A stretch of 64,000 bases of DNA. Source: Prosthecobacter algae (GTDB taxonomy: Bacteria; Verrucomicrobiota; Verrucomicrobiia; Verrucomicrobiales; Verrucomicrobiaceae). The translations under genes and the position numbers were made by a program. This document shows, in pieces, positions 1 through 64,000 of the stretch. Position 1 is the stretch's first letter, and the number at the start of each line of letters is the position of its first letter. Location of the stretch: the NCBI RefSeq assembly GCF_039542385.1, contig NZ_BAABIA010000005.1, positions 310,001 through 374,000 of the forward strand. The letters are read 5' to 3'. The notes beneath the pieces were generated by a model. The model searched no databases. It was not told the DNA's origin and saw nothing but the letters and a program-made list of their open reading frames with translations.

Positions 1-33
1 GTCTGGTTTAGCCGTGTGCGGTGGAGAGTTCAA

Positions 34-1296
34 ATGTTTGCTGATCGCTGGAAACAAATCCTGACCCGTCAGGGCGATGAGATCGCCCTCTGGCATCCTG
101 GGGGTGCGCTGTCCTACCATGCCCTGGAGGCGGCGGCGCGTGCGCTGGTGCCGCAGAGCTGCGGGCGGCTGGGGCGGTACTACCTGGCGCAGGGAGATGG
201 GGCGGAGGTCACCGTGGCCCTGCTGGCCGGGTTTCTCACGGGCAGGCCGGTGCAGGTGGTGGAAAAGGACCGCAGCCGCCGGATGCCCACCTGCTGCGTG
301 CCGCGCAATACGGCGCTGGTGAAGCAGACCGTGGGCAGCAGTGGCGTGCGGCGTTGCCAGTTCTTCACCTGGGCGCAGGTGGCGGCGGATGTGGACGGGC
401 TGCATGCGGCCCTGGGCCTGGGGCGCTGCGCCGTGGCCCTGGCCCCACTGAGTGTGGCGCACAGCTTTGGCCTGACGACGACGGTTTTGCAGACCCTCCT
501 GCACGGCCTGCCCACGCACTGGCTGCCCACGCCCTTTCCCACCGGCATGGTGGAGGCCCTGGCCCTGCATGAGCGCGCCTTTCTCCCCGGCGTGCCCGCC
601 ATGTGGAAGGCCTGGCTGATGACCCGGCTGGACCTTTCCCGCGTGGCCCTGGCCGTGTCCGCAGGGTCGCCCCTGACGCTGGAGCTGGAGGCCGGCGTGC
701 GCGAAACCTTCGGCCTGAAGCTGCACAATCTCTACGGCACCAGCGAGACCGGGGCCATCAGCTACGATGGGACGGAAACGCCCCGTACGCAGGCCGGGGA
801 CCTGGGCACCCTGCTGCCGGGCGTGCGCGCCACCGTGGTGGAGGGGCGCCTGCTGGTGGAAAGCGCCGCCGTGGGCCTGGGCTACGACACCGTGCAGCCT
901 GGCGAGCTTTTTTCCCTGGGCCGCCACCGCACCTGGGACCGCGTGATGCTGGCGGGCGAGGCCCTATCCTACGTCTGCTGCGAGGGGCCGGGCATCAATG
1001 TGGCCAGCCGCAAGCTGAGCCCCGCCGCCATCGCTGAAAAGATCCGCCAGGCCACCGGCGTGCGCCACGTGCGCATCCACGGCCAGCCCAGCCGGGACCC
1101 GGAGCGCATGCAGGACGTGGTGGCCTGCATCGGCATCCCGCCGGATCAGCTCACCAGCGACTTCAAATCCCGCGCCTGCGCCGCCCTGGCCCCCTGGGAA
1201 GTGCCACGCCACTGGCGCATCGAAAACCCCGCCCGCCCCACCAGTGGAGACGACCCCGCTGGCGGCCTCGAAGGCCTCGCCGCGCAGTTGGCGTGA
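34..1296 (+). CDS. ANL-superfamily (AMP-binding) acyl/aryl-CoA ligase-like protein, divergent
   Basis: This 420-residue protein looks like an adenylate-forming (ANL) enzyme, which normally activates a carboxylic acid with ATP. The best landmark is the A5-type motif LYGTSETGAI near residue 240. The P-loop is recognisable but degenerate (VGSSGVRR near residue 105, lacking the usual second Thr and Lys). The C-terminal lid is short and ends in RPTSGDDP where the catalytic Lys of the PxxxGK motif is expected, so that Lys seems missing. The protein is shorter than typical family members (about 500). I chose ATG at 34 because GGAGAG at 23-28 precedes it with good spacing; an in-frame GTG lies at 16. 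The gene is probably the last of an operon entering from the left. A compact ligase of a lipid or polyene cluster, or a catalytically impaired paralogue, are both possible. Confidence 0.7.
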   Translation: MFADRWKQILTRQGDEIALWHPGGALSYHALEAAARALVPQSCGRLGRYYLAQGDGAEVTVALLAGFLTGRPVQVVEKDRSRRMPTCCVPRNTALVKQTVGSSGVRRCQFFTWAQVAADVDGLHAALGLGRCAVALAPLSVAHSFGLTTTVLQTLLHGLPTHWLPTPFPTGMVEALALHERAFLPGVPAMWKAWLMTRLDLSRVALAVSAGSPLTLELEAGVRETFGLKLHNLYGTSETGAISYDGTETPRTQAGDLGTLLPGVRATVVEGRLLVESAAVGLGYDTVQPGELFSLGRHRTWDRVMLAGEALSYVCCEGPGINVASRKLSPAAIAEKIRQATGVRHVRIHGQPSRDPERMQDVVACIGIPPDQLTSDFKSRACAALAPWEVPRHWRIENPARPTSGDDPAGGLEGLAAQLA

Positions 1297-1360
1297 TGAG
1301 GGGGGGCTGCTGGCCCGGTTAAGCAATGTCTCCACTGGCGGTGCACCGGATTGCGGCCTT

Positions 1361-1780
1361 TCAAAAAGGTTGTATTTCGCAATGTGCTAGCTGCCCCGCT
1401 TGCATGATCTTCAAAGCTCTTTCGCTGACCACCAGTCGTGCATCGTCGGTCAGTCCCAGGTCGTTTTCTCCCGGTGACCCTTCAATGTGAAGCCATAAAA
1501 AAACCGGTGCAGGGATGCCCGGACAAAAAAGGCCGAAGTCTTCGGAAATCTCGTTTTGCAAGGGGGTTAGTCGCATGCCAGTGAAACCTGCCCCTAAAAG
1601 TCTTTTCCCGAGATCTTCAGTCACCATGTAGCAGGGATAGGTCTGCACCAGGTCATCCCCTAACCAGTTCGTGAGGATGAAGTGCAGGTGTAAAACTTTC
1701 GGGGGATGGCTGCCGTTGTCCAGCAGAGTGCCCGGGCCCATTTCACCTGGCACTTCTGGATCAAGAAGGAAGTAGGTCAT
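1361..1780 (-). CDS. putative immunity protein of toxin/immunity pair
   Basis: This is a 139-residue soluble acidic protein without a signal peptide or membrane segment. Its start codon overlaps the stop of the upstream toxin-like gene as ATGA (1777-1780), so the two are translationally coupled. The opening (MTYFLLDPEVPGEMG), the central W-LGDD stretch and the late segment LVVSERALKIM resemble the general layout of immunity proteins of the Imm11/DUF1629 and Imm43 kind. That resemblance is from memory and not established. Order (toxin first, immunity second), small size and coupling are the main support. If it is an immunity protein it should bind and block the C-terminal domain of its partner. 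Otherwise it is a hypothetical protein. Confidence 0.5.
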   Translation of the reverse strand: MTYFLLDPEVPGEMGPGTLLDNGSHPPKVLHLHFILTNWLGDDLVQTYPCYMVTEDLGKRLLGAGFTGMRLTPLQNEISEDFGLFCPGIPAPVFLWLHIEGSPGENDLGLTDDARLVVSERALKIMQAGQLAHCEIQPF

Positions 1781-3054
1781 GGAAGAGTGGGGACGAACAG
1801 ATGACCGAATTTGCGATCCATTTCAGTTGCCTTGTCCAGGAGGGACTGACGTGTCACTTTTGTTGCAGGGGTACTCCGGTAAAAGGAATCCCATTCTTTC
1901 CGCAAGATGCTTTTGTGAAGCGTACTATCCAGATTTAAGGGAATGCCCCGAAGGTTTTCCAATGAATGGATTTCTTCGCTGGAGAAGATGCCGGGATAAC
2001 GGGTGAGAGTCTGTTGTTCCAAGGCGTGATGGACCACCACTTGACCTTTGAGCTGAGGGTGACTTGTAAAAAAACTCAGCCGGTAGTCTGAATGAGATGC
2101 CTTTCCGAGCTGGAGGGTGCGTTTCCATGGGCTTGGTGGCAAGGCCCTGTTCAAACGCCTGTAAGTAGATTCCATCTTCTCACCCATGTTAGGGAAGTAC
2201 TGAGCTGCCCTGATCAGTGTAGCTAGATTGCGCCCGCCCCAGGTTCCGCTTGTAGAGGGCAGGAATGCTCCGCCTACCTTGGCCGCCTTGACCGCCACCT
2301 TCGCCATTTGGGCGGCCTTGCCTCCCACTTTCACCTGGGCTACGGGGATCAGCATTGTCAATATTTCAACAGAGGCTTGCCCACCAAGCTTGGTGAAGGC
2401 TTCCTTTTTAATGAGGATGAGACCCTCGCTGGTTTTCAGGTCGAAGTAGTCGACATCGTGGCTGGACGCCGCTTCAAACATGCGATTCTCTAAGAAGGCT
2501 TCCGCAAGTTCCGAAACGTCCTTTTTTATTTGAGCAGCAGGGGTGTTGCTCAAATATTGAGACAAATGAATGCTGCCGTCCTTCAGAGCAAAGGCGGTAT
2601 CCAAAGGGTGTCTTGCCATTTCCCACACCCCCTCTACCAACCCGGTCACTCCATCTTGTGCACCTTTCAACGCCTCCGTGCCGAGGGAGGCTCCTTCATT
2701 GACCATCTTGACCTCTTTCACAAAGCTGTGGAGGCTCTGGGCGTCGCAGCCGAAGCGCAGATGGGTTTCGGATTCAAAACCTTCGGTGGATAGGATCTGC
2801 ACCGATACTTGCGCAAGCTTGGTTTCAGGATCAAAATAAAGAGGCTCAGCGATACTGAAAAGAGTGCCTTGGCCCATCAATGTTTCCGGCGTAATTCCGG
2901 GCAAATCCTTCAAGTAAATGAAGCGGCCCTGTGTCGAGCTATGGCTATAATAAAAATACCAAGCCAGCGCCGCCAATAATCCAGCAACGAGAATGCATGA
3001 AAGCCGAAGCCACGACCATTTACTGGCTTTTTCGGAGGTGGTACGGGTAGGCAT
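1777..3054 (-). CDS. membrane-anchored polymorphic-toxin-like protein with C-terminal His-rich nuclease-like domain
   Basis: The protein has about 425 residues: a short basic N-terminus, one hydrophobic segment (about residues 15-35), a long helical middle containing an Ala/Lys/Val-rich stretch, and a conserved-looking C-terminal domain. That domain carries VVHHALEQQ, then ENLRGIPLN, then LHKSILRKEWDSFYR, so His-His...Asn...His in the order of His-Me-finger (HNH/colicin-like) nuclease toxins. The middle part containing GLVEGVWEMARHPLDTA resembles the pre-toxin linkers of polymorphic toxins. The immunity-like gene follows with a 4-nt overlap. An alternative GTG start at 3087 adds 11 residues; neither start has a clear ribosome-binding site. 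A single N-terminal anchor is unusual for a secreted toxin. The nuclease assignment is inference from motif order. Confidence 0.55.
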   Translation of the reverse strand: MPTRTTSEKASKWSWLRLSCILVAGLLAALAWYFYYSHSSTQGRFIYLKDLPGITPETLMGQGTLFSIAEPLYFDPETKLAQVSVQILSTEGFESETHLRFGCDAQSLHSFVKEVKMVNEGASLGTEALKGAQDGVTGLVEGVWEMARHPLDTAFALKDGSIHLSQYLSNTPAAQIKKDVSELAEAFLENRMFEAASSHDVDYFDLKTSEGLILIKKEAFTKLGGQASVEILTMLIPVAQVKVGGKAAQMAKVAVKAAKVGGAFLPSTSGTWGGRNLATLIRAAQYFPNMGEKMESTYRRLNRALPPSPWKRTLQLGKASHSDYRLSFFTSHPQLKGQVVVHHALEQQTLTRYPGIFSSEEIHSLENLRGIPLNLDSTLHKSILRKEWDSFYRSTPATKVTRQSLLDKATEMDRKFGHLFVPTLP

Positions 3055-3087
3055 TTTCAGGAGTATAGTTAATAAATAACTGGCCAC

Positions 3088-3394
3088 AGTTTGATGGGGC
3101 TTCTCGGGAGGTCAAGTGCCCCCTTTTTGTTGAAAGTGGTATCGCCTGTATGCCGAGATCAAGGTGGCCTCCAGGCTAGGCTCCTTCACCGTCCCCTGCC
3201 TGTCGGTGGTCACCATCTTGATCGTGCATTGGAGCCGCAGGCTTTGTTTGCTCGGGACTGTCGCGGTGAGCTTATGGCTGTTCTATTTTTCCCCACGCAT
3301 CTAGGAGGAGGCATGATCTCGCAAGTCCCCTGGCGCAAAGCCTGCTTTTGACTGATAATAAAGGCTGCCCCGGCGACGTATCCCTCTCTTCACG
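3088..3394. other. intergenic region between divergent toxin-like and DUF1552 genes
   Basis: About 300 bases lie between the divergent starts. An open frame on the plus strand (3091-3351) has no recognisable features and looks like chance. The region must hold promoters for both sides, but I see no convincing -35/-10 pair, repeat or hairpin. Confidence 0.5.
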
Positions 3395-4768
3395 ATGTCC
3401 AAAATTCTTTCCCGTCGAACTGTCTTGCGTGGCCTGGGGGCCACGGTGGCGCTGCCTTTCCTGGATGCCATGCGGCCACGCGCGGTGCGGGCGGCCGCGG
3501 CGGTGAAGGCCCCCACGCGCATGGGCTTCCTGTTCATGCCGAACGGCGTGCGGGAAGATCGCTGGACGCCGGAGGGGCAGGGGACGGACTTTAAATTTTC
3601 GCCCATTTTGAGCCCGCTGGAGGCGCACCGGAAGGACATCACCGTGGTGACGGGCCTGGGCAACCGCGCCTCCCTGGCCGGGGACGGGCACTACGCGAAG
3701 ACGGCGAACTGGCTGACAGGCACGCCCATCGCCAAGACCACGGGCAAGGACCTGCACTGCGGCATCTCCGTGGACCAGGTGCTGGCCAAGGAAAAAGGGT
3801 ATCTCACACGCTTCCCCTCCCTGGAGCTGGGCACGGAGCCGATCATGAGCGGCGTGGACCGCAATGTGAACTACACCATGCTCTACGGCAGCCACATCGC
3901 CTGGCGCACGCCCACCAGCCCCATCCCGGCGGAGATCAATCCGCGCTTCGTCTTTGACCGCCTCTTCCGCGAGGATGCCGCCCAGCGCCAAGCCAGTGCC
4001 GAGGAAAACAAAAGCGTGCTGGACCTGGTGCTGGCCGATGCCAAATCCCTGCGCGCCAAAGTGGGCAAGGAGGACCAGCAGCGCCTGGACGAATACCTGG
4101 AAAGCCTGCGCCACATCGAGCGCCGCATTGATGCCGACATCGCCCGCGTGGCCAGCGGGGAGAACCTGGACCCGGCAGCGAAGGAAGCGATGGCGCGCCT
4201 GGACAAACGCATCGCCGAGGCCATGGCCGCCAACCCCAAGGACGCGGGCTCCCGCCTGCGGATGGACCACACGGAGCACTGCCGCCTAATGCTGGACCTC
4301 ATGGCGCTGTCCTTCCAGACGGACAGCACCCGCACCAGCACCTTCATGTTTGGCTGGGCCGTCAGCGGCAAGAATTTTTCCTTCCTGCCCGGCGTGGAGG
4401 GCGGCCACCACCAGCTCTCCCATCACGAGGGCAAGGCCGACAAGCTGGACGCCTACGAGAAGATCAACCGCTGGCATGTCGACCAGTACAGCTACCTCAT
4501 CGACAAGCTGAAAAGCATCCAGGAAGGCGAGGGCAACCTGCTGGACAACAGCCTCATCCTCTTTGGCTCCAGCATCCGCGATGGCAACAAGCACGACCCT
4601 CGTAACCTCCCCCTCGTCCTTGCCGGTCACGGCGGCGGTGTGAAAGGCGGCCAGCATGTGGTGGCGGCCAAGGACACCCCGCTGTGCAACCTCTACACCG
4701 GCATGCTAAATCGCGCCGGAGTCGAAACCCCCTCCTTCGGCGACAGCTCCGGCATTCTGGAAGTGTAA
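3395..4768 (+). CDS. DUF1552 family Tat-exported protein
   Basis: This 457-residue protein begins with a twin-arginine signal (SRRTVLRG at residues 6-13, then a hydrophobic stretch), followed by the DUF1552 hallmark MGFLFMPNGVRED. Typical later segments include GHYAKTANWLTG, SVDQVLA, SLELGTEP and SILFGSSIRDGNKHD. DUF1552 proteins are abundant in Planctomycetota, Verrucomicrobiota and Myxococcota and are presumed extracytoplasmic; their activity is unknown. They usually sit beside a large DUF1592/1587/1588 cytochrome-type gene. No such partner occurs on either side here. It is flanked by the toxin-like pair and by the repeat array. The family call is firm; function is unknown. Confidence 0.9.
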   Translation: MSKILSRRTVLRGLGATVALPFLDAMRPRAVRAAAAVKAPTRMGFLFMPNGVREDRWTPEGQGTDFKFSPILSPLEAHRKDITVVTGLGNRASLAGDGHYAKTANWLTGTPIAKTTGKDLHCGISVDQVLAKEKGYLTRFPSLELGTEPIMSGVDRNVNYTMLYGSHIAWRTPTSPIPAEINPRFVFDRLFREDAAQRQASAEENKSVLDLVLADAKSLRAKVGKEDQQRLDEYLESLRHIERRIDADIARVASGENLDPAAKEAMARLDKRIAEAMAANPKDAGSRLRMDHTEHCRLMLDLMALSFQTDSTRTSTFMFGWAVSGKNFSFLPGVEGGHHQLSHHEGKADKLDAYEKINRWHVDQYSYLIDKLKSIQEGEGNLLDNSLILFGSSIRDGNKHDPRNLPLVLAGHGGGVKGGQHVVAAKDTPLCNLYTGMLNRAGVETPSFGDSSGILEV

Positions 4769-4880
4769 GCCTTGGCGCGAGGCTACGCCAGCAGGCGAGG
4801 GGAGCGCGGAGACTCCTCTCCGCATCCATTCATCCGCGGCGCAGCCGCCAAGATCCTTCCATGAACGGACGGAAACCCAA

Positions 4881-5921
4881 AGCCCCACGCCCTGGCGGGC
4901 GCAGCTACAGGCTGTAGCTGCCCGCGCCAGCGGGTGGTCCGGCGGATGCTCTCACATCCGCGAACTTCCCCACGCCCCCAAGGAGCGGGACTTGCCAAGT
5001 CCCGTTGCTTTGAACTCCGAATGTCCTCACGTCTCCACCTCCTCCAAAGCCCCACGCCCTGGCGGGCGCAGCTACGGGCTGTAGCTGCCCGCGCCAGCGG
5101 GTGGTCCGGCGAAGGCTCTCACGTCCGTGAACTCCCCCTCGCCCCCAAGGAGCGGGACTTGCCAAGTCCCGTTGCTTTGAACTCCGCCTGTCCCCACGCC
5201 TCCTCCAAAGCCCCACGCCCTGGCGGGCTGTAGCTGCCCGCGCCAGCAGGTGGTCCGGCGAAGGCTCTCACATCCGCGAACTTCCCCACGCCCCCCAAGG
5301 AGCGGGACTTGCCAAGTCCCGTTGCTTTGAACTCCGCCTGTCCCCACGTCTCCACCTCCTCCAAAGCCCACACCCTGGCGGGCGCAGCTACGGGCTGTAG
5401 CTGCCCGCGCCAGCGGGTGGTCCGGCGAAGGCTCTCACATCCGCGAACTTCCCCACGCCCCCAAGGAGCGGGACTTGCCAAGTCCCGTTGCTTTGAACTC
5501 CGAATGTCCCCGAGCCCCACGCCCTGGCGGGCGCAGCTACAGGCTGTAGCTGCCCGCGCCAGCGGGTGGTCCGGCGAAGGCTCTCACGTCCGCAAACCTC
5601 CTCCAAAGCCCCACGCCCTGGCGGGCGCAGCTACAGGCTGTAGCTGCCCGCGCCAGCGGGTGGTCCGGCGAAAGCTCTCACGTCCACGAACTTCCCCACG
5701 CCCCCCAAGGAGCGGGACTTGCCAAGTCCCGTTGCTTTGAACTCCGCCTGCCCCCACGTCTCCACCTCCTCCAAAGCCCCACGCCCTGGCGGGCGCAGCT
5801 ACGGGCTGTAGCTGCCCGCGCCAGCGGGTGGTCCGGCGAAGGCTCTCACGTCCGCGAACTTCCCCACGCCCCCAAGGAGCGGGACTTGCCAAGTCCCGTT
5901 GCTTTGAACTCCGAATGTCCC
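4881..5921. repeat. seven imperfect tandem units of a palindrome-rich intergenic repeat
   Basis: Units begin with AGCCCCACGCCCTGGCGGG (the fourth has AGCCCACACC) at about 4881, 5048, 5209, 5365, 5513, 5607 and 5775. A full unit is about 165 bp. Each contains palindrome 1, whose arms CAGCTACAG/GCTGTAGCTG are flanked by CCCTGGCGGGCG and CCCGCGCCAGCGGG; the centre reads CTACAGG or CTACGGG. Then come TGGTCCGGCGAAGGCTCTCA, palindrome 2 (GGGACTTGCCAAGTCCC) and the tail TTGCTTTGAACTCCG. Unit 3 lacks one arm of palindrome 1 and unit 5 lacks palindrome 2. All reading frames are partly open, so spurious ORFs appear on both strands; the lack of frame preference and the palindromes argue for non-coding repeats. 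The array lies between the DUF1552 stop and the ABC-F promoter region. Confidence 0.85.
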
Positions 5922-6145
5922 CTCCCCTGCGCCTAACCAAAGACGCACGCGCAAGGTGCCATCGGCGCAATGAAGCTGGAAAAGAGGACGCCAAGGAGCT
6001 TCGCGGCGGCTGTCCGCTCAGGGACTGAGCGGGCTACCGTTCTCCGCCTGCGACAGTTGAAAAGCCGCCCGCTCCCCCCCTCGTTTCTCACCTTTACAAA
6101 ACAAGCTGCAAACCGCTCCGCCCGTGCTACGGTGGCGATTCCCAC
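5922..6145 (+). other. unique sequence between repeat array and ABC-F gene
   Basis: About 220 bases of non-repetitive DNA follow the array and must carry the ABC-F promoter. One CCTAACC motif lies at 5932-5938. No clear Shine-Dalgarno precedes the ABC-F start. I see no gene here. Confidence 0.4.
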
Positions 6146-7756
6146 ATGCTCACCCTCCGCGACGTCACCAAGACTTTCAATGCCCGAACGCTGTTCACCG
6201 GGGCCAACATGACCGTGAACTACGCCGAACGCGTGGCTCTCGTCGGCCCGAACGGTGCGGGCAAGTCCACCCTGTTTTCCCTGATCCTCAAGGAGGATGA
6301 GCCGGACGCGGGCGAGGTGATCCGCGATGAGTGGACCACCCTGGGCTACCTGCCGCAGGAAAGCGAGCCGGTCGGCGAGGAGACCATCCTGGACGTGGCC
6401 ACGGGCAAGGCGGGCCTGATCGAGGAGCTGGAAAAGATCCTCCGCGAGTACGAGGAACGCGGCGATGTGGCGGCCCCGGAATACAACGAGGCGCACTCCA
6501 AGCACGATGCGCTGAATGATCCCCAGGCCGAAGCAAAGGCGAAGAAGATCCTGAAAGGCTTTGGCTTCAAGGAAGAGGATTTCAGCAAGCCCGCCCGCGA
6601 ATACTCCGGCGGCTGGGTGATGCGCGCTCACCTGGCCCGCATCCTGGTCATCGAACCCGATCTTCTCCTGCTGGATGAGCCCACCAACCACCTGGACCTG
6701 CTGTCCCTGATGTGGTTTAAGAATTACCTGAAGAACTATCCGGGCGCGATCCTACTGATCTCCCATGACCGCGACTTCATGGACGAGCTGATCGAGACCG
6801 TTTACGAAATCGAAGAGAGCAAACTGGTGCAGTACCAGGGCAACTACAGCGAGTACCTGAAGCAGAAGGAAGCCAACTGGGACCGCGCCTACCAGGCCTG
6901 GAAAAACCAGCAGAAGGAAATCGAAGCCATCCAGGAATTCATCGACCGGTTCCGCTCCGTGACCTCCAAAGCCGCGCAGGCGCAAAGCCGCGAACGCCAA
7001 CTGGAAAAGATGGAAAAGCTGGACCGGCCACGGCCCCTGCGGAAGGCCTTCCGTTTCAACTTCCCGCAGCCACCACGCGGTGGCCAGCGCGTCATCGCGC
7101 TGACGGACATCCATCAGGCCTACGGCGAAAAGAAGATCTATCAGGGCCTGGACCTGGAAGTGGAAAAGGGCGAGCGCACCGTGCTGGTGGGCCCCAACGG
7201 CGCGGGCAAGTCCACCCTCATCAAGATCATGGCCGGCGAGGTCCCCTTCCAGAAGGGCGAGCGCCGCTTTGGCACGAACATCAAGATGGGCTACTTCTCC
7301 CAGCACCGCGCCGATACGCTGGACCCAGAATGCACCATCCTGGAAGAACTGAAACGCTGTGCGCCGGAGCTGCGCGAAGACGATGCCCGCAGCATCCTGG
7401 GCAGCTTCCTGTTCAAGCGTGAAGACGTTTACAAGAAGTGCAAAGTCCTCAGCGGTGGCGAAAAGAGCCGCCTGAACCTGGTGAAGTTCCTGGTGGATCC
7501 GCCTAACCTACTTTTGATGGATGAGCCGACGACGCACTTGGACATCTGGGCCATCGAGGGCCTGATCCTGGCGCTGCAAAAGTTCGAAGGCACGCTGGTC
7601 TTCATTTCGCATGACGTGCACTTCATCCGCAGTCTGGCGACCAAGGTGCTGCACATCAATGCCGGAGTGGTCACGCCTTTCAGCGGCGGTTACGACTACT
7701 ACCTGGAGAAGACAGGCGCCGAAGAGAATGCACGCGCAGCCGTGATCGCGGGCTGA
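6146..7756 (+). CDS. ABC-F family ATP-binding protein (ribosome-associated type)
   Basis: The 536-residue protein has two ABC ATPase domains and no membrane segments, the hallmark of ABC-F proteins, which act on the ribosome. Walker A GPNGAGKST occurs twice (near residues 34 and 349). The signatures are YSGGWVMR in the first domain and LSGGEKSR in the second. Walker B stretches LLLLDEPTNHLD and LLLMDEPTTHLD are both present, each followed by an H-loop (ISHDRDF, ISHDVHF). The inter-domain linker (about residues 235-320) is charged and helical, with the SKAAQAQSR motif typical of the Uup/YdiF-type P-site linker. It converges on the M36 gene with only two bases between stop codons. Whether it is a housekeeping factor (Uup/Ett-like) or a resistance protein cannot be decided. 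Confidence 0.92.
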   Translation: MLTLRDVTKTFNARTLFTGANMTVNYAERVALVGPNGAGKSTLFSLILKEDEPDAGEVIRDEWTTLGYLPQESEPVGEETILDVATGKAGLIEELEKILREYEERGDVAAPEYNEAHSKHDALNDPQAEAKAKKILKGFGFKEEDFSKPAREYSGGWVMRAHLARILVIEPDLLLLDEPTNHLDLLSLMWFKNYLKNYPGAILLISHDRDFMDELIETVYEIEESKLVQYQGNYSEYLKQKEANWDRAYQAWKNQQKEIEAIQEFIDRFRSVTSKAAQAQSRERQLEKMEKLDRPRPLRKAFRFNFPQPPRGGQRVIALTDIHQAYGEKKIYQGLDLEVEKGERTVLVGPNGAGKSTLIKIMAGEVPFQKGERRFGTNIKMGYFSQHRADTLDPECTILEELKRCAPELREDDARSILGSFLFKREDVYKKCKVLSGGEKSRLNLVKFLVDPPNLLLMDEPTTHLDIWAIEGLILALQKFEGTLVFISHDVHFIRSLATKVLHINAGVVTPFSGGYDYYLEKTGAEENARAAVIAG

Positions 7757-7758
7757 GG

Positions 7759-10700
7759 TCAGTCCACCCCCACCTGCACACGCACGAACTTGGCCCTCTG
7801 CAGGCCGAGTTCAGGCATCACCCGGACCTGCACGGTCTCGGTGAAGCCGTCGTCATTGGGCGTCACGGATTCCTCCACCACATCCTGGCCGGAGGCATCC
7901 CACTCGGTGAGGTTTTCACTCGTTTCCACGGTGTATTGCAGGCCGCTGCGTTCGATGTGGCGGCGGTAGGTGAGCAGCAGGGATGCCTCCCCTGTGACCA
8001 GGCTTCTCCGCTGAAAGGCATGCGGCAGCCCCGACGAGCCCTGGCTCACGGCGGGCGGGATGCCCAGGGCATGATCCAGCAGATCCGCGATGCCATTGCC
8101 ATTGTGATCCCCCGCCGGATCCGCGATGCGGTGAATGCGGCTGATGACGGTGGTGCTGTTCGGCGGGCTGGCGCGGTCCGTCGCGGTGATGGTGAAGGTG
8201 TGCGCCCCATCCTGCAGGCCCGTGAGGGACTGCTGCCAGGCGGCATAACCATGGATGCTCAATAAAGGCTGGCCATTGACGGTGACGGAGGCCAGGCCGC
8301 TGCCCGCATCTGAAGCCAGACCCGCGATTTCTGCCGTAGTCCCGGAGATGTGGCGGATGGCGGGCGTCAGCAGCTCCAGCGCAGGCGGTGTGGAATCCTG
8401 CGTGGATGAAACGGTGGCGGAAGGGGCGGAGTAAACAAAGGCCGGCAGCGGCAGGTGACTGACGGACCAGGACAGCGCACCCGCAGCCTCGCCTGTCACA
8501 CTGCTGGTTAGGCGAGCACGCAGGCGGATGGCGGGGATGTCCGCCCCGCCGGTCAGGGCATGCAGATCCGTGCCCGATGGCACCGCCGTGGCCAGCACCT
8601 CACCGGACGGGGCCAGGATATCCACCGCGACAGCCGTGTGCAGCGGCTGCCCAGGGCTGAAAACCAGCGTGCCCCAGCGATGCAGCGAGGCGGGCTGGAT
8701 CACGGGCGATTCAAACGTGCCCGCACTGGCGGCACCGATCTCGCTGGAGCTCCAGGTGACCTCTGCGGCCGTCACGGCCTGCGTCCAGGTTTGCGGAGCT
8801 ACCGTGCCCACGGCCACACGGCTGCGGGCGCGATAGTGATAGGTCTGCCCATCCACCAGACCGCCGAAGGTGTAGCTGGGCGCAGGCAGCCAGGGGCTGA
8901 ACTGGGCCTGGGTAAAGGCGGCATCCACAGCGGCCTCCACCTGAAATTCCACCTCGCCAGCGACGGCAGGACCGAGCACCTGATTCGCCACACCGGAGGT
9001 GAACAGCGGCTCCGGATTCAGCACGGGCACAGGCACCACCAGCCCCCCAGGGACCGTGGCCGGATTCACATCCAAAGGCGGCGACAGAGATACCAGCCCC
9101 CCGGGCGTGGTGATGACGAGAACCACGCCCCCACGCGCCTCCCCCAGGCTGATGGCACCTACCCAAGTCCCCTGCACAAAGGTGATGGGTGCCGCCGGAG
9201 TGACGGGCAGCCCATAGGCCCCGGAACGGGCGGTGAGAAGGGCCGTGCCATGGTAGGGGATCAGCGCCCCGGTTTCATCCACAGCCGTCAGGGTGAGCTG
9301 GATCTCTGCGCCCTGCACCTGGGGCGAAGCGATGGGGCTGGCCACGATGCGCGCAGGCTCATCATCCAGCACCTGCACCGCCACCGCGCAGCCCAGCAGA
9401 CCCTCGGCACTCACTCGGATGAGCGCGGCCTGCTCGCCATCGCGCAGCAGATCATCCACGGGCGATACCTCAAACGAAACAGCCACCTCCCCCGCAGGAA
9501 TGACCACCGTCGCAGGGACGGTCGCCTCGCCGGGATCGCTGGTGGTCAGCTCCAGCACCGTCGGCACAGGGCGCGGGCCAGAAAGGCTGAGGGTGATCTC
9601 GCTGGCCGTGCCGCCTTCCCGCAGCGGCGCGGGCTCCGTCATCACCATCTGGCGGCTTTCATTGTCCAGCACCTGGACGCTGGCCGTGGCCGCCTGCACT
9701 CCGTTCGCACTTGTGGTTAGGCTGATTTCCTGGCTGCCGTCGAGGATAGGATCATCCACCGCCGAGATGGCAAAGGTGGCTGTGTCCTGACCCGCTGGAA
9801 TGCTGACCACGCTGCTGACGACGCCCAGTTCCTCCGGACTGGCGGAGGCCAGATACACGGGCACGGCCTGTGCGAAAAAGGAGGACAGCCGCACCGTGAC
9901 CGCCGCCGCCGGATTCCCCTCTGTCACCGAGGCCGGGACGGACAGGCTCAACGAGGTCACCTCATCATCCAGCACGCGGATGTTGTGATAGCTCGACGGT
10001 CTGCCAGTGGCCGTGACGGAGATCACCACGGCCTTGCCCAGATCCGTGATCTGGTTTTGCGGCGCGCTGATCATCGCCGTCGCGGTCGTCTGCCCAGCCG
10101 GAATGATGAGGGGGGAATTCAGAATGCTCAGTCTGGCTCTAGCATAACTGGTTAGGCTCACCGTGGTGCTGGTGGCGGAGGCCGTGGGCAGGGTGATCTC
10201 CACCGGCACATTCAGGCTGCCCTCCATAATCACCGGCGGCAGGGCCACCCTGACCGCCGAGACGGGATTTGCCCGGATGGCGATGCCATCAATGGCGATG
10301 CCGTCGCTGCCGATGGCCTGATCATCATACTGTGAAAAGCGGATCTTAAAGCTGGCGTTGTAGCTCCACCCCAGGTGCTGAACGATGGGGTCCAAATACA
10401 CCCGCGTGGCCAGGCTGCCATAGCCCGAAGTGAGCGTGGTGAAGGAGGCGATTTCATGCCAGGTCACCCCGTCCTGGCTGATGGCGATGCCATCAAAATT
10501 GGCGTCGGAAGCCAGGGTGCCCAGCGGCCCACTGGGCTGGGCGGGGTGGCTTTCATCCTGAAACTCCTTCGCATACCATTCCACGGAGACATGGCTGCGC
10601 CCCGCCAGATTCACCGTCAGCGTGGGGCTATTGCGAACGAAGCTGCCGCCCGTGGTCGTGGGCGCATCCAGCGTGAGATGGCGGCTGCCCAGGCGCGGGG

Positions 10701-13700
10701 TGTAGGCCGTGGTCACTTGCGCCCGTGCCGTGGGGCTGCTGTCCGCCGTGCTCCACTGCGGCCCCAGGCTGCCCGTTTCAAAACTTTCGAAAAGCACGAG
10801 GTCCGATGCTGTAAACACCGGCGGTGTCATGAACCAGATCGGCGAGCTGAAACCCACCACCCCGGACGGTGCCTGCGCCCGCAGCCAGACGGCATTGAGG
10901 GGAGATTGCGGGAGGAAGGTCTGCACCGCCGCCGTACCTGCGGTGAAGGCCAGGGGCGAATCCGCCACCGCCCCCATGTTTTGCAGCTCATACAGCAGCA
11001 AGGTGGGCAGGCTGTTGCTGCGGACAGGCGCGGGCCCTGTCGCCGCCGTCCACGTCAGGGGATCGCCATGCAGGCCGTCGCTGCTGCCGGAGATCATCCG
11101 TGTGGAGGCCGCCGGACTGCCGCGCACCAGGGTTTCCGTGTTCTGGGAGAGGTTCCTGAACGAGATATCCACCAGCAGATTCTGCACGCCGTTGTAAAAG
11201 AAGGGGCGCGGAAAGGTGGCCTGGCTGCTGCCGAGCAGAAAGTCGGCATCGCTATAAACAGTCGTCCAGCCGTTCTCCTCCCAGGTGGCCCCGGCCAGGT
11301 TATCCAGGTTGCTGTGCTTCAGCCGAATCGTGAAGGAACGCAATGACTTGCCCGTGCTGCTACTGCTGAGATCCAGCCGCCCCAGCCACCGAGCGACGGC
11401 CCCCAACTCCGCCGCCGTGTAGAGGATCTGTACGCGCGAATCCGACGCCGTTGTGTTGTACACACTTGAGATGTTAGGCTCCACCGTGGTGGGGCCCACC
11501 GTCCGCGTTAGTGCCGCCATCCACGTATCCACCACCGTGGCTTCCTGATAGCTGGCGATGGCCACGCCCTGATCATCCACCGCCGTCACGCTGCCACTGA
11601 TGGGGACATCCGGCAGCGTCTGCGCTGGCAGGCCCGTCCACACAAAGCCATCGTGCTGCACCGCCTCCACCGCAAACGGCGCACTGATGCCCAGCCGCCC
11701 AGTCGCATCCGTGGCCGTGAGCGTCATGGACGGAGACGTGCCCGTCACCACCAGTGAAGCCACCGCCACGCCCTGGGAGAACTCCGACAGCGTGGCCACA
11801 TAAAACGGCACAGGCCCCGATGCCGAAGCACTGATGAAGTCCAGCCCGCCACGATGGCCGGTGATCACCTCTCCCTGCACATCCAGCGCCGTCAGCGTGG
11901 CCATAAAGGGCTTGTGCCGCTTTTGCGGTGAAGCGACCATGCTGAAGCTGTAACGGTCCACCTCATTGTCCGCCACAGTCACCGTCCGACTCGCAGCGGC
12001 ATAACCAAGGATGCTCGCAGAAATGAGCACCTGCTGGCGGCCATCGCGCAGGTCATCATCCAGCACGGTCACTGGCACTACCACCTGGCTCTGCCCGGCA
12101 GGAATCGTCACCGTCGCAGGCACGGCCAATTCCGAAATATCGCTGCTGGCCAGTTGCATCACTACATCGGTGGCATGCAGCGTGTTCACCGTTGCCGTCA
12201 GGGTCAGGGCACCGTCTCCTTCGCTGGCTGAGTCGGCCCCCGTGAGCATCACCAGCGGGCTGTCATCCTCCGTCAGCATCACCTCGCATTCACCCGCGCT
12301 CCAGCCCGGAACCGTCGCCGTCAGGGTCACCGTCCGGTTGCCCTCGGCCCAGGCATTGTTCGGGGCGCTCATCGTCCACGTCACTGGCGTGGTGCTGCCA
12401 GCAGGCAAGGTCACCACCGCTGGCAGCGATAACCCCGGCACGGAGGACGTGAGCCGCACCTGCACATCCCGCGCAGGCGGGCTGCTGACGCTGAGCTGGC
12501 CCGTCACGGGCAGAGCTCCTTCGTGGACATTCGCAGGCGCAGTCAGCACGAGCGTGGCCGATTCATTGTCCGTCACCGCCAGCGTTTTCACACCAGGCGC
12601 AATGCCGGGCGAGGAGGCCGTGATGACCACGCTTTGGCTGCCATCCACCAGAGCATCATCCATGGGCTGAAGGGTGAAGCTTTGACTGACCTGCCCAGGC
12701 TGAAACGTGAGGGTGGCAGGGACCACCGCAGCCGTGGCATCGCTGGAAGTGAAGGTGACCGTAACTGGCTGCGGGCGAGGCGCATCCAAATGCACCAGGC
12801 CCGTGATCGGCGCGGCATTTTCCACAACCGACTCGGCCAGCTCCAGCCTGAGCTCCGTCTGCGGCTCCGCCAGAAACTGTACATCATCCACATTCCATCC
12901 GGCATAGTTGCCCGCATTGGCCAGGGGCCGGTAGCCCCAGCGCACCTGCACCCCCTGCCGCCCATCGGCCAGGGAGGAGATGTCATAGTCCATCGGCTGC
13001 CATTCGCCATCCGTAGTCTCCGTGCTGCCATTGACAAACACCTCCCGCCACGGTGTGCCCTGCGACCGCACCTCCACCGTGATTCGATTGTTTGTTAGAC
13101 CGGGCGCATTCAGCCAGCGCTGGAAACGCAGCCGGGTGCTTTTGTAAGCGGTGAAATCCAGCGCCGCCGAGGTGAGGTAAAAGGGGCCGCCAGCGGTGCT
13201 GCTGGGATTGCCAAAAAGGCTGGCCCCATAGACCTTCGTGCCCGTGGCCCCGGCGGTGGGATCCGGCTGGCCACTGCCGCCGGTGACGATGCCACCACTG
13301 CCCGCAGGCACCCCATGGGCCCACTCGCCCGTCGTGGTCCAGCCCGCCGGGGCTTCGTCCATCGTGAACTCCTTCACCACCGGGGCTGCCACGTAAAGGC
13401 GCACCCCCACAGGCTGCGTGAAACCTGTGGCCAAATTTTGAAACACCACCTGGCCGCTGTGAAAACCCGCCCTTTCCGCCCCGGCCTGGGCACGCACCGT
13501 CACCACCACCTCCGCCCCTGGTTGCAGGCTGCCGCCAGCAGGCGTGCACACCAGCCAGGGCACCGTGCTCGCTGCCGTCCAGGCAAAGGGTTCCGCTCCA
13601 TCATGGCGCAGGGTCAGCCGATGCTCCGCAGGGGCAAAAGGGCCGCTCTTGCTGCCCGTGATATTCCACCCACTGCGGTCGCTCAGTTCGAGGGAGTCCG

Positions 13701-15915
13701 GGACGCGGTAAGATTCCGTGATGCCCGTGGTGCTCGTGCTCGCAGGTGCGGTGGCCCCTTCCCCCAATCCGCGTTTGGCAAAGGCGGTCCACACCTCCCC
13801 GACATCTTCGGGATGGTTCACCAGGGCAGCCTGGAGGATACCATCCCGCGCCTGCACAAAGTTCGGGTTGGCAGGGCCCAGCTTCATGCCCTCGGTGACC
13901 AAAAACAGCGCCCTCTCATTGCCAGTGGCAAAGCCGTGTTTCATGACCAGATTGGCCCGCATCTCCCACAGCATCGTGCACCACACCGTGCCCTGATAAT
14001 GCACCTGGGTGGCATCCTGAGTCGCTGCGTGCGTGGGGCTGCGCAGCACATCCGTGTGCCAGTCCACCTGCGTGGGATCAATGTCGCGAAAGGTGTGTGG
14101 ATTCTTCCGCAGGTCCGTGCTGTAGCTGTAGCGCCGCCCCCCATAATAATAGTTTTCGGAAAACCAGCCCATGAGCTGTTTGCGGGCATAGCCCCCATGG
14201 GCCCAGTTGCCCTGCGGATTTTCCCCAGCCTCGGCCGTGAGGGCCATGCCGTAAAAGTCCGACCACCCCTCTCCCATGCCGCGGCTGCTCAAGGCCGTGA
14301 TCGTGACCGAAGGCCCGCCCACCAGCCGATTGCTCAGCCCGTGGGCATATTCATGCAGGACGATTTCGACATCGAAGGTTCCGTCCGTGTCCGGTGTGGT
14401 GAAGGTCCAGTTAAACATCTGCATCCGGCCACGGCCTCCATCCACTGGCGTGGAAAAATTCGCGTTGTTCGTGCCGGAACCATCCTGCGCCTCCGCGTTC
14501 ACGGGATCACTGCCCTCGCCACCCCGGCCAAAATTATCCAGTTGGAAATTGCCCGCCGCTTCCGTGAAGCCCAGTTCGTAGAGGCGGTCGTGAGCAAAGT
14601 TGGTCCAGTAAAAAAGCTGCGTCACGGAGGCATCCTTGTGGGTCCAGGGCTCCTGGGTCAGATCCAGCGGAAAATCGAAAACGCGCTCTGGGCCACCCTC
14701 CGTGCGCGGCAGGTCGGCCACATTGTCCGCATTGGCATCGGTGTAGGCATCCGCATTGTTGCCGGTGGTGATGTTTTCATCCGCTGCCAGCCAGCCCGCA
14801 GGCGAGGCAGCAGGCACCAGCGCGGCGGTTTTCACCAGCGCCCGCTCCACCAGCGGTGGCTGCAGGCTGAAGACCGACTCATGCCCAGGCGACATCGGCG
14901 TCGGGCTTTCGGTGGTGAACACCCGATAGCTAGCCTCGGCATTGTAGGCCGTCAGGGACTGGCGCACCAGCACCGCCGCCGTTTCGGCATCCACCAGCAC
15001 CCGGTACATTTCCCCACGCACTCGACTGGTGAGGGTGACATCCCACGCAAGCCGTAGGGTGGTGGCATCCATCGGCACCCACACCAGGCCCGCCTCCGCA
15101 TCCGTCAGCATCGCAGCGCGGAAGGTCTGTCGGCGGTCGGGGCGGTCTGCCGGGGGAGCCTGCGCCTTCACCCCTGAGGCGACCACTTTTTCTCCCAAAT
15201 GCTGCCCGGCCTGGGCCACGGCGGCCTCCACCGTCACAGGCGGGGCCGCCACCTGCGCGGCCCGGCCCTGCCCACCTGCGGCCACCGTAGGCTCGGCGAT
15301 GAGCTGACTGCCCACATTGATCAAGCTGCCATCTGACGTCAGGTTGGCCTGAAACACCGCCTCAAAAATGTCAATGCCATCCAGTTGCTGATGCCACACT
15401 ACCTTGCGTGTGCTGCTGCGCGCGGTGCGATAGTCCGTGACCCGCCGCGCCTGCTCCAACACTTCAGGCCCATGGCCAAACAGGTCCCGCTGCGCCTCAA
15501 GGAAGCGCAGCACCGGTGCATCTGCATTTTGCTCGACTTGGGCCTCCTCACGGCCTGCCAACAGCGTTAATGCAGATCCGATCCATTTGGGTGACTGACT
15601 GATGGGGTCAAAATCCACGGACAGCCCTGGAATCTCCGCCTTCAGCCGGGCCACCGCCCTGGCCTGGCGAAGGGAGATCTGAAGCGCCTGCCCAGCCAGC
15701 CTGCTCTGGCGAAGATCGTAGTCAGGCAAGGTGCCCCTCCCCTTATCCTCACTGGATTTGTAGGGGATTGATCCACCAGATCCTTCAGAAGCCCTGATTT
15801 CTTTTATTTGTTGATTCCTCGGGTTCAGTAAACTCGGGATGACCTGCCAAAGGACCACTAATAAAGCCAACAGAGCCAGCAGAACTGCATATGGGCGTGT
15901 TGGATGAGTTTTCAT
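7759..15915 (-). CDS. giant secreted M36 (fungalysin)-type metallopeptidase with Calx-beta repeats
   Basis: The 2718-residue protein starts with an N-terminal hydrophobic signal/anchor (about residues 9-30), then an FTP/PepSY-like propeptide (IDIFEAVFQANLT near 180). The catalytic domain carries HEYAHGLSNR (His521 to His525 region) and the downstream ligand segment GMGEGWSDFYG, both diagnostic of M36 zinc peptidases. After residue about 730 come a Cys-poor beta-sandwich stretch, at least six Calx-beta-like repeats (each with IPAG...DD...DG then a closing DNE or DDE), a MAM-like jelly-roll region, and a C-terminal GDHNGNGIADLLDHALG module plus a YTVETSENLTEWD tail, a pattern frequent in verrucomicrobial secreted proteins. 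It is probably exported and degrades or binds extracellular protein. Long antisense frames are shadows of its GC-rich codons. Confidence 0.9.
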   Translation of the reverse strand: MKTHPTRPYAVLLALLALLVVLWQVIPSLLNPRNQQIKEIRASEGSGGSIPYKSSEDKGRGTLPDYDLRQSRLAGQALQISLRQARAVARLKAEIPGLSVDFDPISQSPKWIGSALTLLAGREEAQVEQNADAPVLRFLEAQRDLFGHGPEVLEQARRVTDYRTARSSTRKVVWHQQLDGIDIFEAVFQANLTSDGSLINVGSQLIAEPTVAAGGQGRAAQVAAPPVTVEAAVAQAGQHLGEKVVASGVKAQAPPADRPDRRQTFRAAMLTDAEAGLVWVPMDATTLRLAWDVTLTSRVRGEMYRVLVDAETAAVLVRQSLTAYNAEASYRVFTTESPTPMSPGHESVFSLQPPLVERALVKTAALVPAASPAGWLAADENITTGNNADAYTDANADNVADLPRTEGGPERVFDFPLDLTQEPWTHKDASVTQLFYWTNFAHDRLYELGFTEAAGNFQLDNFGRGGEGSDPVNAEAQDGSGTNNANFSTPVDGGRGRMQMFNWTFTTPDTDGTFDVEIVLHEYAHGLSNRLVGGPSVTITALSSRGMGEGWSDFYGMALTAEAGENPQGNWAHGGYARKQLMGWFSENYYYGGRRYSYSTDLRKNPHTFRDIDPTQVDWHTDVLRSPTHAATQDATQVHYQGTVWCTMLWEMRANLVMKHGFATGNERALFLVTEGMKLGPANPNFVQARDGILQAALVNHPEDVGEVWTAFAKRGLGEGATAPASTSTTGITESYRVPDSLELSDRSGWNITGSKSGPFAPAEHRLTLRHDGAEPFAWTAASTVPWLVCTPAGGSLQPGAEVVVTVRAQAGAERAGFHSGQVVFQNLATGFTQPVGVRLYVAAPVVKEFTMDEAPAGWTTTGEWAHGVPAGSGGIVTGGSGQPDPTAGATGTKVYGASLFGNPSSTAGGPFYLTSAALDFTAYKSTRLRFQRWLNAPGLTNNRITVEVRSQGTPWREVFVNGSTETTDGEWQPMDYDISSLADGRQGVQVRWGYRPLANAGNYAGWNVDDVQFLAEPQTELRLELAESVVENAAPITGLVHLDAPRPQPVTVTFTSSDATAAVVPATLTFQPGQVSQSFTLQPMDDALVDGSQSVVITASSPGIAPGVKTLAVTDNESATLVLTAPANVHEGALPVTGQLSVSSPPARDVQVRLTSSVPGLSLPAVVTLPAGSTTPVTWTMSAPNNAWAEGNRTVTLTATVPGWSAGECEVMLTEDDSPLVMLTGADSASEGDGALTLTATVNTLHATDVVMQLASSDISELAVPATVTIPAGQSQVVVPVTVLDDDLRDGRQQVLISASILGYAAASRTVTVADNEVDRYSFSMVASPQKRHKPFMATLTALDVQGEVITGHRGGLDFISASASGPVPFYVATLSEFSQGVAVASLVVTGTSPSMTLTATDATGRLGISAPFAVEAVQHDGFVWTGLPAQTLPDVPISGSVTAVDDQGVAIASYQEATVVDTWMAALTRTVGPTTVEPNISSVYNTTASDSRVQILYTAAELGAVARWLGRLDLSSSSTGKSLRSFTIRLKHSNLDNLAGATWEENGWTTVYSDADFLLGSSQATFPRPFFYNGVQNLLVDISFRNLSQNTETLVRGSPAASTRMISGSSDGLHGDPLTWTAATGPAPVRSNSLPTLLLYELQNMGAVADSPLAFTAGTAAVQTFLPQSPLNAVWLRAQAPSGVVGFSSPIWFMTPPVFTASDLVLFESFETGSLGPQWSTADSSPTARAQVTTAYTPRLGSRHLTLDAPTTTGGSFVRNSPTLTVNLAGRSHVSVEWYAKEFQDESHPAQPSGPLGTLASDANFDGIAISQDGVTWHEIASFTTLTSGYGSLATRVYLDPIVQHLGWSYNASFKIRFSQYDDQAIGSDGIAIDGIAIRANPVSAVRVALPPVIMEGSLNVPVEITLPTASATSTTVSLTSYARARLSILNSPLIIPAGQTTATAMISAPQNQITDLGKAVVISVTATGRPSSYHNIRVLDDEVTSLSLSVPASVTEGNPAAAVTVRLSSFFAQAVPVYLASASPEELGVVSSVVSIPAGQDTATFAISAVDDPILDGSQEISLTTSANGVQAATASVQVLDNESRQMVMTEPAPLREGGTASEITLSLSGPRPVPTVLELTTSDPGEATVPATVVIPAGEVAVSFEVSPVDDLLRDGEQAALIRVSAEGLLGCAVAVQVLDDEPARIVASPIASPQVQGAEIQLTLTAVDETGALIPYHGTALLTARSGAYGLPVTPAAPITFVQGTWVGAISLGEARGGVVLVITTPGGLVSLSPPLDVNPATVPGGLVVPVPVLNPEPLFTSGVANQVLGPAVAGEVEFQVEAAVDAAFTQAQFSPWLPAPSYTFGGLVDGQTYHYRARSRVAVGTVAPQTWTQAVTAAEVTWSSSEIGAASAGTFESPVIQPASLHRWGTLVFSPGQPLHTAVAVDILAPSGEVLATAVPSGTDLHALTGGADIPAIRLRARLTSSVTGEAAGALSWSVSHLPLPAFVYSAPSATVSSTQDSTPPALELLTPAIRHISGTTAEIAGLASDAGSGLASVTVNGQPLLSIHGYAAWQQSLTGLQDGAHTFTITATDRASPPNSTTVISRIHRIADPAGDHNGNGIADLLDHALGIPPAVSQGSSGLPHAFQRRSLVTGEASLLLTYRRHIERSGLQYTVETSENLTEWDASGQDVVEESVTPNDDGFTETVQVRVMPELGLQRAKFVRVQVGVD

Positions 15916-16102
15916 GGGACGGCCTCAGGCCACATCCCTGTAAATTTATCCTATATATTATAATTTCCACAAGCCAAAACACATAACGGAAGGCTTGTAG
16001 CCATCATTTCCCCCAATGTAAGTAATCGTTTTTTATCTTAAGTTCTTATGTTTGCATAAGAATTTAGCACCGATCATTACACTCAAAATATGACAATTTA
16101 TG
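15916..16102 (-). promoter_or_regulatory. AT-rich promoter region of the M36 gene with a hairpin
   Basis: This stretch is strikingly AT-rich compared with its surroundings. On the minus strand a TATAAT box (15957-15962) lies about 40 bases before the M36 start; a -35 box is not clear. A perfect hairpin with arms TTCTTATG/CATAAGAA and a 4-nt loop lies at 16043-16062, beyond the stop of the DCC gene. It could end that transcript or act as an operator, but has no T-tract. Confidence 0.45.
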
Positions 16103-16549
16103 TTAGTCAATGAGGTCCAAATCGTGCTGATTGCGGCAGCTCGAGGAGGCTGGTCTAACCTCTGGGACGGCCAAAAGCTCGGCATCCCCTCTCAACTTCA
16201 ACAGAGCTGACAGTTTGAGACGGTTTTGTGAGACTAAATGCACGATTCGGCGCGCAATGCCCTGCATCGCAGGGGCTGCCAGCCGGGACGACCAGACCCG
16301 ATACTCGCGCAAAGCCCACAAGCAGACCACCCAGGCCCCCGCCCCCTGCCAGACTTCGCCCGTATCGGCCATGACGAGGATCTCCTGATCGGCCTGCAAA
16401 TGACGGATGCCCGGAAGCCGCACCGCCGCCTCTGGAGAATCGTAAGGAAGAAACTCCAGCCGGACATACGCAGGCTGACGACTGAGCCACTGCCGTGCCT
16501 GCGAGCACAGCCCGCAGCGGGCATCATAAAACAGAGTGAGGGTAGTCAT
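16103..16549 (-). CDS. DUF393 (thiol-disulfide oxidoreductase DCC) family protein
   Basis: The 148-residue protein opens with LTLFYDARCGLCSQARQWL, the DxxCxxC signature of the DCC/DUF393 family, which has a thioredoxin-like fold and a putative redox CxxC. The downstream hydrophobic stretch containing WQGAGAWVVCLWALREYRVW is also typical. ATG at 16549 is chosen because the signature must be near the N-terminus. It overlaps the end of the upstream membrane-protein gene by 26 bases, suggesting coupled translation in the GbsR-controlled operon. A 26-residue upstream extension of the frame looks non-coding. Confidence 0.8.
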   Translation of the reverse strand: MTTLTLFYDARCGLCSQARQWLSRQPAYVRLEFLPYDSPEAAVRLPGIRHLQADQEILVMADTGEVWQGAGAWVVCLWALREYRVWSSRLAAPAMQGIARRIVHLVSQNRLKLSALLKLRGDAELLAVPEVRPASSSCRNQHDLDLID

Positions 16550-16991
16550 AGGGAAGAGGGGATTGGGGTAGTGACTCGCAATGAAGGCGACTAGGATAAC
16601 GGCGGACCACATGCAGGCTGGCGACAAGTCCGCACACTGCGGACACAGGGGCCACGATCAGCATTTCACTGGCCTCAGCCCGCAAACCAGGAATGACCAT
16701 TGGCAAAAACGCACTGAGAAAGCCTGCCAAAGCCCCGCAGCCCGCTGCCTTTCGGGAATCTCGCAAGGATGAGGACTCTTTCACTGCGAGATCCACTGGC
16801 AGGAAGATTAACAGCCAAGCAAGGAACACGATCACCGCGCTACAGAGAGTCACATGCATCCAGGAGAAAAGAGTGAAGCTAAAACTGGCCTCCGGAAAAC
16901 TGAACGCCAAGACCAGCAGGCACGGGTTGCAGGCCACCCATCCCCAGAACATGGCGACGAAAGTGCGACAGAACTTGTGCTTCAGCTTCAT
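16524..16991 (-). CDS. small four-helix membrane protein, unknown function
   Basis: This is a 155-residue protein with about four hydrophobic segments (roughly residues 10-32, 42-66, 84-103 and 107-124) and a hydrophilic C-terminus. I recognise no family. The start ATG at 16991 is preceded by CCTAACC at 17002-17008, a motif seen before several other starts in the window. It lies between a three-helix membrane-protein gene and the DCC gene, in the same direction and closely spaced, so it probably belongs to the operon behind the GbsR-type operator. A role at the membrane, perhaps in redox or osmotic adaptation, is only a guess from context. Confidence 0.65.
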   Translation of the reverse strand: MKLKHKFCRTFVAMFWGWVACNPCLLVLAFSFPEASFSFTLFSWMHVTLCSAVIVFLAWLLIFLPVDLAVKESSSLRDSRKAAGCGALAGFLSAFLPMVIPGLRAEASEMLIVAPVSAVCGLVASLHVVRRYPSRLHCESLPQSPLPYDYPHSVL

Positions 16992-17057
16992 GATGATGGT
17001 TGGTTAGGCCACACCCGCCTGCACCCACGGGTTCAGGCGGGAAAGCAGTAGGTTTTG

Positions 17058-17450
17058 TCAGACTTCCACCTTCAGCATCGGTGGCACAGGCGGCGGCATG
17101 CTGGCGAGCTGACCACGCCGACGCATTTTGGTGAAGACCACCAGGTTGAAGAAGTGCATGCCGCCCAGCACCAGCAGCACGATGCCCATCTTGCCACTCA
17201 GGGTCTCAAAAACTCCCTGCGCCCCGGCCACGCTATCTGAAGTCTTCAAATACAGCGAAACAAAGCCGATGTTGATCAGGTAAAAGCCGACCACCAGGAG
17301 ATGGTTGACGCTGTCTGCAAGCTCGGTGTTTCCCTGGAAACATTCGACCAGGAAAATACGGCCGTTTTGATGAAGGGTGCGTGCGACCCAGACGGTCATG
17401 CCGATGGCAAGGACCAGGTAGAGAGCATAAGTGAGGGTGGTTGCGTTCAT
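17058..17450 (-). CDS. small integral membrane protein, unknown function
   Basis: The 130-residue protein has three clear membrane helices (about residues 5-25, 48-67 and 88-108) and a short basic, Pro-rich tail ending PPMLKVEV. The frame is open further upstream, but ATG at 17450 is the likely start. It leads directly into the first helix, is preceded by CCTAACC six bases upstream (17457-17463), and an upstream small gene occupies the earlier sequence in another frame. It lies in the GbsR-linked operon. No family was recognised with certainty. Confidence 0.7.
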   Translation of the reverse strand: MNATTLTYALYLVLAIGMTVWVARTLHQNGRIFLVECFQGNTELADSVNHLLVVGFYLINIGFVSLYLKTSDSVAGAQGVFETLSGKMGIVLLVLGGMHFFNLVVFTKMRRRGQLASMPPPVPPMLKVEV

Positions 17451-17481
17451 GTTGTTGGTTAGGTTTGGGCTTGAAAGGGCA

Positions 17482-17643
17482 TCACCAGGCAAAGAAGGCC
17501 GTAGCGCGGTGTTTGGCAGTCGGGGTTTCCGAAGGGAGGAAGATCTCCCAGACGAGGGCACCCAGAGTGCGGAGGTTTTCCCAGGCGGGCGGGCTTGCCG
17601 CATCCCGGGTGATTGGCTTGGGCAGTGGAGTGAGTTTGTTCAT
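17482..17643 (-). CDS. short ORF, 53-residue Pro/Trp-containing hypothetical protein
   Basis: An ATG at 17643 opens a 53-residue frame, MNKLTPLPKPITRDAASPP..., ending TAFFAW. It starts 23 bases downstream of the operator-like element at 17667-17688 and stops 31 bases before the next gene, so it fits as first gene of the GbsR-controlled operon. Trp-containing segments (AWENLRTLG, VWEIFLP) and absence of a signal or membrane helix are all that can be seen. It could be a small conserved protein or a leader peptide. Confidence 0.5.
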   Translation of the reverse strand: MNKLTPLPKPITRDAASPPAWENLRTLGALVWEIFLPSETPTAKHRATAFFAW

Positions 17644-17666
17644 GAGGTTATCCTTTTATCTATTGT

Positions 17667-17688
17667 ACTTTCAGTAACTTGTGAAACA
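17667..17688 (-). promoter_or_regulatory. probable GbsR-family operator upstream of the membrane-protein operon
   Basis: On the plus strand ACTTTCAG (17667-17674), a 6-bp spacer and the imperfect right arm GTGAAACA form a degenerate copy of the perfect 8-6-8 inverted repeat found before the regulator gene at 18237-18258. It sits 23 bases before the first ORF of the downstream operon, consistent with binding by the adjacent regulator. Confidence 0.55.
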
Positions 17689-17711
17689 TCTGGGCAAAAA
17701 AAGAGACGAGC

Positions 17712-18233
17712 TTAGCTGAGCAGACGCATCGCCCACTGGAGAGCGGAGGAGTGTTTCATGCCGGAAACGGTGTCTGAAACCTTCATGCCAAATTCGACGA
17801 ACTCCTGCAGCTCCTTCATCTGCTTGTGGAAGTCCTTGCCTGGGCCCGGACCTTCTTCCTTAGTCTGTTCGGCGCAGTTTTTCAGGACGGACAGGGCAGG
17901 ATCCAGCTCCCGCCGCTTGCGCTCACGGGCGATGGTGATGAACATCTTCCAGACGTCCTTTTCAGCCTCGAAATACTCGCGTCGTTCGCCTTTTTTCAGC
18001 ACGCTGCGCACCAGCCCCCAGCCCACCAGCTCCCGTAGGTTGGTATTCGCATTGCCACGGCTCACATGCAGCCGTTCCATGATCTCCTCCGTGTGCATGG
18101 CCTCCGGCGCAGTCATCAGCAGCGCGTGGATCTGGGCCATGGTGCGATTGATGCCCCAGTTGCTGCCGAGGGCCCCCCACTGCGCGACAAACTCCTCTCG
18201 CGAAGTTTCCCAAGTGGCAGTTTCCTCTTTCAT
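17712..18233 (-). CDS. GbsR/MarR-family winged-helix transcriptional regulator
   Basis: This 173-residue protein has the layout of GbsR-type regulators: an N-terminal helix with FVAQWGALGSNWGINRTMAQIHALL, a winged helix with MHTEEIMERLHVSRGNANTNLRELVGWGLV (recognition helix around residues 55-75) and a C-terminal helical dimerisation part. Such proteins usually repress osmoprotectant or membrane-stress genes and are common in Bacteroidota and Verrucomicrobiota. A perfect 22-bp inverted repeat begins three bases upstream of its ATG, so autoregulation is likely. A degenerate copy lies in front of the following operon of small membrane proteins, its probable target. Confidence 0.88.
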   Translation of the reverse strand: MKEETATWETSREEFVAQWGALGSNWGINRTMAQIHALLMTAPEAMHTEEIMERLHVSRGNANTNLRELVGWGLVRSVLKKGERREYFEAEKDVWKMFITIARERKRRELDPALSVLKNCAEQTKEEGPGPGKDFHKQMKELQEFVEFGMKVSDTVSGMKHSSALQWAMRLLS

Positions 18234-18236
18234 CCT

Positions 18237-18258
18237 ACTTTCAGATAATACTGAAAGT
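18237..18258 (-). promoter_or_regulatory. perfect inverted-repeat operator for the GbsR-type regulator
   Basis: ACTTTCAG and CTGAAAGT are perfect 8-bp arms around the spacer ATAATA. The element ends three bases from the regulator's start codon, where a bound dimer would block transcription or initiation. A related half-conserved copy is at 17667-17688. Confidence 0.7.
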
Positions 18259-18330
18259 TCATTCCAGCAAGAACAAATGCAGGCAATCTGAAACCGCAGA
18301 GACGGTGTCCTTTGCGCCCTGAAAACAAAA

Positions 18331-18358
18331 CGTGCCCGGCCTTTTCAGACCGGGCACG
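18331..18358 (-). terminator. rho-independent terminator of the outer-membrane protein gene
   Basis: Arms CGTGCCCGG and CCGGGCACG form a 9-bp stem with a 10-nt loop. Read on the minus strand it is followed by TTTTGTTTTC and lies 40 bases after the stop of the gene at 18398-19048. Confidence 0.85.
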
Positions 18359-18397
18359 AAGGGCTAGTGGAATCCGGATTCACCGGCCGCTGTCTGA

Positions 18398-19048
18398 TTA
18401 AAACTTGAAGCGCACGCCTGCCTGGGCACCGAAGACATCGTCAAAGGCATCGCCATTGTCGAGACCGACGTTGCCGCCAACAAAGAGGTCCACCTGAGGA
18501 GCGACTTCGAACATGAGGCGGACGAAGGCATTGTACTCAGAGGTGATGACGTCGTTGCTGTTGTAGGTCACGCCGACGTGGGTTTCGAATGCACCCCACT
18601 TCATGCGAAGATGAGGGGTCACATAGACGCCCCAGTCATCCGTGCCGACATCGAAGTCAGCGAGGGAAAGATCGGCATAGCTGGCACCCACTTCAGCGAC
18701 GAAATGGATGTTTTCCGTGATTGGGATGTACCCACCGATGCCGGCATTGCCCTGCCAGTAGTCGAAGTCCACACCTGCGAAATCAATGTCTGTCCAGGAA
18801 CCGCGAACGGCGAAGTACAGATGGTTCACAGGAGAGAACTCCAGGCCAATGCCAGCGCCGTGACCGTCCACATCAAAGCCGAGTAAATCGGCCGAGCTGT
18901 AGTTATAGCCCAGGGAAAGGTTGGAGTAGGAGATCAGGATTGGCTGCTCCACTTCGGCGGGTGGCTGCGGCGCGATGGGTGCCGTGCCTGCGTGGGCGGA
19001 GGCGGCCATCAGTAGGACCGCGAGGGAGGTGAGGGATTGTTTGATCAT
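18398..19048 (-). CDS. outer-membrane beta-barrel protein
   Basis: The 216-residue protein has a cleavable signal peptide (MIKQSLTSLAVLLMAASAHAG) and then alternating amphipathic strands, for example LGYNYSSADLLG, GIGLEFSPV, LYFAVRGSW and VEVGASYADL-like segments. It ends in AGVRFKF with a terminal Phe, the signature recognised by the Bam machinery. Size suits an eight-stranded OmpA/OmpX-like barrel without a peptidoglycan-binding domain. It is monocistronic with its own terminator. The function may be adhesion, stability or a small pore; the sequence does not say. Confidence 0.85.
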   Translation of the reverse strand: MIKQSLTSLAVLLMAASAHAGTAPIAPQPPAEVEQPILISYSNLSLGYNYSSADLLGFDVDGHGAGIGLEFSPVNHLYFAVRGSWTDIDFAGVDFDYWQGNAGIGGYIPITENIHFVAEVGASYADLSLADFDVGTDDWGVYVTPHLRMKWGAFETHVGVTYNSNDVITSEYNAFVRLMFEVAPQVDLFVGGNVGLDNGDAFDDVFGAQAGVRFKF

Positions 19049-19203
19049 GATCGTGTGTACTTAGCGGATGGGTTGGTGACAGAGGCCTTGCCTAGCCAAT
19101 AAAATTGAACAGATGAGGCCCCGCTGTGTTCTAAGGAGAACGTCAGCATGGATAGGATCGCAGGAGCGACCGCCACCGGATGTATCCCAATGAAAAAAGC
19201 CGA

Positions 19204-21411
19204 TCAGGCCACCTGCACTTCGGGCAGGCTCAGCACGGAGAGAATGGTGCGACGGAGCTGATTCATTTCAATCGGCTTGATGAGGTGGGCCTGGAAACCC
19301 GATTTGCGCGAGCGGTCCACATCTTCCTCCATGCCGTACCCGCTCAGGGCGATGCCACGCAGCCCATGTTGGTCGCGCAGCTTTTCCATCAGTTCATTGC
19401 CACTGCCATCTGGAAGCCCCAGATCGCTGATGACGAGGTCAAACCGGTTGGCCTCCGCCTCAGATTTGGCGGCGGTGATTGTGTTTACGGAGGTGACCCG
19501 GTAACCGGTGCGGATGAGCAGGCGGGTGAGCACCTGAAGGGTGGCATCGTGATCCTCGACTAACAAAATGTGCAGAGGCGGTACGCTTCCCATCTCCTCC
19601 GGTGTGCAGCCTTGTGGAGAGGTGCCATTGCGCCTTTCACCGTTGTTGCTGATGCCTGCCGGTGCCTCCGTGGCGCCAGGAAGCTGAACAATGAAAGTGG
19701 CCCCCTGATCCGGCCCGCCGCTTTCCGCACTGATGCGGCCCTGATGCAGGTCCACAATCGCGCGTGCAATGGATAGACCGAGGCCCAGCCCGCCAAAGCG
19801 GTGCTCGCCCTCATGTGCCTGCTCAAAGGGCTGGAAAATGCGCTCAATCGCCCCTTGGGCAATGCCGATGCCGGTATCCGTCACCTCGATGCGCAGACTG
19901 GGTGCCTCTCCCGCCACAGCTTCATCCCGTGTGCGGATGGTGATCTTGCCGCCTTTGGGCGTGAACTTGACGGCGTTGCGCAGCAAGTTCCAGATGACCT
20001 GCTGAAAGCGCGAAGGATCTGCCATGAGCCCGCACTTCTGAGCATAGAATTCCCGCTCCAGCACGAGACCCTTTTCATGGGCATCGTCCCGCACGATCTC
20101 CATGGCCAGGCTGATGAGCGAGTGAGAATCGCAGAGCTGCGGCCTCAGTGGTAGCTTGCCCTTGGCGATGCGGGTGAGATCCAGCAGGTCGTCAATGAGA
20201 CGGGCCTCCAGGCCGATGTTGCGCTCGATCATCCCCAGTTGGGTGCGCACGTCCTCCGGCAGGCGCTCATCTTCACTCAGAGAAGCTGCCGCCATGAGCA
20301 CCGGGGTGAGCGGGGTGCGCAGTTCATGAGAAAGGGCAGCGAGGAAGTTGTCCTTGGCACGGCTGGCCTGTTCCAGTTCACGCGCTCGGTCCTTGAGCAT
20401 CTGCTGCCAGTGAGCCGTCTCGGCCATCAGGCCGCACTGCGCGGCCACCCACTCCACCATGCGGAAGCAGTCCTGCGTCCAATGCGTTTCCACCGTGCTG
20501 CAGACCACCATGATCCCATGCGTGGCCCCGCCCATGCGCACCGGCGTGGCTAGAATGGAGCGCACCGCCCCCGATGGACCAAACGGAGCCGCCAGCTCAG
20601 GAGCCTGCACGAAGTCTGAAACGTAGGCTGTGCGGTCCTGCTCGATGACCTTTTCCCCCAGCGAATCTTTCAGCGGCCAGACCTGCGGGAGTTCCCCCAC
20701 TTCAGGATTCTTGACATGGGCCACCATCTCCAGCTCTCCACCATTGCGCTGCAGCACGGCCACGGCGGCGGCAGGGCTGCCCAGGATTTTCAGCAAGTGC
20801 TGGCAAAGATTGCCCAGGGCCTGTGCCTGGGAGTCCTGGTTGCGCGTGGCATCCAGCATGCCTTGGAGGATGTCTTCCCGGTTGTTCAGCCTCTGGTTCG
20901 CCTCCACCAGCTCTTCATTCTGGCGGGAGGCCTCCTCCGACTGGGATTCAATCTCTTCCTTCTGCTGCTCCAGCTCCTCGTTCTGGGCTTTGATCTCCTC
21001 GTTCTGCTGGAAGAGCTCTTCGGCCTGGACTTCCAGCTCCGAATTTTGCGCACTGATCACCGCATTCCGATGCTCCAGCCCGTCCCGCAGGCGGATGATG
21101 GCGTGGACCACCGCCGCGCCCATGAGACTGTTGAAAATCGTGGCCGCGAGAAACCAGTTCTGCTCCGATGAGGACAATACATGGTCAGGGAGGATCCACA
21201 GGATCTTGCTGACCGAGGCCGTGACAAACAGGGCAGCCATCGTCCACACCTGCCACTTCATCCGGGTCCACACGCACACCATCAGCGGCAGCACATAGGT
21301 GAGGGGAAACACCATGTCCTGAAAGACATAGGTGCGGATGTAGATCCACAGGAACGCGATGCCAAAGGCGGCGATGGAGGCTGGAAAAGCCGTGGGGCGG
21401 GCGAGGCTCAT
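19204..21411 (-). CDS. membrane hybrid histidine kinase (TM-coiled coil-GAF-HisKA-HATPase-REC)
   Basis: The 735-residue protein has four or so membrane helices (about residues 8-110), a long signalling coiled coil rich in QNEEIKAQNEELEQQKEE, and a GAF-like sensor domain. The HisKA domain has [14 protein letters not shown] and is followed by a HATPase with NLLRNAVKFTP, DTGIGI and [11 protein letters not shown]. The C-terminal receiver has the phospho-acceptor in [11 protein letters not shown] and the tail LIKPIEMNQL. The start at 21411 overlaps the upstream CheR stop as ATGA, so the two are co-translated. Kinase and receiver resemble those of the two large hybrid kinases at 48609-59081, implying duplication. 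The longer upstream frame is not coding. Confidence 0.9.
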   Translation of the reverse strand: MSLARPTAFPASIAAFGIAFLWIYIRTYVFQDMVFPLTYVLPLMVCVWTRMKWQVWTMAALFVTASVSKILWILPDHVLSSSEQNWFLAATIFNSLMGAAVVHAIIRLRDGLEHRNAVISAQNSELEVQAEELFQQNEEIKAQNEELEQQKEEIESQSEEASRQNEELVEANQRLNNREDILQGMLDATRNQDSQAQALGNLCQHLLKILGSPAAAVAVLQRNGGELEMVAHVKNPEVGELPQVWPLKDSLGEKVIEQDRTAYVSDFVQAPELAAPFGPSGAVRSILATPVRMGGATHGIMVVCSTVETHWTQDCFRMVEWVAAQCGLMAETAHWQQMLKDRARELEQASRAKDNFLAALSHELRTPLTPVLMAAASLSEDERLPEDVRTQLGMIERNIGLEARLIDDLLDLTRIAKGKLPLRPQLCDSHSLISLAMEIVRDDAHEKGLVLEREFYAQKCGLMADPSRFQQVIWNLLRNAVKFTPKGGKITIRTRDEAVAGEAPSLRIEVTDTGIGIAQGAIERIFQPFEQAHEGEHRFGGLGLGLSIARAIVDLHQGRISAESGGPDQGATFIVQLPGATEAPAGISNNGERRNGTSPQGCTPEEMGSVPPLHILLVEDHDATLQVLTRLLIRTGYRVTSVNTITAAKSEAEANRFDLVISDLGLPDGSGNELMEKLRDQHGLRGIALSGYGMEEDVDRSRKSGFQAHLIKPIEMNQLRRTILSVLSLPEVQVA

Positions 21412-22196
21412 CGGCGTGCCCCTCCTTGTTTTTGGTAGAGGCAGGAGGCCACGCGGGCCAGGCCCAGGCCGGGCGGCGGATAGTCCGCCTTGCCCACCAG
21501 CAAGTAGCCGCCGGGTTTCAGTTCCGCCACCAGGCTCTGCCACACGGGGTAGGCCGCTTCGCGTTCCAGATAAATAGCCATGTTACGCCAGAGGATGAGA
21601 TGCCAGGGACCTGCCTCGGCCCCAGAAAAGAGATTCGCCTGTTTCCACTGAATGCCCTGGCGCAGCCTTTCCTGCACCCAGCCGCCGGTGCGGTCGGTAC
21701 GGAAATGTTTGCCCCTCACCGCTTCCGGCAGCCGGTCCAGTTCCTCAGGCCGATAGCGGCCCGTCTGGGCGCGACCGATGGCTTCGGCGCGGATGTCCGT
21801 GCCCAGCAGCTCGGCCTCCGGCAAGATGCCCAGGTCATCCAGCACACTGGCCACGGTGTAGAGCTCCTGCCCATCGGAGCAGGCCGCACTCCACACCCGG
21901 ATTTTCTCCCGGGCGGGCAGCCAGCTTTGCCGAAAGTGCCCTTCCGCCTGCGCGAAGACCTCCTCGTCCCGGTAAAAATCCGTCACGCCCAGCAGGACTG
22001 CGCCCAGGATCTGCGATCTCGCCTGGGGCTGCGCCCTCAGCCTTGCCACGCCCTGCGCGACATCCGGCACCTGCAAAAAGCGCAGGCAGGCCGACAAGCG
22101 CCGCTGCAAAAAACCAGGCCGGTAGGCCCCGCGCGGCAGCCCGGCGAGGTCAAAGAGCTCGCCAAAAAAGAGGTCGCATTCCTCGCTGTTTTCCAT
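21408..22196 (-). CDS. CheR-type methyltransferase
   Basis: The 262-residue protein matches the CheR SAM-dependent methyltransferase fold. The N-terminal helical part has LLGVTDFYRDEEVF, which in classical CheR is the VTxFFRD motif. Then come the SAM-binding segment IRVWSAACSDGQELYTVA (classically CSTGEEPYS), LLGTDIRAEAI, and LILWRNMAIYLE (classically FCRNVLIYF). Several motif positions are divergent, so substrate or activity may differ from receptor methylation. It precedes and overlaps a hybrid kinase gene and no CheA, CheB or receptor gene is nearby. ATG at 22196 is chosen since the CheR domain begins there; the upstream frame lacks conserved content. Confidence 0.85.
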   Translation of the reverse strand: MENSEECDLFFGELFDLAGLPRGAYRPGFLQRRLSACLRFLQVPDVAQGVARLRAQPQARSQILGAVLLGVTDFYRDEEVFAQAEGHFRQSWLPAREKIRVWSAACSDGQELYTVASVLDDLGILPEAELLGTDIRAEAIGRAQTGRYRPEELDRLPEAVRGKHFRTDRTGGWVQERLRQGIQWKQANLFSGAEAGPWHLILWRNMAIYLEREAAYPVWQSLVAELKPGGYLLVGKADYPPPGLGLARVASCLYQKQGGARR

Positions 22197-22393
22197 CGGC
22201 AAAAGACGTGCCGGGCGGCCGGATGGGGACGGCCGGATGGATCGTCCCGGTTTAGGGACTGGCAGGGTGCCTTCAAAAAACAGGTACGCGGACATCGCTT
22301 GGGAGGAGGAGGATTCGTCGAGTTTGCTGAAATCAACCCCTCCGACAGGACAACAGGTGCCATCAACTGCCGAAGGAAGCCTCAACAGGCCAG

Positions 22394-22897
22394 TCATACC
22401 GCTCCTTTCAAGCCCCTTTCTTCTTGGCGTTGCATCATATCGCGGATCTCGGTGAGCAAGGCCACATCCGGTGGCATCGCAGCAGGGGGCTGCTCCTTTT
22501 TCAGCATCAGGTCCAGCAGCTTGTTCGTCGGTTTCACAATGATGAAAAAGACAATGGTCGCGGTGATCAGAAACCCCACCACCGCCCCCATGACAGAGCC
22601 GACATCCAGCAGCACGGGCATCAGCTTTTCGGTTTTTACCTCCACCCCGTTCACCTTCTCCGTCACGGTGGTCATGCGTTCCCAAATCCTAAACTTCAAG
22701 TGCGAGGTCCCCAAATCGCTGCCCCCAATGATGGCCAGGATGGGCTCCACCACGCCTTTGGTGAAGGCCGTCACGATGTTGTTAAAGGCGGAGCCGATGA
22801 TGACTCCCGTGGATAGGCTGACCACGTTTCCTTTCAGGACGAATTTCTTGAACTCCTCCAGGACGGGCGGCGTTGAAAAGTGGGGCAGTATACTCAT
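22394..22897 (-). CDS. mscL: large-conductance mechanosensitive channel MscL
   Basis: The 167-residue protein has the MscL core. An N-terminal amphipathic helix leads into FKKFVLKGNVVSLSTGVIIGSAFNNIVTAF as TM1 with the conserved gate region, then a periplasmic loop, then TM2 (GAVVGFLITATIVFFIIVKPTNKL), and a C-terminal bundle with KKEQPPAAMPPDVALLTEIRDMM. The periplasmic loop (about 45 residues, with KVNGVEVKTEKLMP) is slightly longer than in E. coli. It releases solutes at hypo-osmotic shock in the inner membrane. ATG at 22897 starts the family-typical N-terminus; the frame upstream is open but antisense to the following region. Confidence 0.95.
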   Translation of the reverse strand: MSILPHFSTPPVLEEFKKFVLKGNVVSLSTGVIIGSAFNNIVTAFTKGVVEPILAIIGGSDLGTSHLKFRIWERMTTVTEKVNGVEVKTEKLMPVLLDVGSVMGAVVGFLITATIVFFIIVKPTNKLLDLMLKKEQPPAAMPPDVALLTEIRDMMQRQEERGLKGAV

Positions 22898-23045
22898 GGA
22901 TGACTCAAAGTGACAGGCAGCCCCGTCACAGCGGGAGACTGCCCCATGCAATCGGATGTGCCTGCCCGGCTGCGCGTGCCTAATTGCGGGCAAAGTTGCA
23001 GACCGCCCACATCCGCAGCCCCGCCAGACTGCGAACTCTGTGGAC

Positions 23046-23843
23046 ATGGACATTCCCCCTGAATCATTGAAAGGAAAAACGGCCCTCGTCACCGGTGCCG
23101 GGTCAGGCATCGGCGAGGCATCCGCCCTGGCACTCGCCCGTGCAGGGGCCGCTGTGGCCCTTGTCGGCACCACCGCTGAAAAGCTGGAGGAAACCGCCGA
23201 GAAAATCCGCCAGGCAGGCGGCCAGGCCCTCGTGCTGGCAGCCGATGTCGCCAAGGCCAGCGACATGCAGGGCGTTGCCGCCGCTTGCAAAGAAAGCTGG
23301 GGGCGGCTGGACATCGTCCACCACAATGCCGGCACCAACGGAGTGTGGGCCCCTTTTGCCGAATTGGAAGAATCCGAGTGGGATGCCACCCTGAATATCA
23401 ATCTGAAAGGCACCTTCCTCAGCCTCAAACATTGTTTCCCTCTGCTGAGCCCGCAGGGAGGTTCGGTCATCGTCACCTCATCCGTCAACGGCAACCGCAT
23501 CTTCAGCAATGCCGGAGCCTCCGCCTATGCCTGCTCGAAGGCCGCCCAGTTGGCCCTGGTGAAAATGCTGGCCCTGGAGTGGGCCCAGCATCGCATTCGG
23601 GTCAATGTCATCTGCCCAGGCAGCATTGACACCGCCATCCACCAGGAAACCGAAGAGCGGAACCTGGATAGCATCCGCGTGCCGGTCAAATTTCCCGAAG
23701 GCAGCATCCCACTGAAAAAAGGCCAATCTGGCACGGTGGAGGAAGTGGCCCAGCTCGTCTGGTTTCTGGCCTCGGACCTCTCCAGCCACATCACCGGGAC
23801 GGAGATCTACATTGATGGCGCACAGTCGTTGATCGAGGGCTAA
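23046..23843 (+). CDS. short-chain dehydrogenase/reductase
   Basis: This classical SDR of 265 residues has the NAD(P)-binding TGAGSGIGEA near residue 17, the structural NAG (HHNAGTNG), the catalytic Ser in VTSSVNG, the YACSK catalytic Tyr/Lys pair, and the CPGSIDTAI segment after the active site. The C-terminal GTEIYIDGAQSLIEG is family-typical. The substrate cannot be inferred. ATG at 23046 is chosen because the Rossmann fold begins 14 residues later; an upstream in-frame ATG at 22956 adds a Cys/Pro-rich stretch that looks non-coding. The low-affinity iron permease gene follows after 23 bases, so an operon is possible. Confidence 0.9.
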   Translation: MDIPPESLKGKTALVTGAGSGIGEASALALARAGAAVALVGTTAEKLEETAEKIRQAGGQALVLAADVAKASDMQGVAAACKESWGRLDIVHHNAGTNGVWAPFAELEESEWDATLNINLKGTFLSLKHCFPLLSPQGGSVIVTSSVNGNRIFSNAGASAYACSKAAQLALVKMLALEWAQHRIRVNVICPGSIDTAIHQETEERNLDSIRVPVKFPEGSIPLKKGQSGTVEEVAQLVWFLASDLSSHITGTEIYIDGAQSLIEG

Positions 23844-23866
23844 CTAACCAACAACATCGCAACGCC

Positions 23867-24238
23867 ATGAAAGACTTCTTTGCCAAGATGGCTACCCATG
23901 CAGCCCGTGCCCTGGGACATCCCTTTGCCTTCCTGCTAGCCGTCGCCCTCGTGCTCGGCTGGGCGTTCATGGGCCCGGTTCTGGGCTACTCAGAGACCTG
24001 GCAGCTTTTTATCAACACCTGCACCACCATCGTCACCTTCCTCAGCGTCTTCCTCATCCAGAACAGCCAAAACCGCGAATCCATGGCCATGCAACTGAAG
24101 CTGGATGAACTCATCCGCGCCGTGAAGGATGCACGCAATGAGATCATTGATCTCGAAGATCTTCCTGAAGAGCAGCTCGAAAAACTGGCCGAACAGTTTC
24201 GCCGAAAATCCGCTGAATCCGAATCACAAAAGTCCTGA
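23867..24238 (+). CDS. low-affinity iron permease family protein
   Basis: The 123-residue protein has two membrane helices (about residues 18-38 and 47-68) and a helical charged tail, matching the bacterial proteins assigned to the low-affinity iron permease family (PF04120). The segment TIVTFLSVFLIQNSQNRESMAMQLKLDELIRA is the family's most recognisable part. Despite the name, transport has not been shown for bacterial members, and they cluster with stress genes. ACTAACC lies at 23843-23849, 17 bases before the start. The lipocalin gene starts five bases after its stop, so both are co-transcribed. Confidence 0.88.
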   Translation: MKDFFAKMATHAARALGHPFAFLLAVALVLGWAFMGPVLGYSETWQLFINTCTTIVTFLSVFLIQNSQNRESMAMQLKLDELIRAVKDARNEIIDLEDLPEEQLEKLAEQFRRKSAESESQKS

Positions 24239-24243
24239 ATCCC

Positions 24244-24792
24244 ATGAACCTTCGATGCCTTTCCTTGGTGGCCGCTGCCACCCTCACCGCCGCCTTGCTT
24301 TCCTCCTGCACCTCTGGCAAAAATCTGCCGCCTCTGGCAACCGCCGGCCCGGTGGATCTGCAACGTTACTCCGGACTGTGGTTCGAGCAATTCCGCCTGC
24401 CCAATTCTTTCCAGAACGATGAGGCCACCGCTGAAGCCCGCTACACTCCGCAGCCCGATGGCAGCGTGCGTGTGGTCAATACCGAGGTCCGCCCCGATGG
24501 CACTCGCAAGACCGCCACCGGCACGGCCACCGCCGTCCCAGGCAGCCGCAACAGCCGCCTACGCGTGAAGTTCGACGGCCTCGCCGCTATCGTACCCGCC
24601 GCCAAAGAAGGCAATTACTGGATCATCCGTCTCGCCCCCGATTACTCGGCGGCGCTCGTCGGCACACCCGACCGGAAATTCCTCTGGCTGCTCTCCCGCG
24701 ACCGCAACCTCACGCCAGCCCGCCGCAATGAATACGTGCAAGAGGCTAGGCGGCAGGGCTTTGACACATCCCGCCTTCTCAGCCGCCCCTAG
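24244..24792 (+). CDS. blc: lipocalin family lipoprotein (Blc-like)
   Basis: The 182-residue protein carries a lipoprotein signal with lipobox LLSSC (Cys22). The first lipocalin motif appears as YSGLWFEQFRLP (usually GxWYEIAR), followed by the strand-rich YTPQPDGSVRVVNT and by NYWIIRLAPDYSAALVGTPDRKFLWLLSR, which is the Blc-type second and third motif region. Blc proteins are outer-membrane lipoproteins that bind lysophospholipids and respond to envelope stress. It follows the iron-permease gene by five bases and precedes a small acidic protein and a strong terminator, giving a short stress-type operon. Confidence 0.92.
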   Translation: MNLRCLSLVAAATLTAALLSSCTSGKNLPPLATAGPVDLQRYSGLWFEQFRLPNSFQNDEATAEARYTPQPDGSVRVVNTEVRPDGTRKTATGTATAVPGSRNSRLRVKFDGLAAIVPAAKEGNYWIIRLAPDYSAALVGTPDRKFLWLLSRDRNLTPARRNEYVQEARRQGFDTSRLLSRP

Positions 24793-24821
24793 CAGTCTCA
24801 AAAACAAACCCAACCCACGTC

Positions 24822-25031
24822 ATGAATCCGAACACCCACCAAGAACCCACCCCTGATCAGGAACCCGACCTGGACGAATTGCCCGTGCACCAGCCGGACG
24901 AACTCGAAGACGTGCCCCTGCCCCGCAAGGTCACCCGCGAAACCGATGCCACAGGCGACAAGGAAGACCTGAACCACGGCGACGAAGGCATCGACGATAC
25001 GCCACCACAGTCGGACGAAATGGGCGACTAG
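24822..25031 (+). CDS. small acidic hypothetical protein
   Basis: This 69-residue, strongly acidic protein (MNPNTHQEPTPDQEPDLDE...) is rich in Asp, Glu, Pro and Thr and lacks hydrophobic segments, so it is probably disordered. Similar short acidic proteins are common in stress islands, but I recognise no named family. It is the last gene before the terminator at 25050-25088 and follows the lipocalin gene by 29 bases. Confidence 0.65.
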   Translation: MNPNTHQEPTPDQEPDLDELPVHQPDELEDVPLPRKVTRETDATGDKEDLNHGDEGIDDTPPQSDEMGD

Positions 25032-25049
25032 CCTAACCGTACATTCAAC

Positions 25050-25088
25050 AAAAAGGCTGGCCATCCTCGCGGGTGGCCAGCCTTTTTT
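25050..25088 (+). terminator. rho-independent terminator, probably bidirectional
   Basis: Left arm AAAAAGGCTGGCCA and right arm TGGCCAGCCTTTTTT enclose a 10-nt loop; the stem core is GGCTGGCCA/TGGCCAGCC. Flanking A and T runs make it functional for the lipocalin operon and for the convergent DUF3309 gene. Confidence 0.92.
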
Positions 25089-25109
25089 GCATTTCTCACT
25101 CAGGCAGCG

Positions 25110-25250
25110 CTAGCGGAAAAAGATCACCAGCAGCACTATCAGCAGGATGATACCACCGCTTGGATAGTATCCCCAACCTGAGCTGTATGGCCAGGTGGGC
25201 AGTGCACCAAGGAGCAGCAAAATCAAAAGGACTAAAAGAATCGTATTCAT
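25110..25250 (-). CDS. DUF3309 family small membrane protein
   Basis: The 46-residue product MNTILLVLLILLLLGALPTW... followed by PYSSGWGYYPSGG and a second hydrophobic stretch is a textbook DUF3309 protein: one helix, a Pro/Gly/Tyr loop and a second helix. Its role is unknown, though it accompanies desiccation and osmotic stress genes in many bacteria. The frame is open further upstream, but the family start is unambiguous. CCTAACC lies directly against the ATG (25251-25257). It converges on the terminator at 25050-25088. Confidence 0.92.
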   Translation of the reverse strand: MNTILLVLLILLLLGALPTWPYSSGWGYYPSGGIILLIVLLVIFFR

Positions 25251-25370
25251 GGTTAGGTAGGGTTGACATAAAGAGATCGCGCCCCTCCACCCGATTGGAT
25301 GTGCATGCTCATTCCAGCCCTGACAAATCATGGCAGCCAATGCGGCGTCGACTCGCGATACCTCCTTGCC

Positions 25371-25958
25371 ATGAAAACACCCTTAGGCACCAAACATGTC
25401 GCCATCCTAGCCACCGACGGCTTTGAACAGTCCGAGTTGGAACAGCCTCTGCAGGCCCTCGAAAAAGCGGGGGCAAAAGTCAGCATCATCTCCCCGCAGG
25501 CAGGCGAGATCCAGGGCGTGCACCACGATGAAAAAGGCGATACCTTTGCCACCGACATCCGGCTGGACCTGGCCGACCCGGAAGACTTCGACGCCCTCGT
25601 CCTGCCCGGTGGCCTAGCCAACCCAGACAGCCTGCGGGCGCTGCCCGAGGCAGTGGCCTTCGTCCGCGACTTCGGCCTCCGCGGCAAACCCATCGCCGCC
25701 ATCTGCCACGGTCCCTGGCTGCTGATTGAGGCCGGCCTCGTCGAGGGGCGCCGCCTCACCTCCTGGCCCGCCATCCAGACCGATGTGCGCAATGCGGGCG
25801 GTGACTGGGTGGATGAAGAAGTCGTGGTGGATGGCCAACTCATCACCAGCCGCCAGCCCGAGGACCTGCCCGCCTTTAATCAAAAGATGATCGAAGTCTT
25901 TGCCCAAGGTGAAGGCGAGCCCATGGGAGCCGGGGCTGTGCCGCCGCAAGATGGCTGA
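25371..25958 (+). CDS. DJ-1/PfpI family protein (YhbO-like)
   Basis: The 195-residue protein has the DJ-1/PfpI fold: HVAILATDGFEQSELEQP with the conserved Glu, LVLPGGLANPD, and the nucleophile elbow AAICHGPWLL with Cys followed by His. These proteins act as stress-protective hydrolases, deglycases or chaperones; the exact reaction is debated. The start at 25371 (MKTPLGTK) gives the usual N-terminus, and the 24 upstream codons are unlike the family. It is transcribed divergently from the DUF3309 gene across a 120-bp region. Confidence 0.92.
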   Translation: MKTPLGTKHVAILATDGFEQSELEQPLQALEKAGAKVSIISPQAGEIQGVHHDEKGDTFATDIRLDLADPEDFDALVLPGGLANPDSLRALPEAVAFVRDFGLRGKPIAAICHGPWLLIEAGLVEGRRLTSWPAIQTDVRNAGGDWVDEEVVVDGQLITSRQPEDLPAFNQKMIEVFAQGEGEPMGAGAVPPQDG

Positions 25959-26021
25959 AAAGACCACAAATCCTGCACCCGGCGGCATCCGGCGGAAACC
26001 AGCCACGCGAAGCAATAGACG

Positions 26022-26480
26022 ATGCAATCTCCAGACCCCGTGCAGCAAAATACTGACGAAGCTCTAAACTCGCAGATCGAAGCCCACGCAAAGCTGCGTG
26101 TGGGCGGGATCTCCATTCAGTCCGAGGATGAAATTTCCCGCCGGATCGAAGCTCTGGACCAGGAGTGGGACATCGAACGCTGGTTGCAGTTCAATGCCTC
26201 GGCCCTGGCCTTCTCAGGCCTGCTGCTGGGCCTCGTCCGCCACAAAAAATACTTCCTCATTCCCGGTGTGGTGTTGCCGTTCCTTTTCAACCATGCCGTC
26301 AACGGCTGGTGCCCGCCCATCGCCGTCCTGCGCCGTCTGGGCATTCGTACTCGGCGGGAGATTGACCATGAAAAATATGCCCTCAAGGCCCTGCGCGGCG
26401 ACTTTGCAGGCATCCCCCCATTCAGCGAAACCGGTGCCAGCATGACCGCCAGCCAAGCCTGGCAGGCGGCTCGCCCCTAA
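26022..26480 (+). CDS. YgaP-like/DUF2892-related membrane protein
   Basis: This 152-residue protein has a charged N-terminal helix, a hydrophobic part with two closely spaced helices (about residues 62-95) and the conserved C-terminal block NGWCPPIAVLRRLG...REIDHEKYALKALRGDF. The block is found in YgaP-type transmembrane proteins of stress islands. It probably sits in the inner membrane; the biochemical role is unknown. It follows the PfpI gene after 63 bases in the same direction and precedes a stand-alone receiver gene. Confidence 0.7.
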   Translation: MQSPDPVQQNTDEALNSQIEAHAKLRVGGISIQSEDEISRRIEALDQEWDIERWLQFNASALAFSGLLLGLVRHKKYFLIPGVVLPFLFNHAVNGWCPPIAVLRRLGIRTRREIDHEKYALKALRGDFAGIPPFSETGASMTASQAWQAARP

Positions 26481-26550
26481 GTCAGGGCCACATGCCCCCC
26501 CAAACTTTATTTTGAGAAACCAGTAAACGCAGATTCCGCCTACACGCCGA

Positions 26551-26991
26551 ATGAGAAAGATGTCTCCTCCAACCTTTCCTGAGACCTCCTCCAGGTCCAT
26601 CATTCGCATTGCCGTCGTTGACGATCACTCGATCATGAGGGCGGTTTACCGCAGCCTCATTGATGACTCTCCAGAGCTAGACATGGCCTGGAGCGCCGCC
26701 ACCCTCGAAGAAGCCAGGCTGCACATCGAAAGGGATGATATCCCCGATGTCATCATCCTGGATGTGACGCTGCCCGATGGCACCGGCTATGAACTGCTCC
26801 GCGAGATTCTGCACGAATTTCCGAACCTGCCCGTGCTCATGGTATCTGCCCATGAAGAACAGGCCTATGTCACCCAGGCTGCCGAGGCAGGCGCGCGAGG
26901 TTACCTCATCAAGGATTCCTCCCCGGCCGAACTCATGGATGCCCTGGAGACCGTGATCAACGGGGAAACCTACTTCAAGTCGGTCGCCTAA
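26551..26991 (+). CDS. single-domain response regulator (REC only)
   Basis: The 146-residue protein is a CheY-like receiver with a short N-terminal extension. IRIAVVDDHSIMR holds the acidic pair, VIILDVTLPDG the phospho-acceptor Asp, VLMVSAHEE the switch Ser, and YLIKDSSPAEL the conserved Lys. The last features resemble the NarL/FixJ-type receiver, but no LuxR-type DNA-binding domain follows, so it acts through a partner or as a phosphate sink. No kinase is adjacent; the receiver-kinase genes further right are candidates. Confidence 0.9.
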   Translation: MRKMSPPTFPETSSRSIIRIAVVDDHSIMRAVYRSLIDDSPELDMAWSAATLEEARLHIERDDIPDVIILDVTLPDGTGYELLREILHEFPNLPVLMVSAHEEQAYVTQAAEAGARGYLIKDSSPAELMDALETVINGETYFKSVA

Positions 26992-27020
26992 ACGGCCTGG
27001 CATGCCACCTCATTCTGCCC

Positions 27021-27422
27021 ATGTCTGCCTCCACCTTGTGGCACGATTTTAAAGCCAGCCAGCCTGGCCGACGATTTCAGGACTTTTACGAAAAGCGCCA
27101 GGAAGACCGCAGCGATGGCCACGGATGGCGGCGGGCTCTGTATGTCGGCCTGGGGGTGGTCATCGCCCTCAGCGGCATCGTACTTCTCGGTATGCCGGGG
27201 CCGGGCTTGCTCGTCCTAGCTTTAGGGCTGGCCTTGGTCGCAGGCGAGTCTGCCCTGATGGCACAGGGGCTGGACAGGCTGGAAGTCTGGCTGCGCGCCC
27301 TTAGCCAGAAATTCATTCAGTGGTGGCGGCATCTGCGGCCTTATCAGCAATACCTGGGCATTGCAGCCGTCATTGCACTGGCTCTCGGCGCCGCTGGCTG
27401 CGTTTACAAGGTGCTGTCCTGA
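27021..27422 (+). CDS. PGPGW-family transmembrane protein
   Basis: The 133-residue protein has a basic N-terminal cytoplasmic part, a helix pair around LYVGLGVVIALSGIVLLGMPGPGLLVLALGL, an amphipathic segment and a C-terminal helix. GMPGPG followed by a hydrophobic run is the hallmark of the PGPGW putative transmembrane family (PF09656). Function is unknown. It starts 29 bases after the receiver gene and converges with the UbiB-type gene; a hairpin lies between them. Confidence 0.75.
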   Translation: MSASTLWHDFKASQPGRRFQDFYEKRQEDRSDGHGWRRALYVGLGVVIALSGIVLLGMPGPGLLVLALGLALVAGESALMAQGLDRLEVWLRALSQKFIQWWRHLRPYQQYLGIAAVIALALGAAGCVYKVLS

Positions 27423-27437
27423 AGCTCCCTGCCGCGG

Positions 27438-27465
27438 TGCCGGGAGAAAAAGATCTCCCCCGGCA
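27438..27465. terminator. weak terminator-like hairpin between convergent genes
   Basis: TGCCGGGAGA and TCTCCCCCGGCA pair with a two-base bulge around AAAAGA. No T-tract follows, so termination is uncertain; it lies between the convergent PGPGW and UbiB-type genes. Confidence 0.35.
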
Positions 27466-27486
27466 GCAGCAGAACAGTCCTGACCC

Positions 27487-29145
27487 TCAGGACCTCATGT
27501 CACTGCGCATGATCTGCCAGGCCAAAGAAATGCCGCCCCCAGTGGCCAGCAAAAAGAGAAGCATGGCAAAGCCAGGATAACCAAAGAGGCGGAAGCTCGT
27601 CTCCACTCGCATCAGCATGGAGGCACCGACGATCAGCGAGGCAAGAATGAGGCCCAGCGTGATGCGGTTCGCCACCTTTTGCAGGCCGGTCATCACCACC
27701 TTTTCATCAATCGTGTCCAGATGGATCTTTAGCTTGTTGTTGGCCACCACTTCCAGAAACTGGTTCAGCCTGCCGGGCAGTTTCTCGATGAGCTCTTTGG
27801 CATCCAGCACGGAGTTCAGCAGGTTGCCTAACGAAAGGCTCTTCAAAGTTTTCGCCCGCATCAGCTCGGCCGAATTTCGGCGGATGGATTCATTCGGATC
27901 AAAGGTGGGGTCCAGCGTGCGGCCCACCAGATCCAGATTCAGCAGGGTCTTGCCCAGCATCGTCAGCTCCTCCGGCACGCTGAGTCCAGTGCGCGCAGCC
28001 ACCTGGGTCACATGCATGACGATCTTGCCCACCTCCAGATTCTCCACCGTGGCCCCCTGCTGCTGGCTGACGATCTCCGCGATGTCGCGGCGGAAGGCGG
28101 CTTCATCAAAATGATCTTTCTCCGTGCCCATCGCCTGCGCCACTGCAGCGGCGCGGTCACTCTGCCCGTCGCTGATGGCCAGCAGCAGCTTTAGGAGCTG
28201 GTCCTGCATCTGCGGGCCCACCCGCGCGATCATGCCAAAGTCCAGCAGGGCCACCTTGCTGTTGTCCGCCGTCAAAAAAACATTGCCCGGATGCGGATCC
28301 GCATGAAAGACCCCGACGATGAGAATCTGGTGCAGGTAGGAGCGGAAGACTTCCTCCGCCAGCGCCCGCCCATCCACCTCCATGCGCACGATCGGGTGCA
28401 GCTTGGTGATCTTGGTGCCGTCCACATACTCCATCGTCAGCACCCGGCCAGAGGAGTAGTCATCAATGGGGGCCGGAATCACCAGACGGGTAAAATCTGA
28501 CAGCTTTTCGCGCATCAGCTTCATCGTCTGCGCTTCCTGGCGGTAATCCAGTTCCCGCAGCAGCGCCTTGCGCAGTTCCCCCACCATCTTGGTGAATTCA
28601 AAACGACGACCGGTGTCTGTGTGGCGATCCAGAAACTCGGCGATTTCTGAGATCGCCGCCAAGTCGGTCGCCACCAGTTCCCGCACATCCGGGCGCTGCA
28701 CCTTCACCGCCACCTCCTGTCCGCTGCGCAGCACCGCGTAGTGCACCTGCCCTAGCGAGGCCGCCGCCATCGGCACCGGATCAAACGATTGAAAGGCCTT
28801 GGAAATGCGCGCGCCGATCTCCACATTCACGATGGCCTCCACTTTTTCATAAGGGAAGGGCTGGATGTTGTCCTGCAACATGCTCAGGGCCTCCATGTAG
28901 GCAGGAGGCACAAAGTCGGATCGGGTGGAAAGCAACTGCCCCAGCTTGATGAATGTCGGCCCCATCTGCTCCAGATCCTTGGCCAGTTCACGCGCTCCCG
29001 GCGGCACGGGCGGCGCGGGTGCAAACTCCAGCGGATCATCCACAATCGGTGCCGCTTTCACCAAGTCTCCGTGACCGTATTTGATCATCAGGCCCAGGAC
29101 TTGTTTATATCTTTTTAGGTGTTCCGGATGAAGGGAGAGTGTCAT
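27487..29145 (-). CDS. ABC1/UbiB-type atypical kinase
   Basis: The 552-residue protein has the ABC1/UbiB pattern: FIKLGQLLSTRSDFVPP is the KxGQ motif, VAVKVQRPDVRE carries the ATP-site Lys, GVFHADPHPGNVFL is the catalytic loop, and VALLDFGMIARV the metal-binding DFG-equivalent. Two hydrophobic helices close the C-terminus, so it is a membrane-associated ATPase/kinase. UbiB acts in ubiquinone biosynthesis, but many paralogues of unknown function exist and no ubi or men genes are near. ATG at 29145 leads into LSLHPEHLKRYKQ; in-frame ATG codons at 29163 and 29211 are also possible. It diverges from the cupin gene. Confidence 0.88.
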   Translation of the reverse strand: MTLSLHPEHLKRYKQVLGLMIKYGHGDLVKAAPIVDDPLEFAPAPPVPPGARELAKDLEQMGPTFIKLGQLLSTRSDFVPPAYMEALSMLQDNIQPFPYEKVEAIVNVEIGARISKAFQSFDPVPMAAASLGQVHYAVLRSGQEVAVKVQRPDVRELVATDLAAISEIAEFLDRHTDTGRRFEFTKMVGELRKALLRELDYRQEAQTMKLMREKLSDFTRLVIPAPIDDYSSGRVLTMEYVDGTKITKLHPIVRMEVDGRALAEEVFRSYLHQILIVGVFHADPHPGNVFLTADNSKVALLDFGMIARVGPQMQDQLLKLLLAISDGQSDRAAAVAQAMGTEKDHFDEAAFRRDIAEIVSQQQGATVENLEVGKIVMHVTQVAARTGLSVPEELTMLGKTLLNLDLVGRTLDPTFDPNESIRRNSAELMRAKTLKSLSLGNLLNSVLDAKELIEKLPGRLNQFLEVVANNKLKIHLDTIDEKVVMTGLQKVANRITLGLILASLIVGASMLMRVETSFRLFGYPGFAMLLFLLATGGGISLAWQIMRSDMRS

Positions 29146-29243
29146 AGTAAGCGTGTCGTGCATTTGGCCATCGTGCCTCGCCCGTCGCTTGGTCGTACCA
29201 TTCGAATGCACGCAGATGCCCGTCCTCCTTCGATGATGAAAGG

Positions 29244-29570
29244 ATGACTGCTCAAAGCGTACAAAACTTTCAATCGTGGTTTGAGGCGCTGCACACCACG
29301 GAGAAGAGCCAGGTGGCCATGATGCGGCTGGAACCCGGCCAGGAATCCGGGCCCGAACCTGAAAGCCACGCTCACAGCGACCAGGTGCTTCTCGTCCTGG
29401 AAGGAACTTTGGAAGGAGAAATTGCCGATGAGCGCATTTCCATGGCGAAAGGCGATTTCATCACAGTGCCCGCAGGCACTCTCCACCGTTTCTACAATGC
29501 GGGGGAGTCCTCTGCCCTAACCTTTAATGTCTATGCTCCGCCTGCCTATCCCCCCGACGCCCGAGGATGA
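29244..29570 (+). CDS. cupin domain protein
   Basis: This 108-residue single-domain cupin has motif 1 as ESHAHSDQVLLVLEGTLEGEI and motif 2 as KGDFITVPAGTLHRFYNAG. The His/Glu ligands for a metal are partly conserved (HAH, and His in TLHRF). Its ligand is unknown. Its last 44 bases overlap the start of the cardiolipin synthase gene in another frame, implying tight translational linkage. It diverges from the UbiB-type gene. Confidence 0.9.
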   Translation: MTAQSVQNFQSWFEALHTTEKSQVAMMRLEPGQESGPEPESHAHSDQVLLVLEGTLEGEIADERISMAKGDFITVPAGTLHRFYNAGESSALTFNVYAPPAYPPDARG

Positions 29571-30855
29571 TGCCGGGTCTTCCAGCAACGGCCACGGCCT
29601 GGCCACTCTCGCAGTAACGGCCGCTATCAGCGGCACGCTGGCAGTGATCATCAGCAAAAATTTCCTGGAGACGGAAAAGAAGATCACTCACCACATCGAG
29701 ACCGATTACGCGGTCTGTGACGAGGCCTTTGCCCGCACCATGAGCCATCTCCTGGGCCCGCCCCTGCTGAGCGGCAACAAGGTCACCGTCTTGCAAAACG
29801 GAGCCCAGATTTTCCCGCGCATGCTGGAAGTCATCCGCCAGGCCGAGCGAAGCGTGACCTTTGAAAACTTCGTCTGGACCAAGGGCCAGATCGTTGAGGA
29901 ATTTTCAGCCGCCTTTGCCGAATGCGCCCGCCGAGGCGTGAAGGTTCACTTTCTCCAGGATGCCATGGGATCCAACTGCCTGGACAGCGACTGCATGAAG
30001 CAGATGCGCGAGGCCGGTGTGGAGGTAGAGATCTTCCGCCGTTACAATCTGGCCAACTTCAACCACCGCACCCATCGCAAGATCCTGGTGGTAGATGGCC
30101 GCATCGGCTTTGTCGGCGGCGTAGGTATCTCCGATCTGTGGGACGGCCATGGCAATAAAAGCGATCACTGGCGCGACACCCAGTATGAGGTGGAAGGGCC
30201 CGTGGTCGCCCAGATGCAGCAGGCCTTCATGGACAACTGGATGCAGACCCGCGCGCGGGTGCTGCATGGCGATGACTACTTCCCGAAACTCGTTCCCTGT
30301 GGCGACACGCAGTGCCAGATATTCACCAGCTCCGTCAGTGAAGGTGCCGATAGCGCCCGCCTCATGTTTCTGATGTCCATTGCCGCAGCCCGCCAGTCCA
30401 TCCGCATCGTGAACCCCTACTTCGTTCCTGACATGCTGGTGCTGAACCTCCTGAAAAAGGCCTGCGAACGCGGCGTCAGTGTAGAAATCATCGCTCCGAG
30501 TGAGCGTATTGACCAAAAGGTGGTCCGCTACGTGGGCCGTGCCCGCTGGGGCGGACTGCTGCGCGCAGGCGTGCGCTTTTATGAATTCCAGCCCGCCCTT
30601 CTCCACTGCAAATATTTCGTCGTGGACGAACAATGGGTGTCCGTCGGCTCATGCAACCTGGATGACAGATCCCTGTGCCTAAACGAGGAAGCCAACCTCA
30701 ATGTCTGGGATCGCGACTTTGCACGCCAGCACCTGGAAGTCTTTGAAGTGGACAAAAAACGATCCCGCGAAATCACCTGGCAGGATTGGAAGAACCGTCC
30801 TTTCCGGGAGAAGGTCCTGGGCCATGTCGGCGGCATCTTTCGTTCCCAGCTTTGA
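29527..30855 (+). CDS. cls: cardiolipin synthase-like phospholipase D protein
   Basis: The 442-residue protein has one N-terminal membrane helix (about residues 25-45) and two PLD (HKD) motifs: HRTHRKILVVDGRIGFVGG and LHCKYFVVDEQWVSVGSCNLDDRS. It resembles ClsB-type synthases, which join two phosphatidyl groups to form cardiolipin at the inner membrane. It starts inside the cupin gene, with CCTAACC four bases before the ATG (29516-29522). An EEP-family phosphohydrolase gene lies convergently just downstream, recalling the ybhP-clsB neighbourhood of enterics. Confidence 0.9.
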   Translation: MSMLRLPIPPTPEDDAGSSSNGHGLATLAVTAAISGTLAVIISKNFLETEKKITHHIETDYAVCDEAFARTMSHLLGPPLLSGNKVTVLQNGAQIFPRMLEVIRQAERSVTFENFVWTKGQIVEEFSAAFAECARRGVKVHFLQDAMGSNCLDSDCMKQMREAGVEVEIFRRYNLANFNHRTHRKILVVDGRIGFVGGVGISDLWDGHGNKSDHWRDTQYEVEGPVVAQMQQAFMDNWMQTRARVLHGDDYFPKLVPCGDTQCQIFTSSVSEGADSARLMFLMSIAAARQSIRIVNPYFVPDMLVLNLLKKACERGVSVEIIAPSERIDQKVVRYVGRARWGGLLRAGVRFYEFQPALLHCKYFVVDEQWVSVGSCNLDDRSLCLNEEANLNVWDRDFARQHLEVFEVDKKRSREITWQDWKNRPFREKVLGHVGGIFRSQL

Positions 30856-30888
30856 TCACCTAACCAACAAGAAGTTCACACCGATCTC

Positions 30889-31668
30889 TCACATCGCTTC
30901 AGCTTCCGGGCAGATCACCAGATCTGCCACCAGCGGCAGGTGGTCGGAGGCGATCTGTGTCTCCCGGCTATTCAGCACCTCCACCTTGTGCGCCTGCAGC
31001 CTGCTGTTCATAAAGATGTAATCCAGCCGGGTCACCGGCCACCGGGAGGGAAAGGTAGACCGGGGCCGACTGCGCAAGGTCCATCTTTGCACGTCCTTCA
31101 GCCGCCGTGTGATGGTCCGGTAAACCAGCGACCCCGGAAAGGCATTGAGATCTCCGCACAGTACAAAGGGATGCGTGCGGATGCTGCCATCCATCCAATC
31201 TGGCCCCAGCAAGGCGGTGACCTGTGCCAGCCGCTCGCTCCAGCTCAGTCCCAAGTGGGTGTTAAGCACATTCACAGGCTGCCCTTGCACATCAATCTGC
31301 ACCAGGATGGCCCCCCGCGGCTCAAAAGCCAGCCGGGAGGATGAAGTGGGTAGCATTCCCTGATGCAAAAGGGTCATCGGCAAACGGCTGAGAATCGCAT
31401 CCCCGTATTGCTCCGACATCTGGGTAACAGCCGGGTGAAAATGGAAGTCCATTTTCAGCGTGTCAGCCAGATGCCTGGCCTGGTGCAGTCCTCGGCTGCG
31501 ACGCCGCTCCACATCCAGCTCCTGAAGGGCCACCACATCCGGTGCGGCTTCGGCGATGATGGCGGCGATCCGGCTTTCGTCCAACGCTCCATCGGTGCCC
31601 ACGCAGCCATGCACATTGTAGGTCATCACGCGCAGCGTTGGCGGTTTCACCGGATCAGCCTCCTTCAC
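30889..31668 (-). CDS. endonuclease/exonuclease/phosphatase (EEP) family protein
   Basis: The 259-residue protein carries the EEP superfamily motifs: MTYNVHGCVG (Asn), VVALQELD (metal-binding Glu), NTHLGLSWSER, CGDLNAFPG (Asp-x-Asn), RLDYIFMN, and SDHLPLVADL (catalytic His). Members hydrolyse phosphodiesters in nucleic acids or lipids; next to a cardiolipin synthase gene a lipid phosphodiesterase (YbhP-like) is plausible. The start is GTG at 31668, supported by a GTGA overlap with the stop of the upstream small gene. A later in-frame ATG at residue 15 would remove part of the fold. Confidence 0.9.
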   Translation of the reverse strand: MKEADPVKPPTLRVMTYNVHGCVGTDGALDESRIAAIIAEAAPDVVALQELDVERRRSRGLHQARHLADTLKMDFHFHPAVTQMSEQYGDAILSRLPMTLLHQGMLPTSSSRLAFEPRGAILVQIDVQGQPVNVLNTHLGLSWSERLAQVTALLGPDWMDGSIRTHPFVLCGDLNAFPGSLVYRTITRRLKDVQRWTLRSRPRSTFPSRWPVTRLDYIFMNSRLQAHKVEVLNSRETQIASDHLPLVADLVICPEAEAM

Positions 31669-31889
31669 AAGTTTTGGCTCCCCCGAGTAACCGGCTGGTC
31701 CAGAGGAGTTTCTGGCGTGGCCGGAGGCGCCATCTTGTGCATCTGTTTCAGCGCTTGCTCGCGGTCCTTATCCGTCACTCGCTCACGGTCGTCTTCCACG
31801 GCAATGTCGGCAGCGAGTTGCTCGATCTGGTCGGTTGCGCCTAACTGATCGAGTGTGTCATCATCTTTGTGTGCGGCAGTATTTTTCAT
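31665..31889 (-). CDS. small hydrophilic hypothetical protein
   Basis: This 74-residue protein (MKNTAAHKDDDTLDQLGATDQIEQLAAD...) is highly charged, lacks a signal peptide and is probably helical or disordered. It is the first gene of a two-gene operon and its stop overlaps the GTG start of the EEP gene as GTGA. Family unknown. The overlap is the main argument that it is real. Confidence 0.65.
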   Translation of the reverse strand: MKNTAAHKDDDTLDQLGATDQIEQLAADIAVEDDRERVTDKDREQALKQMHKMAPPATPETPLDQPVTRGSQNL

Positions 31890-32084
31890 GGCAGAAGAGT
31901 ATCAACCAGGATTCGCCGGGGAGCCCCTTAACGGCCCTGCACATTTTGTTATACTGCATATTGCCCGTATCAGATTTGCACACATCCACAACCCGTCGCG
32001 TCGGCGAATTCTTCACAGCAGCTCGGCCCGGCATGCGACACGGGCAACAAGCGCTGCAAAACAACCCAAACATAAAAAAGTTCT

Positions 32085-32600
32085 ATGAAATCATCCCTCG
32101 TTACCGCCCTCTTTGCAGGACTCTCCATGCTTGCCATCACTGTGCAGGCTGCTGACCCCAAGAGCACTCTCAACTCCGCCGATGAAAAGTTTGTGAAGGC
32201 AGCTTCACAGCATGGCATGGGCGAAGTGCAAATCGCCGCACTGGGCGTCAAAAAAGGTGCCCGTGCAGACGTGAAGGCCCTGGCCGAAAAAATGGTCCTG
32301 GCTCACACCACCCTGAACACCGAACTCACCGGCCTGGCCAAAGCCAAGGGCGTTGAGATCTCCACCGTCACCGATCCGGCTGACACCGAAACCCTGAAGG
32401 AACTCGAAAACACCAACACGGGCGACGCCTTTGACAAGGCTTTCCTGAATCAACTGGAATCCGGCCACAAGGAAGCGATCGACCTCTTTGACAATGCCGC
32501 CGAAGAGTCCAAAGACGCTGAAGTGAAGGCCTGGGCTGGCAAGGCCCTGCCAGAACTCCGCAACCATCTTGATGCTGTCCAGACCGCCCTGAAGAAATAA
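32085..32600 (+). CDS. DUF4142 family exported protein
   Basis: The 171-residue protein has a signal peptide cleaved after VQA and a four-helix ferritin-like domain typical of DUF4142: DEKFVKAASQHGMGEVQIAALGVKKG, the ADVKALAEKMVLAHTTLN helix, and a C-terminal ELRNHLDAVQTAL helix. Members are periplasmic or outer-membrane stress proteins of unknown activity. It is monocistronic; a 195-bp AT-rich region separates it from the divergent small gene at 31889, and a hairpin follows. Confidence 0.92.
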   Translation: MKSSLVTALFAGLSMLAITVQAADPKSTLNSADEKFVKAASQHGMGEVQIAALGVKKGARADVKALAEKMVLAHTTLNTELTGLAKAKGVEISTVTDPADTETLKELENTNTGDAFDKAFLNQLESGHKEAIDLFDNAAEESKDAEVKAWAGKALPELRNHLDAVQTALKK

Positions 32601-32643
32601 TTCCTCGTTACTGTTTTACGGAGGTCTCCGGGCCTTCGTCACG

Positions 32644-32695
32644 CTGGCGGTGATGGTGGACTCTCCGTCCTCCCGTCACCGCCAGCTTCATTTTC
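32644..32695 (+). terminator. terminator-like hairpin after DUF4142 gene
   Basis: CTGGCGGTGA (32644-32653) pairs perfectly with TCACCGCCAG (32676-32685) and is followed by CTTCATTTTCACTTTT. The 22-nt loop is long, so it may be a weak terminator. Confidence 0.55.
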
Positions 32696-32716
32696 ACTTT
32701 TGACGTTCTTTTTGTT

Positions 32717-34429
32717 ATGCCAGCCCCCCTTCCCTCCAAACGACTCGCCGGCCTCCTCGTACCAGTCTTTGCCATGCGGCGCACCCATGACATGGGCATT
32801 GGCGATACCCGTGCCGTTCTCGAAACCATTGATTTCTGCGCCTCCCATCAGTTCGCCATTTTGCAGTTGCTGCCCATCCATGAAACCGTAGGCGACCACA
32901 GTCCCTACAACCCCATCACCTCCCGCGCCCTCTCCCCCGCCCTGCTTACCCTGGAGCCCGATGACGTCCCTGGGCTGACGCAGGAAATATTGGATACCCT
33001 GGCCCCGCCCTCCTGGCTGGCCCAGCTCCGCGAAGGCCCCGTCAAACATCTCTCTGTGCATCCTCTGAAGCTGCAAGTCCTCCAGGAGGCCGCACGGAAC
33101 TTCGAAACCATGACGGAGATCCCTCCGGAGTTGCAGCAAAACTATGCGGATTTTCAGGCCCAGGCCGCTGACTGGCTGCCTGGCTACACGCTGTTCCGCA
33201 CCCTTGTCCAGGAATACGGCGGCAATGCCCACTGGGAACAGTGGCGACCCGAGCACCACACCCCGGCCAGTGCCGAGCAATGGCTGGCGGCTCACCCCGA
33301 ACGGGAACGCCTGGAGGCGTGGCGTCGCAGCTTCACCTTCATCCAGTGGGTGGCCTGGCGGCAGTGGCGCGCAGTGCGGCAGCATGCCGATGAACGTGGC
33401 GTGCAGCTCATGGGCGAGATGTCCTTCGGCGTCTCCAAAAGCAGCGCCGATGTCTGGCTGCATCCCGCACTCTTTGACCGTGATTGGAGCATGGGCACGC
33501 GGCCGGTCTCCTACTTTGACACCAACAAAGATTCCGAACGCTGGGGCCAGAATTGGGGCCTGCCGCCCTATCGCTGGGAGAACCACCGCTCTGAAAATTT
33601 CGCCTGGCTGCGCGGGCGGCTCAGTTCGGAGTCCCAGTTCTTCCACCTCTGCCGCCTAGACCATCTGCGGGGCTACTTTCGCGGCTACATGTTCCCCTGG
33701 CAGGGCGGGGCACAGCATGCGGAATTTGCCACCCTGACGGAAGAGGAAGTGAAGGCCCGCACCAAAGGACTGCTGCCCCGCTTTGTCCCAGGCCCGGACG
33801 AGCAGGAAAACACAGCCCAGATGAATGACCTCCAAGGGCGCGAGATCATCTCCATCATGCAGGAAGCCGCGGGCCCCATGGCACTGGTGGCGGAGCTGAT
33901 GGGCATGATGGCCCCCTACATGCGCCAGGCGCTGGATGACCTGCAAATGCCCAACCTCACCTTCCCACTTTTGGAAAAGGATGAAGACGGCCACCTGCTG
34001 CACCAGGAGTCCTTTCGTGAACTCAGCCTGGTGGCCTATGGCAACCATGACCATGCCCCCATCGCCGCTGTTTACTCCCGCCTTCACGAAGGCCTCAGCA
34101 CAGGCGATGCTGCCCCGTCGGATGACCTGACCAACCTCCTCGCCTTTGCCAAGTGGGATGCTCCCGCACCCGAGGAGCTAAACAGCGAGCTTCTTTCCGC
34201 CCTGCAAAAGGCTTTGTTTGAGACTCCCTGCCGACTGGCCGTCCTCATGTGCATGGACCTGCTGGGAACCGCTCAGCGCTTCAATCTGCCCGGTAGCTAC
34301 GGCAGCCTCACCTGGTGTGAAAGGCTGGAACTTCCCTGGCCTGAGCTGGAGCGCCACCCCGTCTACGGCCCCCGCATTCAGGAGGCCGAACGCTGGGTGC
34401 AGGAATCTGGCCGAGCCCCTGCCGTATAA
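32717..34429 (+). CDS. malQ: 4-alpha-glucanotransferase (GH77)
   Basis: This 570-residue GH77 enzyme disproportionates alpha-1,4-glucans in glycogen/maltodextrin metabolism. Typical segments are the N-terminal GLLVPVFAMRRTHDMGIGD, QLLPIHETVGDHSPYNP, the nucleophile region CRLDHLRGY (family RIDHFRG), and NHDHAPI (family THDND). The acid/base region reads VAELMGMMAP where the family has AEDLGVITP, so the Glu is kept but the flanking Asp-Leu is changed. It belongs to the branch with a divergent N-terminus. It stands alone here; glgX at the window's right end acts on the same polymer. Confidence 0.9.
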   Translation: MPAPLPSKRLAGLLVPVFAMRRTHDMGIGDTRAVLETIDFCASHQFAILQLLPIHETVGDHSPYNPITSRALSPALLTLEPDDVPGLTQEILDTLAPPSWLAQLREGPVKHLSVHPLKLQVLQEAARNFETMTEIPPELQQNYADFQAQAADWLPGYTLFRTLVQEYGGNAHWEQWRPEHHTPASAEQWLAAHPERERLEAWRRSFTFIQWVAWRQWRAVRQHADERGVQLMGEMSFGVSKSSADVWLHPALFDRDWSMGTRPVSYFDTNKDSERWGQNWGLPPYRWENHRSENFAWLRGRLSSESQFFHLCRLDHLRGYFRGYMFPWQGGAQHAEFATLTEEEVKARTKGLLPRFVPGPDEQENTAQMNDLQGREIISIMQEAAGPMALVAELMGMMAPYMRQALDDLQMPNLTFPLLEKDEDGHLLHQESFRELSLVAYGNHDHAPIAAVYSRLHEGLSTGDAAPSDDLTNLLAFAKWDAPAPEELNSELLSALQKALFETPCRLAVLMCMDLLGTAQRFNLPGSYGSLTWCERLELPWPELERHPVYGPRIQEAERWVQESGRAPAV

Positions 34430-34558
34430 TTTTTGCACCTCTGGCGATTTTTTCCCCAGGGGATGCATGCAGGAATGCCCTTCCCTGCGAAGTGTGAGAA
34501 GGGCGGTCAGGAGACTGGCCACCCTTTATGGAATTTGCCCTCCAGCCATATTCTGACC

Positions 34559-35818
34559 ATGTCCCCGGCATCTCATACTCCCATCCCCAGCGCGGTCAAA
34601 AAAACCGCCAATTCTCCGCCCCCAAATCCCAACCTCAACAGGCAGACTGGCAAGGAGCATTCGGCCTCCTCCCTCAGCGCCCCGCCTTTGGTCCTGGTGG
34701 TGGATGATCAGGCGCGCAACGTGCAGATGGTGAAAAAGGTGCTGTCCAGCGACGGCTTTCAGGTCGTCACCGCAGAGAGCGGGGAGGAGGCCCTGCGCTG
34801 CATCAGCAACCATTGGCCGGATCTCATCCTGCTGGATGTCGTCATGCCTGAGATGGACGGCTTTGAAGTCTGCGAGCAGATCAAAAGCAACCCTGCCACC
34901 CAGAACATCCCCATCATTTTCCTCTCCGGAGACACCGGGCACCAGTCCGTCATGACCGGCTTTGCCAAGGGTGGCATTGACTACATCTCCAAGCCTTTCA
35001 ACAAGTCCGAGCTCCTTGCCCGGGTTCGCACGCATGTGGAGCTGCACCGCAGCCAAGTGCGCAACCTCATGCAGGTGCAGGAACGCCGCCGCACTCTGGA
35101 CCTCATCGCCCACGAGTGGCACAAGCCGCTTCAGCGCATCTCCCTCTTCCTCTCCACCGTTTACCGCGACATGGAGGAGGCCGACCGGCCCGGCAGCATG
35201 CTGGCCCTCAGCAAAGAAGCCATGCGGGAAACTCACCGAATGCTGAGCTCCGTCGAAGGCTTTCTGCACCAGGAATCCTCCGCCGCAGGCGCTTTCCAGG
35301 AGGGAACCGCCCCGCTTGGCCTAACCACCGATGATTTAAAATCCATGGTGGGCAAATGGTACGTCACGGCGAAGCGCAAGCTGGTGGAGCTGATCCTCAC
35401 CGCCCCTGTGAAACCGCTGCCTGTGGCCGGCCTCTCCTTTGCCATCAACCAGATCGTGGATGCCGTGCTTTCCAATGCGGTCAACTTTACCCCTCAGGCA
35501 GGCCGCATCGAGGTCCGCATCGCCGAGAAAAACGGCCATATCGTGCTGCGCGTGAAGGACAACGGCCCAGGCTTTTCAGACGAATACCTGCGCCGCCAGT
35601 TCCAGCCCTACATGCATCACAGAGACGGCAGCACCCAGGCCAGCCTGGGCGTGGGCCTTGCCTCGGCCAAACGCATTGCCGACCGGATCAAGGCCACAAT
35701 GACCATCGGCAACCGCACCCGTGGTGCAGGCGGCTACGTCACCGTGACCTTTCCCAGCAGCGCTGTGAAACTCGCGGACTTGGAGACTCTGGAAGAGATC
35801 CCTTCCAACGATCTGTAA
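34559..35818 (+). CDS. receiver-histidine kinase (REC-HisKA-HATPase)
   Basis: The 419-residue soluble protein has an N-terminal receiver (LVLVVDDQARNVQMVKK, phospho-acceptor in LILLDVVMPEMDG, switch LSGD, Lys in YISKPFNKSEL), a kinase dimerisation helix with DLIAHEWHKPLQRISL, and a HATPase (LSNAVNFTPQAG, VKDNGPGFSD, LGVGLASAKRIAD). The His box is divergent (HEWHKPL instead of HELRTPL). Such proteins relay from one receiver to another. ATG at 34559 is used; the earlier open frame overlaps the malQ 3' region and is not coding. It resembles the protein at 40114. Confidence 0.88.
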   Translation: MSPASHTPIPSAVKKTANSPPPNPNLNRQTGKEHSASSLSAPPLVLVVDDQARNVQMVKKVLSSDGFQVVTAESGEEALRCISNHWPDLILLDVVMPEMDGFEVCEQIKSNPATQNIPIIFLSGDTGHQSVMTGFAKGGIDYISKPFNKSELLARVRTHVELHRSQVRNLMQVQERRRTLDLIAHEWHKPLQRISLFLSTVYRDMEEADRPGSMLALSKEAMRETHRMLSSVEGFLHQESSAAGAFQEGTAPLGLTTDDLKSMVGKWYVTAKRKLVELILTAPVKPLPVAGLSFAINQIVDAVLSNAVNFTPQAGRIEVRIAEKNGHIVLRVKDNGPGFSDEYLRRQFQPYMHHRDGSTQASLGVGLASAKRIADRIKATMTIGNRTRGAGGYVTVTFPSSAVKLADLETLEEIPSNDL

Positions 35819-35884
35819 AGGGGGCTTGGCTTGCTCGATTGGGCGAGCCCTCGCTTTCGGATTCAACTCCCAAAGGGGTCCCTC

Positions 35885-36343
35885 TCAATTGGGCGGGGCC
35901 ACCTGCACTCCCGTTGCATGACCGATCTCGGGCAGCTTGGCCCCTGCCTGGTAAGGCCATAGCGCGTGGCATTTGCGGCAATAAAACTTCTTCTCGAAAA
36001 GGCCGAAGTTACTCGCCCACTCCAGCAGCAGCGGTGTGATGAAATACTTGCGGGTAAACTGCGGATATTCCACCGCCAGGGAACCGCACTCCGGGCAACT
36101 GAAGATATGACGGCAGACCGGCTCATGCGTGCCCTGCATGTCCTGAATCAGGTTCACGGCGCGTGCATAGTCCGCATCATGGACTTGGACGATGGAAAAG
36201 GCCTTCGGTTTGGTGAAGAAAATGAAGCGCTGGATGTCTTGTTCGTCGTGGGTGCGGGCCGTGATACCATTGCGGCTCAGCGCCTCCGCCAGGTTTTCCG
36301 CCTCATACATGCTGTCCAGTGTCGCCAGATTGATATAGTTCAT
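35885..36343 (-). CDS. DUF2007-like protein with zinc-ribbon tail
   Basis: The 152-residue protein starts with MNYINLATLDSMYEAENLAEALSRNGI, which resembles the DUF2007 'prokaryotic signal transducing' domain. It is followed by FSCPECGSLAVEYP and FYCRKCHALWPY, two CxxC pairs that could bind one zinc. No membrane segment is seen. Function is unknown; it is monocistronic and convergent with the preceding receiver-kinase gene. Confidence 0.65.
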   Translation of the reverse strand: MNYINLATLDSMYEAENLAEALSRNGITARTHDEQDIQRFIFFTKPKAFSIVQVHDADYARAVNLIQDMQGTHEPVCRHIFSCPECGSLAVEYPQFTRKYFITPLLLEWASNFGLFEKKFYCRKCHALWPYQAGAKLPEIGHATGVQVAPPN

Positions 36344-36448
36344 AAGCGTGGGGTCTAGTTCACTGTATTCGCAGGGCTAGCCCTCGGTGCGTCTGACCAT
36401 TTTAGAGACGGCCAGGAGGAGAGGTGCAAACGATACGCATTTCACAAG

Positions 36449-36540
36449 ATGCACGGTTTTCCCCGTGCATTTCGTCACTGGCACCCTCGGGTGGCAAAAT
36501 GCGAAAGGATGTAACTCGTTGAAAATCAACAAATTTTCAA
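36449..36540. promoter_or_regulatory. two perfect inverted repeats upstream of the ECF sigma gene
   Basis: ATGCACGG/CCGTGCAT (36449-36456 and 36463-36470, 6-nt spacer) and TTGAAAAT/ATTTTCAA (36519-36526 and 36533-36540, 6-nt spacer) are perfect 8-6-8 dyads in the 290-bp gap between divergent genes. Their architecture suits dimeric regulators controlling the ECF sigma gene or the DUF2007-like gene. Confidence 0.5.
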
Positions 36541-36636
36541 CCGTGGCACAGCGGGTATGGGGTTTGCAATACAGGGAAGCAGCTCTGTGCACACCCATTT
36601 GAGCAACCCCTGAAACCCCTTTTGCCCACGCCCCCT

Positions 36637-37233
36637 ATGAAAATCGCCCCCACCTCCTCCTTCACGAACCTGGATGACGAAGCCCTCATGGCCTGCCTGG
36701 CCAACAAAGAGCCAAACGCCCTGTGGGTGATCCATGAGCGTTACCACTCCATTTTGAAGTCCATCATCATCTCCGTTATCCATGATGAAACCGAAGCTGA
36801 CGATGTTCTTCAGGAAGTGTTCATCCAGATCTGGACCCACGCCGCCAACTACTCTGTCGCCAAAGGCAAAGCCGCCGGCTGGCTCATCACCCTGGCACGC
36901 CGCCGCGCCATTGACCGCCTCCGCCAGCGCCACTCCTACCAGCTCGCCACCGAGCGGCTGGAAAAGGCCTCCCGGCCTTCGAACGCCTACGAGATCGAAA
37001 GCGCCCAGCACGACATTGAGAATCACGACATCCGCAATTACCTCAACAGCCTCCTGCAGACCCTGCCGGTGGCCCAGAAGGAAGTGGTGGTCCTCGCCCA
37101 CCTGCATGGCATGAGCCAGCGCCAGATCGCCTCCGCCATCAGCCTGCCGCTGGGCACGGTGAAAACCCGCCTGGAACTGGGCATGCGCAAGCTCTGCCAC
37201 ATCGCTGGTGGCACCCAGCACAAGGTGATGTAA
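36637..37233 (+). CDS. ECF RNA polymerase sigma factor
   Basis: The 198-residue sigma-70-family protein has region 2 (ALWVIHERYHSILKSIIISVIHDETEADDVLQEVFIQIW, then WLITLARRRAIDRLRQR) and region 4 (LPVAQKEVVVLAHLHGMSQRQIASAISLPLGTVKTRLELGMRKL) separated by a linker. It redirects RNA polymerase to specific promoters. No anti-sigma gene follows; the gene ends at a terminator. Start ATG at 36637 (MKIAPTSS); a TTG at 36622 in frame is less likely. Confidence 0.92.
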   Translation: MKIAPTSSFTNLDDEALMACLANKEPNALWVIHERYHSILKSIIISVIHDETEADDVLQEVFIQIWTHAANYSVAKGKAAGWLITLARRRAIDRLRQRHSYQLATERLEKASRPSNAYEIESAQHDIENHDIRNYLNSLLQTLPVAQKEVVVLAHLHGMSQRQIASAISLPLGTVKTRLELGMRKLCHIAGGTQHKVM

Positions 37234-37256
37234 TCACACTTCTTGTTAGTTTTTTC

Positions 37257-37300
37257 TGACCGGATCCTGGGAAACTGTCCCGGGACCCGGTCAGTTGTTT
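37257..37300 (+). terminator. terminator between sigma factor and isomerase genes
   Basis: CTGACCGG (37257-37264) pairs with CCGGTCAG (37287-37294), with an inner TGGG/CCC pairing, and is followed by TTGTTTGGG. T6 precedes it, so it could also work for the minus strand. It overlaps the stop codon of the convergent isomerase gene. Confidence 0.65.
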
Positions 37301-38127
37301 GGGCCTACCTCCACCAAATAATCAAAGGCACGCCGGGCGCGGACCAGCGTCTCGGCCACGGATTCGTTGGCGTTCCCCGCCAACTCCAGGATCAGGGAGC
37401 CTTTGAACTGATGCGTCTTCAGCTCTCCCAGCAGCCAGCGCCAGTCGATGACTCCTTCACCAGGATTGAGATGCGCGTCATAGTTGCCGCGGTTGTCGTT
37501 CGCATGCAGCATTTTCAGGTGGCCGGACAGCTTGTGGACCACGGTTCCCAGTTCCCCGGCCAGGTTCGCATGGCCTGTGTCTAGACAGGTGCCCACATTG
37601 CACTCCCGGATCTGGCCCAGGAGGTAGAGCATGTCGCTCGTGTGGCCAAAAAGCAGATGCGGCAGCATGTTTTCCAGCAGCAGGTTGACCCCCAGATCCT
37701 GGCATTTGCGGGCCACCATATTCAGGGAGTCTGCCGCATGGTTCATGTGCTGGAGGAATTCCTCCTGCGGCGGCCGCCCCTCCCTTTCAGGGCCAGGATG
37801 CAGCACAATGTTGCGCACCCCCATGGCCGCTGCCGCCGTGCAGGCCACCAGCAGCTCATTCACCGCGCCACGCCGGGTAGGCTCATGCAGGGAGGTGATG
37901 TCGATGTGGTCCGCAAACGGGGCGTGGAAGGAAAACGGGTGCAGGTCCAGCGCTCGCATCCGCTCGCCAGCCTCCCTCACCATGTCATGCTGGTGGTAGT
38001 CCAGATGTTTGGGGAAGGAGCAGATTTCAATCTGCCGGAAGCCGCTCTCGGCAATGCCGTCGAGCACTTCGAAAATGCTGCGCTGATAAAAGCAGCCGGT
38101 GGAAAGTCCGATGGGCCATTGGTTCAT
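37291..38127 (-). CDS. sugar phosphate isomerase/epimerase (AP endonuclease 2-like TIM barrel)
   Basis: The 278-residue protein is a xylose-isomerase-like TIM barrel. Family landmarks are IGLSTGCFYQ at strand 1, SFHAPF, IVLHPGPE, VNLLLENM (metal-binding Glu), GTCLDTGHANLAGE (Asp/His ligands), LKMLHANDNRG and GSLILELAG. Substrate is unknown and members range from sugar epimerases to AP endonucleases. The start at 38127 overlaps the stop of the upstream primase-like gene as ATGA, so both are translated together. That raises the possibility of a nucleic-acid role for the barrel. Confidence 0.85.
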   Translation of the reverse strand: MNQWPIGLSTGCFYQRSIFEVLDGIAESGFRQIEICSFPKHLDYHQHDMVREAGERMRALDLHPFSFHAPFADHIDITSLHEPTRRGAVNELLVACTAAAAMGVRNIVLHPGPEREGRPPQEEFLQHMNHAADSLNMVARKCQDLGVNLLLENMLPHLLFGHTSDMLYLLGQIRECNVGTCLDTGHANLAGELGTVVHKLSGHLKMLHANDNRGNYDAHLNPGEGVIDWRWLLGELKTHQFKGSLILELAGNANESVAETLVRARRAFDYLVEVGPNN

Positions 38128-39524
38128 AACATGGGGTGGGTGAGCAGGGTTTGGCGCAGTGGTGCCAGGCAGGCCCCGGCATCGCAGGGCGAGTGGCAAA
38201 AGCCTTTCTCCCGGGTGGATACGCAATTGAAATCAATGAGCTCGTCCAAGCCGGTGGCCCTCAGGCCAGCAAAGACGCGCGTGTAAAAATCTGCCCGGAT
38301 AGCGGCGCTGTAATCGCGCCAGTCCACGCCCCAGCCAAAGGCAGGGTTCTCAAACTTCGACCGGATGAGACCCGCTATGTGACGCGGATGCCACCCACGC
38401 GCCAGCAGGCTGCGGGTGATGAGCTGCATGCCCGCAGGCTTCAGCAGCCGGTCATTGGGATCCTCCAGTAGGCTACGCATGCACGTCGGCAGCGTGTGGA
38501 CAGGCGTCTGGTCATACGTTTCAAGCCAGCGGTCCTTGGCATCATGATGGTCGGAGTAAAAGAACTCATGAAAACGGCGCAGAGGCGAGGCCAGATACTC
38601 ATCCAGCAGGCGGGAAGTGCCGTGGGACTGCTCCGGAATCCGCACACAGGCTCGCCGGGCCAGGTCCCTCACCTCAGACTCCACCTGGCGCACCTGCAGG
38701 GCCAGCTTCACATCCATCTCATGCAGCGGCACCACCCGCACCAGCGGGATCTGATCCCGCACCTGCGGATCATCCGTCAGGCCCTGCATCCAGGGTTTCA
38801 GGTAATAGGTGAAGGGCTGGCGGATCATCCGCGAATACAGCGGGTCCCCATACTCGGAGATATCCACCGAGACGATCTCGCGCCGGCCTGAATGGCTAGG
38901 GCCCACATGCACGGCCGTGATCTCCACCGGGATGTCCATCAAAGGTGCCGCATCCTGCTTGATCCTCTGCGCCATGTACTCCATCACCAGCGATTGCCCG
39001 GCAAAGGCGCTCTGCGCGAGAGCCCCAATCTGCCCCGCAAACGGCTCCGGCACAGAAGCCACGCAGGCATCTCGCCACTCCGGTGCCGGATCCAGCAGGC
39101 TGAAACGCTGCGCCAGTTCGCTGTGACGTTCTATCCGCCAGACAAAATGATGCCCCTGCCCGGTGATGATGTGCAGTGGCCGGATGCCCCAGTGCAGCAG
39201 CAAGCACTCAATCACGCGCACCACCGGTTCCTGAATCTCAAAGGCCCGCTCTGGGTCCACATGGGCTTCCGCTGGTGAATCAAAGTTCACATATTCGATG
39301 TCCAGATGGAAAAGCAGTGACTTGGAATCCGAAAGAGAACGCGCCATGTCCAGGTCCCGCTCCAAAAACCAATCCAGCTCCGCCGGGGCACGCAACTGCG
39401 AACGCCGGAACTGGCAGCCGTCCGAATGCGTCAAATACGTGGCCGTCACCTGGTCCAGTGTCTCGCCGCCGAGAAACTCGATCAGCCGCTGCCGGATGGC
39501 GTCGTCCCGATAAAATGGTGTCAT
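38124..39524 (-). CDS. putative archaeo-eukaryotic primase (AEP)-like protein with Cys cluster
   Basis: I recognise no named family for this 466-residue protein, but its motif order fits AEP primases. LLFHLDIEYVNFD would be the metal-binding hDhE strand (near residue 75), IITGQGHHFVWRI the sGxGxH motif, and EIVSVDISEYGDP a third acidic strand. The C-terminus has FNCVSTREKGFCHSPCDAGAC, four Cys plus His, like the metal cluster behind primase cores. The start is ATG at 39524; a TTG at 39545 is the alternative. It is the first gene of a two-gene operon with the isomerase-like TIM barrel. DNA-repair or plasmid-type priming is inference; another nucleotidyl-transfer role is possible. Confidence 0.45.
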   Translation of the reverse strand: MTPFYRDDAIRQRLIEFLGGETLDQVTATYLTHSDGCQFRRSQLRAPAELDWFLERDLDMARSLSDSKSLLFHLDIEYVNFDSPAEAHVDPERAFEIQEPVVRVIECLLLHWGIRPLHIITGQGHHFVWRIERHSELAQRFSLLDPAPEWRDACVASVPEPFAGQIGALAQSAFAGQSLVMEYMAQRIKQDAAPLMDIPVEITAVHVGPSHSGRREIVSVDISEYGDPLYSRMIRQPFTYYLKPWMQGLTDDPQVRDQIPLVRVVPLHEMDVKLALQVRQVESEVRDLARRACVRIPEQSHGTSRLLDEYLASPLRRFHEFFYSDHHDAKDRWLETYDQTPVHTLPTCMRSLLEDPNDRLLKPAGMQLITRSLLARGWHPRHIAGLIRSKFENPAFGWGVDWRDYSAAIRADFYTRVFAGLRATGLDELIDFNCVSTREKGFCHSPCDAGACLAPLRQTLLTHPML

Positions 39525-39641
39525 CCAGTTTAATCGTTCGGGCAACGGTCCGCGCGTGCGGTGATGACACCTGAACCCCGGAAAAAACGCGGGGCCAAAG
39601 GCAACAGCGAAAGCGAAGTCTCATGAACCCAAATCACCACC

Positions 39642-39884
39642 ATGAACACCACTTCCCCCTGCGAAACCTGCGGCAATGTTTACGACAAAGCCTTCACAGT
39701 CACCCTCCAGGGCAAGACGCACACTTTTGACAGCTTCGAGTGTGCCATCCAGGCACTCGCCCCTGTCTGTGGCCATTGCGACTGCCGGATCATTGGCCAC
39801 GGGGTCGAATCGGACGAGCAGATCTTTTGCTGCGTCCATTGCGCCACCAAGGCTGGCGAAAAAGGGCTCAAAGACCGCCAATAA
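39642..39884 (+). CDS. small Cys-rich metal-binding protein
   Basis: The 80-residue protein has CETCGN, FECAIQ, CGHCDCRI and FCCVHCA, eight or nine Cys plus His spaced as in TRASH/MYM-type zinc or copper ribbons. DKAFTVTLQGKTHTFDSFECAIQAL is the most conserved-looking segment. Such proteins are metal sensors or stores. It stands alone between the primase-like gene and the next promoter region, where a sigma-54-like element follows. Confidence 0.75.
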   Translation: MNTTSPCETCGNVYDKAFTVTLQGKTHTFDSFECAIQALAPVCGHCDCRIIGHGVESDEQIFCCVHCATKAGEKGLKDRQ

Positions 39885-40032
39885 AACCACGAGCATAACG
39901 GGGGTGGCTTGAGCTCATCTGGCACACTCCACGTTGCACTTTGCGAATTGCTACCATTGCAAAACGCCAAAATAACTGGACCTTGGTCCCTGAGTCTTAC
40001 GCAAACTCGTGCCTCCGCCACCTCACCCGCAC

Positions 40033-40048
40033 TGGCATGCAACGTGCA
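40033..40048 (+). promoter_or_regulatory. sigma-54-type (-24/-12) promoter of the receiver-kinase/NtrC operon
   Basis: TGGCATGCAACGTGCA keeps the invariant GG and GC exactly ten bases apart and matches the consensus TGGCACG-N4-TTGCA at all but two specified positions. It lies 66 bases before the ATG at 40114. Confidence 0.6.
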
Positions 40049-40050
40049 TG

Positions 40051-40071
40051 GTGATCGCCATACGCGATCAC
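40051..40071 (+). promoter_or_regulatory. inverted repeat just downstream of the -12 element
   Basis: GTGATCGC (40051-40058) and GCGATCAC (40064-40071) are perfect arms with the spacer CATAC. Being just downstream of the predicted promoter it would suit a repressor or a 5'-leader hairpin. Confidence 0.5.
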
Positions 40072-40113
40072 GGTTGATTGTTCCCAGTGAAAGCAGCCCT
40101 CTCCCACTCCCTC

Positions 40114-41271
40114 ATGTCTTCTGCTTCCAAAAACGATCCCACTTCGCCCCGATCCACCATCATGGTCGTGGATGACCAGCCCCAAAACGTCAAGCTGGTG
40201 AGCGATCTCCTGACCGTGGCGATGGGGTATGAAGTCATCGAAGCGGAAAGCGGCTACCAAGCGCTGGAACTGCTGAAAAAAACCGTGCCCGACCTCATCC
40301 TTCTGGACGTGCTGATGCCCGAACAAGACGGCGTAGAGACCTGTAAAATCATCAAGGAGAATCCCACTCTCACCGACATTCCCATCATCTTCCTCTCAGC
40401 GGCTGATGACAAAAACCTCATCGTCCAGGCCCTGGAAAGCGGCGGCGTGGACTATGTGACCAAGCCCTTCAGCCGGGCCGAACTGCTCACCCGCGTGCGC
40501 ACCCATCTGGCCCTGAAAAAGGCCCATGATTCCCTCAAGGCCCTGGCCGAGGACAAGGACGAGTTACTGGGCATCCTTACCCATGACCTGAAGAACCACC
40601 TCGGTGGCATGCAGATGAGCGCCCAGCTCCTGCACGACCGGCTGGAGCGCCACCCCACCGATGACAAGTGCGAGCACCTCGTGGGCAACATCCTCCTCAA
40701 CACCACCCAGATGCTGGCTTTCGTGAAGGAATTCCTGGCCAACAGCCTCACCGAACGGATGATCCAGTTCAATGCGGAGCCGGTCAACCTCGCCCAGGCC
40801 GCCAACCAGGCCGTGCGGCAGTATCAGCTCGCTGCCGAGCGCAAGGAGATCGAATTCGTCTGCCAGCTCAACACGCCCAGCAGCACCATCGAGGCCGATC
40901 CCACCGCCCTCAAGCAGGTCCTCGACAACCTGCTTTCCAATGCCATCAAATTCTCGGCCTCCGGTAAAAAGATTTTCGTCTCCGTCTCCCCCATGAAGGG
41001 CGACTGTGTGGAGTGCTGCATCCGCGATGAGGGACCCGGATTTACCGATGAGGACAAGCAACACATGTTCCGCCGCTATGCTCGTCTCACAGCCAGGCCC
41101 ACCGCCGGGGAGCCGAGCACCGGCCTGGGCCTCAGCATTGTCAAAAAGCTGGTCGAAGCCATGCACGGCCATCTCCTGCTCGACTCCACCCTCGGCGAAG
41201 GCGCCACCTTCACCGTTCGGCTCCCCAAAAGCCGCCCAACCAAACGCCCGAACCACGAGCTCCGCCCCTGA
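40114..41271 (+). CDS. receiver-histidine kinase (REC-HisKA-HATPase)
   Basis: The 385-residue soluble kinase has receiver motifs IMVVDDQPQNVKLV, LILLDVLMPEQDG (phospho-Asp), FLSAADD and YVTKPFSRAEL. The HisKA helix has LLGILTHDLKNHLGGMQ, an HDLKN-type box, and the HATPase has NLLSNAIKFSASG, DEGPGFTDED and GLGLSIVKKLVEA. It is followed after 12 bases by an NtrC-type regulator, most likely its cognate partner. The operon appears to start from the sigma-54-like promoter at 40033. It is paralogous to the protein at 34559. Confidence 0.92.
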   Translation: MSSASKNDPTSPRSTIMVVDDQPQNVKLVSDLLTVAMGYEVIEAESGYQALELLKKTVPDLILLDVLMPEQDGVETCKIIKENPTLTDIPIIFLSAADDKNLIVQALESGGVDYVTKPFSRAELLTRVRTHLALKKAHDSLKALAEDKDELLGILTHDLKNHLGGMQMSAQLLHDRLERHPTDDKCEHLVGNILLNTTQMLAFVKEFLANSLTERMIQFNAEPVNLAQAANQAVRQYQLAAERKEIEFVCQLNTPSSTIEADPTALKQVLDNLLSNAIKFSASGKKIFVSVSPMKGDCVECCIRDEGPGFTDEDKQHMFRRYARLTARPTAGEPSTGLGLSIVKKLVEAMHGHLLLDSTLGEGATFTVRLPKSRPTKRPNHELRP

Positions 41272-41283
41272 CCCCTTACCGAC

Positions 41284-42687
41284 ATGGATTTCCTAGTGAT
41301 TGATGATGAAAAGAGCATCCGTGACGCCACGTGCATGCTCATAGATGACGAGGGCCACTACGCTGAGCCCGTGGTGAACACCGCCGGTGCCCTGGCCCGC
41401 CTGAAGGAGGAAAAGTACGACGCCATTTTGCTGGACCTCAACCTGGGGCCTGAAAACGGCCTGGATCTGCTGGATCTTCTGGTGAAGCACCACCCCCAGA
41501 TCCCCGTCGTCATGTTCACCGCCCAGGGCACCGTCAAGATGGCCGTGGAGGCCGTGCGCCGCGGGGCCCTAGACTTCCTGGAAAAACCCTTCACCCGTGA
41601 GGAGTTCCGCGCCGTGCTCGCCCGCCTGGCCCGCTTTCGTCAGATGAGCCAGCGCATCGAAACCCTTGAAAAAGAGGTCAAGGAAGTGCGCCAGCAAAGT
41701 GGGCCTGAACCGCGTTTTGACTTTGAAACACCCGTCATGAAATCCGTCATGGATGTGCTCATGCGCGCCGCCCGCGCACCCGCTGCCATCCTGATTCTCG
41801 GGGAAAGCGGCACGGGCAAAAGCGTGGTCGCCAAGGCCATCCATCAGCAGAGCCACCTCAAGGACAAACCCTTCGTCACCGTCAGTTGCCCTGCCCTGTC
41901 CAAAGAACTGCTGCAGAGCGACCTCTTCGGCCATGTCAAAGGTGCCTTCACCGGTGCCATCCGCGACACCTGGGGCAAGATCAAGCAAGCCGAGGGCGGC
42001 ACCCTCTTCCTCGACGAAATCGGCGAACTGCCGCTGGAGATCCAGCCCCAGCTTCTGCGCCTGCTCCAGGAACGTGAGTATGAGCGTGTGGGTGAAACCG
42101 TGACACGCAAGGCTGATGTCCGCATCATCGCCGCCACCAACCGCGACCTGAAGGAAAGCGTGCGCAACCGCACCTTCCGCGAAGACCTCTTCTTCCGCCT
42201 GAACGTCATCTCCGTCGAGATGCCGCCCCTCCGGCATCGCCAAAGCGACCTCCTGCGCATCGCTGAATATTACACCGAACACTTCGCCTCCCAAGTAGGG
42301 CGCAAGCTCCACGGCATCTCAGAGGCAGCCAAACGCCGCATCGCCAGCTACGGCTGGCCCGGCAACCTGCGTGAACTGCGCAACGCCATCGAGCGGGCCG
42401 TCATCCTGGCCAATACCGACCAACTGGAGGCCGATGACTTCCCCACCGAAGTGCATGGCGGGTCCTCCGTTTCCTCATCGCCAGCTTCCCTCGGCTCCAA
42501 TGGGGGCAGCATGAACTTCGGTGCCTGGGAGGGCATGACCCTCCAACAGATCGAAGAAGCCTGCATCAAGCACACCCTCGAGACTGCCTCCAGCCTGGCT
42601 GAAGCGGCTGTCATCTTGGGCATTGATCAGGCCACCCTCTACCGGAAACGGAAAAAGATGGGGCTGGACGCCAAAGCCGTCCATTGA
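41284..42687 (+). CDS. sigma-54-dependent response regulator (NtrC family)
   Basis: The 467-residue protein has a receiver (FLVIDDEKSIRD, phospho-Asp in AILLDLNLGPENG, Lys in FLEKPFTREE), an AAA+ domain and a Fis-type helix-turn-helix at the C-terminus (TLETASSLAEAAVILGIDQATLYRKRKKM). The AAA+ domain has Walker A GESGTGKS, the sigma-54-contacting loop KGAFTGAI, and Walker B GGTLFLDEIGEL. It activates sigma-54 promoters when phosphorylated, presumably by the kinase encoded just upstream. RpoN itself is encoded 2 kb to the right, and -24/-12-like elements precede several neighbouring stress genes. Confidence 0.95.
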   Translation: MDFLVIDDEKSIRDATCMLIDDEGHYAEPVVNTAGALARLKEEKYDAILLDLNLGPENGLDLLDLLVKHHPQIPVVMFTAQGTVKMAVEAVRRGALDFLEKPFTREEFRAVLARLARFRQMSQRIETLEKEVKEVRQQSGPEPRFDFETPVMKSVMDVLMRAARAPAAILILGESGTGKSVVAKAIHQQSHLKDKPFVTVSCPALSKELLQSDLFGHVKGAFTGAIRDTWGKIKQAEGGTLFLDEIGELPLEIQPQLLRLLQEREYERVGETVTRKADVRIIAATNRDLKESVRNRTFREDLFFRLNVISVEMPPLRHRQSDLLRIAEYYTEHFASQVGRKLHGISEAAKRRIASYGWPGNLRELRNAIERAVILANTDQLEADDFPTEVHGGSSVSSSPASLGSNGGSMNFGAWEGMTLQQIEEACIKHTLETASSLAEAAVILGIDQATLYRKRKKMGLDAKAVH

Positions 42688-42694
42688 GTTCCTC

Positions 42695-42837
42695 GGTGGT
42701 GAGCCTCATCGTTCAAACATGAGGCTCAATGGCCACCACACCATCTTCCATCCCCCTCTTCATCAAGACCTGACAAGGTCAGTCATCAAAGCAGAGGGCC
42801 AGCCTGCCACCCTCGAAAGAGTTACGCAGGCTGGCCC
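42695..42837. terminator. two strong hairpins between convergent genes
   Basis: GAGCCTCAT/ATGAGGCTC (42701-42727) and GGGCCAGCCTG/CAGGCTGGCCC (42796-42806 and 42827-42837) are perfect stems. Neither has a T-tract, but their position between the NtrC-type gene and the convergent DUF892 gene suggests termination or RNA protection. Confidence 0.5.
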
Positions 42838-42875
42838 AATGACTGAGTCAGAAGCGAAGGCCGGAGGGCCCGAAC

Positions 42876-43430
42876 TTAGCGTGATGAAGAGGCCGCCTTT
42901 TTACGGGCTGGGACATCATCTTCCTCCTCCTCATCGGAGGCTTCATTGTCGCACTGGCTCAGGAGGACGGTGGCCACGCTGGTGAGTTCTTCATCAGCGG
43001 CGCCTTCTTCCTCAAGGGTTTCGGTGAGCAGGGCAATGTCATCGGCATGGCCCAGTTGCTCGGCAAAGGTGCGGGCATTGCCATAGCCCGCGATTTCATA
43101 GTGCTCCACCCGCTGGCAGCCTGAGATGATGCCCAGGTCCCGCAGGATGTCGTCACCTTCCTCCTCGAGCATGCCTTCGCATTCTTCGAGCAGGCCCTCC
43201 ATGCCTTTGCACTTTTCGCTTTCGCGTTTTTCATCGTGGCTGGCGAGGATGTCATTGAGACGCTCCACGTGTTTTTTGGTGACTTCCAGGTGGGCCTTGA
43301 GGGCCTCCTTGAGTTCTTTGGATGACGCAGCCTTGATGACTTTGGGCAGAGCGGTTTTGATCTGCATCTCAGCGCTGTGCAGGTCCTGCAGTTCGTGAAT
43401 GTAAAGCGTTTGAAGTGATTCGAGTTTCAT
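42876..43430 (-). CDS. DUF892/YciE-type ferritin-like stress protein
   Basis: The 184-residue protein begins MKLESLQTLYIHELQDLHSAEMQIKTALPKV, the conserved DUF892 (YciE/YciF) opening. It continues with further helices containing HVERLNDILASH, CEGMLEEEGDDILRD and HYEIAGYGNARTFA, which supply Glu/His metal ligands of a ferritin-like di-metal site. The tail is acidic then Lys/Ser-rich (DEEEEDDVPARKKAASSSR). Family members are induced by osmotic and desiccation stress. CCTAACC lies 12 bases before the ATG at 43430. It follows the CsbD lipoprotein gene by 31 bases, in the same operon. The upstream extension of the frame overlaps that gene and is not coding. Confidence 0.92.
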   Translation of the reverse strand: MKLESLQTLYIHELQDLHSAEMQIKTALPKVIKAASSKELKEALKAHLEVTKKHVERLNDILASHDEKRESEKCKGMEGLLEECEGMLEEEGDDILRDLGIISGCQRVEHYEIAGYGNARTFAEQLGHADDIALLTETLEEEGAADEELTSVATVLLSQCDNEASDEEEEDDVPARKKAASSSR

Positions 43431-43461
43431 GATGTGTTTTTTGGTTAGGCTTGAGGAAAAA

Positions 43462-43809
43462 TCAGAGTTCCTCAAAAATCTTTTCCACCTCCGCCCGGTT
43501 CTTGCCCAGGCGCTGCTGCACCCGGCCATAGAGTTCGTCCTCCTTGCCTTCGACATAGAGGAGATCGTCGTCGGTCAGCTCGGCATACTTCTGCTTGAGC
43601 TTGCCCTTGGCTTCGTTCCAGGTGCCTTTGACCCGCAGCTTATTGGCTTGGTAATGGGTGGCGTCGGCGACCTTGTCACCGAGTTCCGCTGCAGCCGCTT
43701 TGGTTTCTTGGGCGGCTTCTTTGCTTTCCTGGCGGATGACGGCGCGTTCCTCACGGTCGCAGGCTGCAAGACCGAGGGCCAGGGCGAGAAGGGTGAATGT
43801 TGTTTTCAT
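43462..43809 (-). CDS. CsbD-domain lipoprotein
   Basis: The 115-residue protein has a lipoprotein signal ([17 protein letters not shown], Cys17), a helical Ala/Glu/Lys-rich linker and a complete CsbD domain ([35 protein letters not shown]). CsbD proteins are normally small cytoplasmic stress proteins, so a lipid-anchored copy in the envelope is unusual. A sigma-54-like element lies about 65 bases upstream (43874-43889). It is followed by the DUF892 gene. The longer open frame upstream of 43809 is not coding. Confidence 0.85.
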
Positions 43810-43873
43810 GGTGATGGCGATTGGGTGGGGTGGCTGTAGATGACTGCTGCAATCAGCGAGCCGTGAGGCCTTT

Positions 43874-43889
43874 TGCATAAGCGGTGCCA
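43874..43889 (-). promoter_or_regulatory. sigma-54-type promoter of the csbD-DUF892 operon
   Basis: On the minus strand TGGCACCGCTTATGCA has GG and GC ten bases apart and fits the TGGCAC-N5-TTGCA consensus with one mismatch, about 65 bases before the ATG at 43809. Confidence 0.6.
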
Positions 43890-44039
43890 CCATCTCACAT
43901 CCCCGTCCTTCCATTCTGCCATCAGCAACGGGCTGCTTTCTGAACCGTACTTTTTGTTAGTCTGTCCAAGCATACATTACCATGCCTAGGTTGCACTCTG
44001 CGTGGCGCTTTGCATGTGACAGTGCATGGCAGGAAATGA

Positions 44040-44055
44040 GGGACCAAGATGTGCA
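44040..44055 (+). promoter_or_regulatory. weak sigma-54-like element before DUF2383 gene
   Basis: GGGACCAAGATGTGCA keeps GG-N10-GC and a good -12 half (GTGCA) but a poor -24 half. It lies about 50 bases before the ATG at 44106. Confidence 0.25.
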
Positions 44056-44105
44056 GGAGAGAATTTGGTCGGCTGTAAAAAGCCATCCCAATCCCCCCGA
44101 TTCTT

Positions 44106-44690
44106 ATGAATGCCCATTCTCCAAACTGGCCCCCCGAGCCCGCTCCCAGTGCCCGGTCATCCCCGCTCTTCCCGGCTGCCCAGAAAGCCACCAGCCAGCA
44201 GGCGGCCTCCATTCCTGCCGCAGGGCTCACCGCCATTTTCCAGAACCTCATCAAGGTCACTCATGACGGCGAGCACGGCTTCCAGCATGCGGCCGCCCAG
44301 GTGCATGACCGCGCCCTGCGCGATGAATTTCACAAATATGCACGTGAGCGCCGCAGCATGGCCAGTGAACTGACGCAGCTCATGAACCTTGTGGGCGAAA
44401 ACACCGCCGTCCCTTCGGGTTCCGCAACGGCGGTATTCCATCGTACCTGGATGAGTCTGCGCACCGTCCTCTCCGGAGAGCCGAACGACCAGGCCATCCT
44501 TGATGAAGTCGAACGCGGCGAAGAGGCGGCTGAAGAGGCCTTTCATGAGGTGCTGGATCCTACCGACCTACTTCCGGAAGCCGTTCGGTCAGGCATTGAG
44601 ACCCTGGCCCAAAAAGTTCATCGCGCCCATGAGCGGGTGCGTCGTCTGCGGGACAGCGGCCTATACCAGCGGCCGCACCGCGGAGTTTAA
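44106..44690 (+). CDS. DUF2383 (PA2169-type) four-helix-bundle protein
   Basis: The 194-residue protein has a Pro/Ala/Ser-rich N-terminus (about 35 residues) and then a ferritin-like four-helix bundle. Key segments are LTAIFQNLIKVTHDGEHGFQHAAAQVHD, LRDEFHKYARERRSMASELTQLM, TAVFHRTWMSLRTVLS and ILDEVERGEEAAEEAFHEVL, with Glu/His candidates for metal binding. This is the DUF2383/PA2169 family, typical of stress islands. Its stop overlaps the stop of the convergent rpoN gene by four bases. Confidence 0.88.
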   Translation: MNAHSPNWPPEPAPSARSSPLFPAAQKATSQQAASIPAAGLTAIFQNLIKVTHDGEHGFQHAAAQVHDRALRDEFHKYARERRSMASELTQLMNLVGENTAVPSGSATAVFHRTWMSLRTVLSGEPNDQAILDEVERGEEAAEEAFHEVLDPTDLLPEAVRSGIETLAQKVHRAHERVRRLRDSGLYQRPHRGV

Positions 44691-46090
44691 AGCCCGCGCC
44701 GAAGTGCACTGGGCAGGATGCCAAGACGGTCGCGATATTTCACCACCGTGCGGCGGGACATGCGAATGCCACGCTCCGCCAGGCGTTCGACGATCTCCTT
44801 GTCATGCAGAGGATGGCCACGGTCCTCGGCCTGGATGATCTCCTTCAACGCTGCCTCCACTGTGCGGCCGCTCACGGCCTCACCGGAGAAGGTGGCCATG
44901 CCGGAGGTGAAAAAGGAGCGCAGTTCAAAAACACCGTGCGGCGTGTTGGCAAATTTGCCCGCCACCGTTCGGCTGACGGTGCTTTCATGCACGCCGATCT
45001 CGTTGGCAATGTCGGCCATGGTCATGGGCTTCAGGTAAGACGGCCCGATCTCAAAGAAGTCCTCCTGCCGGGCCACGATATGCTCCGCCACTTTCTGAAT
45101 GGTCTGCTGCCGCTGCTGCAGCATTTCGATGAAAAAGCGGCCGCGCTTGATGTGGTCGCGGATGAAGTCGCGGACGTCCTTTTTGCCAGCGGATTCCGCC
45201 ATCATGCTTTTGTAAAACTGGCTGATGCGGAGGGACGGCGTCACTTCCTTGTGGATCGTCACCGTCCATTTCCCCGCCTGCTTTTCGATGGTCATTTCCG
45301 GCTGCACATGGAAGCCGATGGCCGGGGTTTCATCGAAGTCTCTCGCTGGTCTCGGGTTCAGGGCTGTGATGCGCATGGCCGCGTCCTGCACATCGTCCAG
45401 CTCCACATCGAAATGCGCGGCGATCTCTTCGAACTTGCGGCGGGAAAGAAGCAGAAAGCACTCGTCCAGAATATGGTACTCAAGGGTCTTGGTCCGCTTT
45501 TCCCGCTCCAATTGCACCATGAGGCACTGACGCAGATCGGAAGCGCCCAGGCCGGGAGGGTCCAGCGTCAGCAGCATGTCCTGGGCAAATTCCAGTTCCT
45601 CCAGCGGCCGGTTCTCTTCATCCGCGATCTCGGCCAGAGGCTTCTTCAGCCAGCCATTGTCATTCAAGTGGCCCAGCAGGCGCAGGATGTCGCCCTTTTC
45701 CTCTTCATCAAAACGCATGCCCAGAAGCTGGCCTTCGACATGTTCGGCCAGGGTCACCGGTTTGGTGAGGGACTCCATGACGAACTGGCGGCGCTCTTCG
45801 TCCTCAGGAGTTACCACACCGCGTGTCGGTGCAGGATTCCACTCTTCATCCCGGCGGGCCAGCTTGCTCAGTTCCTCATCCCAGGCATCCTCCACGGGGT
45901 CCTCGGCAGTGGACTCCAGGCTGGCATCAATGCCGCCTTCCAGTTCCAGGACAGGGTTCTGCTGCATCTCCTGGCGGACCAGAAGGTCCAGCTCATGGGT
46001 GGGCGTTTGCAGAACCGCGAGCTTCTGCCGGAGTTCCAGCGACAGATGCTGCGAAAGTTCGGGGGCTTGCAGGAGGGTGTTTGAAGACAC
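44687..46090 (-). CDS. rpoN: RNA polymerase sigma-54 factor
   Basis: The 467-residue RpoN has all parts. Region I is Gln/Leu-rich (LELRQKLAVLQTPTHELDLLVRQEMQQNPVLE). An acidic region II is followed by the core-binding domain (RLLGHLNDNGWL, LDPPGLGASDLRQCLMVQL). The DNA-binding helix-turn-helix has MADIANEIGVHESTVSRTVAGKFANTPHGVFELRSFF, and the RpoN box is SRRTVVKYRDRLGI near the C-terminus. The start is GTG at 46090. It needs an activator such as the NtrC-type regulator at 41284. No hpf, ptsN or lptB neighbours, which often flank rpoN elsewhere, are present. Confidence 0.97.
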   Translation of the reverse strand: MSSNTLLQAPELSQHLSLELRQKLAVLQTPTHELDLLVRQEMQQNPVLELEGGIDASLESTAEDPVEDAWDEELSKLARRDEEWNPAPTRGVVTPEDEERRQFVMESLTKPVTLAEHVEGQLLGMRFDEEEKGDILRLLGHLNDNGWLKKPLAEIADEENRPLEELEFAQDMLLTLDPPGLGASDLRQCLMVQLEREKRTKTLEYHILDECFLLLSRRKFEEIAAHFDVELDDVQDAAMRITALNPRPARDFDETPAIGFHVQPEMTIEKQAGKWTVTIHKEVTPSLRISQFYKSMMAESAGKKDVRDFIRDHIKRGRFFIEMLQQRQQTIQKVAEHIVARQEDFFEIGPSYLKPMTMADIANEIGVHESTVSRTVAGKFANTPHGVFELRSFFTSGMATFSGEAVSGRTVEAALKEIIQAEDRGHPLHDKEIVERLAERGIRMSRRTVVKYRDRLGILPSALRRGL

Positions 46091-46230
46091 AACGCGGGAG
46101 AGGTGAATCGAAGGGACGGGGACCAGACGATGGCAATTTTTCTTGGGAGATCAAAAGCGCATCCAATTGACCACTTTTGCAAGAACCATGCCTGCCGGAT
46201 AAACCTTTGGCAGGGGTAGCATACAGGCAT

Positions 46231-46246
46231 CGGCATGTGACCTGCA
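46231..46246 (+). promoter_or_regulatory. sigma-54-like element upstream of the transglutaminase genes
   Basis: CGGCATGTGACCTGCA has GG-N10-GC and three mismatches to the consensus. It lies about 115 bases before the start at 46363, in the gap between divergent rpoN and transglutaminase genes. Confidence 0.45.
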
Positions 46247-46362
46247 CCTCTTTCTTTTGCAAACTGCAAGAGCTGGACGAATGCATCCTGCAAATTCAGG
46301 GGATGTTTATGAGAAGCCAGACGGCACAGGTCTTGCAGCACCCTTTTGCACCCTCTCCTCCC

Positions 46363-47208
46363 ATGACTTTCAAGATCACCTGCGAATTGGACTACACGGT
46401 CACCTCTCCTCTGACCTTCCTGCTGAACATCCGCGCCCAAAAGAACGCGCGTCAAAAGGTCCTCGAAGAAAAGTTCCACCTCACCCCGACGATGCCGCAT
46501 GTGAAGCATGCAGATGAGGTGACGGGCAACCGCTTTGACCAAATCACCGCCCAGGTTCCCGGCATTTATCAGGTGCGCTATGAAGCCCTGGTGGAGAACA
46601 GCCCTGAAATCCTGTCCCGAAAAGACCTCGTTGATACGGAAGTACACGAGTTTTCACTCGAGGTCCTGGCCTGCCTGTACGCCAGCCGCTACTGCCAGTC
46701 CGACCGGCTGGGCAACCTGGCGGCCCAGCAATTCGGCCATTGCGAAACCCCGATTGAACGAGTGCTTGCTGTCATCGCCTGGATCTCGGAGCACATCGCG
46801 TATGTCAGCGGTTCCACCAATGCCAGCACCTCCGCCGTGGATTCCCTGGTGGAGCGCCAGGGCGTGTGCCGTGACTTCGCCCATCTGGGCATCGCCATGT
46901 GCCGGGCCATGAATATCCCTGCCCGGTATTTTACCGCCTATGCCCACGAACTGAACCCGCCCGACTTCCATGCCTGTTTTGAGACTTGGGTAGGTGGTCG
47001 CTGGCTGCTGTGGGATGCCACCGGTCTAGCCTCTCCCGACGGCGTGGTACACATCGGCACGGGCAGAGATGCCGCCGAAGTATCCGTCTGCACTTCCTTT
47101 GGCAATTTGCAATTGGAGCGCCAGAACATCACCTGCGAGGCGATGGATGAAAACTACCAAAAACTGACGGCGGAACAACTTCAGCAGGTCTTCATCTCCC
47201 ACGCGTAA
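46363..47208 (+). CDS. transglutaminase-like family protein
   Basis: The 281-residue protein has an N-terminal beta domain and a transglutaminase/protease-like core. The catalytic triad is visible: Cys in ERQGVCRDFAHLGIAMCRAMNIPARY, His in DFHACFETWV and Asp in WLLWDATGLA. Members act as proteases, peptide amidases or cross-linkers; the substrate is not known. ATG at 46363 is chosen since the domain starts there; the open frame upstream spans the promoter gap. A second, different transglutaminase-like gene follows after 48 bases. Confidence 0.9.
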   Translation: MTFKITCELDYTVTSPLTFLLNIRAQKNARQKVLEEKFHLTPTMPHVKHADEVTGNRFDQITAQVPGIYQVRYEALVENSPEILSRKDLVDTEVHEFSLEVLACLYASRYCQSDRLGNLAAQQFGHCETPIERVLAVIAWISEHIAYVSGSTNASTSAVDSLVERQGVCRDFAHLGIAMCRAMNIPARYFTAYAHELNPPDFHACFETWVGGRWLLWDATGLASPDGVVHIGTGRDAAEVSVCTSFGNLQLERQNITCEAMDENYQKLTAEQLQQVFISHA

Positions 47209-47256
47209 CTTGGTTAACCCACAAGGTGGGCCTGCTCCCGCACCACCCCCTCTCCC

Positions 47257-48171
47257 ATGAGACGTTACCACATCGAGCACCGCACCATTTACCGTTACTC
47301 GGAGCCGGTGCGCTTTGGCCTGCACCGGATGGTGCTGCGGCCGCGTGAAGGGCATGATGTGCAGGTGGTGAAGCATGACCTGGAGGTCTATCCTCCGGCG
47401 CACTTTTTCTGGCTGACCGACCTTTTTGGCAACAGCATCGCCCTGGCCGAAATGCCAGACATGGCCGACCGGTTAGAAATCATCAACAAGGTGATCATCG
47501 AGCGCGTAGGCGGCCCGGAAGACGCGGCACCACGCCAGATCACCCGTCCCTCCCTAGTCACCCTGCCTGTGGCCTACCCGCAAATCGAACAACCAGTTGT
47601 CAGCGGGTACTTGCAATCGGTGTATCCGGAGGATCAGCCGGTCATCAGCCAGTGGGTGGCCACTCAAATGGAAAGCCTGCCCGCAGGCTCAGCCGCTGAG
47701 GCTGTGGCCCATCTCAACCGCTGCATCCATGCCCAGATCCGCTATCGGCGGCGTGAAGAACGTGGTGTGCAGACCCCGGCCAACACACTGACCTACGCCA
47801 CCGGATCTTGCCGGGACATGGCCACTCTGTTGATGGAAGCCTGCCGTTCCCTGGGGCTGGCCGCCCGCTTTGCCAGTGGCTATCTGGATGCAGCCGCGGC
47901 TACCGCAGGTCGCGGATCCACCCATGCATGGGTGGAAGTCTATTTTCCAGATAACGGCTGGTGCGGTTTTGATCCCACTGTGGGGGATGCCCTGTCACCC
48001 CGGCATGTGACCCTCGGCGTCAGTGCCCACCCGCGCGGGGTCATGCCCATCAGTGGCATCTATGAAGGGGCGCCCGGCTGCTACCTGGGTATGGAAGTGG
48101 CCGTCACCATCCGCCAAAGCCTGGACGATGCCAGCCCGCCCGAAGTCTTGGTTCCGAGCGGCATTTCATAA
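47257..48171 (+). CDS. transglutaminase-like family protein (N-terminal beta region type)
   Basis: The 304-residue protein starts RRYHIEHRTIYRYSEPVRFGLHRMVLRPREGHD, the bacterial transglutaminase-like N-terminal region. The core has the catalytic Cys in TYATGSCRDMATLLMEACRSLGLAARFASGY, His in GSTHAWVEVYF and Asp in WCGFDPTVGD. It lacks a signal peptide, so it is probably cytoplasmic. It forms an operon with the preceding transglutaminase gene. The shared fold but low similarity shows that the two are not recent duplicates. Confidence 0.92.
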   Translation: MRRYHIEHRTIYRYSEPVRFGLHRMVLRPREGHDVQVVKHDLEVYPPAHFFWLTDLFGNSIALAEMPDMADRLEIINKVIIERVGGPEDAAPRQITRPSLVTLPVAYPQIEQPVVSGYLQSVYPEDQPVISQWVATQMESLPAGSAAEAVAHLNRCIHAQIRYRRREERGVQTPANTLTYATGSCRDMATLLMEACRSLGLAARFASGYLDAAAATAGRGSTHAWVEVYFPDNGWCGFDPTVGDALSPRHVTLGVSAHPRGVMPISGIYEGAPGCYLGMEVAVTIRQSLDDASPPEVLVPSGIS

Positions 48172-48206
48172 AAAACCACCCCTGGCACTGAAAGCACCAG
48201 GGGTGG
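48170..48206 (-). terminator. rho-independent terminator of the csbD gene
   Basis: CCACCCCTGG (48176-48185) and CCAGGGGTGG (48197-48206) form a 10-bp stem. On the minus strand it is followed by TTTTTT, ending the csbD transcript; the convergent transglutaminase gene stops at 48171. Confidence 0.85.
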
Positions 48207-48259
48207 GAAAAGGTCATGCCATACAGGCGATGACTCGGGGGATGAAAATCCGTGAGCCG

Positions 48260-48445
48260 TTACACCTCTTCGATGTAGCGGCGGATCGCTTCTTTCGTCT
48301 CACCCGTGCGCTGCTGCAGGCGGCCGAGAAGTTCATCCTCCTTGCCTTCTTCAAAGAGAAGGTCGTTGTCGGTCAGCTCGGCATATTTCTGCTTCAGCTT
48401 ACCTTTGGTTTCGTTCCAGGTGCCTTTGATTTTGAGCTTTGTCAT
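48260..48445 (-). CDS. CsbD family stress protein
   Basis: This 61-residue protein is a compact CsbD domain: [29 protein letters not shown] followed by FEEGKEDELLGRLQQRTG and a C-terminal helix. CsbD proteins are small, highly expressed stress proteins of unknown mechanism. The domain is closely related to the lipoprotein's CsbD domain at 43462-43809. ATG at 48445 is the family start; the frame runs further upstream through the probable promoter. A -24/-12-like element is 50 bases upstream. Confidence 0.9.
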   Translation of the reverse strand: MTKLKIKGTWNETKGKLKQKYAELTDNDLLFEEGKEDELLGRLQQRTGETKEAIRRYIEEV

Positions 48446-48493
48446 AATATGGAAGGGTTGTTCAGAGGCGGCTTCCCGCCCCTCATCTTCCTT

Positions 48494-48509
48494 TGCGCAA
48501 ACTGTGCCA
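48494..48509 (-). promoter_or_regulatory. sigma-54-like element upstream of csbD
   Basis: On the minus strand TGGCACAGTTTGCGCA has a perfect TGGCAC -24 half and the invariant GC ten bases after GG; the TT of the -12 half is GC. It lies 50 bases before the csbD start. Confidence 0.45.
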
Positions 48510-48608
48510 CGCATGCGCAGGCAACCCCGTGCCTAGGGCCAGGGAGTCGTATCCGCCAAACGGTGATTCATCTGCACGATGCCACCTTTGCCAAATGCAC
48601 AGCCATGG

Positions 48609-51600
48609 CTAACGCCCAGGCAAAACTGCCAGAGCTGCCTCCAGGGCCTCGATCCGCACTGGTTTGATGAGGTGAGTCACAAAACCGGCATTCCGGCTAC
48701 GCACCAAATCCTGCTCCATGCCAAAGCCGCTGACGGCAATGCCCTTCAGAGGCAGTTGGGTCGCGAGCTCTTCCATCAGTTCGTATCCCGTACCATCCGG
48801 CAGGCCGAGATCGGAAATCAAAAGGTCAAAGGACTGGTCTGCCGCCAGCACCCGGGCCTCAGCCAGGGAGCCCGCCGTGCTCACCTCATGACGGCGACGG
48901 CGCAGGAGGGAGGAAAGGGCGATGCGCGTAGGCTCATGGTCCTCCACCAACAGGATGCGCAGAGGAGACAGAGAGGCGGCGGGCGCAGCAGACACATCCT
49001 GAGCGGGCAGTGACGGCAGCGTGAGGGGGCCTCCATCGGTGACACGGGGTAGCTTCACGACAAAGGTAGCCCCCTGGCCACGCCCAGCGCTGGTGGCGGA
49101 AATCTGGCCCTGATGCAGATCCACCAACATGCGGGTGATGGCCAGCCCCAGCCCGAGACCGCCAAAGTGCTGGGAGCCACCTTTGGCCGCATGATCTCCC
49201 TGAGAGAAGGCATCAAATATCCGGTGGATCTCATCCTCCGTCATCCCGATGCCCGTATCGCTCACCTCCACACAGACGGAGCGCCCTTCATCCTCCAACC
49301 GCGTGACGATGCGGATGCTTCCCTGAGCAGCCGTGAACTTGACTGCATTGTTCAACAAATTCCACAGCACTTGCTGCAGGCGCACGGCATCCGCTAGCAC
49401 AGGCAGTGGCGTGGGCACCAGATCCAGATCCATCCGCACCTGCTTGCCATCCGCCTCGCCGCGAATGGTGGCCAGGGCATCGCGGATGATGTCGTTTAAA
49501 TCCATCGGATGCAGGTCCAGCGCCAGCTTACCCCGTGTGATGCGGGTAATGTCCAGCAGGTCATCAATGAGCCGGGCTTCCAGATCCACATTTTTGCGGA
49601 TGGTTTCAAAATCCGCGCGGGCGCTTTCCGGGATGTCCCGGCTCTTGCTGCCCTCACTGGCCAAAAGCAGCACCGGACTGAGCGGGGTGCGCAGCTCATG
49701 GGAGAGACGCGCCAGGAAATCATCCTTGGCACGCACCGCCTCCAAGGCACGGTCGCGGGCCTGTTCCAAATCATGCTCCGCCTGCTTGCGCATGGTGATG
49801 TCCGTCAGCACGGAGACGATGCCCACCACGTCCCCGTCTGCGCTTCTCTCCGGCACGAAGATCACGTGGCCCCAGCGCGGGCCCAGCGCCTCGTAAGGGA
49901 TCGCCATTTCGAATTCCACACGCTCGCCCCGGAAGGCACGCTCGATCATCGGCAAAGCACTGCGGTAGGCGTTGTCGCTGACGACGTCACGGGCATGTTT
50001 GCCGATCACTTCCTGCGGCTCAAAGCCATACCGTTCCGCATAGGGCCGGTTGACAAACTTGTAGCGATGCTGCTGGTCAAACTGGGCCAGCAAAACGGGC
50101 GCGTGATCTGTCACCAGCCGCAGTTGCTCCTCACTGGCGCGCAGGGCATTTTCGGCCTCGCGGCTGTCCGTAATGTCCTGAGTGATGATGAGTCCCGCGA
50201 TGACATCCCCCAACCCGTTGCGAATACCGACGACGCTGTTGCGCACCCAAACATAGGTGCCATCCGGCAGGATATCCCGCTTCTCGATGATGAAGGAGGC
50301 CCCGCCTTTGATCATGGCCTCAAAAACTGCCATGTTCTGGGTCCGGTCTTCGGGATGGGTAATGGCATGGACATTCATGCCCAGCAGCTCATCACGGGTG
50401 CGGGCGACGATCTCGCAGTAAGCATCATTGACCATCGTGATGCCGCCTTCGAGATTGGTCTGCACAATGCCGGAGCCCGCCTGGGCAAAAATGGCGGACA
50501 GCCGGGCTTCACGTTCGCGTAGGATGGTGTCCGTCAGCTTGATGTCTTCGATGTCCGTGTTGGACCCGTACCATTTGATGATTTTTCCGGCCTCATCCAT
50601 CACTGGCATCGCCCGGGTCTTGAACCAGCGGTACTGCCCGTCTGCACGGCGGATGCGCACCTCCACATCGACGATGCTGCGGGTGTGGGCGGCCTCGTTC
50701 CAGGCTTTTTCCAGCACCTGCCGGTCCTCGGGGTGGACGGCCTCTGTCCAGCCATGGCCGCGCTGCTCTTCCTCCCGCCTGCCAGTGTAGGTACACCATT
50801 GCGGACTCACAAAATCCCAGCTCCCGTCCGCTACGCTAGTCCAGACCAAGTGGGGCATCGCCTCGGCCATGTCTCGCCAGCGCCGCTCGCTGGCCCGCAG
50901 CGCGGTTTCCACCCGTTTCACCTGCTCCAGCTCACGGTGGAGGGAGGTGTACAGCTCGGCATTGTCAATCGCGATGGCAGCCTGCGCGGCCATGCCCATG
51001 AGGAGGCCTTCAGTCGCCTCAGTAAACATACCAGGTTCATCATGGCCGAAGAACATGCCGCCGATGACCTGCCCGGAGCTTGAGACGACAGGCACCGCGA
51101 GGTAGCTCCTCACCGGCAACTGACCCGCCGGCATGCCATGATAGAGCGCGTTTTTGCCATACCTTGGATCTGCCAATACGTCGTCCACCCTCACCACACC
51201 TTCACCACGGAAGGTTTGGGCAAAGAACTCCGCGTTACTTGCCATCGGGAACTTGGAGAAGGCCTCTCTGGGAATACCTGAAAGGGTATAAAGGGTGTAA
51301 GCCTCACCCTTCTCGTTAGTCACGTTGTAAAAGAACGCCCCAAACTGCGCCCCGCTGATTTCACGGCTGGCATCTGTGACGGTCTGCACGATTTTCTCCA
51401 GGTTCCTTTCGGCCACCAGCGAGCTGCTGACGTGGTTCAGCACGGCCAGGATCTGGGATTGCTGGCGCAGCGCCTCTTCCGTCTTCTTGAAGGTCGAAAT
51501 GTCGAGGTTGATCCCCGCCCACTGCACGATCTCCCCCTTCGGATTGCGAATGGGAATGCCACGCGAAAGCACCGGATGCCACTGACCGTCCACGCCTTTG

Positions 51601-54600
51601 TACCGCAACTCTTTTTCCCAGATGCCTCCCTGACGGCAAATCTCCTGCCACTCTGCCAGGGTGGACTCCGCATCATCAGGATGCAGCACCGCACTCCAGC
51701 CATCATTGGCGCACTGTTCTTGGGTGATGCCAACCAGTTTGAGGAAGGATTCGCTGGTGTAAACGCTCCGGCCTTCGGCATCGCACACCCAGATGCCATA
51801 ATTGATGGACTCGCCGATGCTGCGGTAGAGCTGCTCCCGCCGCACGAGCTCCAGCTCGTTCTTTCTCCGCTCCGTGATATCGCGGCCAATCTTGGAAGCC
51901 CCAATGATGCGCCCTTCGGCATCCTTGATGGGAGAGATGGTCAACGAGATATCCACCAAGCCGCCATCTTTGCGCTGCCGGACCGTCTCATAATGATGAA
52001 TGTATTCGCCACGGCGGATGCGCTGCAGAATGGTCGGCTCCTCATCCTGCCGCTCTGCGGGAACGAGCAGGGTGATCGGTTGGCCGATCATCTCATCTGC
52101 CGAATAACCAAACATGCGCTGCGCTCCCAAGTTCCAACTCGTGATGATGCCATCCAGATTTTTGCTGATGATGGCATCGTCCGAAGAGGTGACGATAGAG
52201 GCCAGCCGCTGACGTGCCTCCGAAGACTTGAGCTGCTCCAGCACGAGGGCGGCGGAATGTGTGACGATGCGGATGAACTTCAGCTCATCCTCATCGAAAT
52301 GCGTGCGCACCCGGCTAGCAAAGGAGAGGGTGCCCAAAAGTTCGCCCCCCGCGATCAGCGGATTGCAGGCATAAGTCTGGATGCCGAGGCCGCGCACTAG
52401 GTTCGCCTTGTCGTAATCGCTGTTCTGGATGTCATTCGCGACGATGCTCTGGCAAGTCTGGGCTACCGTGCCGCAGACCGCCTGGCCAAAGTTCAGTCGA
52501 TGCATGGCCCGGGCCGTCTCTTCATCAATGCCCGCACAGGAATGCAGCTCCAGCGCATCACCCGCAGGCGTGACCATGAAGTTAAAATAAGTATCCGCGC
52601 GCAGGTGCGTGGTCACCTTGGCAAAGAGTTCCCGCACCACCGTTTCCGGATTCCGGGCGCCGAGAAGCTGGGCCAGTGTTTCCGAAAGGAGCTGCATTCG
52701 CTCGCCACGGATTTGCACGTCCAGCGCGGCTCGCGCCTGCTCCACCAGCGGCCTCACCCGGCTGACGACGTTGTCCAAGAGCCGCAACTCATCCTCGCGC
52801 CAGTTCCGTGGCCGGGCTGAACCGACCGCCAGGAGTGTGCGCACGGGGCCCGAATTGGAAAAAGGGGCCACGGCAAAGGATCGCAGGCCGAGGGGCTCAA
52901 AGCGCGAGGCAAACTCGCAGGTCAGCTCATGCTCCGCTACATCCCCCACAGCGACCACCTGGCAGGTGATCTTTTGCCACAAGTCTAGAGAGGCAAAATC
53001 CTCTGGATGAAAGCGTCCTGCCAGCCGGGGTGCCCCCTCATGAGTCCAATCCTCCATGACGGTGAGCCACTCGAAACTGTCTGCCACCTCCACAAACCAG
53101 CAACGGTCACACTCGAGATGCTGGCCGACTTTTTCAGACGCCACCCGCAGGAGGTCCCGGGGATCATTCAGCAGACTGAGCTGCTGGCTGAGGGCGCTGA
53201 GAAAGGTGGCGTGGCGGACATCACGCTGGCGGTCCTCCAGTTCCAGTTTCAGGGCGCTGGCCGTCGCGCGAGATTCCGTGACATCCTGAAAGATATTGAT
53301 GGCACCGATGATGCGGCCCTGGTCATCCCACAGCGGGTCAATGCTGACGCTGGCCGTGAAGCGGGTGCCATCTGGGCGCTCCACCTCCGCCTCCATATTG
53401 CGGAAGCTTTTCCCATGGAGCACTGCCTCCGCCATTGGGCTTTGCTCCGGTGCGATGGCGGATCCATCCTCCAGCAGGATGCGATGAAAGCCGCAGAAAC
53501 GCGTCTCAGGATCGTTGAGATTGGGCGTGCGTTTCCAAAGTTCCGCCGCACGGGGATTGAAAAAGGTGATCTGCCCTTTCTGATCGCAGGTGTAAACACC
53601 GGCGGGCAGCAGCGTGAGCATGTGCTGCAGGCGCTCTTCCGCTTGGCTGGCCTGGCGGGCCGACTCCTGGCGGGACTGCGCCAGGGACAGGTGCGTGCTG
53701 ACGCGAGCCAGCAGTTCACGGCTGTCGAAAGGCTTGATCAGGTAATCATCGGCCCCGGCATCCAGCCCTTCCACACGCGCCTCCTCGCCGGCCCGCGCCG
53801 AAAGGAGGATCACGGGTATCATCCGAGTAGCCGGGTCCTGGCGCAGGGCTTGCAGAAGTCCAAACCCATCCAGCCCCGGCATCATGACATCCGATAGCAC
53901 CAGATCGGGCCGCCAAGTTTGCACGGTGGCCAGCGCCGCCTGCCCATCGGCCACGGTCTGCACCTCAAACCGAGTGGCAAGCAGATGACTCACGTATTCC
54001 CGCATGTCGGCATTGTCATCTGCCAGCAGGATACGCTTCCGTGAACTGCCCAAAACAGACCCTGAGGCGGGTGCCGCAGGCAGGTCGGTCGGCAGCCAGC
54101 GTTCCGTCTCGGCCAGGAAAGCCCCGTCTGAGCGATGGGCATGAGGTTTGACACCAGGCCGGACTTGCTCAGGTGGCAGATGATCCCGGCCACGGGGGAG
54201 GCGCACGGTGAAGGTGCTACCCAGGCCCGGCTGGCTTTCCACGGTCACGGTGCCGCCGTGCAACTTCACCAGTTCCGCCACCAGGGCCAGGCCGATGCCG
54301 GTCCCCTCATGACTGCGGCCCTCCGTTCCCTGGACGCGGAAAAAGCGCTCGAACAGGCTGGACTGGGCGGACTGGGGGATGCCCGCCCCCGTATCTGCCA
54401 CGGCCAGTTCGACCATTTCCGGCCCATCTCGCAGGCTGATGCGGATGCTGCCTTCCAGCGTGAACTTGAAGGCATTTGAAATCAGGTTCAGGACGATCTT
54501 TTCCCACAAATCCCGGTCCACAAACACTGGTTCGCGAAGTGGCGGGCACTCCACGCGAAAATCGAGCCCGGCTCTTTTCATCGCCGGGGCAAAGCTTTCC

Positions 54601-55919
54601 GCCAAGTCGGCCGTCACAGCCGCGAGATCCAGCGGTTCAAACGCCGCCTCCAGTCGGCCAGCCTCCAGGCGGGAGAAATCCAGCAGCGTGTTGACCAGCT
54701 TCAGTAGCCGCAGACCGTTGCGATGCGCCACCGAAAGGAGTTCCCGGCCATTGCCGGCTGCCGCCTCCCCTGCCTGGCCCAAAAGATCCTCCAGGGGCCC
54801 CAGCATGAGGGTGAGCGGGGTGCGAAACTCATGGCTGACGTTGCTGAAAAAGACCGTTTTGGCGCGGTCTATGGCCGCCAGTTCCTCCGCCCTGCGGATC
54901 TGGCGTTCATAAGCGCGGACATTGGAAAGTGCGGCTGAAATCTGGCCTGCCAGCAATTCCAAAAAACCCTGGTAGGGAGCATCAAAGGGACGATAAGGAT
55001 TCAACCCCACCACAAGATGGCCGGCAGGCTGGTCCGTCCCTTGTTCCAGAATGGGGATGATAGCGGCCCGGGATGACGGCTTGTCCCAAGCACTGCCCGG
55101 CAGGTCCTCAAAACGTGTATGCAGATCCTCCAGGCACTGGATGCCGGGGCTGGTCGTGCGGCAGGCCAGCGGCCAGACATTGTCCTCACCCCCAAAACGA
55201 AGGCTGGCCGGGGCGGCCCGATGCCCGGGCGACACCCCATGGCAGCAGGATAGCTGGGTCTCCTCGCCACAGGGCTGGGCGAGGTAGATGAGGGCAAAGG
55301 GGAGATCCTTCGGCTCCTGCTGGATGCAATGCTGAAAGGCAGCACAGAGATCTCCTTCCGTGGTGACTCCCGTAAGACCGGTGGCCAGATCGCGCAGCAG
55401 GCTCAGCCGCCGCTCGCTGATGATCCTCTCCGTCTCCTCCGTGACCACGCACAGCATCCCCCCAACATTTTCATCATCCCCAGGGATGGGGCTGTAGGAA
55501 AAGGTGTGGTACGTTTCTTCCGAAAAACCGCTGCGCTCTAGGAACAGTTGCAGCCCTTCATCCCAGGTGGCCACTCCGCTGCGGACCACGGATTCCGCAC
55601 GCGGTCCCACATCCTGCCAGATTTCCTTCCAGACGATGGTCGCAGGCTCCCCGAGCCAGTCTTTTTTCAACCCCAGAGTGGGGAGGTAGGCATCATTGCA
55701 GAAAAACCAAAAGTCCGGCCCCCAGCCCATCCACATGGCAAAACGGGAATTCAGCATCAGGCTGATGGTCGTCTTCAGGCTCTGCGGCCAGGAGTCCAGA
55801 GGCCCCAGAGGGTGCTGCGACCAGTCAAACTCACGCATGCGCCGCCCCATTTCGCCGCCTCCCTTCAACCAGGAGCCGGAAACAGGCGAAGCTGGAGCAT
55901 GGGGAGGGTCCGTCTTCAT
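48609..55919 (-). CDS. giant multidomain hybrid histidine kinase with two kinase-receiver modules
   Basis: The product has 2436 residues. The N-terminal PAS-like sensor ([16 protein letters not shown]) and a GAF domain precede kinase module 1 ([14 protein letters not shown], His363; HATPase with [10 protein letters not shown]), followed by receiver 1 ([13 protein letters not shown], Asp677). The centre holds about nine PAS/GAF units, among them [38 protein letters not shown] and [18 protein letters not shown]. Kinase module 2 ([15 protein letters not shown], His2074; [14 protein letters not shown]) ends with receiver 2 ([11 protein letters not shown], Asp2370). No membrane helix is seen, so it is soluble. 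ATG at 55919 overlaps the preceding kinase stop as ATGA. It ends the bacteriophytochrome gene run. Confidence 0.92.
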
Positions 55920-56974
55920 GCAACGGGGCCTGGCACGGGAGAGCCCTTGGGCAGGGTGAAAAAGAATCGCAGCCCGCCACCTTGCACGACCTCGCAACCG
56001 CAACGCCCCCCCTGCAACTCCACCAACCGGCGTGCGATGGGCAGGTCCAGGCTCTTGGCGCTGTGGCCCTGGTGCAGCTTCTCAAAAGGCCACCACAGGG
56101 CCTGGCGCTGTTCTTCCTTCAGTTCAGGCCCCTGGTCCTGCACACTGAATTCGTAGCTGTCGGGCAGCTCCTTCCACTGCATTTCGACGGTTCCGCCCTG
56201 GGGGCTTCGCTGCACGGACTGTTGCAGCAGATTGGCCCAGACGACCTGAAGCCAAGCCGGCACACAGGCCACCAGTGGCCAAATCTTGGGCTCCTGCATG
56301 CGCACCCCCATCTTCATGGCAGCGCGCTCCACCGTCTGGCGTCCAGCCCAGGCTACTTGGCCCACATCCGCCATCTCCATGGGCTGGGGCTCCACCGTGG
56401 CACGGGCCACCTGACTGGTACGCTCGATCAGTTTCAGGACCAACTGGGTGGAATCGTAAAGAGGCGTGGTTAGGGCGGCATCTTCTTCCGAATGATCTGC
56501 GAGGATTTCCTTCAGCAGCTCTGCCGTGGTAAAAATGCCGCTCAGGGGAGTGCGCAGGTCATGGCTGATGCGCCGTGCAAAGGTCATCAAATCACCTCGC
56601 AGGCGGGCATTTTCCTGCAGCAGCTCATGCCTTTGTAGGGCCGCGTGGAAAACTTGGGCCATCAAGGGACCATGCCAGTCTTCCTGAGGAATGACAGTCA
56701 GGGCACTGCTGTGAAGGGTGGTGGAAAGGGCCACGACCGGCCCGTGGGCCAGCCCGTTTTCCTGGCCTGCTGTCAGCGCCAACTCCAGTTCCTCCATCGT
56801 CGGCTCAATGAGGACGCGCAGGCTACCTGCTGAGGTTGGCCTGTGCAGAAGGACCTCGTCCACACTTGCGACCTCCTCCACCAGCATGTGCGGATAAGCC
56901 CGCTCGATCCCTTCCCGTGCAGCCTGGCGGGCCACGGCATTTCGCTCGGAGAACAGGAAGTAGGCAGTCGGCAT
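55916..56974 (-). CDS. histidine kinase with degenerate N-terminal receiver-like domain
   Basis: The 352-residue soluble protein begins with a receiver-like segment ([19 protein letters not shown]) that lacks an obvious phospho-Asp. It then has a HisKA helix with [22 protein letters not shown] and a HATPase with [28 protein letters not shown] and [15 protein letters not shown]. The ATPase glycine boxes are weak, so catalysis may be impaired. It overlaps the giant kinase by four bases and lies 58 bases after the preceding hybrid kinase. It may act as a relay or dimerisation partner in the light-signalling run. Confidence 0.82.
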
Positions 56975-57032
56975 CGGGATCGGTAAACTTTGGTTCGGTT
57001 CTATTCGGCTGCGGGCTCCTTTTTGCGCTTCA

Positions 57033-59081
57033 TCATCGTGCAGAAGGCGACAAAGCCACCTGAATGGCCGCCTCCAAAGTTTGCACCTGGATAGGCTTGG
57101 TCAAGTGGGCCACAAAACCCGCTTCGGTGCTGCGGTCGATATCACGGTCCATGCCATAGCCAGTCAGGGCGATGCCTTTCATGCTGTGGCGGCCTGCCAG
57201 CTCCTGCATGAGGTCATAGCCGTTGCCATCGGGCAGGCCGATGTCGGAGATCAGCAGATCAAAACTTTCGCCCTTGGAGATCTGGCGCGCCTCCTCCAGG
57301 CTAGCGGCTGTGATGACTGTATAATGCCGTCTTTTCAGCAGATGCGCCAGGGCCGTGCGGGTGGGTTCGTGATCCTCGACCAGGAGAATCCGAACGGAAG
57401 CTCCAGTTCTGACTTCTGCCGTTTCCCCCGGATCTGGGGTGTTCAAAGTGAGGCAAATGTCCGGCACGAGCGGTAGACGGATGACAAAAACGGCCCCCTC
57501 CCCAGGGCCTTCGCTGCAGGCCTGGATCTGGCCAAAGTGGCTCTGCACCAGCATCTGACTGATGGCGAGTCCAAGCCCCAAGCCGCCAAAACGATGAGAG
57601 CCGCCGTCCCCGGCGTGGTCTCCCTGGGCAAAGGCATCAAACACCCGCTCCAGTTCAGCGGGCGTCATGCCGATGCCCGTATCCACAATGCCTATTTCGA
57701 TGACGTCATCCTCCAGGATCGTGCGTGTGGTCACGGTAATGCAGCCACCTTCGGGGGTGAATTTGACCGCGTTTTTCAACACGTTCCAAAACACCTGCTG
57801 CAAGCGCACGGCATCTCCCAGAACAGTGTGGCCCGTAGCCTTCAGTTGCTGGCGCAGGGAGAGATGCTTGGCATGGATCTCGACGGCCACATTGGTCATC
57901 GCATCCGTCAGCACGGCATGAATGTCCACCGGCAGCCGGTCGAGCGCCATCTTGCCGCGGCTGATCCGGGTGATGTTCAGCAGGTCGTCAATCAGACGAG
58001 CCTCCAGATCCACATTTTTACGGATGGTCTCAAAGACGGACCGCACATGCTCTGGCAGGGACTCATCATCCGCCGCGTCGCTGGAGAGCAGCAGGATGGG
58101 ATTCAGGGGGGTGCGCAGTTCATGCGACAGCGCCGCCAGGAAATCATCTTTCGCCCGCGAGGCCGCCAGGGCTTCATCACGGGCGTGTTCCAGTTCCATT
58201 TCGGCCGTCTTGCGGGCCGTCGTATCAGACATCACCCCGATCAACCCATGCACCGTACCATCATGCCCGCGCTCAGGCACATAAACGACGCTCATCCAGC
58301 GCAGGCCCAGGGTTTGAAAGGGGATTTCGATTTCAAACTCCACCCGTTCTCCTAACAGCACGCGGTCCAGATAAGGGAGGATGATCTCAAAGGCCTGCTT
58401 TCCCATGATGTCCTGGATGTGGTGGCCCACCACCTCCTCTGGTTCACGGCCAAAGCGGCTGGCATAGTGTCGATTGACGAACTTGTAGCGGTAGTCGCGG
58501 TCACACAACACCAGCAGGACGGCGGCATGGTCGGTGACGACACGGAGCTGGTTCTCGCTCTGCCGTAGCCGGGTCTCAGCATGCAGGCGGTCGCTCATCT
58601 CCTTTTCCAGCCGCTGCACGTGGATCTGCAGTTCCGCGTTTTTTTGGGCCAGCTCATGCCGCTGGGTTTCCAATTCGCGCTGGATGGCGGCTTTTTCCGT
58701 CGCATTTTCCACGGCCCGCCGCAGTACGATCGCATTGGTGCCGCCTTTGGGCAGGAAATCATGGGCACCGCTGCGCAGGGCCTCGACGGCCAGTTCCACC
58801 TCATGATTGGAGGTGAGCATGACGATGCCAAAGGCGTTTTCACCATGGGTGCCGACAATCTTTTTCACCAAGCTCACGCCATCGCTATCGGGCAAATTGA
58901 AGTCCAGAAGCACACAGTCGGGCCGGTTCGACTGTAGATGCAGCAGGGCCTGGGCAGCCGTCGAAACTTCGCTGACGACATACGGGTTTTGCACGCCACG
59001 CGTCAGATACCGGCGGAAGATCACACAGTCGGTCAGCGAATCATCCACAATCAGGATATGGAGCGGCGTGGAGGCGAGCAT
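57033..59081 (-). CDS. hybrid histidine kinase (REC-PAS-HisKA-HATPase-REC)
   Basis: The 682-residue soluble protein has an N-terminal receiver (ILIVDDSLTDCVIFRRYL, phospho-Asp in CVLLDFNLPDSDG), a coiled-coil linker and a PAS domain (VTDHAAVLLVLCDRDYRYKFVN). HisKA ([17 protein letters not shown]) and HATPase ([27 protein letters not shown]) follow, then a C-terminal receiver (LLISDIGLPDGNG, LTKPIQVQTLEAA). Its PAS, kinase and last receiver closely resemble the C-terminal part of the giant kinase, so one derives from the other. ATG at 59081 is used; the open frame upstream overlaps the previous gene's end. The N-terminal receiver could take phosphate from the bacteriophytochrome. Confidence 0.92.
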   Translation of the reverse strand: MLASTPLHILIVDDSLTDCVIFRRYLTRGVQNPYVVSEVSTAAQALLHLQSNRPDCVLLDFNLPDSDGVSLVKKIVGTHGENAFGIVMLTSNHEVELAVEALRSGAHDFLPKGGTNAIVLRRAVENATEKAAIQRELETQRHELAQKNAELQIHVQRLEKEMSDRLHAETRLRQSENQLRVVTDHAAVLLVLCDRDYRYKFVNRHYASRFGREPEEVVGHHIQDIMGKQAFEIILPYLDRVLLGERVEFEIEIPFQTLGLRWMSVVYVPERGHDGTVHGLIGVMSDTTARKTAEMELEHARDEALAASRAKDDFLAALSHELRTPLNPILLLSSDAADDESLPEHVRSVFETIRKNVDLEARLIDDLLNITRISRGKMALDRLPVDIHAVLTDAMTNVAVEIHAKHLSLRQQLKATGHTVLGDAVRLQQVFWNVLKNAVKFTPEGGCITVTTRTILEDDVIEIGIVDTGIGMTPAELERVFDAFAQGDHAGDGGSHRFGGLGLGLAISQMLVQSHFGQIQACSEGPGEGAVFVIRLPLVPDICLTLNTPDPGETAEVRTGASVRILLVEDHEPTRTALAHLLKRRHYTVITAASLEEARQISKGESFDLLISDIGLPDGNGYDLMQELAGRHSMKGIALTGYGMDRDIDRSTEAGFVAHLTKPIQVQTLEAAIQVALSPSAR

Positions 59082-59110
59082 GGCTACTGGGCGGGGGGGA
59101 CGGGGCTTGG

Positions 59111-59611
59111 TCAGACTAAGGAGACGGCTTCGTCCGGCTTTTCCAGAACCGTGCCAGTACGGACGGGGGAAGGCAGGCGTACGGCCTCCACCCAATAGTC
59201 CACCAGCAGCTCGACAGCCCGCTTGAAGGCCGCGTAGTCCGTCTGTTTCACGTGGTAGGAATTGGCCCCGTGCTCATAGCACCACTCGATGTCATGCGGG
59301 CTGCTGGAGGTGGAAAAGATGACCACCGGCGTGCGCTTCATCCGGGGGTGTTGCCGCACGGCGCGCAGCACCTCTTTGCCGTTGAGGCCGGGCAGGTTTA
59401 GGTCCAGAACGATGAGAGCCGGCAGTTCTGGAAGCGGCTTTTGCGGCAACAGCGGGGCATTGAGGAGGGCAAGCACCTGCTCTGCACTGGCACAACGCTG
59501 CATCTTCACCGTGATCTCCGGGCGAGCACGCCTGACGATGCGCTCCAAGGCCGCATAATCTTCATCGCTGTCCTCAACGATGAGGAAAGATGGATGGGGG
59601 GATTCGCTCAT
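59111..59611 (-). CDS. Rcp1-type single-domain response regulator
   Basis: The 166-residue protein is a receiver of the Rcp1/phytochrome-partner class: FLIVEDSDEDYAALERIV, phospho-Asp in LIVLDLNLPGLNGKEVL, VVIFSTSSSPHDIEWCYEHGANSYHVKQTDYAAF. The SSPxDI and ANSY-xxKP-like segments are typical of regulators paired with cyanobacterial and bacterial phytochromes. It starts inside the stop of the bacteriophytochrome gene (ATGA overlap), so it is almost certainly its partner. No output domain is present; the following hybrid kinases may receive the signal. Confidence 0.92.
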   Translation of the reverse strand: MSESPHPSFLIVEDSDEDYAALERIVRRARPEITVKMQRCASAEQVLALLNAPLLPQKPLPELPALIVLDLNLPGLNGKEVLRAVRQHPRMKRTPVVIFSTSSSPHDIEWCYEHGANSYHVKQTDYAAFKRAVELLVDYWVEAVRLPSPVRTGTVLEKPDEAVSLV

Positions 59612-61854
59612 GGCACGTTGGGGTCCTGTTCAAGGGTGAAATAGAAGGTGGTTCCACTGCCAGATTTGGATTCAAGCCAGATGCGGCCGCCGTGCCTTTC
59701 GATGATTTTTTGAACAATCGTCAGGCCTGCTCCGACACCACCACCATACTCCTCACGACCGTGGAGTCGTTTGAAGATTTGGAAAACGAGCTGCCGATGC
59801 TCCTCGGCGATGCCGATGCCATTGTCCCTGACGTAAAAAACTGGCGGGCTGTCCAATTCCCCCGCCTGCCAGCCGATCTCAATCTCGGACTGCGGCTTGT
59901 CATTGTACTTGATGGCATTGCTGATGAGGTTGGACATCACCTCGCTGAGGCGGTCCGCATCGCCATTCACTTCAGGCAGAGGCCGTGGCACGGTGATGCG
60001 CGCTCCGCTTTCCTGAATTCGGGCGATGAGCATGTCCTGAGCATCCTGGACGATGGTGTTCATATCCACCCGCCGACCGTGGATCTCTCCACGGGAGAGC
60101 CTGGAATAGTAAAGCAGGGAGTCCAGCAGGGTCTCCATGCGCTCTGTGAGCCGCATCATCGTGCGCAGGTAGCTGATGCCCTGCTCATCCAACTGGTCGG
60201 CAAAGTCCTCAAGAAGAAAATTGGAATAGTTGCTGATGCCACGCAAGGGTTCCTTCAAATCATGTGAGGCAACGTAGGCGAAGGAGTCGAGCTGGCGGTT
60301 GCGCTCATCCAGTTCGGAGTTCAGCCGCACCAACTGTTCGGCCCGACGCACCTCCGTTTCCAAGATTGTCTGCCGCAGGATGCGGGCGGCATCGGTTTCG
60401 CAGGCCAGCCAGGGCCTGGATTTCCCCCGCACCTCCTCCTCCCAGAGCTCAAAGGATTTTCGCGGGGTAAGGCGATCGCCATGCGGGCCGGTTTCCACAG
60501 CTTTGGTCGGATCGCCCGCCCAGTTCATGGTCTGCTTTTCCTCAGGCCTGAACCAGAGGAGGTAAGCCGGTGCCTGCCGGGAAAGACGCGCGGCCAGCAC
60601 CCCGCTGGCCACTGAAGCCTGGCCTGCCCAGCCGGGAAAGTGCTTGGCTACATGGTCGGTGGACCAGACGGCCGGCTCCACCTTCTCCGCCAGCAGCAAT
60701 GCTAGAGCATGGACGTCCTTTTCATCCGGCGTATCGCCCCGCAAGTACACCGTGTCATTGAGCAGCAGCGCAGCACCGCCCGCCTCAATCCCAGCGAAGG
60801 TGTGGCCGGGACTCTGGATCAGCACGGGATGAAATTCCGCCTGCATGGCCATCGCATCGGCGAGCACACGATGCTCCCGGTGCAGCCGCAGCTTGTACTC
60901 ATGCTGCTCATCTCTTTCCTTGTTGCTGACCTGGAGCGAGAGCATGTGGGCCAGGAACTCGCAGGCCATGCGGGTGGTGTGGGAAACGTAACGCGGCGAG
61001 TAATGGTGGCAGGCGAACAGGCCCCACAGCTCATCCGCAATGACAATGGAAATGGACATGGAGGCCCCCACGCCCATGTTTTGCAAATACTCTGCGTGAA
61101 TGGGGGACATGGAGCGGCTGACGCAGTAGCTCATGTCCAGCGGGGCACCTGTATCTGGCCGCAGGGCAGGGACCAAGCCCACGGGCTGATACCTGACATC
61201 GGGATTCAGCCGGAGCTGGGACTTCACAAATAGGGCCCGTGCCTGCTTGGGAATGTCTGAAGCGGGATAATGCAGCCCCAAGTAGGACCCCAGATCCTCA
61301 CGCTTCGATTCGGCGATGACGTGACCGGAGGCATCGTCGGCAAAGCGGTACACCATGATGCGGTCAAACCCTGTGAACTGTCTCACATGCTCGGACGCCC
61401 GCTGGCAGAACTCCACCACGGAGCTGGTGCCCTGAAGCTGATTGAGCGTGTGCTTTAGCGAGACATAGACCTCTTCATGCACCATCGAGCCTTGGTCCGG
61501 CCACAGCTCCAGTTCCAAGATCAGCACGCCCTGGTACCTGTGCACCAGAGCTTCAAAAACGAGTCCGCTGGGGATGATTTTCAGGGGCGGCAGGTAATGC
61601 GGTGCTGCCTCTAGCTGCTTGCCCAAAACATGCTTCTGCAAGTAGGCCAGATCCGCCTCGGCGATAAGCGAGTGCAGGGATCCATTCAGGATCTCCTCCA
61701 AAGACAGACCAAAACGTTCTGGGACGTTGGCGCTTACCTGCAAGACCCGCAGCGAAGGCTCCTCCAGCACCAGAATGAGGGCATGGGGCTGGATCGAACC
61801 CGGGATGTGGATGGGCTCGCGGTCGCAGTTGGTCAGGTCAACTTGGTCGGACAT
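59608..61854 (-). CDS. bphP: bacteriophytochrome (PAS-GAF-PHY-HisKA-HATPase)
   Basis: The 748-residue red/far-red photoreceptor kinase binds biliverdin covalently. The N-terminal Cys10 in LTNCDREPIHIPGSIQPHA is the expected attachment site. The GAF pocket has HYPASDIPKQAR and RSMSPIHAEYLQNMGVGAS with the conserved pocket His (His253). The PHY tongue has PRKSFELWEE. The kinase helix carries YVASHDLKEPLRGISNYS (phospho-His531), followed by a HATPase with NLISNAIKYND, VRDNGIGIAEEH and GVGAGLTIVQKIIERHGG. It follows the heme oxygenase gene by six bases and is coupled to the receiver gene by a 4-nt overlap. Confidence 0.96.
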   Translation of the reverse strand: MSDQVDLTNCDREPIHIPGSIQPHALILVLEEPSLRVLQVSANVPERFGLSLEEILNGSLHSLIAEADLAYLQKHVLGKQLEAAPHYLPPLKIIPSGLVFEALVHRYQGVLILELELWPDQGSMVHEEVYVSLKHTLNQLQGTSSVVEFCQRASEHVRQFTGFDRIMVYRFADDASGHVIAESKREDLGSYLGLHYPASDIPKQARALFVKSQLRLNPDVRYQPVGLVPALRPDTGAPLDMSYCVSRSMSPIHAEYLQNMGVGASMSISIVIADELWGLFACHHYSPRYVSHTTRMACEFLAHMLSLQVSNKERDEQHEYKLRLHREHRVLADAMAMQAEFHPVLIQSPGHTFAGIEAGGAALLLNDTVYLRGDTPDEKDVHALALLLAEKVEPAVWSTDHVAKHFPGWAGQASVASGVLAARLSRQAPAYLLWFRPEEKQTMNWAGDPTKAVETGPHGDRLTPRKSFELWEEEVRGKSRPWLACETDAARILRQTILETEVRRAEQLVRLNSELDERNRQLDSFAYVASHDLKEPLRGISNYSNFLLEDFADQLDEQGISYLRTMMRLTERMETLLDSLLYYSRLSRGEIHGRRVDMNTIVQDAQDMLIARIQESGARITVPRPLPEVNGDADRLSEVMSNLISNAIKYNDKPQSEIEIGWQAGELDSPPVFYVRDNGIGIAEEHRQLVFQIFKRLHGREEYGGGVGAGLTIVQKIIERHGGRIWLESKSGSGTTFYFTLEQDPNVP

Positions 61855-61860
61855 AGGAAT

Positions 61861-62463
61861 CTATGAAGGAAGCCAGCGTGCAAAGACATCAAACGTTTGC
61901 CGCGCAGCCTGCACCGCTGCGGGATGATCCTGAGGATGGCGGGTGGACCAAGCCTCCGCCCAAGTGCCAAATTCGCGCCAGCGCCCCACGGTCTCCGGAC
62001 CGTAACCAGCAAAGAAACTGCCGCCTTGATCGGGCGGAATGTCCAGATGCTGGCCTAACAGGCGGGTGATCACCTGACCACCGAGGGTGGATCCCTCCAG
62101 CACATACAGGCAACCGACGGCAGCGGCGGGGCAGTGAATGTCTGGGAGGTCCACACAACGGGAAAGCGCGGCGACATCCTGCGGCACCAGGCCGAGGGCA
62201 GCCAGGTCCTCCACCAGCCAAGGGGTCTTTCGCCTCCCCTCATAGTCCCAACCCTCAGCCGACCAGTCCATGGCTGTGGCGAGGCGCTGTTCCAGCGGCT
62301 CATAAAGCGTGAAAAAGCCTTCCAGCAGCTTCAGGTAGCTGGTCCGGGATTCAAAATGACGCACGATGTCCAACTGCGTTTCCAGCGCAGCATGAACTTC
62401 GGCCGTCTGAGTTTTGAGCAGGTGTAGAAAAGCCATGGGGCGCGAAACACTTCGTTCAGTCAT
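61861..62463 (-). CDS. bphO: biliverdin-forming heme oxygenase
   Basis: The 200-residue all-helical protein matches bacterial heme oxygenases. FLHLLKTQTAEVHAALETQL holds the proximal heme-ligand His, and VGCLYVLEGSTLGGQVITRLL is the distal-helix Gly-rich stretch. It opens heme to biliverdin, the chromophore of the downstream bacteriophytochrome, with which it is co-transcribed (six bases apart). ATG at 62463 is used; ATG at 62436 (MAFLHLLK) is also possible. It begins the run of six minus-strand genes reaching 48609. Confidence 0.93.
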   Translation of the reverse strand: MTERSVSRPMAFLHLLKTQTAEVHAALETQLDIVRHFESRTSYLKLLEGFFTLYEPLEQRLATAMDWSAEGWDYEGRRKTPWLVEDLAALGLVPQDVAALSRCVDLPDIHCPAAAVGCLYVLEGSTLGGQVITRLLGQHLDIPPDQGGSFFAGYGPETVGRWREFGTWAEAWSTRHPQDHPAAVQAARQTFDVFARWLPS

Positions 62464-62596
62464 CGGCTGGTCTCACGGAGAGCTTCCAGAAGCGGCTCCA
62501 TCTGGCACCAGGGATAGGAAGGGGTGTTCATGCAGGGGGGAGAAGAAAGTTCGTGAACCTATCGGATTTCGGCCTTTTGGCGACCTTACAAAAGTT

Positions 62597-62628
62597 GGGA
62601 AATTTCCCCAGGGCTAAAAAACCCTGGG
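62597..62628. promoter_or_regulatory. overlapping palindromes in the bphO-glgX intergenic region
   Basis: A perfect 12-bp palindrome GGGAAATTTCCC (62597-62608) runs into a hairpin with arms CCCAGGG/CCCTGGG (62607-62613, 62622-62628) around an A-rich loop, followed by TAAAAAACAAAAAAA. On the minus strand the hairpin is preceded by a T-rich stretch. It lies between divergent genes and may be an operator or leader structure. Confidence 0.5.
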
Positions 62629-62689
62629 TAAAAAACAAAAAAACCGTGCCTCCACATCCGCCCAAAATGCTGGAAACGAAGAAACGGCG

Positions 62690-64000
62690 ATGAATTCGCT
62701 TCCCGCCCTCGGCCACGGCACTCCCTACCCCCTGGGGGCCACCTTCAAGAATGGAGGGGTCAATTTCGCCCTCTTCTCTGCTCATGCTCAAAAAGTCGAA
62801 CTATGTCTTTTCGATTCAGCCGAGGGGGGACAGGAAACCCGGATCGAGCTGCCGGAGTGTACCAACCAGATCTGGCATGGCTTTGTCCCCGGACTCGCCC
62901 CCGGGCAACTTTACGGCTATCGCGTACACGGCCCCTATGAGCCTGAGAAAGGTCACCGGTTCAACCCCCACAAACTGCTACTGGACCCTTATGCCAAGGC
63001 CATTGGCCGTCCGTTGAAGGCCTGGGATCCCTGCCTCTTTGGCTATGACTTGGAAGATGACTCCCAAGACCTGTCCTTCAATGAACAGGACTCAGCCACC
63101 CACGCACCGCTGGGCATGGTAATCGACTCCACCTTCGACTGGGAGGGCGACGCTTCTCCAGAGACCCCGTGGCACCGCACCATCATTTACGAGCTGCACG
63201 TCAAGGGCTTCACCCAAAAGCTCAACAGTCTCCCAGAGCATCTGCGCGGCACTTATGCCGGGCTGGCCTCCGACGAAGCCATGGATTACCTGCGCAAGCT
63301 GGGCGTGACCGCCGTGGAGCTGCTGCCCATCCACCATCACCTGGACGACTCCTTCCTACAGGCGCGCGGCCTAACGAACTATTGGGGATACAACACGCTG
63401 TCCTATTTCGCCTTTGAACCCTCCTACGCCTCCACCCAGGATCCGCACGCGGCCATGCGCGAATTCAAGGGCATGGTGAAACGTCTGCACGAAGCCGGAA
63501 TCGAGGTCATCCTCGACGTGGTTTACAACCACACGGCCGAAAGCAGCGAACGCGGGCCCACCCTCTCCTTTCGTGGCATTGACAATGCTTCCTACTATCG
63601 TCTCTCCCAAGAGCACCCGCGCTACTACGAAGACTTCACCGGCTGTGGCAACACCCTGACGATGGAGAACCCCTCCGGCCTGCGCCTGCTGATGGATAGC
63701 CTGCGCTACTGGGTCACAGAAATGCATGTGGACGGCTTCCGTTTTGACCTCGCCAGCGCCCTCGCACGTGAGCTTTTTGGCTGGAACAAGCTGAGCTCCT
63801 TTTTTGATGCCATCGGCCAGGACCCGGTGCTCTCGACCGTCAAACTCATCGCCGAGCCCTGGGACATCGGCATGGGCGGCTATCAGGTGGGGAACTTCCC
63901 AACCGGCTGGGCGGAGTGGAATGGCCGCTACCGCGATGAGGTGCGCCGCTGCTGGAAGGGCAATGACCGCGCCAATGAACTGTCCAAGCGGCTGAGCGGC
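62690..64000 (+). CDS. glgX: glycogen debranching enzyme GlgX, partial at window end
   Basis: The frame is open from ATG at 62690 to the last base (437 codons), so the C-terminus is missing. The protein opens with a CBM48-type domain ([22 protein letters not shown]) and continues with the GH13 barrel: [71 protein letters not shown] (nucleophile Asp region) and [19 protein letters not shown] (acid/base Glu). These are diagnostic of GlgX/TreX debranching enzymes, which cleave alpha-1,6 links of glycogen. It diverges from bphO. Confidence 0.95.

Follow-up and report, generated by a model that had tools for sequence, protein, structure and literature searches.

How phosphorelays arose from two-component systems is an open question, and a phytochrome locus of Prosthecobacter algae brings it down to one gene: what does a histidine kinase do in a light-signalling run after most of its ATP site has been lost? 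The initial annotation of the window (the whole stretch of DNA that was analysed, 64,000 nt) described six genes on one strand and read them as a light-gated multi-step phosphorelay in a layout that was new to it. Our analysis confirmed the six-gene run as an observation, and the interpretation was partly supported. In the text, G numbers denote the genomes of relatives of P. algae and L numbers denote loci.

Gene order and content of the run

The features of the run and its downstream end were as follows.

61861..62463, minus strand: bphO, heme oxygenase, 200 aa as ORF (PF01126)
59608..61854, minus strand: bphP, bacteriophytochrome PAS-GAF-PHY-HisKA-HATPase, 748 aa (Pfam, motifs)
59111..59611, minus strand: rcp, single-domain receiver, 166 aa (PF00072)
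57033..59081, minus strand: hk4, REC-PAS-HisKA-HATPase-REC hybrid kinase, 682 aa (Pfam)
55916..56974, minus strand: hk5, probable pseudo-receiver with HisKA and degenerate HATPase, 352 aa (Pfam, alignments)
48609..55919, minus strand: hk6, giant tandem hybrid kinase, 2436 aa (Pfam)
48260..48445, minus strand: csbD-like gene, 61 aa, perhaps belonging to the run as its seventh member (PF05532, E 2.4e-18)
48176..48206, minus strand: terminator-like hairpin, 14-pair stem followed by TTTTTT, between the convergent csbD and tg2

The ORFs placed bphO, bphP, rcp, hk4, hk5 and hk6 on the minus strand at 62463-48609, and the junctions read from the DNA bore out the operon-like spacing that had been claimed (6, -4, 29, 58 and -4 nt): a 6-nt gap between bphO and bphP, a 4-nt bphP/rcp overlap (ATGA), 29 nt from rcp to the hk4 ATG (59081), a 58-nt gap between hk4 and hk5, and a 4-nt hk5/hk6 overlap with the hk6 ATG at 55919. 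The longest ORFs of hk4 and hk6 open at TTG codons within the preceding genes (59195 and 56003, respectively); the ATG starts give 682 and 2436 aa, and with the 352 aa of hk5 the three kinases total 3470 aa, close to the "about 3,500 residues" first given. Gene identities agreed with the Pfam domain scan, which found no DNA-binding domain in any protein of the run. No 19-residue hydropathy window in the six proteins was above 1.48, so they are probably soluble, as had been proposed. The run encodes the components of a multi-step His-Asp relay, namely kinases, hybrid receivers and a free receiver.

The bphO product matched PF01126 at E 6.7e-15 and has His24 in AEVHAALE as well as GSTLGGQ, which we take to be functional motifs of heme oxygenase. 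Its true start is probably M10 (62436), giving 191 aa, because the G016 orthologue begins at M10. Pfam found PAS_2, GAF, PHY, HisKA and HATPase_c in BphP, that is, the PAS-GAF-PHY sensor and HisKA-HATPase output of a bacteriophytochrome histidine kinase, and all scored ATP-site residues are retained. The predicted Cys10 was present, together with PASDIP at 197, SPIH at 250, PRKSF at 464 and SHDL at 530; an N-terminal biliverdin Cys, PASDIP and PRxSF are presumably what defines bacteriophytochromes, and BphP has all three. The closest named BphP among the matches listed was in an Opitutus MAG (58%). The receiver Rcp matched PF00072 (E 1.7e-12) and has the key residues Asp14, Asp70 and Lys122.

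The scored catalytic residues of hk4 are intact, and the gene occupies the slot that REC-kinase genes hold behind rcp in other phyla. In hk6, a PAS/GAF-HK-REC block, a PAS/GAF array and a PAS-HK-REC block follow one another; Pfam found two HisKA-HATPase-REC blocks, and both catalytic cores are intact at the scored residues. Within the P. algae genome, the hk4 tail has its best paralogue in the last ~520 aa of hk6, at 56% identity; the five other matches at E <= 1e-40 were 37-47% identical. This suggests that a PAS-HK-REC block was duplicated.

Conservation of the run in relatives

BphP was found at E <= 1e-100 in 14 of 68 family genomes, eight of them among the 48 genomes of the genus. Five of these eight carry the close BphP type, namely P. 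algae itself, G016 (84%), G013 (78%), G017 (77%) and G046 (76%). Conservation of the order in relatives had been named as a check on the run, and all six genes were found in order in P. algae, G016, G013 and G017. The order is not due to chance, since it is the same in the three relatives with the 4-nt hk5/hk6 overlap in all. The G046 run ends after hk5, and no hk6 match was found elsewhere in that genome at E <= 1e-200. Downstream of the run in P. algae, G016, G017 and G046 come csbD, a pair of transglutaminase genes and rpoN; none of these lies in the 4.1 kb fetched downstream of the G013 run, so the run has been kept there in another setting. An extra hybrid kinase gene lies directly upstream of bphO in G013 (L099 18031-19743) and G017 (L100 3-1631) and lengthens the run.

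In another genus (G064, G065 and G067) the unit is bphO-bphP-rcp-hk4, divided between two contigs in G064, with a divergently oriented hk5 homologue within ~0.8 kb of bphO. In G047, G060 and G061 we found bphO-bphP with rcp and one kinase with receivers, and in G012, G018 and G034 bphO-bphP with one kinase with receivers and no rcp seen between bphP and the kinase.

Comparison with known operons

To judge how unusual the layout is, we surveyed 80 named loci, the best-scoring of at least 590 candidates with BphP relatives, and followed same-strand ORFs within 250 nt that matched our kinase, receiver or heme-oxygenase queries, a walk that misses other kinase types and wider gaps (such as the kinase further off in L023). 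The P. algae locus lies outside this survey, and its kinases were counted from the ORF list and Pfam. Among these best 80 of at least 590, the same-strand chain behind bphP held one kinase in 40 loci, two in three, three in none and no kinase in 37, some of the last owing to contig ends (L030, L073 and L097 have <100 nt after bphP, and other contigs also end early). A receiver gene after bphP followed by a REC-starting kinase was found in 41 of the 43 kinase-bearing loci of this best-scoring set; the exceptions were L061 and L094, and the L094 kinase is a second phytochrome. Three kinases after the receiver occurred only in this genus, among the 14 family genomes and these best-scoring 80 loci.

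The published operons agree with this picture. As described in part of its report, the RtBphP1 operon of Ramlibacter tataouinensis consists of hmuO, bphP1, cheY (RtBRR) and an atypical hybrid kinase (RtBHK), matching genes 1-4 of our run in kind and order, and that part mentions no further kinase, whereas our run adds hk5 and hk6 (PMC6848086). Order, strand and tight spacing of this bphO-bphP-RR-REC kinase type all recur in the P. algae run. The agp1-agR-exsG operon of A. tumefaciens likewise has a phytochrome, its receiver and then a histidine kinase, and the same paper cites that Agp1 phosphorylates AgR in a light-dependent manner; unlike our run, it has only one extra kinase, and the portion consulted describes no heme oxygenase gene (PMC1552090).

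Thus, genes 1-4 have a known layout, by the survey of named loci and the Agrobacterium and Ramlibacter operons, and the sequences place the operon mostly in a known kind with hk5 and hk6 as an addition behind it. The idea of a categorically new layout was dropped on the 80 best-scoring loci of at least 590 and on the available parts of both reports (PMC1552090, PMC6848086). What stood of the claimed novelty is the addition of hk5 and hk6, which is not in the published operons. In the literature, represented mostly by titles and abstract openings, neither an operon of this make-up in this group nor a phytochrome operon containing an ATP-dead kinase came to our notice.

Loss of the ATP site and retention of the histidine in hk5

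The annotation had noted one degenerate kinase in the run, and this is hk5, with four of five scored ATP-site residues lost. Across the order, 336 genomes searched at E <= 1e-45 yielded hk5 homologues in 11. The phospho-accepting His138 is retained in all 11, and all five ATP-site residues are kept in seven, including G017 and G046. The changed positions are 252 (N box), 284 (G1) and 308 and 310 (G2), where the N-box Asn, the second G1 Gly and the two G2 Gly are replaced by Q, E, S and D in P. algae, by Q, E, N and E in G016, and by L, D, Q and N in G013. The N-box Asn and G1/G2 glycines expected of an active HisKA histidine kinase are therefore missing from the P. algae hk5. The fifth residue, D280, is retained in these three dead copies, so hk5 could still have some residual nucleotide binding. 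As a control, 36 of 37 other kinase cores of the P. algae genome keep all five residues at the same columns, the 37 being those found by the BphP query rather than a full census and the L194 H-box being uncovered; the one exception is L181 (G000:C5:381490-382290), with a changed G1 box and two of five scored residues lost. The hk5 homologue of G115 (L161 5855-6889; a 68%-complete genome) keeps the His and is altered in the G1 box, which may reflect a second loss that arose independently.

The dead copies were compared for constraint. Between P. algae and G016, the coil and DHp are 90% identical (pN 0.071, pS 0.738), the dead CA domain is 82% identical (pN 0.121, pS 0.727) and the N-terminus is loose (54% identical); synonymous sites are near saturation, which makes the pN/pS ratios rough. 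By these sequence comparisons the dead copies are under purifying selection, strongest around the His. The H-box reads HDLRT, Thr included, in P. algae and G016, and HDLRAN in G013, where the Thr is lost and the His kept.

In the best trees the three dead copies form one group. Support for the P. algae, G016 and G013 clade was 84/91 and 87/87 with neighbouring genes (none starred), 98/99 with whole hk5, ATP boxes included, and 76/61 (unstarred) with hk5 without its ATP boxes. The ATP-site loss in these three copies likely had a single origin. It was not tied to the presence of hk6, since G017 has hk6 and an intact hk5 and the G046 run has an intact hk5 without hk6.

N-terminus and structure model of hk5

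Residues 1-112 of hk5 are a probable pseudo-receiver joined to the kinase core. They aligned collinearly with the receiver profile (P 2.2e-4, with a probability of only 45%; CA-domain control P 0.13), and the top Foldseek rows belonged to the REC-kinase LvrB and spanned most of the length, with TM <=0.35 and low pLDDT in this part. The acidic pocket of a receiver is missing from the P. algae copy: the D-D pair aligns to E10-R11, the phospho-Asp to E57 and the Lys to Q97. The AlphaFold2 model (16-row alignment) had a mean pLDDT of 67.6, with block means of 84-93 at 201-280 and 28-81 elsewhere. It matched kinase cores, with a VIA Z of up to 19.3 over 221 residues at 6.2 A (9epn), and DivL and RetS were among the sequence and fold matches alongside ordinary kinases. 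ChpT and Spo0B were not among the 50 hk5 matches listed by Foldseek or by VIA, which excludes neither. On the whole, the model adds little to what the sequence tells.

Possible roles of hk5 in the run

The dead but conserved hk5 with intact sister copies is the most informative part of the run. Because its ATP-binding site is lost and its phosphate-carrying residue kept, hk5 may have changed its role from kinase to relay protein. Precedents are Spo0B, ChpT and PhyT, which are thought to derive from kinases with a degenerated catalytic domain, as stated in part of PMC5898713, and ChpT is described in an excerpt of PMC3433190 as a kinase-derived histidine phosphotransferase serving a hybrid kinase. 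In the wide sense of such phosphotransferases, hk5 resembles them in its kept phospho-accepting His and apparently degenerate catalytic domain (PMC3433190, PMC5898713, in part). It differs in its probable N-terminal pseudo-receiver, its still-scored HATPase_c, its intact sister copies and the lack of a PF10090 (ChpT profile) match at E <= 0.01, so hk5 was rejected as a member of the ChpT family by sequence; the five PF10090 matches elsewhere in the genome were weak, none over the cut-off.

Our tentative reading, held at somewhat below even confidence, is that a BphP-Rcp switch is wired to two hybrid kinases, with hk5 as a phosphotransfer step like Spo0B, ChpT or PhyT, or as a regulatory pseudokinase. 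The run would then be one operon-like, presumably co-transcribed unit of a red/far-red switch and its wiring. BphO would make biliverdin, BphP would bind it, and BphP would phosphorylate Rcp under light control. The hybrid kinases hk4 and hk6, intact by sequence, would pass other signals through their PAS/GAF domains to their own C-terminal receivers. The hk5 protein would descend from a REC-kinase that lost its ATP site in this lineage and kept the phospho-accepting His, and would most likely move phosphoryl between the hybrid receivers and Rcp, in steps and a direction that we infer; alternatively, it would be a pseudokinase binding the hybrid receivers or Rcp.

The relay reading is favoured by the gene order in four genus members, including G013 with its other downstream neighbours. 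Against a relay role of hk5 stand G017 and G046, where an intact hk5 sits in an operon of identical or almost identical make-up. Genomic partners of hk5 were also surveyed. Of the 11 genomes with hk5, eight have it at the bphP locus, five within the run and three in divergent orientation (G064, G065 and G067), and a hybrid kinase of the hk4/hk6 type is the same-strand neighbour in 7 of 11: within the run in P. algae, G016, G013, G017 and G046, and away from bphP in G012, where hk5 precedes a REC-HK-REC ORF by 29 nt, and in G070, where it follows a hybrid kinase ORF after 49 nt.

The P. algae genome encodes hybrid kinases of the kind that would use Hpt, and no Hpt match (PF01627) was found in it at E <= 0.01, hk5 included, with controls matched in 8 of 14. 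Hpt matches numbered none in G016, three in G013, one in G017 and two in G046; at least one was found in 50 of 68 family genomes and none in 18. The missing Hpt lends a relay role of hk5 weak support, since G013 combines an equally dead hk5 with three Hpt matches, and Hpt goes unmatched in 18 of 68 family genomes anyway. An explanation of the dead hk5 as a consequence of missing Hpt was set aside as weak by the same G013 matches.

A more specific form of the relay reading is possible, though we hold it to be doubtful: hk5 would be an independent and recent conversion of a kinase into a histidine phosphotransferase in a phytochrome operon, with the intact state in the slot of sister species, serving a light-gated hk4/hk6 relay. 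If true, evolution of the Spo0B/ChpT type would be caught within one genus. The same gene in the same slot has an ATP site intact by sequence in some genus members and dead in others, so the ATP-site change and its effect on the light pathway could be tested by an orthologue swap.

The main rival to phosphotransfer, which we consider rather unlikely, is a DivL-like regulatory pseudokinase: hk5 would have ceased to move phosphate and would instead bind a phosphorylated receiver, or pair up with hk4, hk6 or BphP and tune these partners. It would explain why the CA domain stays constrained with the ATP site lost, and DivL and RetS turned up among the matches, if together with ordinary kinases. 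DivL is moreover a precedent of a kinase-like protein repurposed within a two-component network, with a section heading in the report reading "DivL Lacks Kinase and Phosphatase Activities" (PMC4211667, seen as an excerpt). Conservation of hk5 speaks against this rival. DivL is not known to have the phospho-accepting His, whereas hk5 keeps it in every homologue, and the helix around it is the most conserved part.

It is improbable that the run unites independent sensors in one transcript, with BphP-Rcp acting alone, three kinases on other signals and no joint relay. The separate hk5-hybrid kinase pairs of G012 and G070, the G046 run without hk6 and the bphP-kinase intervals of G012, G018 and G034, in which no rcp was seen, would fit such independence; however, the bphP-rcp-REC kinase core recurs across phyla (best 80 of at least 590 named loci), and the Ramlibacter kinase mutant resembles bphP mutants in the described part of that work (PMC6848086).

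Less probable still is that hk5 now serves solely to dephosphorylate Rcp or a hybrid receiver. Phosphatase activity of HisKA kinases is believed to require the H-box Thr, and its retention in P. algae and G016 is in line with this role, but the ATP-dead G013 copy lost the Thr and kept the His, which mildly disfavours a pure phosphatase. A decaying pseudogene, for which the lost conserved boxes could be taken, is hardly credible given the open frame, the 59-73% identity among the three dead copies and pN far below pS in DHp and CA.

Transcription signals and flanking genes

Internal promoters and terminators had been named as a check on the run, and over 47000-64000 such sites were near chance: 3 promoter-like sites against 3.5 expected, and 18 terminator-like sites against 13.2 (sd 4.3). 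One terminator-like site within hk4 (57509-57492) is also present in G016, and it is not decisive since the coding sequence there is conserved in G016 too. No Rfam match at gathering scores and no tRNA by ARAGORN was found. A 23-codon ORF directly upstream of bphO was dropped for want of a counterpart in G016, the one relative compared.

The csbD-like gene, which was missing from the initial annotation, lies on the same strand 163 nt after hk6 and ahead of the strong hairpin, and has homologues in three of four close relatives (L098, L100 and L101, not L099). A second csbD-like stress gene at 43465-43641 is 66% identical to the copy at 48260-48445. Two transglutaminase genes (46177-48171) are convergent with the run, and a homologous pair adjoins the hk5 homologue of G115 (L161), which belongs to another family. 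The rpoN gene lies at 44687-46090, and a few kb from it, at 40078-42687, a REC-kinase gene is followed by a sigma-54 activator gene (REC-AAA). Further away, 7759-15915 on the minus strand encodes a 2718-residue protein with an M36 metallopeptidase domain.
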